From Opitutales bacterium (GTDB lineage: Bacteria > Verrucomicrobiota > Verrucomicrobiia > Opitutales > Oceanipulchritudinaceae), in the NCBI GenBank assembly GCA_020831485.1, contig JAFIGG010000137.1, positions 1 to 38,714 on the forward strand: a DNA stretch of 38,714 bases, written 5' to 3'. This document shows, piece after piece, positions 1-38,714 of this stretch. A program made the translations under genes and the position numbers. Each line of letters opens with the position of its first letter. Position 1 is the stretch's first letter. The notes under the pieces were generated by a model that was not told the origin of the DNA, did not search any database, and saw only the letters and a list, made by a program, of their open reading frames with translations.

Positions 1-211
1 GGCATTACAGAGGACCGGCTTCACTGGTGGTGAGGTGAATAAATCAACAGGCCCTTTAGCCTGAACCCGTCCCCAAGCAGAACTCCCGGCAGCCAAAGCA
101 CGGCATTCGGCCTAAAGCTCGGCCTCCAATATTCCAAAATTCCAACGATCCATCAGGATGCCCTTGAAAACACCCTCGCCAACACCCCCACTTCCCCCCC
201 AAGCTTCCACC

Positions 212-865
212 ATGGATCCATCCGCCTATGTGGACAGTGACGACAACCGCGGCGACATCGTTTTCCCCTGGATTCGCCAGCGCCTTGTCGAACTCAAACC
301 AGAATGCGTCCTGGACTATGGCTGCGGAGATGCGCGCTTCGCCCTGGCGATCGCGTATGGACTGCAGACCGAAGTCTGGGCCTATGACCGTGATCCGGGC
401 ATGCGGGAACAAGCCCGGCGCCAGACAACTTCAGCCGAGATAAAGCTGCTGGATAAGATCCCTGAAATCCCTGCAGGTCGATTCGACGCAGCCTTCATGC
501 TGGGCGTCTGGATGTGCTGGCAAAGCGAAGCCGAGTGCCTGGAAAACCTGACCGTGCTCGCCCAAGCCTTAAAAGCGGGTGGGCACTTGATCGCCTCCGT
601 CACCCATCCATGCTTCCGCGACCGCCCCTTCGCAACCTACCGCACCGATTTCGATATGGCACACTACCTGGAAAACGGAAAACCCTTCCACGTGCAAGTG
701 GGGCGCAAAGGCCAAGTGGAAATAACCGACACCCACTGGAACCTCGAAGCCATGCTGCAACAAGCCAGCGCGGCCGGATTTCGCCTAGTCACGCTCAAAG
801 AGCACGCCGACGAAGCCGGCCGCCCCTACCCGCCGTGGCTGTCGGTTGTGTTGGAGAGGATGTGA
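212..865 (+). CDS. Class I SAM-dependent methyltransferase
   Basis: The protein (217 aa from this start) has the glycine-rich SAM-binding motif I, VLDYGCGD, at residues 33-40, an acidic residue after the next strand (VWAYDRD), and a later GGHLIASVTHPCF stretch. This is the layout of a class I Rossmann-fold methyltransferase of the Methyltransf_11/25 kind. The substrate cannot be read from the sequence. An in-frame ATG at 158 would add 18 residues of proline-rich, low-complexity sequence. I prefer 212 because the extension does not look like folded protein, although AGG lies just before the 158 start. The gene stands alone. The fold is fairly sure, the function open. Confidence 0.8.
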   Translation: MDPSAYVDSDDNRGDIVFPWIRQRLVELKPECVLDYGCGDARFALAIAYGLQTEVWAYDRDPGMREQARRQTTSAEIKLLDKIPEIPAGRFDAAFMLGVWMCWQSEAECLENLTVLAQALKAGGHLIASVTHPCFRDRPFATYRTDFDMAHYLENGKPFHVQVGRKGQVEITDTHWNLEAMLQQASAAGFRLVTLKEHADEAGRPYPPWLSVVLERM

Positions 866-899
866 ACTACTTTGGCGTTTGTGAATTCAGCTATTGCCC

Positions 900-1223
900 T
901 CAATCCATGGATCGTAGAAGGGCCTCCCATTCCGACCCTTTGGGCAGCAGACAGCTGCGCACGGTCCATTGGTTGAGAGCGTAGACTCCCCAGCCGACCG
1001 CAGCCAGAATAGATACTCCGATCAGGAGAACCAAAACCCGAGCTTCAGAGCTCCGCAAACCACACCAGACCCGCAACAAGATCTCCTGAATCAAGTCCTG
1101 CTCATCCTCAACGCGACCCGCGAAAGAGCGCGCCGTTTTCACCACGATCCCAAAGTGCCGATCCAAGACCTCTTCAAAAAGTTGTTCTCTCGTTTTCAAA
1201 ATATACCCAGTTAGAGAAAACAT
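900..1223 (-). pseudogene. ECF sigma factor N-terminus fused to a transmembrane segment (remnant)
   Basis: Residues about 13-56 of this 107-aa frame look like sigma-70 region 2 of an ECF sigma factor (EEVLDRHFGIVVKTARSFAG, then EDEQDLIQEILLRVW). The frame then passes directly into a hydrophobic helix (VLVLLIGVSILAAVGWGVYA) and a short polar tail. No region 4 (the -35-binding helix-turn-helix) is present. The simplest reading is that an internal deletion fused the start of a sigma-factor gene to the end of a neighbouring membrane-protein gene. Such a product could not work as a normal sigma factor. Whether it is expressed is unknown. Confidence 0.55.
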
Positions 1224-1430
1224 AGCCGAATTCCTTGCAGGAAAATTGAAAAAACCGCTACTGGAACGGTCAGACAGCTTTATCTCATTTCACCACCGAC
1301 AAACATTCAACCATTTAACCATTTAACCTATTTACGAAAACGTTATTTTCATTTACAGAACAGAGGAATTCATCCACAACCAAAAACTATCCTCACTGGA
1401 ACGAGCCCTCCACTCGGACTTCACATAAAT
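1224..1430 (+). promoter_or_regulatory. AT-rich intergenic region upstream of the toxin-antitoxin-chaperone genes
   Basis: No gene is visible. The stretch contains TTTAACC repeats (about 1309-1330) and an imperfect palindrome GAAAACGTTATTTTC at 1336-1350. Toxin-antitoxin operons are usually self-repressed by the antitoxin through a palindrome in front of the first gene, so this is a candidate operator. That role is inference only. Confidence 0.25.
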
Positions 1431-1863
1431 GTGAACATCATCATTGACACAACCCTTAGCTCCATCCATGTTGGCCAATGTCGGCGAGTAGTCACCCTCG
1501 GCCTCAATGGGAAAGATCGTGCACATGAATTCCTCACTAAACTCAATAAGGACGATCATCGCAAGTGGGTTCAGCTCATCACCCGTATTGCGACGATTGC
1601 AGACTATCCGAGCTACGAAAATCAGCAAACATTCCGCTACCTTGAGGAGGGGATTTTTGAATTCAAACGCCCTGGACTGCGCCTTTACGCCTTCTATTGA
1701 CTTGGAAGGTGAACACCAGCTGATCCTCTGCACCAATGGCGGCATCAAAAACAACAAAAAAGAGCAGAATCGGGATATAACCCGCGCAAAATCCATCAAG
1801 GCGAAATATTTCGCTGCCAAGGCCGATCCGGCAACTCGTTTCACTTTGGAGACTCAAACATGA
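1431..1863 (+). pseudogene. HigB/Gp49-like RelE-superfamily toxin, frameshifted
   Basis: The frame from GTG 1431 encodes VVTLGLNGKDRAHEFLTKL ... FRYLEEGIFEFKRPGLRLYAFY and stops at TGA 1698-1700. The next frame continues the same protein: DLEGEHQLILCTNGGIKNN ... DITRAKSIKAKYFAAK. Together they make the usual HigB/Gp49 order (basic helices, strand with FEFKRPGLRLYAF, then the ILCTNGGIKNNK loop, then a C-terminal ERAK-like helix). One extra T near 1698-1699 explains the break. The restored gene ends at TGA 1861-1863, overlapping the antitoxin start by ATGA. Members of this family are mRNA interferases. Here the toxin should be inactive unless the frameshift is a sequencing error or is read through. 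Confidence 0.75.
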
Positions 1864-2303
1864 AAATCAACGTCGTCAAAAAAAAGAACCCACTCGCTAA
1901 AGCGTTTGCGGACACCCTGAATTCGATCGAAGGCCAGATCGATTACCGCAAATCAAGCATTGTCGAAGAATTGCTGCAGTTTATGAAACTCCACAACATC
2001 AAGCGTTCTGAGCTCGCCGAACGCATGGGCGTCGTTCCCGGCCGTGTCACCAAGCTCCTGAACGGAACAGAAAACCTTACCATTGAGACCCTTGTCCGCG
2101 CCGGTCGTGCGGTCGGTGCTGACCTCGTACAAACCTTTGTTCCGCAGGGACAGAAGGGGCATTGGGTAGGGCTCAGACGCCCAGAAAATGCTGAAAGTAA
2201 TTACACCAAGGTTTACTTCAGCCGCAAAACGATCAGACACGCCCCAATGCCTCGTCTGGAAACAACCCAACCCGCCGAACGCGATGCCGAATACGCCGCT
2301 TAA
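1860..2303 (+). CDS. higA: HigA-like XRE antitoxin with C-terminal extension
   Basis: The 147-aa protein has a helix-turn-helix (ELAERMGVVPGRVTKLLNG, about residues 52-70) after an N-terminal helical part and is followed by LTIETLVRAGRAVGADL, typical of XRE/HigA antitoxins. Beyond it is a polar extension of about 40 residues (RRPENAESNYTKVYFSRKTI...). In tripartite toxin-antitoxin-chaperone systems the antitoxin carries such a chaperone-addiction tail, recognised by a dedicated SecB-like chaperone, and the next gene here is SecB-like. It overlaps the toxin by 4 nt and the chaperone by 20 nt, so the three genes are translationally coupled. It probably neutralises the toxin and represses the operon. 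Confidence 0.8.
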   Translation: MKINVVKKKNPLAKAFADTLNSIEGQIDYRKSSIVEELLQFMKLHNIKRSELAERMGVVPGRVTKLLNGTENLTIETLVRAGRAVGADLVQTFVPQGQKGHWVGLRRPENAESNYTKVYFSRKTIRHAPMPRLETTQPAERDAEYAA

Positions 2304-2760
2304 GCCATCCCCTCTGCAGATTCTTTCCAGCGAATTTATCGAAATATCGATAAAGTCCTGCGAGGCGACCGAAGACCACGGCCCCGGATCCATTGATGTC
2401 GAACGCGACATACACCTGCACCACGGTGAAGATGGTGAGGCATGGGGGATCATGCTCGCAATCAAGCTGGAAGCCATTGAAGACCAGCCGCCCCCACCCT
2501 ACACTGGGCATGTCGTCATTCGCGGCGGTTTTCGAGTCCATGAAGACTATACCGGCGATCCTGAACGCTTAATCCGCATTACCGCCGCCTCCATGCTCTA
2601 CGGCGCCACCCGTGAGATGCTTGCCAGCCTCACCGCACGCTCTGTCAACGGCATGATGACTTTGCCTTCGGTTTCATTCTTCGAAGACCTTCCAACACAG
2701 AAGCCTGCCACAAAAAAAAGGTCTTCGAGCAAATCCTCTAAAAGCAAAGCTCTTGGTTAA
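2284..2760 (+). CDS. SecB-like chaperone of a toxin-antitoxin-chaperone system
   Basis: From the ATG at 2284 the product has 158 aa. The middle and end match the SecB pattern: alternating strands (SIDVERDIHLHHG, GIMLAIKLEA, YTGHVVIRGGFRV), then a helix ASMLYGATREMLASLTARS and the terminal LPSVSFFEDL, equivalent to the LYPYARE...LPPVNF region of SecB. The tail is basic (KKRSSSKSSKSK). The order toxin-antitoxin-SecB matches the HigB1-HigA1-Rv1957 arrangement known from Mycobacterium. Its expected job is to fold and protect the antitoxin. The family call rests on pattern recognition, not on an alignment search. Confidence 0.7.
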   Translation: MPNTPLKPSPLQILSSEFIEISIKSCEATEDHGPGSIDVERDIHLHHGEDGEAWGIMLAIKLEAIEDQPPPPYTGHVVIRGGFRVHEDYTGDPERLIRITAASMLYGATREMLASLTARSVNGMMTLPSVSFFEDLPTQKPATKKRSSSKSSKSKALG

Positions 2761-2771
2761 ACCAAAGGAGC

Positions 2772-2792
2772 GGCGGCCTCGGCGAGGCCGCC
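2772..2792. repeat. Perfect palindrome between convergent genes
   Basis: GGCGGCCTC (2772-2780), loop GGC, then GAGGCCGCC (2784-2792) form a perfect 9-bp stem. It lies in the 42-bp gap between the ends of the SecB-like gene and the convergent GTPase gene. It has no U-tract, so it may be a dispersed palindromic element that also limits read-through. Confidence 0.6.
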
Positions 2793-2802
2793 CTACCGAA
2801 AA

Positions 2803-5007
2803 TTAATGGATTTCCGTCTCCAATTCGACTTCATCATCGACCCAAACTTTAGCCCCGTATTTTTCGGTCAGGGGTGCGATCGTTTCGGTAAATTCTTCAC
2901 CGTCTCTGGAAAGCTGGTTCAACAGTTCCTGAATCCGGGTGTTTTCCTCGATCCGCTTCTGAAGTTCATCCTTACGCAGAGTATAGCTGGACTTGCCCGC
3001 CTCGATACGCTTGCGCAGTTCGGCGATGACCGCCTCGGTGTAAACCGACAGCACTGAATCGGTGGCATCGACTGCTACACCTGGCAGTGTGGATTCCAGA
3101 TGTTCCATGAGCCGCTCGCGCAGGCGCTCTTTGTTGGCATCACCCAGACGGCGCTGCTTGACCGCGGCTGGCAACGGTTTATCCAAAGTCTCTTCGGCAC
3201 CTAGGACACTGCGGCGCACCGCGCTCTGGCGGCGGAACAGCACCCAGTCCCAAAAGCCTTTTTTGACCTTGAACCAATCGCTCGAAAAATCGAGCTGGCA
3301 GGACGGCACTTCGAGCTGCGTCTCATTGTAGGCGGCGCGACCGGCTTCTATAGCGGGAAACACCACTTCATCCTCGCGATCGAGCAAGGGGTGCAAGCCC
3401 GGATCCAGCTCCAGGCCCCCGAGATAGTTCGATACCATTGCCGAGCTGCGCTCTTTGCACTCTGCCTGGATCCGTTGTGCACAATCCGCAAAGACCTTTT
3501 CAAACTCCGTCCGCAGGGTCGCAGCGGTCTCGTCCGACTCAAACCAGCTGTCGAGGTATTTCAGCAACTTGCCTTCAATCTCGCTTCTAAGGTCCTTCGA
3601 AAAGGCTTCAATCGCCGCGCGGCGATTTTTCAGCGACACCTCAAACGCGCTGTTCCAGTCGACTTCCGAAAAGCTGTCGATGGCATTTAATTTGCGCGTG
3701 ATCTCCTCGGCCTCTTCCTCCAGCGACTGCTGCCACTTAATAAATTCGCTGACCGATTCATCACTGCAGAGCGAGCAGATCTCACCGGCCAGGGTCTTAC
3801 CTTGGTGCAGGCTGTCGCCCATGAACTCGTGCAAGTAATCGTTGCTGTTCAGGTAATCAGTGAGGTCGCGCATCAGAACAGGGAAAGCCTCGGTGGAAGG
3901 ATCCGCCTCGACGTCTTCCCCGGTTTCCTCTTCCGAGACGCTGTCTTCGGGCTCCGTGGCATCAGTTGCCTCGTCAGATTCCTCCGCTGCTTCGTCGCTA
4001 TCGCCCGGCGCATCCGGCAGCACACCTTTCATCGACGCCGATGCCGCGCTCAACAAGTCGACCGGATAAATCCGCAGCCGACCCTCTTCCGCCGCCTTGC
4101 GCAAAGGCGCACGCATCACCAGGGATTCGAAGGCTTTGACGATTTCTTCCGGCGCACGGCTTTCGAGGCTGGGCGCGATCGAGCCGTCCGGTCCCAGATC
4201 GCGCTTGCTGCTGTCAATGTTGACGACCAGGAAAATACGACTGAACAACTGCAGCAGTTCGGTAAATTCATCAAAGACCTGCTCCAGGAACAGGTTGTCG
4301 GTTTTGACAACAAAGACGGCGGAGGCTGCGCTGTTGCGAAATTCGCGGGTCATCAAGTCATAACCAAACTTCATCCTCGTGTACAAGCCAGGAGTGTCCA
4401 CCAGCACCGCCAGTGAGTCCTCAAGGTTCGATGCCGGCACTTCGACATCCACCCGACGGATGGCTTCCGGGCAATGTACGCCCGGATCAAAATCCTCTCC
4501 CGCCTCTTCGATTTCGCGAATGCGTGCGGCCAATTTTTCAAAGTCGTCAGAAATCGAAGACTGAAGCGCCTCATTCGTGTCAAAGACCTGCTTCTCCCCA
4601 TTGTAGCGCGTGACCTGATAGTGGTTCTCATCGCCATGTTTCACATGAACGATGCACGGATAAGCCGGAAGCGAGGTCACTTCACTGACATAACTGGCAC
4701 TGATCGCATTCATCAAGGTCGACTTGCCGCTCTTCAGGGGACCAAAAATGATCACATATGCCTGCTGCTCCTCAACCTTCTTCACCAGGCTCTCAAGCCG
4801 ATGATGCACATCTTTCAATCCGGCTAAGGGCCGCTGCAGCACTTCGCTGCTACCCTTCCCCTGCACTTCATCCAGAGTGCCTTGTAGTCCATCCCTGACC
4901 GGAATCAGCGCGGTGGCGAATTCCTGACAGAAATCGGAAATTTCAGTTCTAATTGTAGGAGTGTGCTCAGTATCGGACGTCATAATCTTGCTTCGAGCAT
5001 ACCGCAT
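2803..5007 (-). CDS. Dynamin-like large GTPase
   Basis: The 734-aa protein has a G1/P-loop GPLKSGKST at residues 89-97, a G3 motif DTPGL at 204-208 and a G4-like VNIDSSK at about 262-267. A strongly acidic linker (D/E-rich) follows at about 330-370, then long helical, coiled-coil-like sequence to the C-terminus. This is the build of bacterial dynamin-family GTPases, which act at membranes, and some of which serve in phage defence. No clear transmembrane helix is visible. The G4 motif differs from the standard NKxD. An alternative start at residue 9 (4983) is possible; the ATG at 5007 has AGGGA upstream. The gene is single and convergent to the TAC cluster. The GTPase call is firm, the cellular role not. 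Confidence 0.8.
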   Translation of the reverse strand: MRYARSKIMTSDTEHTPTIRTEISDFCQEFATALIPVRDGLQGTLDEVQGKGSSEVLQRPLAGLKDVHHRLESLVKKVEEQQAYVIIFGPLKSGKSTLMNAISASYVSEVTSLPAYPCIVHVKHGDENHYQVTRYNGEKQVFDTNEALQSSISDDFEKLAARIREIEEAGEDFDPGVHCPEAIRRVDVEVPASNLEDSLAVLVDTPGLYTRMKFGYDLMTREFRNSAASAVFVVKTDNLFLEQVFDEFTELLQLFSRIFLVVNIDSSKRDLGPDGSIAPSLESRAPEEIVKAFESLVMRAPLRKAAEEGRLRIYPVDLLSAASASMKGVLPDAPGDSDEAAEESDEATDATEPEDSVSEEETGEDVEADPSTEAFPVLMRDLTDYLNSNDYLHEFMGDSLHQGKTLAGEICSLCSDESVSEFIKWQQSLEEEAEEITRKLNAIDSFSEVDWNSAFEVSLKNRRAAIEAFSKDLRSEIEGKLLKYLDSWFESDETAATLRTEFEKVFADCAQRIQAECKERSSAMVSNYLGGLELDPGLHPLLDREDEVVFPAIEAGRAAYNETQLEVPSCQLDFSSDWFKVKKGFWDWVLFRRQSAVRRSVLGAEETLDKPLPAAVKQRRLGDANKERLRERLMEHLESTLPGVAVDATDSVLSVYTEAVIAELRKRIEAGKSSYTLRKDELQKRIEENTRIQELLNQLSRDGEEFTETIAPLTEKYGAKVWVDDEVELETEIH

Positions 5008-5257
5008 TCCATATCCCTGTCAAAGGATCGTCTTGACCCCGATTGACCAAAATCAACCACAAGGCACTGACTGAGTGGTAGATGCCAATCAATTCCGGGC
5101 TGCAAAAAAACTGCCGTCAATCTCCTTTGCCGCATCACCGCGGAAAACTTTTACAAACGAAAACCCGTTTTACCTGAAGCCATAGCATTGACCTCCACAT
5201 TTACACCGCTATCATCCAATTTCGCTTCAAGAGCAGAAACCTCCAAAAATCAAAATT

Positions 5258-5545
5258 ATGAAACAGTATCTCAGCTTCGACCACATGATCACCCCTGCCA
5301 TTATCCAGATCCTTTTCTGGATAGGCATTGCCATATCGGTTATCGCTGGATTGGGCTCCATCATCGCCGGCCTCAGCGCAACCTACGGCGGCGGCAACAT
5401 GGTGCTCACCGGTCTCATCACCCTCATCATCGGCCCCATCGTCACCCGCGTCTACTGCGAACTGATCATCATTCTTTTCTCCATCAACGACAACCTCAAA
5501 GATATCCGTAAACAACTGTCGAAAGAGAGTCCGCCTGAGATTTGA
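5258..5545 (+). CDS. DUF4282 family membrane protein
   Basis: The 95-aa protein has an N-terminal FDHMITPAIIQILFWIG segment and two hydrophobic helices separated by a short glycine-rich loop (YGGGN), followed by a cytoplasmic tail with VYCELIIILFSINDNLKDI. This matches the DUF4282 pattern of small two-helix inner-membrane proteins of unknown function. About 250 bp upstream hold no other gene. The next frame, a truncated secreted-protein fragment, starts by overlapping its stop. Confidence 0.75.
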   Translation: MKQYLSFDHMITPAIIQILFWIGIAISVIAGLGSIIAGLSATYGGGNMVLTGLITLIIGPIVTRVYCELIIILFSINDNLKDIRKQLSKESPPEI

Positions 5546-5712
5546 AAATTGAGCCATCCAACCCCTCCTCTTCCTGTTCAGGCCTTCGACAATTCCTGCT
5601 GGCCCTCCTCAGCCTGTTTGTGTGCCTGACGCTGTCCGCGCGGGACGATTTTCAATCCTGGCAGGACTACAACCTCAGATGGCATGAAGGGGAGCAGTTC
5701 AACTGGACCTAG
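5542..5712 (+). pseudogene. N-terminal fragment of a secreted (DUF2490-like) protein
   Basis: A TTG-initiated frame of 56 codons overlaps the stop of the DUF4282 gene. It encodes a typical signal peptide (positively charged start, LRQFLLALLSLFVCLTLSA) followed by RDDFQSWQDYNLRWHEG and an early TAG at 5710-5712. Mature proteins of this kind begin similarly but run for about 200 residues, so this is likely only the 5' end of a gene. The DUF2490 assignment is from the short post-signal stretch and is tentative. Confidence 0.4.
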
Positions 5713-5795
5713 TCCCACATCGTCGCAACCGCTTTGTCCTGGACGTTGTGAGGTGGAGTTTTTGGTTTTTGATTCTTGGTTTTTCACGGTCTCTC

Positions 5796-6731
5796 CTACT
5801 TCTTCCCGCAGCACTTTTTATACTTCTTGCCACTTCCACAAGGGCAGCGATCGTTGCGACCAATCTTGGGCTCCGGGCGCAATGCCTCGAGAAAGGGATC
5901 ATTGGACGGAGGCACCCAGCCACTCGAAGTGTCCTTTTCGAAAAGAGTATAGTCCTCGAGGAAACCTTCATCGTCATCGTCCTCCAAAAAATCTTCTGCA
6001 GCCTGATTGAAGCAGATCCACTTCGACATCTCCGCCACCGTATCATCGATCAGCTCGTAACCCGGCACCTTTTCCAGCGTACCTGAATCCTTGGCGAGAC
6101 GCTTTTCCACCCTTTTCAGAGGCTCAAAGCTGGGATCCGCAAGACCTTCTTCATACGCGCTGCGCACGGCCTGCAAGTGTTCAGAGAAACCCAGATCAGC
6201 TGTCATCACTACCAGATTGCTCCAGATGAACGTCTCCTCTCTTTCCAATTTCTCACTGTATAGTGCGCCCAGGTAAGCCGAAAGGTTATCCCGGTCCAGC
6301 ATACCCTGCCGCATCAGAACCCCCAAGGCTAAAAGCCCGGCGCCGCGAATGAACTCGTCCAGGTTCGCATCCTCAACAATGGACTGAAGCGGTTTCGGAT
6401 CCCCTCCCGAGACCGACGCCAGCAGTCCATGCAGGCTCTCGGTAACCACATCGTCCAAATACTCAATGGCGAGCGGATGCCGGGCAATCCTCACTATCGG
6501 CTCATACGCCTGGGTTTCACGAAACTGCGCACACAGGTGCATCGCAAAGTCCGGCAACACATAATCTATCTCTTCGACGGCATCTTCCATGTGATCCGCC
6601 GTCCACTCCAGAACAGCAAGCAAATGAGACCGACTTTCATCCCAGCGCGCCATCACTTCACGCACCGCCGCTTCCGGAAATGGCCGACAGACCCATTCCA
6701 AAGGCTTCATGAATTCAGGAACAGCAATCAT
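5796..6731 (-). CDS. DUF1186 domain protein with C-terminal SEC-C zinc motif
   Basis: From ATG 6731 (GGAG just upstream) the product has 311 aa. It is a helical, HEAT-like protein ([48 protein letters not shown]) typical of DUF1186. The very end, [20 protein letters not shown], is a SEC-C zinc-binding motif as at the SecA C-terminus. An acidic run ([12 protein letters not shown]) precedes it. In-frame codons upstream of 6731 would add 22 residues but look non-coding. The function of this architecture is not established; SEC-C tails often mediate binding to ribosomes or SecB-like partners. Confidence 0.8.
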
Positions 6732-7084
6732 GGCTCCATGAAATGCATCGCCGCACCCCGATTGGCAAGCATAGGAAACTGAAAGCCCAACTCCCAACGG
6801 ATTATCCCTTCATCATTGGTTATTGGACATTCGCTTATTGGATATTCCCCCAGACAACGCCAGCGACCCGCCTCAAGCCCCGCGAATATCCAACGCCCAA
6901 CGCTCAACTCCCAACTCCCAACGGACGGTCTCTTCACCGGACAACCACGAACCAAAAAACCAAGAACCAAGAACCAAAAACCGCGAAAGCGCACCCGCTC
7001 CCAAACAGGCGCCCCACCCGTATTTTTACAGATTTATTAACTTTCACCTTTCCAAACCCCATCGGCTCAAGCACCCTCACGGGT
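6732..7084. other. Gene-free low-complexity stretch
   Basis: No credible gene is seen in these 353 bases. They hold short direct repeats: CCCAACTCCCAACGG twice (about 6787 and 6913), GTTATTGGACATTCGC followed by TTATTGGATATTCCC (6819-6850), and an ACCAAGAACC microsatellite-like run (about 6950-6982). The same GGTTTTTGATTCTTGG type of run occurs on the opposite strand near 5764. The last about 65 bases (7018-7084) are duplicated at about 9727-9793 and probably form the promoter of the following regulator gene. Confidence 0.5.
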
Positions 7085-7105
7085 ATGCCACGAGAGGGTC
7101 CATCA

Positions 7106-7636
7106 ATGCTTCGCCGCCTGATCACTATCAGTGATCAGCTCAAAGCGAACCGTAGCTGTTCCTGTGCCTCTCTGGCAGAACGCCTGGAAGTTCATTCCCG
7201 CACCATTCGCCGCGACATCGACTTTCTCCGCGATGAATGTGGAGCCCCTATCGCGTGGGAGCCCTCCACCAAGACCTGGTTCCTGGACGGCCACTGGGAG
7301 GGATTTGGGAGCTTGCGCCTCGACAGCGCCGAGAGCCTGGCTCTGATCCTGGCCGAGCAGAGCTTTCGTCGCGTCCGCCACACCCCCATCGCCACTGCCC
7401 TCCATGCCATTTTGGAAAAGATTGCCCAATCCGCCGGCGAAAACCTGCGCCATTCCTGGGAGAGCCTTGCCCGAACCGTGCACCCCACCGGTCAAACCAC
7501 TGCCGAACTCCGCGAACACGTCACCGTCCTCGCCCCCAAAGACCTGATCACCGCCTTCGCCACCATCGCCGAAGACTTTTCCAAAAAATACCCGAAAACC
7601 AAAGGTGGCGGACATTCTCTGTCCGGGGTTAGGTGA
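7106..7636 (+). CDS. WYL-type transcriptional regulator lacking the WYL domain
   Basis: The 176-aa product begins MLRRLITISDQLKANRSCSC and carries a winged helix-turn-helix (SLAERLEVHSRTIRRDIDFL, about residues 22-41) of the HTH_11/DeoR type. It is followed by the linker found in YafY-like regulators (LDSAESLALILAEQSFRR ... ALHAILEKIAQ ... WESLARTVHP). Full-length relatives run to about 300 aa with WYL and WCX domains. Here the frame leaves that homology after about residue 135 and ends in sequence that recurs as a repeat at 8899-9006. The start is set by GAGAGGG seven bases before ATG 7106; ATG 7085 is an alternative. WYL regulators commonly control CRISPR and other defence genes. DNA binding may survive, ligand sensing should not. 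Confidence 0.65.
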   Translation: MLRRLITISDQLKANRSCSCASLAERLEVHSRTIRRDIDFLRDECGAPIAWEPSTKTWFLDGHWEGFGSLRLDSAESLALILAEQSFRRVRHTPIATALHAILEKIAQSAGENLRHSWESLARTVHPTGQTTAELREHVTVLAPKDLITAFATIAEDFSKKYPKTKGGGHSLSGVR

Positions 7637-7642
7637 TAGAGT
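7601..7642 (+). promoter_or_regulatory. Promoter-operator copy 1 (before the DUF1016 gene)
   Basis: The palindrome CGGACA-N5-TGTCCG (7609-7625) is followed 9 bp later by TGA-TAGAGT, an extended -10 hexamer at 7637-7642. The box AAGGTGGCGGACATT...GTCCGGGGT recurs at 8974 and 9871. The palindrome would cover the -35 region, which suits repression. The nearby truncated wHTH-WYL gene is the obvious candidate regulator (inference). Confidence 0.6.
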
Positions 7643-7661
7643 GAGATGACTTGAAAAAGCC

Positions 7662-8822
7662 ATGAATTACGACGCCCTCATCCAATCTATTCGGAAAATC
7701 CATTCGGAAGCCAAAGCGGGTGCCGCAGGAGCGGTGAACCGCCACCTCATACTTCGCAACTGGCTTATTGGAGCCTACCTTGTTGAGTTTGAACAAGGTG
7801 GTAATGACCGAGCTGAATACGGTAATCGCTTACTGAAAAACGTTGCGCAGGATCTGAAAAAGACCTCCGTCCCCGGCTCCAGCATACAGATGCTGGAACG
7901 CATGCGAGCGTTCTATCTTTGCTACCCACAACTCAAATCACTAAAATCCCCATCACTGATGAGGATTTTCGGCAAGCCCCTGAATTCCAACACCTTGAAG
8001 AAATCCTCAACAGTGTTGAGGATTTCTTCCCCAAGCACTCCGCCCCCTTTGGAACCCGCAAGTGTTCTGCGGCTCTCTTGGAGCCATCTCATCGAACTCA
8101 TCCGCATCGACGACCCTTGGAAACGCGCCTTCTACGAAAACGAGAGCCTCAAAGGCAATTGGTCCGTGCGTCAACTTCAGAGGCAAATCGGCTCTCTGCT
8201 CTATGAGCGCACTGCGCTATCCACAGACAAAAAAACCGTCATTCAGGCGGGGCGTAGCCAAGCCACTGAAGCACCCCTCACGATGGATTCCTTGATTCGC
8301 GATCCCTACGTGCTCGAATTCACCGGACTCGCCGAGCGCCCGCACTACTTGGAATCCGAATTGGAGAAGGCGCTCCTCGATCACCTCCAAGCCTTCCTCC
8401 TCGAACTCGGGAATGGATTTTGCTTCGAAGCCCGGCAAAAGCGAGTCACTGTCGGCAACGAACACGACTACATCGACCTCCTGTTCTACCACCGCAGGCT
8501 CCGGTGTCACCTACTTGTTGACCTCAAGATTCGCCCATTCCAACACGGCGATGCCGGACAGATGAATTTCTACCTCAACTTCTGGAAGGAAAATATGATG
8601 GAGCCAGACGATAATCTCCCTATTGGCCTCCTCCTCTGCGCAGACCGCGACCATACAAAAGTGCAATACGCAACCTCGGGGATGAACCAGCAACTCTTCG
8701 TCTCCCGCTACCTCACAAAACTCCCGTCGCCCGAAGAAATCCGTGCCTTGATCGAAAGAGATCAAGCCGTCTTCGAAGAACAAGCCGCCTATAACACCCA
8801 ACCCCTTCACGCACAGTCATGA
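7662..8822 (+). CDS. yhcG: DUF1016 (YhcG-type) PD-(D/E)XK nuclease
   Basis: The 386-aa protein has the N-terminal DUF1016_N part (IHSEAKAGAAGAVNRHLILRN ... YGNRLLKNVAQDLKK) and a C-terminal PD-(D/E)XK nuclease domain. The catalytic signature is YIDLLFYHRRLRCHLLVDLK, with D272 and D287-x-K289, followed by the conserved AGQMNFYLNFWKE. LTMDSLIRDPYVLEFTGL marks the domain boundary. Proteins of this family often travel with restriction-modification and other defence operons, but the exact role is unsettled. The linker around residues 93-125 is encoded by two strong palindromes and has unusual composition, as if a mobile palindromic element had entered the gene in frame. Expression is probably driven by the promoter-operator just upstream. 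Confidence 0.85.
   Translation: MNYDALIQSIRKIHSEAKAGAAGAVNRHLILRNWLIGAYLVEFEQGGNDRAEYGNRLLKNVAQDLKKTSVPGSSIQMLERMRAFYLCYPQLKSLKSPSLMRIFGKPLNSNTLKKSSTVLRISSPSTPPPLEPASVLRLSWSHLIELIRIDDPWKRAFYENESLKGNWSVRQLQRQIGSLLYERTALSTDKKTVIQAGRSQATEAPLTMDSLIRDPYVLEFTGLAERPHYLESELEKALLDHLQAFLLELGNGFCFEARQKRVTVGNEHDYIDLLFYHRRLRCHLLVDLKIRPFQHGDAGQMNFYLNFWKENMMEPDDNLPIGLLLCADRDHTKVQYATSGMNQQLFVSRYLTKLPSPEEIRALIERDQAVFEEQAAYNTQPLHAQS
7943..8029. repeat. Two palindromes inside the DUF1016 linker
   Basis: Arm 7943-7955 pairs with 7957-7969 (13 bp, one mismatch, one-base loop). Arm GAAGAAATCCTCAAC (7997-8011) pairs perfectly over 15 bp with 8015-8029 around a 3-base loop. Both hairpins share an AAATCCTCA core, so they are related to each other. 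Confidence 0.8.
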
Positions 8823-9001
8823 GCACAAAACCTAAGAAAGCCATCTCCCATTCCGACGTCACCCCCGATACCCTTGGGCTTTACTTTGTCGTTCCCGCTC
8901 CCAAAGATCAGACCACCGCCTGCGCTAAGATTGCTAAGGATTCTTCGATAAAATATTCAAAAACCCAAGGTGGCGGACATTTGTTGTCCGGGGTCGGGTG
9001 A
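8819..9001 (+). pseudogene. Small frame ending in the duplicated regulator tail
   Basis: This 60-codon frame starts with an ATGA overlap on the DUF1016 gene. From about codon 27 it repeats the end of the truncated regulator at 7106-7636: APKD..TA.A.IA.D.S.KY.KT.GGGH.LSGV. The nucleotides 8899-9006 and 7530-7640 are clearly related. I read it as a duplicated, degenerate piece carrying the promoter-operator and not as a functional gene, though the ATGA start leaves a small coding product possible. Confidence 0.35.
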
Positions 9002-9007
9002 TATACT
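8966..9007 (+). promoter_or_regulatory. Promoter-operator copy 2 (before the cas3 remnant)
   Basis: CGGACA-TTTGT-TGTCCG at 8974-8990 is followed by TGA-TATACT (hexamer at 9002-9007), the best -10 match of the three copies. It lies 53 bp before the remnant ATG at 9044, the same distance as copy 3 from the intact cas3. Confidence 0.55.
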
Positions 9008-9043
9008 GGGAATAACTTCAAAGACATTTCGAACACAGCAACC

Positions 9044-9138
9044 ATGCCCAACACAAGCCATACCGATTACAGCGAATTCTTCGAGACAGCCGCAGGCAAG
9101 CTTCCCTATGGTTGGCAAGACCGACTGGCTGAAGGCCT
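9044..9138 (+). pseudogene. Remnant of a cas3 5' end
   Basis: The first about 31 codons (MPNTSHTDYSEFFETAAGKL...GWQDRLAE) are near-identical to the start of the intact cas3 at 9941, and the similarity extends back through the 5' leader to the operator. It stops before the Walker A motif, where unrelated sequence with a - strand UPF0175 gene begins. This is the broken-off head of another cas3 copy. Confidence 0.75.
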
Positions 9139-9301
9139 GAAAAACCGGGAAATCAAGGGACTCGGAGTCAGCGCCTTACGGCTAACACGACGTCTTTTTC
9201 GAACTTACCCACAAATTCGACAATCAGTGATTACCGAATTTCAAAACTCCTCGCTTAACCACACACAGCGCTTTCCGCCACCGTCCGAAACCGCCGTCAC
9301 T

Positions 9302-9571
9302 CTAATCCGCATCCGGCACAAGCTCTTGAGAGAGCTTCAATTCGCGATCCAAATCATCCCCGGACCAGGGAATGCAAACGTTGTGGCGGGCAAGCCAGCC
9401 CTCAAATTCCCACCGCTTCATCCCCGCCAGATCCGCAGCCTTGGCAACACTGACCTTGCCAGAGCCATACAATTGAGCGGCAAGACGAACCCTTACTTCC
9501 AAATCGGAAGGAAGCTCACGGTCGAACACCTCAAGAAATTCGTCTGGAACGGTAAGATTCATAACTTTCAA
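9302..9571 (-). CDS. UPF0175 family antitoxin-like protein
   Basis: The 89-aa protein reads LTVPDEFLEVFDRELPSDLE, then VRLAAQLYGSGKVSVAKAAD and LAGMKRWEFEGWLARHNV, ending IPWSGDDLDRELKLSQEL. This is the UPF0175 pattern: a beta start, then a helix-turn-helix-like KVSVAKAADLAGM segment. Members usually precede a PIN-domain (DUF3368) toxin. Only about 150 bp of possible downstream sequence on this strand remain before the cas3 remnant, and no intact PIN toxin is seen, so it looks like an orphan antitoxin dropped into the cas3 remnant. Confidence 0.75.
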   Translation of the reverse strand: MKVMNLTVPDEFLEVFDRELPSDLEVRVRLAAQLYGSGKVSVAKAADLAGMKRWEFEGWLARHNVCIPWSGDDLDRELKLSQELVPDAD

Positions 9572-9726
9572 GGTAAGGATGGAAGAGCGGAAATCAAGCC
9601 CAGCCCATTGTCCACCAACCCTCGACGAACTGCCGCGGGTATGGCGATTCGACCGGTAATCTCGCGCAAAACCGCTATCTGCCCCACGCCCGAAAACGAG
9701 AGCTCTGCCCTACCGGCACGCATGCC

Positions 9727-9830
9727 CTTACTTAATCTTTACAGAATTATTAGCTTTTACCTTTTCAAGCCCTAGCCATTCAATCACCCTTAACGGGTAT
9801 GCCACCAGAGGGATCCATCACCGAATTCAC
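9727..9830 (+). repeat. Duplicate of the regulator promoter region
   Basis: Sequence 9727-9820 (TTTACAGAATTATTAGCTTT, then AACGGGTATGCCACCAGAGG) mirrors 7018-7105 in front of the WYL-type gene. Here it runs within a few dozen bases into the operator box of copy 3, so the regulator body between promoter and tail is missing. It is a deletion derivative of the 7018-7640 segment. Confidence 0.65.
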
Positions 9831-9861
9831 CGACGGTTTTTTCGAGAGAACATCCAAAAAC

Positions 9862-9904
9862 CAAAGGTAGCGGACATTCCCTGTCCGGGGTCACCTGATA
9901 GAAT
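9862..9904 (+). promoter_or_regulatory. Promoter-operator copy 3 (drives the cas operon)
   Basis: CGGACA-TTCCC-TGTCCG at 9871-9887 is followed by TGA-TAGAAT (hexamer at 9899-9904). This -10 abuts an in-frame GTG at 9905, so that codon is unlikely to be transcribed usefully and the ATG at 9941 is the better cas3 start. It is the likely main promoter of the whole cas operon. Confidence 0.6.
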
Positions 9905-9940
9905 GTGAACAGCTTCAAAGACATTCCGAACACAGCAACC

Positions 9941-12565
9941 ATGCCTAATACAAGCCAAACCGATTTCAGAGAATTTTTCAAGACAGCCACAGACAAACCT
10001 CCCTATGATTGGCAAACACGACTTGCGGAAGAGCCCGAATGCAAATCCCGCCTGATAGATATCCCGACCGGGTTGGGAAAAACGGCAGGGGTAACATTGG
10101 CTTGGTTATGGAACCGGAACAAAGCATCCTCCGGGGAGGCGCCCACCACACCTTGGCCCCGTCGACTGGTTTACTGTCTCCCGATGCGGACATTGGTCGA
10201 GCAAACGGAAAGCGAAGTGAAGAATTGGCTCGATGCATTGGAAGAAAAGAAGCTCCTCCCCAACAAACGCCCTCGCGTTGTCATCCTCATGGGCGGCGAA
10301 GACCCCGGGGACAAAGACTGGGATCTCTACCCAGAACAACCCGCCATCCTCATCGGCACTCAGGACATGCTGCTATCCCGTGCCCTCAATCGAGGCTACG
10401 GCATGTCCCGCTACCGCTGGCCCATGCACTTCGCCCTGCTGAACAACGACGCCCTCTGGGTGATGGACGAAGTGCAATTGATGGGGGCGGGGCTTTCCAG
10501 CACTACCCAACTCGAAGGATTCCGCAACCCAGCGGAACAAGCTGCCCAACCCAGGCTCGGTTCACACAACTGCCATAGTTGGTGGATGAGCGCGACCATA
10601 CGTCCGGATTGGCTCAAAACGGTCGATCTACCCCCATACCTGATCGAATCGAAACCCTTACACCTGACTTCTCAGGAACAGGAGGATGGCGGTCGAGTCG
10701 AAGCGCTCCGCAACGCACCGAAATCCCTGAACCGTTCAACAGTCTCCTCCGGCAACAAAACCGAAAAGGCGATTGCCGCCTACATCGCCGAAAATCGCTG
10801 CCAGGATCACCTCAACCTCGTCGTCCTGAACACGGTCAAGCGTGCCCGATTGCTGCACAAAGCCTTGAGCACCCGAATTGGCAAAAGCGCCCCACGCCCA
10901 ATACTGCTGCATTCTCAATTCCGTCCACTCGATCGCCTTCGAATTCTTGAAGCCATTCATTCCGCATCCCCCGGACAAATAATTGTCAGCACTCAAGTTA
11001 TTGAAGCGGGCATTGATCTTTCAGCCCACACGCTCTTCACCGAACTGGCCCCATGGTCATCCCTGGTCCAACGCTTCGGACGCTGCAACCGTCACTTAGT
11101 CGATGCCCAACCGCAGTTTCCTGATGCCGCCATTCACTGGTTCGACCTCGACTGCGAGAAAGAAGCGCTTCCCTACGAAAGCGCCCAACTCGCAGCCGCT
11201 CGACAGCATCTTGAAACGCTCGAAGATGCCACAATCGCTGCATTGGAATCAGTGCCATCCCCCGACGAAGACAAGCCACAGTTCCGCCATGTCCTGCGCC
11301 GCAAAGATCTGATCGAACTCTTCGACACCACTCCTGACCTTGCCGGTGCGGACCTAGACATCGACCGCTTCATCCGCGACACAGACACCAGCCACGTCCA
11401 AGTCTTCTGGAGGGATTGGGAAGACAAAACCCCAAATGGAAACGAAGAGCAAGGCCTGGACCCCGAAGCACGCCCTCGCCGCGAGGAACTCTGCTCAGTG
11501 GCAAAGCACGAGTTCGCTGATTTCGTCAAAAAACTGAAATCTGGAAATGCTTGGCGCTGGAATGCCCTGGATCGCCAATGGCAAATAGCAAAGGCCGATA
11601 CGGTCTACCCCGGTCAAATCTACCTCCTACACTGCGACCAGGGTGGCTACGAAGAAAGTTCAAAAAACAGTCTCGCGCTCGGTTGGACGGGTGATCCGAA
11701 AAACAAACCAAAATCAATTATTCCGCGGGAAACACTCGATTCCAAACCCGAAGACAGCACGGACGACGACTCCGCCTCAATCTTAAAACAATGGCAAACT
11801 CTGGCCGAACACACCGACTGCGTTTGCCAAACACTACAGGACATTCTGAATACGCTCTCCGGTGACTTCTGCACTCTTCCGCTCGACGGTCAGGCCTCTC
11901 TCACAGAAATCCTAAACACCGCAGCCCGCTGGCACGATTGGGGTAAAGCCCTTCCAGCCTTCCAGGCGAAACTCATTGCAGATGCGGTCCTCTCCGCCGC
12001 AATTGACGGCCCTGTTGCCAAGGCTCCGGAGCACGCCTGGCGCAAAGGACGACTACCGGACAAGCCGAAGCCGGAAGACGACCGGCGTAAACACTACCGT
12101 CACGAACTGGCCTCCGCCCTCGGGGTCCTTCAGTCCGACTCCGGATTTCCTCTCAGCGGAATGGCGTGCGACCTCGCTGCCTACCTCATCGCCGCTCACC
12201 ACGGCAAAGTCCGCCTCTCCATTCGCTGCCTGCCAGGCGAATGGATTCCGCCCACGAACAGCAGCCCGTCCCGCTCACCACGCTTTGCCTGCGGCGTCTG
12301 GGATGGCGACAATCTCCCTGCCACTGACCTAGGCGAAGGCATTCGCGCAAACCCGCTCCAACTCTCCCTTGAACCCATGGAACTCGGTCTCGGCGAGGAA
12401 GCACCCTTTATCGATCAACCCTCCTGGGCCGAACGCGCCCTCACCCTGCGCGATACCCTCGGCCCTTTCGCCTTGGCTTATCTCGAAACCCTCCTCCGCG
12501 CCGCAGATGGCCGCGGCTCGAAAGCAGCACAGGCTGCCAGCCCATTGATCAACCAACGTCACTGA
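9941..12565 (+). CDS. cas3: Type I-G Cas3 helicase-nuclease, copy a
   Basis: The 874-aa protein has an SF2 helicase core followed by a C-terminal HD nuclease, the domain order typical of type I-G. Walker A IPTGLGKT lies at residues 41-48, the DEAH-like box is DEVQ at 176-179, then WWMSATI (motif III), STQVIEAGIDLS and QRFGRCNR (motif VI). The HD pair is H665-D666 in ARWHDWGKAL, with AAHHGK further on. Cas3 is recruited to target DNA by the Cascade complex, where it unwinds and degrades it. csx17a starts one base after its stop. It is clearly paralogous to the copy at 16704. Its C-terminus carries a dispersed palindrome in frame (SKAAQAAS). Confidence 0.95.
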   Translation: MPNTSQTDFREFFKTATDKPPYDWQTRLAEEPECKSRLIDIPTGLGKTAGVTLAWLWNRNKASSGEAPTTPWPRRLVYCLPMRTLVEQTESEVKNWLDALEEKKLLPNKRPRVVILMGGEDPGDKDWDLYPEQPAILIGTQDMLLSRALNRGYGMSRYRWPMHFALLNNDALWVMDEVQLMGAGLSSTTQLEGFRNPAEQAAQPRLGSHNCHSWWMSATIRPDWLKTVDLPPYLIESKPLHLTSQEQEDGGRVEALRNAPKSLNRSTVSSGNKTEKAIAAYIAENRCQDHLNLVVLNTVKRARLLHKALSTRIGKSAPRPILLHSQFRPLDRLRILEAIHSASPGQIIVSTQVIEAGIDLSAHTLFTELAPWSSLVQRFGRCNRHLVDAQPQFPDAAIHWFDLDCEKEALPYESAQLAAARQHLETLEDATIAALESVPSPDEDKPQFRHVLRRKDLIELFDTTPDLAGADLDIDRFIRDTDTSHVQVFWRDWEDKTPNGNEEQGLDPEARPRREELCSVAKHEFADFVKKLKSGNAWRWNALDRQWQIAKADTVYPGQIYLLHCDQGGYEESSKNSLALGWTGDPKNKPKSIIPRETLDSKPEDSTDDDSASILKQWQTLAEHTDCVCQTLQDILNTLSGDFCTLPLDGQASLTEILNTAARWHDWGKALPAFQAKLIADAVLSAAIDGPVAKAPEHAWRKGRLPDKPKPEDDRRKHYRHELASALGVLQSDSGFPLSGMACDLAAYLIAAHHGKVRLSIRCLPGEWIPPTNSSPSRSPRFACGVWDGDNLPATDLGEGIRANPLQLSLEPMELGLGEEAPFIDQPSWAERALTLRDTLGPFALAYLETLLRAADGRGSKAAQAASPLINQRH
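12527..12542. repeat. Dispersed palindrome, copy in cas3a 3' end
   Basis: GCACAGGCTGCCAGCC is a partial copy of the ACAGGCT-N3-AGCCTGT element, read in frame as AQAAS near the Cas3a C-terminus. Confidence 0.6.
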
Positions 12566-12566
12566 C

Positions 12567-14813
12567 ATGAACTCCATCCCACTCCCCGGCTGCACACCAG
12601 AACCCCTCATGGCCTACCTCAAGGCTCTGGGCGTTTTCCGACTCGTCTCCCAGCAAACGGACCCCTCCGCACGCGCTGCCTGGCGCGGCGGCCAATTTGT
12701 CCTCACGACGAAATTGAATCGGGAGGAATTGGCAGCGTTCTTCACTGAAAACTACGCGCCAAGTCCGATCTTTTCACCTTGGAACGGCGACGGCGGTTTC
12801 CTTACCGAGAGCGGGACGAGTTTTTCAACCATTGAAGCCATCCGAAGATCAACCGATCCCCGCTTGGCTGGCCTGCAAAGCGCCATCGGCAAAATCGAAG
12901 CAATGACGATTCTCAAGGAGTTCGGCCAGTGCCGCAGCGAAGCCAAGGCCCTTGAAAAAAAGAAGAAGGCAAAACAGGCCAGCCCAGACGAACTGGAAAA
13001 GCTGAAAGAACTCACCAAACGCGTGAAGTCGCTCAAAGAAACGATTCTCTTTCAAATTCGGAGTGACTTTCCGGACGACGCGTTGGGCTGGTTTGACACC
13101 TGTCTCCAGGTCGGTGAGGACGGGTTTTCCGTAGCACCCGCGCTTGGCTCGGGCGGCGTCGATGGACGGATGGAGTTTTCCGCCAATTTCCTCGGCAACG
13201 TCATGCTTGTTTCAGGCAATCCACACTCCCGCTCCTGGATCGAATCGAGCCTCTTTGCGGAAGGTGTTTCTGAACTTCATTCCGCTTCCATAGGACAATT
13301 TTCGCCCGGCAATATCGGCGGCCCCAACGCAACCCAGGGCTTCGAAGGCGCATCCGCACTGAACCCTTGGGATTATATTTTACTCATTGAAGGGGCTCCA
13401 CTCCTGGCTGGCTCAATCGCACGGCGTTGCCGCACCGCCCAATTCGGAAAAGCCGCCTTCCCCTTCACCGTCTTGCCCGTTGCCCAAAACGGTGAATCCA
13501 TGGAAGCCAAGGACAGCAATACCGCCCGCGGCGAGGTGTGGTTACCCCTGTGGGAGAAAAACCTTCGTCTCGCGGAACTGAAGCGTCTCTTCGGTGAGGG
13601 TCGGGCGGAATGGTCGGGCAGCCAATCGCGCACCAATATCGACTTTGCCAAGGCAGTTGCCAGCTACGGAGTGGATCGCGGCATCAAGAGCTTCTCGCGC
13701 CATGGATTTCTCCAACGCAACGGCCTCGCCTTCCTCGCCACACCTCTCGGCCATTTCGAAGTCAAGGCCCAGGCAAATATCGACCTGATCCGCGATGCCG
13801 ATCCGTGGATCGACCGCTACCGCCGCGCCTGCGGCGATAAAACACCGGCTCGCTTCGGCACTGCCTTGCGCGTCATCGACTCCGCCGTGTTCGACTACTG
13901 CCGGTTTGGTGGCAAGGAACGTTTCCAGACGATCCTCATCGCCCTAGGCCAAGCGGAACGCGAACTCGCAACCGGGGCCAAATTTCGCGAATCGGCTTAC
14001 CTCCGTCCCCTGCGCGGGCTTTCCGCCTCCTGGGTCGAAGCCGCCGACGACGCCTCACCTGAATTTGAAATCGCCGTCGCCCTAGCCGGTATTCGCGGCA
14101 CCAAAGGCCACCCCCTCGGCATTCGCGCCAATATGGAACCGGTTGCCTACAACAACAAAGGCGGCCTCGACTGGCTCGAGGGTAGCACAGCCGTGGTCTG
14201 GAAACGCGGCGACCTCGCAACCCATTTGGCCGCGACTTTAGAACGTCGCGCCCTCGACTGGCTACGCCTCAGCCTCGACGACCTCCCCATCCGTTCGTCG
14301 CGCACTGTCCGCCCCGAAACCATTGCCGCCTTCCTTCACGGAGAACTGGACGACGACAAAATCGAAGCCCTGCTCTGGGGCCTCATTGGCTGCAAAGTTG
14401 AATGGGCTACGGAACATAAAAGCGAGAACGCCCTGAATCACCTTCCACTGCCGCGCTGTTATCCCCTACTCAAAGCGATCTTTTCCGGCATACACAAAGA
14501 CACATCAATTCCGAAAGGATTGAACCCCCAACAGCAGGGAATCCTGGAAAAGCTAGCCTTCATCAAGCCCGACACCCGCCTGCTACAGCTTCTTCGCGCC
14601 AATCGGGTCCAAGAAGCAAATTCCATCGCCACACAACGTACCATCAACGCCGGGCTCTCCCCCGCGCGGGTCGATTGGTCGCACGAACTCAACGGCGTCG
14701 ACTCCACACGACTTGCCGCCGCACTCCTCCTGCCCGTCAGCCCATGGCATATGATCCGACTCTGGGACACTATTAAAAAGCCCCAACCCACATTCGCCTC
14801 AGAAACCACTTGA
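12567..14813 (+). CDS. csx17: Type I-G Cascade large subunit Csx17 (Cas8-like), copy a
   Basis: The 748-aa protein starts IPLPGCTPEPLMAYLKALGV and continues with WRGGQFVLTTKL and SPWNGDGGF, the recognisable N-terminal signature of Csx17. Later hallmarks are NPWDYILLIEGAPLLAGS, LPLWEKNL and YLRPLRGLS, all shared with the second copy at 20350. A lysine-rich coiled-coil insertion lies at about residues 128-150. Csx17 is the large subunit of the type I-G effector, expected to take part in PAM reading and Cas3 recruitment. It follows cas3a by one base. After it the operon is interrupted by a 252-bp gap that holds a crRNA-like element and then by a RhuM gene, so its partners csb1/csb2 lie more than 10 kb downstream. 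Confidence 0.9.
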   Translation: MNSIPLPGCTPEPLMAYLKALGVFRLVSQQTDPSARAAWRGGQFVLTTKLNREELAAFFTENYAPSPIFSPWNGDGGFLTESGTSFSTIEAIRRSTDPRLAGLQSAIGKIEAMTILKEFGQCRSEAKALEKKKKAKQASPDELEKLKELTKRVKSLKETILFQIRSDFPDDALGWFDTCLQVGEDGFSVAPALGSGGVDGRMEFSANFLGNVMLVSGNPHSRSWIESSLFAEGVSELHSASIGQFSPGNIGGPNATQGFEGASALNPWDYILLIEGAPLLAGSIARRCRTAQFGKAAFPFTVLPVAQNGESMEAKDSNTARGEVWLPLWEKNLRLAELKRLFGEGRAEWSGSQSRTNIDFAKAVASYGVDRGIKSFSRHGFLQRNGLAFLATPLGHFEVKAQANIDLIRDADPWIDRYRRACGDKTPARFGTALRVIDSAVFDYCRFGGKERFQTILIALGQAERELATGAKFRESAYLRPLRGLSASWVEAADDASPEFEIAVALAGIRGTKGHPLGIRANMEPVAYNNKGGLDWLEGSTAVVWKRGDLATHLAATLERRALDWLRLSLDDLPIRSSRTVRPETIAAFLHGELDDDKIEALLWGLIGCKVEWATEHKSENALNHLPLPRCYPLLKAIFSGIHKDTSIPKGLNPQQQGILEKLAFIKPDTRLLQLLRANRVQEANSIATQRTINAGLSPARVDWSHELNGVDSTRLAAALLLPVSPWHMIRLWDTIKKPQPTFASETT

Positions 14814-14824
14814 CCCAGACTGAA

Positions 14825-14841
14825 TAAATTCTTACTCATCA
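14825..14841 (-). promoter_or_regulatory. Target-like site for the crRNA-like element
   Basis: On the - strand this 17-nt site equals positions 1-17 of the pseudo-spacer at 14918, with one mismatch at position 12. It is preceded on that strand by TTG (14842-14844), which fits the TTN PAM reported for type I-G. A weak TTGACC at 14810 (overlapping the csx17a stop) could be a -35 whose -10 would fall inside the site. Confidence 0.6.
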
Positions 14842-14881
14842 CAAATGGAATGCCATTGCGCAAATCATCCCGGATTCAAGG

Positions 14882-14990
14882 CGGCCCTCAAAAGCACGCC
14901 CCGGGCCCTCTTGAAGCTGATGAGTAAGCATTTACAGATCAGCCCTTTAAAGAAACTTCCGCGCCCACCCGGGCGCGGCCCCATTAGAGT
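14882..14990 (+). ncRNA. Candidate crRNA-like RNA: degenerate repeat - pseudo-spacer - degenerate repeat
   Basis: The second pseudo-repeat (14955-14990) matches the array repeat at 22 of 36 positions and keeps the 8-bp stem with two compensating base-pair changes (CCGCGCCC/GGGCGCGG instead of CCGCGCTT/AAGCGCGG). The first (14882-14917) is weaker (18 of 36) but ends in the same TTGAAGC as the true 3' handle. They bracket exactly 37 nt (14918-14954), within the 34-39 range of the array spacers. The pseudo-spacer 5' end matches 14825-14841 on the opposite strand. This is how CreA-type or other cas-regulating crRNA-like RNAs are built: a partial seed match lets Cascade bind and repress without cleavage. 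A 74-codon frame (14845-15069) also crosses the region but resembles nothing I know. Confidence 0.6.
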
Positions 14991-14993
14991 AAA

Positions 14994-15010
14994 ACAGGCT
15001 GCTAGCCTGT
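14994..15010. repeat. Dispersed palindrome before rhuM
   Basis: ACAGGCT-GCT-AGCCTGT is a perfect 7-bp inverted repeat and the clearest member of the dispersed family found at 12527, 16535, 17057, 19468, 25337 and 25397. Confidence 0.7.
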
Positions 15011-15065
15011 GTCTCAACCGAACCATCAACAGCCAAAACGACAAATTGCTCAAAGAGGTGACAGA

Positions 15066-16124
15066 ATGAATGATAGCGGCCCAACCCGCCCCCAAGGCGA
15101 GATCGTCCTTTACCAGCCCACCCAAGGCAACGAGCCGGTCCGCGTCCTCTTGGAAGGCGAAACGGTCTGGTTAACCCAGCGTCTAATCGCAAAGCTCTTC
15201 GGCGTCTCGGTCAAAACCGTAAACGAACACTTAATCAATATTTACGACGAGGGCGAACTCGCTGGGGAGGCAACTATCCGGAAATTCCGGATAGTTCAAA
15301 CCGAAGGCGACCGCCAGGTCAGCAGGCTTTTGGACCACTACAACCTGGACGCTATTCTTGCAGTGGGATACCGCACCCGCTCACCTCTCGGTACAGCTTT
15401 CCGCCAGTGGGCCACCGCCCGCCTACGCGAGTACCTCGTAAAGGGCTTCACCCTCAATGACGAGCGCCTCAAGGGCACCGACGGCGTCACCGACTACTTC
15501 GACGAACTGCTGGCCCGCATTCGCGAGATCCGGGCCAGTGAAGCCCGCGTCTACCAACGCATCCGGGAAATCTTCGCCCTCGCTGTCGATTACCGGGAAG
15601 GCGAGCAGGAAACCAAGATCTTCTTCGCCACGATGCAGAACAAAATGCACTTCGCGGCAACCGGCCACACGGCCGCCGAACTCCTCCGCGATCGTGCGGA
15701 TGCGAAAAAGCCAAACATGGGCCTGACCGCATGGAAAGGCGACCGTGTCATCAAACGCGACGTCGGTACGGCCAAGAACTACCTCGACGCTCAGGAAGTC
15801 GATACCCTCAACCGCATCACCGTCATGTTCCTCGATCAGGCCGAGTTCCGCGCCCAACGCCGAAAGGACATTCACATGCACGACTGGCAGGCCTTCCTCG
15901 ACAAGTTCCTGCACGACACCGAACTCCCCGTTCTCGAAGACGCCGGCTCGGTCAGCCACGATGAAGCGCTCGACTGGGCGAGCGGACAATACGATGCCTT
16001 CGCCGAACGCCGCCGCCTCAAGGCCGAGATCGAAGCCGAGGCGCGGTACGTCGAAGTCCTGCGCACCTCCGCCAGGCAATTGGAGAGCCGACGGAAGAAA
16101 CCCCCAAAGAAAGACAACCCATGA
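15066..16124 (+). CDS. rhuM: RhuM family protein
   Basis: The 352-aa protein reads GEIVLYQPTQGNEPVRVLLE, VWLTQRLIAKLFGVSVKTVN, then a central DGVTDYFDELLARIREIRAS and a C-terminal NRITVMFLDQAEFRAQRRKD, the standard RhuM order with an N-terminal helix-turn-helix-like part. RhuM proteins were named as virulence factors, are related to phage antirepressors, and are often found as passengers inside defence operons such as type I restriction-modification loci; their biochemical role is unclear. GAGGTGA five bases upstream fixes the ATG at 15066. It ends by ATGA overlap with the broken Bro-N gene, so the two form one unit inserted after csx17a. Confidence 0.85.
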   Translation: MNDSGPTRPQGEIVLYQPTQGNEPVRVLLEGETVWLTQRLIAKLFGVSVKTVNEHLINIYDEGELAGEATIRKFRIVQTEGDRQVSRLLDHYNLDAILAVGYRTRSPLGTAFRQWATARLREYLVKGFTLNDERLKGTDGVTDYFDELLARIREIRASEARVYQRIREIFALAVDYREGEQETKIFFATMQNKMHFAATGHTAAELLRDRADAKKPNMGLTAWKGDRVIKRDVGTAKNYLDAQEVDTLNRITVMFLDQAEFRAQRRKDIHMHDWQAFLDKFLHDTELPVLEDAGSVSHDEALDWASGQYDAFAERRRLKAEIEAEARYVEVLRTSARQLESRRKKPPKKDNP

Positions 16125-16442
16125 ACGACAGCGGATTCCAAAGTATCGTCATCCTCATGGGCGGAGAAGACCCCGGGAACAAATGGTATTTTTCGATCGT
16201 GGACGTCGTCGCGATCCTCACCGAGAGCCCGAACCCACAGGTCTATTGGCGCGTCATGAAAAAGCGCCTCCGAGACGAGGGTAATGAAAGCGTTACAAAT
16301 TGTAACGCTTTGAAAATGACCGCAGCTGACGGCACGCAAAGACCTCGAAAAGAAATCCGGCAAAAAAATTTCCACCAAAACGAATTTCAAATCCCTGCCA
16401 GAATCCAAAATCAGACAACTCGGAAAGGGTGCCTCCAAGTGA
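16121..16442 (+). pseudogene. Bro-N phage antirepressor gene with internal deletion and a cas3-derived patch
   Basis: The N-terminus has the Bro-N signature KWYFSIVDVVAILTESPNPQ, then VYWRVMKKRL and VTNCNALKMTAADG. After 16335 the reading frame must shift to recover a typical Bro C-terminus (ARKDLEKKSGKKI, then the stop at 16440-16442), so the middle of the gene is deleted. The first codons, IVILMGGEDPGNK, are not Bro-like; they copy the Cas3 motif VVILMGGEDPGDK, and the DNA at 16148-16182 nearly matches cas3a 10278-10312. The end overlaps a csx17 remnant by GTGA. A short product to TGA 16501 can still be translated but should not be a working antirepressor. Confidence 0.65.
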
Positions 16443-16515
16443 CCGAAATACCACTACCTGGCTGTCGTCACAACATCCTTGACCACTACCCTAAAGCCTG
16501 AGGAATCCGCAACCA
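16439..16515 (+). pseudogene. Remnant of a third csx17 5' end
   Basis: GTG 16439 begins VTEIPLPGCRHNILDHYPKA, closely like the start of csx17b (IRLPGCRHDILGHHLKAWGI). The codon matching Trp is TGA here, and similarity ends after GGAATCCG. The gene was coupled by GTGA overlap to the Bro gene, just as csx17b is coupled to KilA-N. Confidence 0.7.
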
Positions 16516-16703
16516 AAAACCTTCCACCCAAAGCAGCACAGGCCGCGACACAACTGAGCTCGTCGAAGGCCAGCCTGTGCCTTTCCACCGAAGAAAACAT
16601 GCACGCTGCCTGTTCTACGTCAGCCAAGCCAACCTCCAACCCATACAAGCATCATGTACTGCATCACCGGAATGACCACTGACCTCGAACGCCGCAGAAT
16701 ACA
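16516..16703. other. Gap with dispersed palindrome debris before cas3b
   Basis: No gene is recognised. It holds a split palindrome, GCACAGGC (16535-16542) and GGCCAGCCTGTGC (16568-16580), and a further fragment GCTGCCTGTTCTAC (16605-16618) of the same dispersed family. Confidence 0.45.
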
Positions 16704-19520
16704 GTGAATACATCATTAACAACCTTCGCCGATTTCTTTGAAGCCACCACCGACCATCCACCCTACCTGTGGCAATGCCGCCTTGCTTGCGGCGAACCGC
16801 CGGAAGGTGCAAACTGCGATCTCAGCAGTCCAGATAAGTTGACCACCCAATGGCTATCCGGCGGCAACTCTTGTGCCTCCCGCCTAATCGACATCCCCAC
16901 CGGACTTGGCAAAACCGCCGGGGTTGTCCTCGCTTGGCTGTGGAATCGGCGTCAATTCGATGAAGAATCAACGTGGCCCCGCCGACTCGTTTACTGCCTT
17001 CCCATGCGCACGCTTGTCGAGCAAACCGAACACGAAGTGATGCAATGGATCTCCAAAGTAGCACAGGCTGCCTATTCTACTTTTCAGCGCCCCCGCGTCG
17101 TCATCCTCATGGGTGGCGAAGACCTCTCCCCCGAAGCGAAAGACTGGGATCTCCACCCCGAAGACCCCGCCATCCTCATCGGAACCCAGGATATGCTCTT
17201 ATCTCGCGCCCTCAACCGTGGTTACGGCATGTCCCGCTACCGATGGCCCATGCATTTCGCCCTCCTCAACAACGACGCCCTCTGGGTAATAGACGAGGTG
17301 CAGTTGATGGGGAGCGGAATTCAGACCGCCCGGCAATTGGAGGCATTCCGACGTTCCGCAAAAGCTTCGACCGAACCGCTCGGTATGGGAGGCCATGGCC
17401 CCTCCTTCACTTGGTATTGCTCTGCTACAGCAAGCGCTAAAGTGCTGACAACCCGCGAGTGGCGAAGGCTTCCCTTTGATGACGACTGGAAGATTGAACT
17501 ATCCGATGCGGAGAAAAACGCCACCGAAGGCGATGTCGCCAGGCGTAGACTGGCCACCAAACAACTCCTCTCGGAAAACTCGGCCAAAGCGACGGATAAA
17601 GTCGACGCCATTCTCAACACTCACAACACCCTAGTTAAGACCCTCGACGATGAGAAGGCCCCGATTGAGATTCCGCGCCGCACACTGGTCATCTGCAACA
17701 CCGTGGATCGGGCAAAGGAGGTATATGAAAAACTCAACAGTGCCGTCTCCGCAGTAAACAGGGATCCGCAGCCTGAAGTCATTCTACTGCATTCCCGCTT
17801 TCGTCCTCTTGAGCGGGCAAATGCGTCGGCGAAGCTACATAGTAACTATCTCCAATCTCTGCCTCGGGGCCAGATTGTTGTAAGCACTCAGGTTATCGAA
17901 GCTGGAGTCGATATTTCAAGTGGCTGTCTTTGGACGGAAATCGCCCCTCTCTCCTCTTTGGTCCAGCGCATGGGGCGGCACAACCGCGCAGGTGAGTTCG
18001 GGCACAAGGGTAACGCCATTTACAAGTGGAAACCCACCATCTATATCCTCGGAGTCGGAGTGAAAGCCGCCCCGACCAAAGAGAGTAAAAAAGAAAAAGA
18101 AGAACGGGAAAACAAGAATCGAAAATGTTGCTTACCTTATGATTTCGGGGCGTGCGATGCGGCCTGGCTAGCTCTCGAAAAGCTCAACTCCGACGCCTCA
18201 CCCGCCAATCTCTCAACCATCCACAGCGAAATCGCCGATTCGATTCAACCGCTTCCTTACTCGCTCCTCCGCCACGAACTCCTCGATTTCTTCGACACCG
18301 ACGCCAACCTATCCTTGGGGTTCACCGACGTCTCGCCTTTCGTGCGAGGCTTGGACGAAGATACTGACGTTTACGTCTTGTGGAGAGACTGGGAAAGGCA
18401 AACAGCCCCCGACAAGCATTATCGGGGCGACATCGGGCGCAACGAACTCTGCTCGGTTCCGATCAGCAAAATTAAAGATTTCACGAATCGCCGCAAGGGC
18501 TTTCTCTGGTTGGGAAAAGAACGGGGATGGGTTTCGGCGACAAAAATCGCACCTTTTCCCGGCAGTATACTCCTGCTCCCCTGCGAAGCGGGTGGCTACT
18601 CGGATACCCTCGGCTGGACCGGGCTTGAATCCGATCAACCCTCCGACCTCTACCAGCCCGCCGAACTCCCGAGCGACGAAGATATGCTTTCGATCCTCAA
18701 GAGTGGCTGGCAGTCCATCGATGAACACACGCAGGACGTAAAGAAAGAATGGTCGGCAATTGCCAATGCCCTTTTGTCGTCAATGGATTTGGAAAAACAA
18801 GCCGGAGACGAAGCCGTTGTGTGGCACGACTTCGGGAAAAACCATCCCAGGTGGCAGCAGGCGGTTGCCGATGCTTGCGAGGCAGCGCAGGTCACCGCTT
18901 GTGAAGATAAGCGTCCTTGGGGGAAGTTTGACTTATCGGAAAGCCCAAACCTGAAAAACGACGAAGGCCAGCTCCTCACTGGAAAAGGCCTGCAAATCGC
19001 CATTTTCCAAATCAAGTGCCTTTTCCGCCCCGGCGTCTTGCATGAGGTCGCTTCGGCTCTCGCTCTGCGCCAGTATCACATTGATCAAAAGGGAGTAAAA
19101 CGGATCTGGGACGAGGCTAACCAAGACGACTACCTCCGCCATCTGCTTTCCGAGTACCTCGTCATGACCCACCATGGTCGCGTACGAAAAGTGCTCCGTG
19201 ACGAAATTCCGATAAAACCGAAATGCGCAAAAGCATTGACTATCGTTCGCGGCATCCAGCAAGGGGATCATATTCCGGCCTTGCACACCTGCAAAGTGGA
19301 TTTGCCAGAAACCACTCTGGAAATTGAATGCCGCAAGATGGGGAGGACTGACGATGGACACGAAAGCTACACCAAGGGAGTGCTTCGGCTTCTTGAATAT
19401 TACGGCCCCTTCCGCCTTGCCTATCTTGAAATGCTCCTCCGCGCCGCCGATGCCCGCGCCTCAAAAGTAGCACAGGCTGCCAGCCTGTCTTCACTCAATC
19501 CGGGATCCGAACCATTCTGA
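16704..19520 (+). CDS. cas3: Type I-G Cas3 helicase-nuclease, copy b
   Basis: The 938-aa protein has the same order as copy a: Walker A IPTGLGKT at residues 64-71, DEVQ at 197-200, SATASAK, STQVIEAGVDIS, QRMGRHNR, and a C-terminal HD (H708-D709 in VVWHDFGKNHPRW) with MTHHGR later. DNA identity to cas3a is highest around the helicase core (17170-17310 against 10345-10485), while flanking parts have diverged strongly, so this is a paralogue and not a recent copy. Compared with copy a it has a longer segment before Walker A (EGANCDLSSPDKLTTQWLS) and insertions at two dispersed palindromes, read in frame as SKVAQAAYST and SKVAQAASLS. The GTG start has no strong ribosome-binding site. KilA-N begins on its last base. 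Confidence 0.93.
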   Translation: MNTSLTTFADFFEATTDHPPYLWQCRLACGEPPEGANCDLSSPDKLTTQWLSGGNSCASRLIDIPTGLGKTAGVVLAWLWNRRQFDEESTWPRRLVYCLPMRTLVEQTEHEVMQWISKVAQAAYSTFQRPRVVILMGGEDLSPEAKDWDLHPEDPAILIGTQDMLLSRALNRGYGMSRYRWPMHFALLNNDALWVIDEVQLMGSGIQTARQLEAFRRSAKASTEPLGMGGHGPSFTWYCSATASAKVLTTREWRRLPFDDDWKIELSDAEKNATEGDVARRRLATKQLLSENSAKATDKVDAILNTHNTLVKTLDDEKAPIEIPRRTLVICNTVDRAKEVYEKLNSAVSAVNRDPQPEVILLHSRFRPLERANASAKLHSNYLQSLPRGQIVVSTQVIEAGVDISSGCLWTEIAPLSSLVQRMGRHNRAGEFGHKGNAIYKWKPTIYILGVGVKAAPTKESKKEKEERENKNRKCCLPYDFGACDAAWLALEKLNSDASPANLSTIHSEIADSIQPLPYSLLRHELLDFFDTDANLSLGFTDVSPFVRGLDEDTDVYVLWRDWERQTAPDKHYRGDIGRNELCSVPISKIKDFTNRRKGFLWLGKERGWVSATKIAPFPGSILLLPCEAGGYSDTLGWTGLESDQPSDLYQPAELPSDEDMLSILKSGWQSIDEHTQDVKKEWSAIANALLSSMDLEKQAGDEAVVWHDFGKNHPRWQQAVADACEAAQVTACEDKRPWGKFDLSESPNLKNDEGQLLTGKGLQIAIFQIKCLFRPGVLHEVASALALRQYHIDQKGVKRIWDEANQDDYLRHLLSEYLVMTHHGRVRKVLRDEIPIKPKCAKALTIVRGIQQGDHIPALHTCKVDLPETTLEIECRKMGRTDDGHESYTKGVLRLLEYYGPFRLAYLEMLLRAADARASKVAQAASLSSLNPGSEPF
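17057..17080. repeat. Dispersed palindrome inside cas3b
   Basis: GTAGCACAGGCTGCC followed by TATTCTAC sits within the helicase coding region, between EVMQWISK and QRPRVVILMGGED, where copy a has an unrelated short loop (DALEEKKLLPNK). The element therefore adds residues in frame. Confidence 0.55.
19468..19490. repeat. Dispersed palindrome at cas3b 3' end
   Basis: GTAGCACAGGCTGCCAGCCTG is read in frame as SKVAQAASL near the C-terminus, at the same place as the partial copy in cas3a. Confidence 0.65.
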
Positions 19521-20353
19521 TGAAAAAGAAATCCTCAAAAGCAAAAATCAATGTCCGGGGCACCGAGATCGCCGTCATCCATCGTGGCGATGAAGATTTC
19601 ATCTCCCTCACGGATATGCTCAAGGCCAAGGACGGGGATTTCTTCATTTCCGACTGGCTGCGCAACCGAAATACTGTGGAGTTCCTCGGCATCTGGGAGA
19701 CCGTCCACAACCCTGATTTTAATTCCGGCGAATTCGCCACAATTAAAAGTCAGGCCGGTCTCAACAGTTACAAGCTAAGTGTGAAGGAGTGGGTGGAAAA
19801 AACAAACGCCATGGGTCTGCAAGCTAAAGCCGGACGCTACGGTGGCACTTACGCCCACCGCGATATAGCATTTGAGTTCGGAATGTGGATCAGCCCTGAA
19901 TTCAAAATTTACCTAATTAAGGAATTCCAACGCCTCAAAGAAGACGAAAACCGACGCCTCGATCTCGCATGGAACCTCAACCGAACCCTCGCCAAAATCA
20001 ACTACCGCATCCACACCGACGCCATCCAGAGCCACCTCATTCCACCTGAAGTCACAGCGAAACAAGCCGCCCTCACCTATGCCTCGGAAGCTGACCTACT
20101 GAACGTGGCTCTCTTTGGTCAGACCGCCGGTGAGTGGCGCAAAGCTAATCCCGGAAAAGGCGGCAATATGCGCGACCACGCCAGCCTCGAACAACTCCTT
20201 GTCCTCGCCAATCTGGAAAATATGAATGCGGAGTTCATCCATATGGGGCTCCCCCAGTCCGACCGCCTCAAGCGCCTAAACGCCATCGCCATTCGGCAGA
20301 TGCAAACCCTCACCGCGCACGCCAAAAACCTTCTGAAAGGAGACGGATCATGA
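19520..20353 (+). CDS. KilA-N domain protein
   Basis: The 277-aa protein carries an N-terminal KilA-N domain: ISLTDMLKAKDGDFFISDWL, then RNRNTVEFLGIWETVHNPDF, LSVKEWVEKTNAMGLQAKAG and RYGGTYAHRDIAFEFGMWIS. KilA-N is a DNA-binding domain of phage antirepressors and related proteins. The C-terminal half (LTYASEADLLNVALFGQTAG, LANLENMNAEFIHMGLPQ) is common in KilA-N proteins found as cargo in bacterial defence operons. It overlaps cas3b by 1 nt and csx17b by 4 nt (ATGA), so it is translated as part of the cas operon. A role in controlling the effector set, or in sensing phage antirepressors, is possible but unproven. Confidence 0.85.
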   Translation: MKKKSSKAKINVRGTEIAVIHRGDEDFISLTDMLKAKDGDFFISDWLRNRNTVEFLGIWETVHNPDFNSGEFATIKSQAGLNSYKLSVKEWVEKTNAMGLQAKAGRYGGTYAHRDIAFEFGMWISPEFKIYLIKEFQRLKEDENRRLDLAWNLNRTLAKINYRIHTDAIQSHLIPPEVTAKQAALTYASEADLLNVALFGQTAGEWRKANPGKGGNMRDHASLEQLLVLANLENMNAEFIHMGLPQSDRLKRLNAIAIRQMQTLTAHAKNLLKGDGS

Positions 20354-22653
20354 ACGATAAAGCTCGATCATCAGGTGCCCCTGACAAGGGTAATTCAATT
20401 CGACTTCCCGGCTGTCGCCACGATATCCTTGGCCACCACCTGAAGGCCTGGGGAATCCTTCGCGCCCTCCATAAGTGCGCTCCCTACGAACACCTCGACC
20501 ATGAGTCCGAAGGTTGGTGGGATCTCGACCAAGCGTGCTTTTGCCTAAGATCCTCTAAATATGATTCCATAGAAAAATTGGCTGAGTTCTTAGGGCATCA
20601 TTACCAACCGTCCAAGGTGATTAGCCCTTGGGACAAAGATATTGGCTACAAAACGAGCCCGGGTTCACCGCCGCATGAGGATGACTTAAGAATTGCAAGG
20701 TCTCTATCTGGCAGAATCCCCGCAACCAGCGGGGCAACGATCAAGCGCGCTAACTTCATCGAATTCCGAGATGAAGCCATATCGGTCAACGCTTATGATT
20801 TGGATTCCCTCGCATCAATTTTCATGTCTCGCAATTCCGACAACCCCGTCTTTCTGAATCGCGGAGCAGCTGGACGCGCACAAATGTTTCGAACCTACTG
20901 GGAATATATTCAGCAGATCGAGAAAGAAAGAAACAAGAGGAATGGCGGGAAGACAGCGACAATCGCCGAAAAATCAACCCTGGGTTCCGGAAGCCAAACG
21001 GGAACGAAGAAGGGGCGAGGTTCACCATTCTTCCCCGACGCCATCAAAACCTACAACAACGGGTCAAGTTGGGTGGTAGAAAGTTTCCCATTCAACGCCC
21101 TGGATTACATTCTCGCCGTGGAAGGAGCGCTGGCTCTTCGTGGCTCTGCCTCGAGAACGCTTGCTGCAAATAGTCGGCGATTCGCTGCATTTCCCTTTAT
21201 CGTCGAAACGGGTGACGACATGACCGACGACAGTGGTGAGATCAAAGGCACTGCTAAGGCCCTTTGGCTTCCGCTTTGGGACCGCCCCGTAAGTTACTCT
21301 GAACTAGCCTCTTTCGTCAGCGATGCGCAGTCCAGACTGCCCGGGAAGGAAGCCAAATTTTCATCGGAGTTTGCTCGTTCTCTCCGCAGTCAAGGTGTGG
21401 ATGCTGGGTTTGCCGCGTGGCAGGAATTCCGCTACAAAATGAAGGCCAGCCGAATTCCGTGGGTCTGCACGGGCAATTTCATCGGCAGGGAAGCGAGTGA
21501 CCGACCACTGTTGCTCACCGATGCCCTATCTCCTCTCGATGAATCTGCTTTCCTCGACCAATTCATCGAAAAGTGGAAAGGGGCTAAAATAGAAGCGTCC
21601 AGCCCGCACCACTACCGTGAAAGGGTGAATGCGGCCATTGAAAGTGCGATTATTTCACCGACCCCGGAAAATGCACTCGAAATTCTTGCGAAGGCTTTTG
21701 AAGCGGTGAAACAACTCGCTATGTCAAAGAACTTTCGAGACAAAACGCACGGAGCCCACTTCTTCCGACCGCTCCCTCAAGAACCTTGGAATGCGCTCCT
21801 TTCCGGCCTTGATGCGAGCCGGGAATTTCTCATTGCCCGGGCCTTGGCGAGCATGACAGGGCGCGAGAAGCAACCGAATGGGAAAGACTCGGAAGTGCAG
21901 CCCATGCTTGGATCGATTCTTCCGCTCAAACTGGGATCCTCCGGTTGGTATCTTTGGGAACAATCGCCACAAGCTGTTTGGACGGGATACGACTTGTATC
22001 ACGATCTGTCCAAAGTGCTACAACGTCGCTATCTGGATTCCCTTTTCGATCAGCTTCCCGCATTGCGATCCGTTCATCCCGCCCCGCTCGATGCGGTACT
22101 TGCCCTACTGCAAGGGGACCTCGATAATCACCAAATCTCCCGTTGGACTGAAGCCCTCAGCCTGATCGGGTGGCATCACCAGAGAAAAGAAGATGGCTCA
22201 TCTGATGAGGGGCCAAAGGCCGCCAACGATGACCGACTGGAACCATGGCACCCTGTAGCCATTCCTCCTGCCTATGCAGCTCTTCGAGGATTGCTGGAGG
22301 TCGAGTGCGAGTGGCAGGGAGCGAACTTCGCAATTTGGCAGAAACGGCGGTCCCGCATTCCTTTTGCTCTTCTTTGTCAACGCACACCGGGTGCTGTTTC
22401 GAGAGCGGTATCTGAGAGTCTTCATCGGCTATCCATCTGGGGCGTCATCAACCCCGATAAGGAATCGCGCAATGAATCGCAACGCCTTCAGGGCAAGTCC
22501 ATCATCCGGCCCCAAGCATTCCAGATTCAGTCGGACGAAGCCAGCCGCCTCGCTGCCGTCGTCTGCGTCCCTCTCGTCTGGAAAGACCAATCTCAACTCT
22601 ACTGGGAAATCACCATCCCCACGAAAACACAAACAAAGGAACCAGCATTATGA
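20350..22653 (+). CDS. csx17: Type I-G Cascade large subunit Csx17, copy b
   Basis: The 767-aa protein matches copy a in its landmarks: IRLPGCRHDILGHHLKAWGI near the start, KVISPWDKDIGY, NALDYILAVEGALALRGSAS, ALWLPLWDRPVS, THGAHFFRPLPQEPWNALLS and a closing SRLAAVVCVPLVW. The middle differs, with a basic insertion (EKERNKRNGGKTA) in place of the coiled coil of copy a. Overlaps of ATGA with KilA-N before and csb1b after show tight coupling inside effector set b. Two divergent large subunits could read different PAMs or resist different anti-CRISPR proteins; this is inference. Confidence 0.88.
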   Translation: MNDKARSSGAPDKGNSIRLPGCRHDILGHHLKAWGILRALHKCAPYEHLDHESEGWWDLDQACFCLRSSKYDSIEKLAEFLGHHYQPSKVISPWDKDIGYKTSPGSPPHEDDLRIARSLSGRIPATSGATIKRANFIEFRDEAISVNAYDLDSLASIFMSRNSDNPVFLNRGAAGRAQMFRTYWEYIQQIEKERNKRNGGKTATIAEKSTLGSGSQTGTKKGRGSPFFPDAIKTYNNGSSWVVESFPFNALDYILAVEGALALRGSASRTLAANSRRFAAFPFIVETGDDMTDDSGEIKGTAKALWLPLWDRPVSYSELASFVSDAQSRLPGKEAKFSSEFARSLRSQGVDAGFAAWQEFRYKMKASRIPWVCTGNFIGREASDRPLLLTDALSPLDESAFLDQFIEKWKGAKIEASSPHHYRERVNAAIESAIISPTPENALEILAKAFEAVKQLAMSKNFRDKTHGAHFFRPLPQEPWNALLSGLDASREFLIARALASMTGREKQPNGKDSEVQPMLGSILPLKLGSSGWYLWEQSPQAVWTGYDLYHDLSKVLQRRYLDSLFDQLPALRSVHPAPLDAVLALLQGDLDNHQISRWTEALSLIGWHHQRKEDGSSDEGPKAANDDRLEPWHPVAIPPAYAALRGLLEVECEWQGANFAIWQKRRSRIPFALLCQRTPGAVSRAVSESLHRLSIWGVINPDKESRNESQRLQGKSIIRPQAFQIQSDEASRLAAVVCVPLVWKDQSQLYWEITIPTKTQTKEPAL

Positions 22654-23687
22654 CAACCGACAACCAGAACATCACCATCGGGGGACTCACGATCCCCGCC
22701 AACTGCCGCCGCATCTTCATCACCGCCGAACTGGAACCATCCAACGGCGATCCGAGGATCCAGCCCACCGGATTCCCCGATCTGGGCCCCGTCCTCTACC
22801 CGGATCCTTCCGGCAAACACGGAAACATTTGCATTATCGAATCCGAAGCCTCCATGGCTAATCGGCTGGAGGAGGTTTGCTTCGCCAATAAATACGAAGG
22901 AACCCTTTCTGACACATTCACAGGTCTTCCTTATCTCCGGGCAGAAAAATCGAATGAGTTCAAAACAGCCTCAACTATCGACGGTCATCGATTTGCATCA
23001 GACTTCCTTGCCAAAGGGAAATCAGATTTTGGCACAGATAATGAAGCTACCCTTGCGGATTTCATAAAAACCTCGCTGGGCATGAGCAATGACGGCAAGA
23101 CCATGCCCATTGCCCGGGTACCAGAGGTATTTGAATTGGCAATGGGCCTGGATACGATGTCGCTAATCCACGGCTTTCAGGTCTCCAACGAGCAAATCTC
23201 GTTCGTTGGTCTCCGTCACCCCCGCGCCTTGACGGCATCGATCATCGGATTGAATGCGGAACGCGTCATCGTTCCGGGAATCAAGTTCAATGTCGGCCAA
23301 GTGGAAAGCGAATCAGGACAGGCCATTTTTCAGAAACAACGTATCACATGCAAATCGATCCAGGCGCGCTTCTCCGTAGACGTAGGGTTGCTTGCTTCTC
23401 TTCGTCTCGCCCCTGGCGAGATCGGCTTGCAGCAGGCTCGCCTTTCGCTGTTGCTTGCGCTTGGCTTATGGAAGATAGCCGCATTCTTGGACCGCTTGGA
23501 TGTGGAACTGAGCCTACGATCTGAATGCAAGCTCAAGTTGAAGGATGACGGAGCCATTTACCAAATCGACAAGGCGGAAGGGGTGCCATTCGATCCTAAA
23601 GAGATTCTGAAGATCGACATGCCCACCCAGATTACCTCAGCCGGCCTTCCACAAGAGCGGTCTCCATTGACTCTCAGATTTTCCTAA
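22650..23687 (+). CDS. csb1: Type I-G Cas7 backbone subunit Csb1 (GSU0053-type), copy b
   Basis: The 345-aa protein has the Csb1 signature IFITAELEPSNGDPRIQPTG, FPDLGPVLYP, IIESEASMANRLEEVCF, TGLPYLRA, SLIHGFQVSNEQIS, and RVPEVFELAMGLD, equivalent to the copy at 25444. Csb1 is the Cas7-like subunit that forms the helical backbone on the crRNA spacer. It starts inside the csx17b stop (ATGA) and is followed after 3 bases by csb2b. Confidence 0.9.
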   Translation: MTTDNQNITIGGLTIPANCRRIFITAELEPSNGDPRIQPTGFPDLGPVLYPDPSGKHGNICIIESEASMANRLEEVCFANKYEGTLSDTFTGLPYLRAEKSNEFKTASTIDGHRFASDFLAKGKSDFGTDNEATLADFIKTSLGMSNDGKTMPIARVPEVFELAMGLDTMSLIHGFQVSNEQISFVGLRHPRALTASIIGLNAERVIVPGIKFNVGQVESESGQAIFQKQRITCKSIQARFSVDVGLLASLRLAPGEIGLQQARLSLLLALGLWKIAAFLDRLDVELSLRSECKLKLKDDGAIYQIDKAEGVPFDPKEILKIDMPTQITSAGLPQERSPLTLRFS

Positions 23688-23690
23688 CGC

Positions 23691-25295
23691 ATGTGCACCA
23701 TAAAAATAGAATTACCCTGGGGGCGATACTATGCACATCCGTGGGGAATCAATCCGGTCCGCCTGAAAGAAGCGGAATGGCCGCCCAGTCCGTGGCGATT
23801 GCTCCGAGCAATCGCTGCAGCGTGGTTTCAGCAAAACCCAGGAAACAGCACTGATGATAATCTAGGCCACTTACTCGAACAGCTTGGGAGCGCACTACCA
23901 GAACTAGGTTTCCAGAGAATAGCTTTCGGCCATACAGCGCATTGGCAACCGAACTATGGAGCAGCGGACACTGCTGGAAAAGCGTCCTTTACCTATAAGA
24001 AAACGCGACACGAAAACCACTTCGTCGCCGTCTCCAGCCCTATCTTTTTTCGATGGCCCAATCTGGAACTGACAACTCAACAGGCCCAACTGCTTGCTAC
24101 CATCCTTCCTCACATTTCCTACTTCGGGCGGGCAGAGTCCATCTGTCAAATGAGCCTCGAGAACAATATTCCGAACGGCCTTGGCTGGGCGATCCCTTGC
24201 TTACAAGATGGTCGGCCCATTCGGAAAATGGGTGAAGACTGCCGCGATGTCTTCTGTCCGGATCCGGAAGACTTCCAAGTTGCCGATCTTTGGAGCCTTC
24301 GAGAAAGCCGCCCCCCCTCATGGGAGAATCAGCCCCAGAACCTTGTCGATCAGATTCTGTCCAAGCAGCTCCTGCCGGACGGTGCCTGCTGGGTGACCTA
24401 CCAAATGCCGCAAGGCTGGCCAAACAAGTGGATAGTCCGCGTGCCAAAATCGGAAAAGCCGAAAAGACTCATGTCTGCAAAACCCATCGCCCACACCCTC
24501 CGCTTTTCCTTGGAATGCCGGATCGGCATCCCTCTCAAAGCCACGGTGGATGTAGCCGAGCTCTTTCGGCAATCGGCGATCAAGCGATTCAAACAAACGC
24601 ACGGTGCCGACGCCCACAGCTTCGCTCTCTCCGGGCATGAGCCGAAGCCAGAGGGCGTTTCCGGCGATCACCAGCACGCCCACTTCCTCCCGCTCCCCGA
24701 GGGAGTTTCCCATTCAGGAAACATCAGCGAACTCTACGTGTGGGCACCCAGCGGCCTAACCCAAGTCGAAATCGAGGCACTTATGCAGGTAAAGACACTT
24801 CATTGGGGAGCTTCGAAACATCCGATCCGCCCTGTTCTCACCGCTATCGACCAACAGCCGCCTTCGTTTCTTTCACAAAAACCCGCTAAAATCTGGCAAT
24901 CCCTCACTCCTTTTGTTCCACCTCGTCACTTCTATCGGGGCAATCTGCATGGCGCAAAGCTTAAGCAAAAGGACTCCCCCGAAAACCAGTTGGCCAAAGA
25001 GATTGAGCGTCTCGGAATCGAGACCCCTTTCGCTGTTTCCCGCATCCCGCTTAACAGATTTGGCGATCGTTCCGAAACGTCTCAGTGTTATTGGGATATC
25101 GTTCGAACACCGGGTGAAGCACCCGCCTTTGAGGATTCGATGCTCACCGATATCCACTCCAACCGTAACGCAAAGGAGCGACGCATCGGTTTTATGTTTG
25201 ATATTCAATTCGAACAACCCGTGTCCCTTGTCCGCCCCCTCGGCCACTCCTCCCACTTCGGGCTCGGCCTCTTCGCTCCCGTCATCGAAAAGTAA
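23691..25295 (+). CDS. csb2: Type I-G Cas5-Cas6 fusion Csb2 (GSU0054-type), copy b
   Basis: The 534-aa protein begins IKIELPWGRYYAHPWGINPV and EWPPSPWRLLRAIAAAW, the Csb2 N-terminal (Cas5-like) signature, has a central SGDHQHAHFLPLPEGVSHSG, and ends in a Cas6-like glycine-rich loop VRPLGHSSHFGLGLFAPV. Csb2 should cut the repeat hairpin of the pre-crRNA and cap the 5' handle in Cascade. Compared with copy a the histidine segment and the strand after it are altered (HAHFLPLPEG against HCYYLPTDENGDG), so repeat recognition or cleavage could differ. A 148-bp gap with two dispersed palindromes separates it from csb1a and marks the right edge of effector set b. Confidence 0.9.
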   Translation: MCTIKIELPWGRYYAHPWGINPVRLKEAEWPPSPWRLLRAIAAAWFQQNPGNSTDDNLGHLLEQLGSALPELGFQRIAFGHTAHWQPNYGAADTAGKASFTYKKTRHENHFVAVSSPIFFRWPNLELTTQQAQLLATILPHISYFGRAESICQMSLENNIPNGLGWAIPCLQDGRPIRKMGEDCRDVFCPDPEDFQVADLWSLRESRPPSWENQPQNLVDQILSKQLLPDGACWVTYQMPQGWPNKWIVRVPKSEKPKRLMSAKPIAHTLRFSLECRIGIPLKATVDVAELFRQSAIKRFKQTHGADAHSFALSGHEPKPEGVSGDHQHAHFLPLPEGVSHSGNISELYVWAPSGLTQVEIEALMQVKTLHWGASKHPIRPVLTAIDQQPPSFLSQKPAKIWQSLTPFVPPRHFYRGNLHGAKLKQKDSPENQLAKEIERLGIETPFAVSRIPLNRFGDRSETSQCYWDIVRTPGEAPAFEDSMLTDIHSNRNAKERRIGFMFDIQFEQPVSLVRPLGHSSHFGLGLFAPVIEK

Positions 25296-25336
25296 TGCTC
25301 TCTACCATCTTTAAACTTCCACCCAAACCAACCGCA

Positions 25337-25421
25337 AACAGGCAAACCGCCTGTTCTACTTCAACAATCCATCAACCAGCCGACACTCACCCAAATTAGC
25401 ACAGGCACCCAGCCAGTGCTG
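25337..25421. repeat. Two dispersed palindromes at the right edge of effector set b
   Basis: AACAGGC-AAACC-GCCTGTT-CTAC (25337-25359) and TAGCACAGGCACCCAGCCAGTGCTG (in two parts across 25397-25421) belong to the same family as 14994 and 16535 at the left edge. Confidence 0.6.
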
Positions 25422-25422
25422 A

Positions 25423-26409
<987 letters not shown>

Positions 26410-26428
26410 AAACGAACCACCCAGACAC

Positions 26429-28039
26429 ATGACAGCCATTGAACTCACTTTTCCTGCCGGGCGCTTCCACGCAACGCCGTGGGGGCGTCACGTGAACGAA
26501 GGTGCCGTTGAATGGCCGCCGTCACCGTGGCGTTTACTCCGTGCGCTCGTCGCAACCTGGAAACGCAAAGCGCCTCAGCTCGACGAGCATGCCATGCGCG
26601 AGCTGTTGACGATCCTGTGCGAAGCTCCGGAGTTTTTTCTGCCGCCGGCAACCTTCGGGCATACCCGACATTACATGCCTTGGTATAAAAAGGGCCCTGG
26701 CGATAAAACGCTGGTCTTCGATTCCTTCGTCGCTGTCGAAAAATCCGCGCCGGTGCGGATTTTCTGGCCGAATGTGGACCTGACCCAAACCCAGCGGGGC
26801 ATTCTCGACGAGCTGCTACCTCTGCTTGGCACGCTCGGTCGTGCCGAAAGTTGGTGCGAAGGAAAGTTGCTGACTCCTGACGAAACAGCTTCCGTTCAAA
26901 GCCGCATCAATTGTCGGCCACTCAATGGAGAGGCGCCCAAAGGCGAAACGGTTCGCCTCCTCGGCGTCGATCCGGAAACGGCTTTCAGCTCCGACCAAAA
27001 CCCAAAGCACGAAACAACCAGCGGGCGCGGGAAAGCGAAGACAACGGTGGTTACTCCCCTCTACGAGCCCAACTGGCACCTCTGTATCGAAACCCTCTGG
27101 ATGCACCAAAACCGATGGTCCCAGCCTCCCGGAGCGACTTGGATCGACTATGACCGCTCCAAGGACGCCCTCGCCCAACCGAAGCGACGCGTCGTCCATC
27201 AAAAAATCCGTCCACCCATGCAAGTTGCCCGTTTCGCCCTCGACTCCACCGTTTTGCCGCTGGCGACCGATACTCTTCGCGTCGCGGAATCCGCCCGCAT
27301 CGCCCTCATGAGCCTTTACGGCCGACGCACCCAAGTTGGCGACGAGAGGGGCAAGTCCCGTATCTTCTCTGGGAAAGAAGCGGATGGCATGCCTATCAAA
27401 GGTCACCGCCACTGTTATTACCTGCCCACCGATGAAAACGGCGATGGAAAGCTCGACCACCTGACGCTCTACGCCGCCGACGGCTTCGGACCCGACGAAC
27501 TGCGAGCAATCGATTCCCTGCGCGAGATCCATACCAAGGATACGCAAGACTCCGGCCATCCGCTTGGAGTCGTCCTGCTCGGAATGGGTGTCGCAGCGGA
27601 ATTTCAACCCGCCCCCATGAAACCTTCGAAGGATTGGCTTTCCGCCACACCCTTCATTTCGCCCCGTCATCCGAAAACACGGGGCAGGAATAAGGAACCC
27701 GAGGAGCATTTAGCCAATCCGGCTCGCTTCCTTGAAGCGCAACTACGTATCGAAGTCGAACGCTGGATCCAACTGACAGGACAGGAAGTCGACCCTGCAG
27801 AAGTCGAAATCACCCCTTTTGTTGATGCCTCAGGCAACTTTCGCGCGCCTGACAGAGACAGAGCTCCAAACGGCAAGCGCCCTATTCAGTTTCGGCGGTT
27901 CCGCCAGAAAAGAAATGACGACGGCGGTCGCCGAGCAAGCGGCTTTTTCCGCCTCCGCTTCCCCGCTCCTGTTCCCGGTCCCATCGCCCTCGGCCATTCC
28001 TGCCACTTTGGCCTCGGGCTGTTTATTCCCCCCGAATGA
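26429..28039 (+). CDS. csb2: Type I-G Cas5-Cas6 fusion Csb2, copy a
   Basis: The 536-aa protein starts IELTFPAGRFHATPWGRHVN and EWPPSPWRLLRALVATW (Cas5-like part). It has the conserved GHRHCYYLPTDENGDGKLDH segment followed by LTLYAADGF, and ends with the Cas6-like glycine-rich loop GPIALGHSCHFGLGLFIPPE. It should process pre-crRNA at the repeat hairpin and hold the 5' end in Cascade. It follows csb1a by 19 bases. Confidence 0.93.
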   Translation: MTAIELTFPAGRFHATPWGRHVNEGAVEWPPSPWRLLRALVATWKRKAPQLDEHAMRELLTILCEAPEFFLPPATFGHTRHYMPWYKKGPGDKTLVFDSFVAVEKSAPVRIFWPNVDLTQTQRGILDELLPLLGTLGRAESWCEGKLLTPDETASVQSRINCRPLNGEAPKGETVRLLGVDPETAFSSDQNPKHETTSGRGKAKTTVVTPLYEPNWHLCIETLWMHQNRWSQPPGATWIDYDRSKDALAQPKRRVVHQKIRPPMQVARFALDSTVLPLATDTLRVAESARIALMSLYGRRTQVGDERGKSRIFSGKEADGMPIKGHRHCYYLPTDENGDGKLDHLTLYAADGFGPDELRAIDSLREIHTKDTQDSGHPLGVVLLGMGVAAEFQPAPMKPSKDWLSATPFISPRHPKTRGRNKEPEEHLANPARFLEAQLRIEVERWIQLTGQEVDPAEVEITPFVDASGNFRAPDRDRAPNGKRPIQFRRFRQKRNDDGGRRASGFFRLRFPAPVPGPIALGHSCHFGLGLFIPPE

Positions 28040-28100
28040 TAAGTTCACCACCGCTTACACCGCGATGATTCTCAAAACAGATCTTCATCCACAACATCCC

Positions 28101-28706
28101 ATGCCCGAATCACCTGAAAACGAAACCAATCCCCTCATCGAACAAGCCCTCCGCCTCGGCGAGCTCCGCAAGGAAGTGATGCATCGCATCGACGGGCCGA
28201 CCTTCGAAGGCGGAACGGAAGGCATCCCGATGGAAACCCAAGTGTCATTTTGGGAGCACGTGCTAGCCTTTGAATCAGCCGAAGAGTCAACGCTTGCCGA
28301 ACGACTCAAACATGAGGCCTGCTTCGTCCCAGTCGAGCCAGACGAACTTAAAGACGAAACAGCGATTAGCACCGCATTGTGGGACCTCATTCGAGCCCTT
28401 GCTTCCATTCGCGTTTTTGTATTCGACACCGACCACCTGTGTGACGCCGACCTCTACCGCCTTCTGGTCTACGGTGCCCTCCCAGAACCGAGAATGGTGC
28501 CTCCCGCTGGTTCCCAATGGAACTGCCGGATCGACGCCTGCGAACACGGGACGAGTGACGACCCCGACGGTACGATGACCTGGCTGCGCTACTATGCCAG
28601 CGAAGACGTCCGCTCGACGTGGGAAGACGAAGTCCCGCCCAGGGAGAATCCGCCCTACGACCGCGACCGTTTTCTGCCAGTCCCGCCGGAAGAGAGACAA
28701 CCATGA
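28101..28706 (+). CDS. Unrecognised protein within the cas operon
   Basis: The 201-aa product is acidic and soluble-looking, with no membrane segment. It has an N-terminal helical part (NPLIEQALRLGELRKEVMHR), a middle helical part (QVSFWEHVLAFESAEESTLA ... ISTALWDLIRALASIRVFVF) and the stretches TDHLCDADLYRLLVYGALPE, SQWNCRIDACEHG and TMTWLRYYASEDVRSTWEDE. I do not recognise the family. ATG 28065 is an alternative start 36 bases earlier. Neither start has a strong ribosome-binding site. It lies 61 bases after csb2a and 45 before the nuclease gene, so it is co-transcribed with cas genes, between effector and adaptation parts. A small accessory subunit or immunity-linked factor is possible but not shown. 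Confidence 0.6.
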   Translation: MPESPENETNPLIEQALRLGELRKEVMHRIDGPTFEGGTEGIPMETQVSFWEHVLAFESAEESTLAERLKHEACFVPVEPDELKDETAISTALWDLIRALASIRVFVFDTDHLCDADLYRLLVYGALPEPRMVPPAGSQWNCRIDACEHGTSDDPDGTMTWLRYYASEDVRSTWEDEVPPRENPPYDRDRFLPVPPEERQP

Positions 28707-28751
28707 ATTTCGATCATGCCTTCCAGTTCTGTGACAACGAGGAGTGAAGTC

Positions 28752-29513
28752 ATGATCCACCCTCTTCGCATTCAAATCGATGACAGGGAGCGCAATCTAG
28801 ATCTGCACGCAGCACTGCGCAAGATGGATGGGGTTGAGATAGAATGTGTGCGGCTTGAAATCGGGGATTTTCGGATTGAGGATGCAGTTGTTGTAGAGAG
28901 AAAAACAGCAGCCGACTTTGCTGCTTCGATCGTCGACGGGCGGCTGTTCTCCCAGGCTTCACGTATGGTGGGATCGCCCCTGCGACCAGCTTATATAATC
29001 GAGGGAACCGCAAGCGATTGGCAATCCCTCAAGGTCAAACGGCCTGCATTGCAAGGTGCCCTGATTTCTCTAATGCTTGTGTTTGATATTCCCGTGCTGC
29101 GATCCGATAGTCCTGAAGAAACCGCCCGTCTGGCGTGCTATACGGGACAGCAACTGATACGGGCACGCGGTGACGGTTGCGTTCCTATTCGGCAAATCAA
29201 GACAAAACGTAGATCGACGCGTCAGAGCCGCATTCTTCAATCTCTGCCTGGAATTGGCCCAGATCGCGCTAGGTGCCTGCTGGAACATTTTGGCAGCGTC
29301 CGCGCCTGCCTTTCCGCAGATGTTGAGCAACTCACGGAGATCAACGGCATCGGTCCAACTACTGCACGGAAAATTGTCGAGACCGTAGAGGAAAAACAAG
29401 CCCGCTACGGAACCCTATATGGGGAAGAAGCCTTTACCTCACCTCTGCCGCTTTTTAAAAACACCACTCACTCGCTCCCAAATGTAAAAATATTTGACAT
29501 TTTCTCAGTCTAA
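28752..29513 (+). CDS. ERCC4/XPF-type nuclease with helix-hairpin-helix motifs
   Basis: The 253-aa protein has an ERCC4 nuclease domain with the catalytic pattern D11-RER, G38-D39-F and E49-R50-K51 (VVVERKTAADFAASI), followed by GRLFSQASRM. The C-terminal part contains two helix-hairpin-helix motifs (ILQSLPGIGPDRARCLLEHF and LTEINGIGPTTARKIVETV), as in XPF/Mus81/Hef nucleases, which cut branched or 3'-flap DNA. GGAG before ATG 28752 supports this start. Bacterial proteins of this build are uncommon and are not a standard part of type I-G loci. Its position directly before cas4-cas1 and cas2 suggests a job in making or trimming DNA for spacer acquisition, or in repairing the integration site; this is inference. 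Confidence 0.85.
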   Translation: MIHPLRIQIDDRERNLDLHAALRKMDGVEIECVRLEIGDFRIEDAVVVERKTAADFAASIVDGRLFSQASRMVGSPLRPAYIIEGTASDWQSLKVKRPALQGALISLMLVFDIPVLRSDSPEETARLACYTGQQLIRARGDGCVPIRQIKTKRRSTRQSRILQSLPGIGPDRARCLLEHFGSVRACLSADVEQLTEINGIGPTTARKIVETVEEKQARYGTLYGEEAFTSPLPLFKNTTHSLPNVKIFDIFSV

Positions 29514-29523
29514 TATTTTACTT
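29494..29523 (+). promoter_or_regulatory. Possible promoter for cas4-cas1
   Basis: A perfect TTGACA (29494-29499) at the end of the ERCC4 gene is followed after 18 bases by TTACTT (29518-29523) in an AT-rich stretch, about 30 bases before the cas4-cas1 ATG. The -10 match is poor, so this is only a candidate for separate expression of the adaptation genes. Confidence 0.3.
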
Positions 29524-29553
29524 TGCGTAGTCTGATTCGAATTCATCGTTTCC

Positions 29554-31422
29554 ATGCAAACTTCATCCGCAGCAACCGACCTTTTACCAGCGCGGATGGT
29601 GAATGAGTTCGTTTACTGCCCGAGGCTGTTTTACTACGAGTTTGTCGAGGGAATTTTCATTCACAATGCGGATACGCTTGAAGGGAAGGCCCAACACAAG
29701 CGTCAGGATTCAGGCAAAGGAGCCATGCCGCAGACGACTGCGGAGGGAGAACCCGAGGTGATTCATTCTCGCTCGGTTTCGTTGTTTTCAGATCTGCTGG
29801 GAGTCACCGCGAAACTGGATGTAGTGGAAACGCATACCAATGCCTCGGAAGGTGGTGCCGTTGCTATTCCGGTCGAATACAAAAAGGGCGCACCGCGCGA
29901 AGGAGAAGACGGCAAGGAGCTTTGGGATACCGATCGCATTCAATTGGGATTACAGATTCTGCTCTTGCGGGAGAACGGCTACAGCTGTGACGAGGGAATT
30001 GTCTATTACCGCGAGACCCGTCAGAGGGTGCGCTACGAAATGACGGAGGAGGAAGCCGACTGGATACGCACTACCCTGAGCGCCGTCCGTCGCTGCACCA
30101 AAGGCCCGATGCCGCCTCCACTGGACCACTCTGTCAAATGTCCCCGGTGCTCGCTGGTTTCCATCTGCCTGCCGGATGAAACACGTTTACTGAAACCGGA
30201 ACCGGATCTATCCGAACTAAGCGATACCCAATTGGCATTTCCTTTCCAGGAACTGCTGGATACCGGAAGCAATGGGAAAAACGGGAATCCGGACGCCAAA
30301 GGACTCAGCTTCCCCTACGGCCTCATTCCCGAAATCCGAATCCCAAAGCTGAAGGCGGGTGAGGATGTGCGGCGACTGATCGCGCCTAATCCGGAAACCC
30401 GGGCCTTGTATTTGAATACGGCCGGTCACTTCGTGGGCAAGAAGGATGAATGCCTGGTGGTGAAAGAAAAAGGCAAGAGCATCGGCGAATTTCGGCTGAA
30501 AGACCTGCACCACGTCGCACTTTTTGGTCCGGTCCAAATCTCGACTGCGGTTGTGCATATCTTGTGCGAACGCGACATTCCCATCAGCTATTTTTCGATG
30601 GGTGGTTGGTTCTACGGCATGACCCGCGGCCACAGCCTCAAAAACGTTTTCACCCGCATTGAACAATTCAATACCGCAGGAGATCCGGAAAAATCCCTAC
30701 CACTGGCCCGGCTGATGGTGCACGGCAAGATTCGCAACCAGCGCACCCTGCTCATGCGCAATCATGTCGAACTCGGCAAAGGCGTCGCCCGCGCCCTGAA
30801 ATACTTTTCCTCCCGCGCCCTGAGCGCCACCAGCACGGGATCCTTGCTGGGGCTTGAGGGCAATGCGGCGGCCCTGTATTACGCTCACTTCGCGGGGATG
30901 ATCAAATCGGATGAAGATCGCGGGGATGACGACACCGATCAACTGAAACTCAACTTCGACTTCGACGGCCGCAACCGACGGCCACCCCGGGATCCGGTCA
31001 ATGCCCTGTTGTCGCTGACCTACAGTCTACTGGTGAAAGACTGCACCCTTGCCGCATATTCCGTGGGACTCGACCCTTACATAGGCTTCTACCATCAGCC
31101 CCGTTTCGGCAAACCCGCGATGGCGCTCGACCTGATGGAAGAATTCCGGCCGCTGATTGCCGACTCGGTCGTGCTGACACTGATTAACCAGAAGCGCATC
31201 CGGACCAGAGATTTCATCACCGCCGGCAAGTCAGTCGGTCTGACCCCCAGCGGCCGCAAGGCCGTCTTTCATGCCTATGAGCAGCGCATGTCGGACGGCA
31301 TCACCCACCCCGTCTTCGGATACAAGGTCAGCTACCGTCGCGCGCTGGAACTGCAAGTTCGACTGCTTGCCAAAACACTCACCGGGGACATCGAACAATA
31401 CGTCCCATTCATGACCCGCTGA
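29554..31422 (+). CDS. cas4-cas1: Cas4-Cas1 fusion (type I-G adaptation)
   Basis: The 622-aa protein joins Cas4 (about residues 1-215) to Cas1 (about 275-622). Cas4 has the four iron-sulfur cysteines C22 (FVYCPR), C196, C199 and C205 (KCPRCSLVSIC) and the RecB-type nuclease motifs (KLDVVET, PVEYKKG, QLGLQILLL). Cas1 has the catalytic E435 (LLGLEGNAAALYY), H514 (GFYHQPRFGKPA) and D526/E529 (ALDLMEEFRP). A proline- and asparagine-rich linker joins them. The fusion is characteristic of type I-G, where it picks prespacers with a correct PAM and integrates them with Cas2. All key residues are present, so it looks active. cas2 starts 8 bases after its stop. Confidence 0.95.
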   Translation: MQTSSAATDLLPARMVNEFVYCPRLFYYEFVEGIFIHNADTLEGKAQHKRQDSGKGAMPQTTAEGEPEVIHSRSVSLFSDLLGVTAKLDVVETHTNASEGGAVAIPVEYKKGAPREGEDGKELWDTDRIQLGLQILLLRENGYSCDEGIVYYRETRQRVRYEMTEEEADWIRTTLSAVRRCTKGPMPPPLDHSVKCPRCSLVSICLPDETRLLKPEPDLSELSDTQLAFPFQELLDTGSNGKNGNPDAKGLSFPYGLIPEIRIPKLKAGEDVRRLIAPNPETRALYLNTAGHFVGKKDECLVVKEKGKSIGEFRLKDLHHVALFGPVQISTAVVHILCERDIPISYFSMGGWFYGMTRGHSLKNVFTRIEQFNTAGDPEKSLPLARLMVHGKIRNQRTLLMRNHVELGKGVARALKYFSSRALSATSTGSLLGLEGNAAALYYAHFAGMIKSDEDRGDDDTDQLKLNFDFDGRNRRPPRDPVNALLSLTYSLLVKDCTLAAYSVGLDPYIGFYHQPRFGKPAMALDLMEEFRPLIADSVVLTLINQKRIRTRDFITAGKSVGLTPSGRKAVFHAYEQRMSDGITHPVFGYKVSYRRALELQVRLLAKTLTGDIEQYVPFMTR

Positions 31423-31430
31423 GGAAAACC

Positions 31431-31721
31431 ATGCGACGCAGCTTCATAGTTACCTACGACATTCGCGACGACAAGCGCCTGCGCAAAGTTTTCAAGACCT
31501 GCAAAGGCTACGGCATCCATCTTCAATACTCTGTGTTCGAATGCGACCTAACGACCATGGAACGCGCCGAATTCGAGGCCAAGCTGAAGGAAGTCATGCA
31601 CCAGAATGAAGACCAAGTTCTCTTCATCGACCTCGGCCCAGTCGCCCAACGCTGCGAGCGCACCATTACCGCCCTCGGCCAAGCCTACAGCCGCATAGAC
31701 GACCCCTGTTTTGTCGTCTAA
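31431..31721 (+). CDS. cas2: Cas2
   Basis: The 96-aa protein begins RRSFIVTYDIRDDKRLRKVF, the ferredoxin-like Cas2 start, and continues KTCKGYGIHLQYSVFECDLT and QVLFIDLGPVAQRCERTITA. The length is normal for the family. Cas2 forms the bridge between Cas1 dimers in spacer integration. GAGGAAAACC before the ATG provides a ribosome-binding site. It is the last gene before the array. Confidence 0.96.
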   Translation: MRRSFIVTYDIRDDKRLRKVFKTCKGYGIHLQYSVFECDLTTMERAEFEAKLKEVMHQNEDQVLFIDLGPVAQRCERTITALGQAYSRIDDPCFVV

Positions 31722-31942
31722 CCCCAACAAACCTTTTCAGGTTCTTTGACAGTTTCTTCGTTTGCGAGCGTCCAGATACGAAGCTGAACCCAGGACACGC
31801 TCGCAACAACTGATAACCAACGAGTTGCACACCAATCAACTGCAATTACCGAAGACAAATAGTTCAAAAATCCACCCAGCCTGTAAATGGCTCGACATCC
31901 GCCTCCGTAATGCTTGATTATCAACAGGCTGCAGTAGCCGCT
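31722..31942 (+). promoter_or_regulatory. CRISPR leader
   Basis: This 221-bp non-coding stretch lies between cas2 and the first repeat, where leaders of + oriented arrays sit. It contains TTGACA (31746-31751) without a convincing -10 at standard spacing, and a long-range inverted repeat GCGAGCGT (31764-31771) / ACGCTCGC (31797-31804). The last bases, CAACAGGCTGCAGTAGCCGCT, resemble the dispersed palindrome family. Promoter and Cas1-Cas2 docking roles are expected from position only. Confidence 0.65.
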
Positions 31943-34900
31943 CATTCCGCGCTTGAAAAAGCGCGGCTCCATTGAAGCAGACACTAACACCGAAGAACAG
32001 TCAAGCCCGGACACATTCCGCGCTTGAAAAAGCGCGGCTCCATTGAAGCCCGCAAATACGCCGCAAGGGCGGAAATGATTTCGGGACCATTCCGCGCTTG
32101 AAAAAGCGCGGCTCCATTGAAGCATTGCCTTCATCAACTCTTCGGTTGTCATCTTTTTCATTCCGCGCTTGAAAAAGCGCGGCTCCATTGAAGCTTGCTG
32201 TGAAAAATGCTAAGCGCCTCTTCGGGGGTCATTCCGCGCTTGAAAAAGCGCGGCTCCATTGAAGCTAGCGACGCATGGCTGCACTGCATGAGCTTGGGCG
32301 TCATTCCGCGCTTGAAAAAGCGCGGCTCCATTGAAGCATTGGTTGGTTCGCTTCCGGCGGATGGGTGTCTTTTCATTCCGCGCTTGAAAAAGCGCGGCTC
32401 CATTGAAGCTCCTAATTTTCAAAATATGTTTACGGATGCATCTGCATTCCGCGCTTGAAAAAGCGCGGCTCCATTGAAGCGTCCTCTCAATGGAGATACC
32501 ACCGGAAAAGATGCTCTCATTCCGCGCTTGAAAAAGCGCGGCTCCATTGAAGCCCGTTTTGGGTAAGCCTACACCCCACCCGTTTCTTCATTCCGCGCTT
32601 GAAAAAGCGCGGCTCCATTGAAGCTTAAAATTTCCTACGAGTGACGACTTTTCGGCGGGACATTCCGCGCTTGAAAAAGCGCGGCTCCATTGAAGCTTCA
32701 CTGCTCGACCTCCCACCCGTTGAGGCGGCAAATCATTCCGCGCTTGAAAAAGCGCGGCTCCATTGAAGCATTTCCACGCCCAGCCCAACCACCTTCAGCG
32801 CCGCTGCATTCCGCGCTTGAAAAAGCGCGGCTCCATTGAAGCGCCGTTTTCCGCAGCCCTTAGAAGAGAGTCTTCAAGCATTCCGCGCTTGAAAAAGCGC
32901 GGCTCCATTGAAGCGATGTATTTCTCAGTATCGTTCATGATCGCTGAGAGCCATTCCGCGCTTGAAAAAGCGCGGCTCCATTGAAGCGCTTCTAATCGCT
33001 TTACTGGCGTTCAGTCGTCGAGGTCATTCCGCGCTTGAAAAAGCGCGGCTCCATTGAAGCTTGCGAACGTCAGTCGTCAGCGGCCTCTACCCGCTGACAT
33101 TCCGCGCTTGAAAAAGCGCGGCTCCATTGAAGCCACTGAGAGTCCCTCCAGCGGCAGGTCAGCGTCTTCGAGCATTCCGCGCTTGAAAAAGCGCGGCTCC
33201 ATTGAAGCTTATTATGTTTCTGGTGCACCCCGGATGCTTACCCCATTCCGCGCTTGAAAAAGCGCGGCTCCATTGAAGCCACTCGGGCCAACCGATGCGC
33301 CTTTGAATCCGTGGACATTCCGCGCTTGAAAAAGCGCGGCTCCATTGAAGCAATAAACTGATCCCTAATCGCATTGTAATCGCGCCCATTCCGCGCTTGA
33401 AAAAGCGCGGCTCCATTGAAGCGACGGATGCCACGATGTCGTCACCACCTGCCGTTGCATTCCGCGCTTGAAAAAGCGCGGCTCCATTGAAGCCAGGTGG
33501 GGGTTTGCGGAAAAAAGCGGTGCCGAGGCCCCATTCCGCGCTTGAAAAAGCGCGGCTCCATTGAAGCTTCACATCATCGCCTTATAGCGACGGCGACGCA
33601 GTTGCATTCCGCGCTTGAAAAAGCGCGGCTCCATTGAAGCGACAATGCGGGCAACGAGCTTGTGTTGGGGCAGTATCATTCCGCGCTTGAAAAAGCGCGG
33701 CTCCATTGAAGCATGTTTCCGCTGGGGTCCATTGTGATGCTGGTATTCATTCCGCGCTTGAAAAAGCGCGGCTCCATTGAAGCGGCAGTTTTGCGTGCCC
33801 TTTCACGGCGTGCCAAGCTCATTCCGCGCTTGAAAAAGCGCGGCTCCATTGAAGCCAGCTCCGCTTTGCTCGGAAGCTCCATGCCTTTAAGCATTCCGCG
33901 CTTGAAAAAGCGCGGCTCCATTGAAGCAGCGTGTCCTTGCCTGCCTCAATGTCTGGTTTCAATGGCATTCCGCGCTTGAAAAAGCGCGGCTCCATTGAAG
34001 CCATTCATCCTCTGGAATTGGGGTCCAGCGGATACCACATTCCGCGCTTGAAAAAGCGCGGCTCCATTGAAGCTTCAGTAAGCAAATCTCGGCAGTATTC
34101 TTTCAACGACCATTCCGCGCTTGAAAAAGCGCGGCTCCATTGAAGCGAGGTCCACGAGCCTAAGACCCGCACCGTGCACGCCATTCCGCGCTTGAAAAAG
34201 CGCGGCTCCATTGAAGCAACTACAATAACACACTCAAACACCAAAAACAAATACCATTCCGCGCTTGAAAAAGCGCGGCTCCATTGAAGCTGGTTGCCTC
34301 CCGCCACCAATCCCGGGCCTTCTTGGCATTCCGCGCTTGAAAAAGCGCGGCTCCATTGAAGCCATTGAGGAGGTCCCGTAGGGCCTCGGCACCGCTTTCA
34401 TTCCGCGCTTGAAAAAGCGCGGCTCCATTGAAGCTAGTCATGGGCGCGCATAATGAGAACTTACACGGTCATTCCGCGCTTGAAAAAGCGCGGCTCCATT
34501 GAAGCCGGCCTTTGCGCGTGACCCCGGGCATCCGTGAGAGCATTCCGCGCTTGAAAAAGCGCGGCTCCATTGAAGCGCCGGTAATCAACGCGATCTTGCG
34601 CGTCTTACCCCGCCCATTCCGCGCTTGAAAAAGCGCGGCTCCATTGAAGCTTGCTTGGGCGTCAATACCCTGAGCACCCCGCAATCATTCCGCGCTTGAA
34701 AAAGCGCGGCTCCATTGAAGCGGCTGTTCTTGCAGGTGCGGACCAGTGAAGACACAGCCATTCCGCGCTTGAAAAAGCGCGGCTCCATTGAAGCGCTCGC
34801 TCCTCCCCTCAGTGCTTCTAGGTTCCAATTGCATTCCGCGCTTGAAAAAGCGCGGCTCCATTGAAGCCGATGTCCCGCGTGAAATGCGAATACTCGGCAG

Positions 34901-37900
34901 AGGGCATTCCGCGCTTGAAAAAGCGCGGCTCCATTGAAGCCTGAAATCCGCGAATGCAACGGTTGGAGGTTCGTCCATTCCGCGCTTGAAAAAGCGCGGC
35001 TCCATTGAAGCTTCCCACGGGTCACTTTCCCGTTCCAGTTCATCCCCATTCCGCGCTTGAAAAAGCGCGGCTCCATTGAAGCCAGACGAAAGCAAGTCAA
35101 TCGCCGAAAAAGTCGCTGCATTCCGCGCTTGAAAAAGCGCGGCTCCATTGAAGCAAATGAGAGGGCCAAAATGTTTTGATCCTCCGTGAAGCATTCCGCG
35201 CTTGAAAAAGCGCGGCTCCATTGAAGCGGAGAGGCATCGGGAGCACGATTTCGATTGCTTCGGCATTCCGCGCTTGAAAAAGCGCGGCTCCATTGAAGCA
35301 AAGCTTGGCAGAGAAGACCTTATAGGTTTTCGCAGGCACATTCCGCGCTTGAAAAAGCGCGGCTCCATTGAAGCTTGAAATCACAGGAGCAAAGGAGGCG
35401 GCACAAGAGCCCATTCCGCGCTTGAAAAAGCGCGGCTCCATTGAAGCTTTTACTCGCCGGCGTTGTCCGTCGTGCCATGCCGCATTCCGCGCTTGAAAAA
35501 GCGCGGCTCCATTGAAGCAATGGCGCAAAGATCATCTCCTCCGAAACGCCAAGAGCATTCCGCGCTTGAAAAAGCGCGGCTCCATTGAAGCAAATGAGAG
35601 GGCCAAAATGTTTTGATCCTCCGTGAAGCATTCCGCGCTTGAAAAAGCGCGGCTCCATTGAAGCGGAGAGGCATCGGGAGCACGATTTCGATTGCTTCGG
35701 CATTCCGCGCTTGAAAAAGCGCGGCTCCATTGAAGCAAAGCTTGGCAGAGAAGACCTTATAGGTTTTCGCAGGCACATTCCGCGCTTGAAAAAGCGCGGC
35801 TCCATTGAAGCTGGTTCTAGGGGCAAGCTTCACCGAATTTGAAAGTTCATTCCGCGCTTGAAAAAGCGCGGCTCCATTGAAGCTTGAAATCACAGGAGCA
35901 AAGGAGGCGGCACAAGAGCCCATTCCGCGCTTGAAAAAGCGCGGCTCCATTGAAGCTTTTACTCGCCGGCGTTGTCCGTCGTGCCATGCCGCATTCCGCG
36001 CTTGAAAAAGCGCGGCTCCATTGAAGCAATGGCGCAAAGATCATCTCCTCCGAAACGCCAAGAGCATTCCGCGCTTGAAAAAGCGCGGCTCCATTGAAGC
36101 GATTCCTTTGCGCCGGAGTTTGGCAATGAGATGGGCATTCCGCGCTTGAAAAAGCGCGGCTCCATTGAAGCAAGCACTACCTGGAAGGTTGTGACTTGCC
36201 CTCTATCCATTCCGCGCTTGAAAAAGCGCGGCTCCATTGAAGCATTTCGGTCAACCGCACAATTGAGAGCATCGGCAGGGCATTCCGCGCTTGAAAAAGC
36301 GCGGCTCCATTGAAGCGTGTTTGAGTGTGTTATTGCGTGTGGCCTACCGCAACCATTCCGCGCTTGAAAAAGCGCGGCTCCATTGAAGCTTGATCCGTAT
36401 GGCTCGCGGTGGCCGCACGGTTGTCATTCCGCGCTTGAAAAAGCGCGGCTCCATTGAAGCATGGCTGGGTTCAGGCATCCTTTCAAAATCTTCAATCCAT
36501 TCCGCGCTTGAAAAAGCGCGGCTCCATTGAAGCTGAGTCGCTCGCGTGAGTGTTCACTTTCCTCGTTGACATTCCGCGCTTGAAAAAGCGCGGCTCCATT
36601 GAAGCGCCTGAGCGCAGAGAAGGATACTCAATCAAGATTGCATTCCGCGCTTGAAAAAGCGCGGCTCCATTGAAGCCCCAACGTTGGCAAACCCGTCGGC
36701 AATTATCCGACGCCATTCCGCGCTTGAAAAAGCGCGGCTCCATTGAAGCCTTTTTCTGCTTGCAATCGGTGCGCTGTTTGGCAACATTCCGCGCTTGAAA
36801 AAGCGCGGCTCCATTGAAGCGTGGCTGATGGAGCGGGATGCATCGGCGGCGGTATCCATTCCGCGCTTGAAAAAGCGCGGCTCCATTGAAGCATCATCAG
36901 CTCGTTTACAGATGCGCTGGATTCCGTCATTCCGCGCTTGAAAAAGCGCGGCTCCATTGAAGCATGGACTCCAGCTCCAGACAGCTTTGTGCAAAACGGC
37001 ATTCCGCGCTTGAAAAAGCGCGGCTCCATTGAAGCGACACCATTTGCCCATAGAGTTATCTCTTCATTGACATTCCGCGCTTGAAAAAGCGCGGCTCCAT
37101 TGAAGCAATCTATTGGGCGACAACGAAGGACGGCCGCCTGATCATTCCGCGCTTGAAAAAGCGCGGCTCCATTGAAGCTACGGGCGATCATATTGCCCGT
37201 TTCGTGCTCAATGGCATTCCGCGCTTGAAAAAGCGCGGCTCCATTGAAGCGCTGAGGATTTGAGCGGCGGGAATAACGATTTCGCGCATTCCGCGCTTGA
37301 AAAAGCGCGGCTCCATTGAAGCTCGCTGTTCCTGCCTGACCTCCGATTGTAGCAAGCATTCCGCGCTTGAAAAAGCGCGGCTCCATTGAAGCCTCTTTAT
37401 GGTCCGGCAAGTCGTTAAGCTCTTGAGGCATTCCGCGCTTGAAAAAGCGCGGCTCCATTGAAGCGCTGAGATGGTGAAACCCAGCCGCGAACCTGTGCCA
37501 CCCATTCCGCGCTTGAAAAAGCGCGGCTCCATTGAAGCAACGACAATTTCTCGCAATCACATAAAACACTTACGGCATTCCGCGCTTGAAAAAGCGCGGC
37601 TCCATTGAAGCATTGCTTCGAGTTGCGCCTGACGCTCTCTTGCCCGGCATTCCGCGCTTGAAAAAGCGCGGCTCCATTGAAGCAAGACCACGCTACCTAC
37701 AGGGCACACAGGATACTTCCAGCATTCCGCGCTTGAAAAAGCGCGGCTCCATTGAAGCTAGGAGAGGACTGGCTGGGTGTTGGCGACCTCGGGCAGCATT
37801 CCGCGCTTGAAAAAGCGCGGCTCCATTGAAGCTTTTACTTCTTCAGGTGTCATTGTTTTTCCTTATCACATTCCGCGCTTGAAAAAGCGCGGCTCCATTG

Positions 37901-38714
37901 AAGCACTCAGACCATTTCAAATGCTGGAATAGTTCAGGGCCATTCCGCGCTTGAAAAAGCGCGGCTCCATTGAAGCGGTTCTCGTCGCTGTCCAGTAGTT
38001 GAAACGTGATGACCATTCCGCGCTTGAAAAAGCGCGGCTCCATTGAAGCGTTGCCAACCAGTCAAAAGCCCTTGACCGGTCGAATCATTCCGCGCTTGAA
38101 AAAGCGCGGCTCCATTGAAGCGGCCCTGAATCCTGAATTCCTGAATCAGCATTTTCCGCATTCCGCGCTTGAAAAAGCGCGGCTCCATTGAAGCTAAATT
38201 CCCAACCAACTTGAAAGCGGTCAAAAGTCCATTCCGCGCTTGAAAAAGCGCGGCTCCATTGAAGCTCCTGTTGATTGGTTTTGGGGGTCTCGTGGTTATT
38301 CATTCCGCGCTTGAAAAAGCGCGGCTCCATTGAAGCCACCGGCCATAAGGATGATACTGGCGGCGCTGGCGGCCATTCCGCGCTTGAAAAAGCGCGGCTC
38401 CATTGAAGCCCCGAATCCGGTTTGCGTCCTCGCCTCCGGGCGAACATTCCGCGCTTGAAAAAGCGCGGCTCCATTGAAGCCGTTGCGCTTTTGGCCAGCA
38501 ATGGACCGTAAATCATCATTCCGCGCTTGAAAAAGCGCGGCTCCATTGAAGCTTGCCCTCCTCCTTCGGGGATGCAGGCGCAAGGTTTCATTCCGCGCTT
38601 GAAAAAGCGCGGCTCCATTGAAGCTCTTCTGTGGTTTCCATAAATCAGTCCTCATCCTGCATTCCGCGCTTGAAAAAGCGCGGCTCCATTGAAGCGAACA
38701 TCTGGAGCTGATAC
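31943..38714 (+). CRISPR. CRISPR array: 94 repeats of 36 bp, 93 complete spacers, open at the right edge
   Basis: The repeat starts CATTCCGCGCTTG and ends GCTCCATTGAAGC. Repeats begin at 31943, 32014, 32088 ... 38589, 38660, with an average period of about 72 bp. All copies I read are identical, including the last one, so the distal end lies beyond the window; 19 bp of a 94th spacer remain. Spacers are 34-39 bp. The repeat centre is a perfect 8-bp hairpin, CCGCGCTT-GAAA-AAGCGCGG, a good Cas6-type (Csb2) substrate. The ATTGAAGC end is typical of the 3' end of repeats and gives an 8-nt 5' handle, so I orient the array +, with the newest spacers next to cas2. The open frames across the array on either strand are repeat artefacts. 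Confidence 0.99.
35155..36100. repeat. Tandem duplication of a spacer block inside the array
   Basis: Spacers A (35155), B (35228), C (35300), E (35375), F (35448) and G (35519) recur in the same order at 35592, 35665, 35737, 35884, 35957 and 36028. The second copy has one additional spacer D (35812-35847) between C and E. The copies are 437 and 509 bp long, differing by exactly one 72-bp spacer-repeat unit. Confidence 0.97.

Follow-up and report, generated by a model that had tools for sequence, protein, structure and literature searches.

The type I-G CRISPR locus analysed in this work raises the question of whether an XPF/Hef-type nuclease gene located directly ahead of its adaptation genes is a required part of spacer acquisition or an accessory gene carried by the locus. 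The DNA under study, hereafter the window, is a contig of 38,714 bases from an Opitutales bacterium of the phylum Verrucomicrobiota, and in its I-G locus, two effector sets are combined with a single cas4-cas1 fusion, a single cas2, and a long CRISPR array (Table 1). A first-pass annotation, made from the sequence without database searches, had placed the nuclease gene directly before cas4-cas1 and cas2. Our analyses bear out this placement: the three genes are located on the same strand, with gaps of 40 bp between the nuclease gene and cas4-cas1 and of 8 bp between cas4-cas1 and cas2, and a gap of 45 bp separates the nuclease gene from an upstream ORF of 213 aa. Both the nuclease gene and this ORF begin with an ATG at the first positions given in Table 1, and GAGGAG is present ahead of the ATG of the nuclease gene. 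No promoter was found between the nuclease gene and cas4-cas1 by a consensus scan. By its coordinates, the nuclease gene is located in the interval between csb2 (csb2a) and cas4-1.

Table 1. Coordinates and supporting matches of the features of the type I-G CRISPR locus in the window
Feature	Coordinates	Strand	Evidence
I-G effector set A, first part (cas3a, csx17a)	9905–14813 (cas3a 9905–12565; csx17a 12567–14813)	+	TIGR02621 2.7e-224; TIGR04113 2.1e-184
I-G effector set B (cas3b, KilA-N, csx17b, csb1b, csb2b)	16704–25295 (cas3b 16704–19520; KilA-N 19520–20353; csx17b 20350–22653; csb1b 22650–23687; csb2b 23691–25295)	+	
I-G effector set A, second part (csb1a, csb2a)	25444–28039 (csb1a 25444–26409; csb2a 26429–28039)	+	TIGR02570 4.2e-32; TIGR02165 5.9e-49
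ORF without family match between csb2a and nuclease, 213 aa	28065–28706	+	No Pfam, PADLOC or PHROGs match
ERCC4-(HhH)2 (XPF/Hef-type) nuclease gene, 253 aa	28752–29513	+	Pfam, NCBIfam and PDB matches; AlphaFold model; fold search; intact catalytic motif
cas4-cas1 fusion (type I-G)	29554–31422	+	NF049935 708.7 bits
cas2	31431–31721	+	TIGR01573 1.3e-11; PF09827 2.5e-21
CRISPR array, repeat about 36 nt, period about 72	31900–38714		Direct repeats; reaches contig end

The two effector sets are nested, set B, preceded by a RhuM gene, being located between csx17a and csb1a of set A (9905–28039), and they share a single adaptation module in the window. The score of csb1b is just below the NCBIfam cut-off and above the Pfam cut-off. 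The I-G proteins of one relative (G046, C43) are closer to set A, and one csb2 of another (G024) is closer to csb2b. In and around the cas genes are also found a DUF1016/YhcG nuclease (7662–8822), RhuM (15009–16124), and KilA-N, the proteins of which match the PADLOC candidate-defence models PDC-S02, PDC-S05, and PDC-S22. A 17-bp palindrome, ACAGGCTGNCAGCCTGT, is present at 14994–15010, where the RhuM gene that follows csx17a begins, and at 19472–19488, near the end of cas3b; these are its only two sites genome-wide (with at most 1 mismatch), and a looser copy is located at 25393, ahead of csb1a. The CRISPR array contains internal duplications of about 250 nt each, in which both the repeats and the spacers are identical (35118–35375 and 35555–35812; 35339–35591 and 35848–36100).

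The assignment of the nuclease is based upon several comparisons. Its residues 9–129 match the Pfam domain ERCC4 (PF02732) above the cut-off (3.2e-28) and its residues 160–211 match HHH_5 (1e-14); the latter match and the helices at residues 154–215 of an AlphaFold model (pLDDT 79, pTM 0.57) confirm the two HhH motifs, in tandem, that the earlier annotation had recognized. XPF from Aeropyrum pernix (2bhn/2bgw) is matched over residues 6–209 (phmmer, about 4e-24), and the best NCBIfam model is that for the C-terminal nuclease part of Hef, with 172 bits vs. a family cut-off of 610. A fold search with the model gave XPF, Hef, and Mus81 as the top PDB matches. The nuclease domain superposes on that of Hef from Pyrococcus furiosus (1j22–1j25) with an rmsd of 1.3 Å over 134 alignment columns, whereas the whole chain deviates from XPF by >10 Å, which is read as an unsure domain orientation in the model. 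The GDX(n)ERKX3D motif, with an upstream D..RE, is complete when aligned to XPF and Hef. Residues D10, R12, E13, D39, E49, R50, K51, and D55, which we take to be the expected active-site residues of the XPF family, are among those that are invariant in nine aligned sequences. The claim that the catalytic residues are intact thus stands for D39 and E49-R50-K51 but has to be corrected for D11, which is a variable neighbor of the conserved aspartate, D10. As judged from these matches, the gene encodes a stand-alone bacterial XPF/Hef-type protein, in which an ERCC4 nuclease is joined to tandem HhH motifs without a helicase, and the identification as a structure-specific nuclease of this type is upheld. 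XPF/Hef enzymes are structure-specific and prefer branched DNA, and the most likely predicted activity of the protein is the cutting of branched DNA near ss/ds junctions, e.g., at 3' flaps.

The window nuclease was compared with the closest known proteins. The short archaeal XPF of A. pernix has the same domain order without a helicase, the same catalytic motif, and 29–31% identity over the aligned range; the window protein, unlike it, is bacterial, and its residues 217–253 are predicted at low confidence. Archaeal XPF carries a PCNA-binding motif. A clamp-binding tail was considered for the window nuclease and rejected, as no motif common to the tails of the bacterial homologues was seen by eye. 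Hef differs in its possession of a helicase domain. The nuclease gene is the sole ERCC4 match in its genome, and its third-position GC content (48.8%) is the lowest among 16 window genes measured, the others ranging from 54.8 to 72.3%. This low value fits a late or recent arrival of the gene, but it is only suggestive and no proof.

A similar arrangement has been reported previously. In the type I-G system of Thioalkalivibrio sulfidiphilus HL-EbGr7, the legend to Figure 1 of a 2022 paper (NAR; PMC9638904) places a gene (WP_012638991.1), which that paper names xpf-like, between csb2 and cas4-1, i.e., in the same interval as in the window, and a function as a 3'-flap nuclease that processes prespacers is proposed there. 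According to the same legend, toxin-antitoxin genes share this interval in T. sulfidiphilus; in the window, it is without such genes and only the 213-aa ORF without a family match accompanies the nuclease. T. sulfidiphilus belongs to the Pseudomonadota, and the window to the Verrucomicrobiota. Since both the arrangement and the main inference of the first-pass annotation, viz. that the nuclease could trim prespacers, are described in this paper for a member of the Pseudomonadota, they are already published, and the window is a new example of a published arrangement from another phylum. In the openly licensed literature that was searched, PMC9638904 was the only paper joining XPF, type I-G, and CRISPR, and no test of an XPF-like nuclease in I-G prespacer processing was found.

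The published proposal corresponds to the first explanation to be weighed, namely that the nuclease is an adaptation accessory of a minority of I-G systems, which would trim prespacer flaps (e.g., the non-PAM 3' overhang) or resolve half-site integration intermediates for Cas4/1-Cas2. The location of the gene 40 bp ahead of cas4-cas1, its intact catalytic motif, and the independent case of T. sulfidiphilus, where the same proposal was made for the same interval (PMC9638904), are consistent with this explanation. Biochemical work on the I-G system of M. barkeri bears on it in two ways. In this study, which used Cas4/1 and Cas2, Cas1 trims the non-PAM end and Cas4 trims the PAM end in vitro, and the Cas4/1 module is termed self-sufficient (Dhingra and Sashital, PMC10274657); the processing of both prespacer ends by Cas4/1 argues against the involvement of a further nuclease. 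However, its authors allow that a further host factor may take part in activating Cas4 (PMC10274657), which is a point for the adaptation explanation.

Information regarding the slot before cas4-cas1 in related loci is also relevant to this question. The slot was compared in 11 I-G loci from a set of 55 relatives (10 with cas4-cas1 above the cut-off and that of G005), a count that describes this set rather than the whole order. An ERCC4 gene is present in 2 of the 11 loci, other ORFs occupy the slot in 5, and it is empty in 4 (two loci of G046 and those of G012 and G008). The two ERCC4 cases are the window (G000), with the 213-aa ORF and the nuclease, and G005, where homologues of both genes are followed by an ORF of 297 aa with no family match and by a broken cas4-cas1; as judged by eye, the G005 nuclease has a lysine at the position of E13 and has lost part of its HhH region. 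The decay of both nuclease and cas4-cas1 in this syntenic copy is a further point for the adaptation explanation. The five other occupied slots contain Fic, an ORF without a family, and an 847-aa 2OG-oxygenase protein (G001); a 2OG-oxygenase protein, a nucleotidyltransferase, and Wadjet genes, of which JetB, JetC, and JetD were confirmed (G002); an ORF with a PIN match just below the cut-off and a DUF6364 ORF (G024); a Phd antitoxin with a PIN toxin (G050); and an opposite-strand 192-aa ORF without a family along with a smaller ORF of doubtful coding status (G048). Hence, the nuclease gene is located beside cas4-cas1 in a minority of the loci of the subtype among the 55 relatives, one of its two copies being decayed, and the absence of the gene from the remaining 9, together with the acceptance by the slot of genes without an evident link to adaptation, argues against an adaptation role. 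Both the slot comparison and the co-occurrence counts given below are drawn from genomes of this phylum, many of them metagenome bins with short contigs.

Several other observations concern the genes in these slots. The 213-aa ORF shares 64% identity with its G005 homologue, which is found at the same place beside the nuclease, and weaker relatives are present in G016, G045, G019, and G004, with a second copy in G000. A two-gene cassette of this ORF and the nuclease was considered and rejected, as the four former genomes are without an ERCC4 match; the pair is therefore confined to G000 and G005 within the 55 relatives. Wadjet genes adjoin I-G cas4-cas1 in L138 (4144–9357; G002; JetB, JetC, and JetD) and in L012 (4551–11828; G005; JetA and JetD). 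A large 2OG-Fe(II) oxygenase of about 813–850 aa is found beside I-G cas4-cas1 in three genera (L139, 3467–6010; L138, 11714–14155; L012, 12678–15212); PF13640 is matched in all three, and the L139 protein also matches the PADLOC "CAS associated" 2OG model (8e-9).

The distribution of ERCC4 proteins was examined at different taxonomic ranks. Matches were found in 9 of the 55 relatives and, among the genomes sampled, in 20 of 372 from the order and 60 of 387 from the phylum. They were also found in 11 of 266 genomes of the Gammaproteobacteria (the class of a Pseudomonas genome), and an ERCC4-HhH match is present in 159 plasmid records, of which 136 are from Pseudomonas (large plasmids). The statement that XPF-family enzymes are mainly archaeal and eukaryotic thus needs to be softened. 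The plasmid match covers at least 80% of the nuclease in 146 of the 159 records; a few among the matches listed involve the HhH part only.

The plasmid records also bear upon another explanation, in which the nuclease would have an anti-plasmid or anti-phage function, or one in mobile-element repair, that is independent of CRISPR, its clustering with the cas genes being due to defence-island effects only. The abundance of plasmid-borne relatives and the matches of the RhuM, KilA-N, and DUF1016 proteins of the locus to candidate-defence models are in line with such a function; however, the nuclease itself has no PADLOC match, and in the two of the 159 plasmid neighborhoods that were looked at, the neighbors are almost all hypothetical proteins with no hint of defence. 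We regard this explanation as very improbable. A phage origin of the gene was also considered and rejected: none of the 55 pattern matches in viral contigs gave a relative, and the 10 phage records that matched, at <60% identity, comprise 7 from archaeal viruses, 2 in which uvrC is matched, and 1 without annotation.

The neighborhoods of other ERCC4 genes were searched with the Cas proteins of the window and a Cas1 panel, for which 18 of 20 queries were usable (the longest frames of L167 and L180 are unlike other Cas1s). The 98 loci that were taken gave 90 distinct loci after removal of 8 duplicate contigs; with the window excluded, they consist of 56 from this phylum, 32 from other phyla (many archaeal), and 2 from plasmids. 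Those from this phylum and from plasmids are a subset of the respective matches, and a few of the 90 are weak ERCC4 matches that belong to other subfamilies; those from other phyla came from a scan with two short peptide patterns, which diverged genes may escape, and T. sulfidiphilus is not among them. Only one of the 90 loci is located beside cas1, viz. the decayed, syntenic locus of G005, from the same family as the window, and one other is located near an I-G effector set, viz. that of G039, from the same order, which includes an I-G cas3. The G039 stretch starts at a contig end and has no cas4-cas1 within it, and it was not part of the slot count; its order is csb1 fragments (one matching TIGR02570 just below the cut-off), csb2 (2.1e-93), cas3 (9.9e-213), a Cas3-extension protein (2.1e-79), a nucleotidyltransferase-like ORF (below cut-offs), a 23S-IVP protein, and ERCC4. 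Weak cas3 matches in two archaeal records (L117 and L134; E about 1e-4) are read as probable general helicase similarity. With the same queries, cas genes were found near none of the 11 gammaproteobacterial ERCC4 loci, 10 of which are new, that of the centre genome (G696) sharing its contig with L119, which is among the 90. Thus, 2 of the 90 distinct loci are near I-G or Cas1 genes, a count that is no proof of absence elsewhere, since many neighborhoods end at contig ends.

By path length in a 48-row tree, the nearest relatives of the window nuclease are those of G446 and G436 (both cas-free), followed by that of G005 and then those of G430 and G252 (both cas-free). In this tree, the window nuclease groups with G446, G436, and G005 (support 95/77, below the starred threshold) and then with G430 and G252, and the three cas-linked rows do not form one group, three changes being needed, of which two are forced by well-supported branches. 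The solitary ERCC4-HhH genes of Opitutales genomes (L094/G436, L095/G430, and L060/G252) share 59–70% identity with the window nuclease and differ from it in having no match to the cas queries in their surrounding DNA, L095 and L060 being near contig ends; the L060 gene ends inside the second HhH. The closest relative, L153 9594–10064 (G446), has no N-terminal catalytic region and is probably a pseudogene.

The co-occurrence of ERCC4 and type I-G systems was examined at genome level. The csb2 gene is present in 22 of the 387 phylum genomes (20 above the cut-off), and ERCC4 is found in 4 of these 22 vs. 56 of 365 csb2-negative genomes (p = 0.76), or in 3 of 21 when the genome of the window is left out (p = 1.0); co-occurrence in the phylum sample is therefore not above chance. 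For Cas1 of any type, the numbers among the matches listed for the phylum are 36 of 60 ERCC4-positive vs. 163 of 327 other genomes (p = 0.16). Within the 55 relatives, I-G cas4-cas1 above the cut-off is present in 4 of 9 ERCC4-positive vs. 5 of 46 ERCC4-negative genomes (p = 0.031), or in 3 of 8 ERCC4-positive genomes without the window (p = 0.086). Addition of G005 and G039, which were recognized from their neighborhoods, gives p = 0.0034, a count that is biased because ERCC4-negative genomes were not inspected equally. Thus, no co-occurrence is seen across the phylum sample, and a suggestive one is seen among the relatives of the window. The three plasmid records listed with a tblastn match to the window Cas4-Cas1 (one Rhodothermus and two Cereibacter; 39–43% identity over 98–99% of the fusion) are not among the ERCC4 plasmid records listed.

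The absence of co-occurrence with csb2 in the phylum sample also argues against an interference accessory, which would process the branched DNA left by Cas3 (viz. R-loop flaps and forks that have stalled or collapsed), either on targets or on the chromosome of the cell itself, and would thereby limit self-damage or finish target destruction. The substrate preference of XPF/Hef enzymes, the Hef nuclease as the closest NCBIfam model by score, and the presence of the sole ERCC4 match of the genome within a locus with two Cas3 genes are compatible with such a function, which we nevertheless hold to be quite unlikely.

Taken together, these results bear on the co-occurrence check that had been put forward in the first-pass annotation, and they do not support the function inferred there: the sampled orthologues are nearly all located away from CRISPR loci, 9 of the 11 I-G cas4-cas1 loci compared are without the gene, and the phylum sample shows no excess of genomes with both ERCC4 and csb2. 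Neither of the two features that would define a dedicated I-G adaptation gene, viz. orthologues mainly at CRISPR loci and adjacency to cas4-cas1 in the majority of I-G loci, was observed, and a dedicated adaptation role is weakly supported. The orthologue distribution speaks against prespacer trimming or resolution of integration intermediates, and the T. sulfidiphilus xpf-like gene (PMC9638904), G039, and the suggestive co-occurrence among the relatives speak for it; on balance, we consider the role of an adaptation accessory to be rather unlikely.

The explanation that we favor, with slightly better than even confidence, is that the window nuclease is an accessory branched-DNA nuclease carried as cargo in the I-G locus. 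An accessory passenger is more likely than a required part, because the relatives of the gene mostly occur elsewhere, other I-G loci carry unrelated genes in the slot, and an xpf-like gene was reported from another bacterium in 2022 (PMC9638904). We infer that the XPF/Hef-type nuclease gene has spread horizontally as an accessory gene and that it arrived, together with the small ORF, in the interval that separates the effector genes from cas4-cas1, a slot with variable cargo. In related I-G loci, this slot holds Fic, 2OG oxygenase, nucleotidyltransferase, Wadjet, or PIN-type toxin genes, or nothing. The nuclease probably acts on branched or damaged DNA, in its own repair or anti-element role, and it would not be required for spacer acquisition, its function being presumably independent of Cas4/1-Cas2. 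Several observations count against this cargo explanation: the recurrence of an xpf-like gene in the same interval of T. sulfidiphilus (PMC9638904) and, in a looser sense, the G039 case make pure coincidence less likely; the co-occurrence in the relatives set points in the same direction; and the gene has the orientation of the operon, is separated from its neighbors by short gaps only, and encodes an intact active site. An ordinary reason for the recurrence is offered by the heterogeneous interval, which accepts defence and addiction genes. The cargo explanation is favored when the heterogeneous slot, the lowest third-position GC content, and the plasmid relatives are weighed against the T. 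sulfidiphilus and G039 cases.

These results also place the published proposal of XPF-like prespacer processing (PMC9638904) in the form of a comparison across lineages: members of two phyla have an XPF-like gene in this interval, but most of the I-G loci compared among the relatives of the window are without one, and in most sampled genomes that carry such a gene it is free-standing. We put forward tentatively, as a rather doubtful possibility, that type I-G loci of two or more phyla have taken up XPF-like nucleases on separate occasions, as optional accessories of adaptation or interference whose task is the processing of flaps or integration intermediates for Cas4/1-Cas2; if true, CRISPR would gain a branched-DNA nuclease of the eukaryotic and archaeal style. 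The comparison also points to the interval before I-G cas4-cas1 as one in which accessory and defence genes (viz. Fic, 2OG oxygenase, Wadjet, PIN toxins, and XPF) settle repeatedly, and it cautions against taking adjacency to cas1 as evidence of a role in adaptation.
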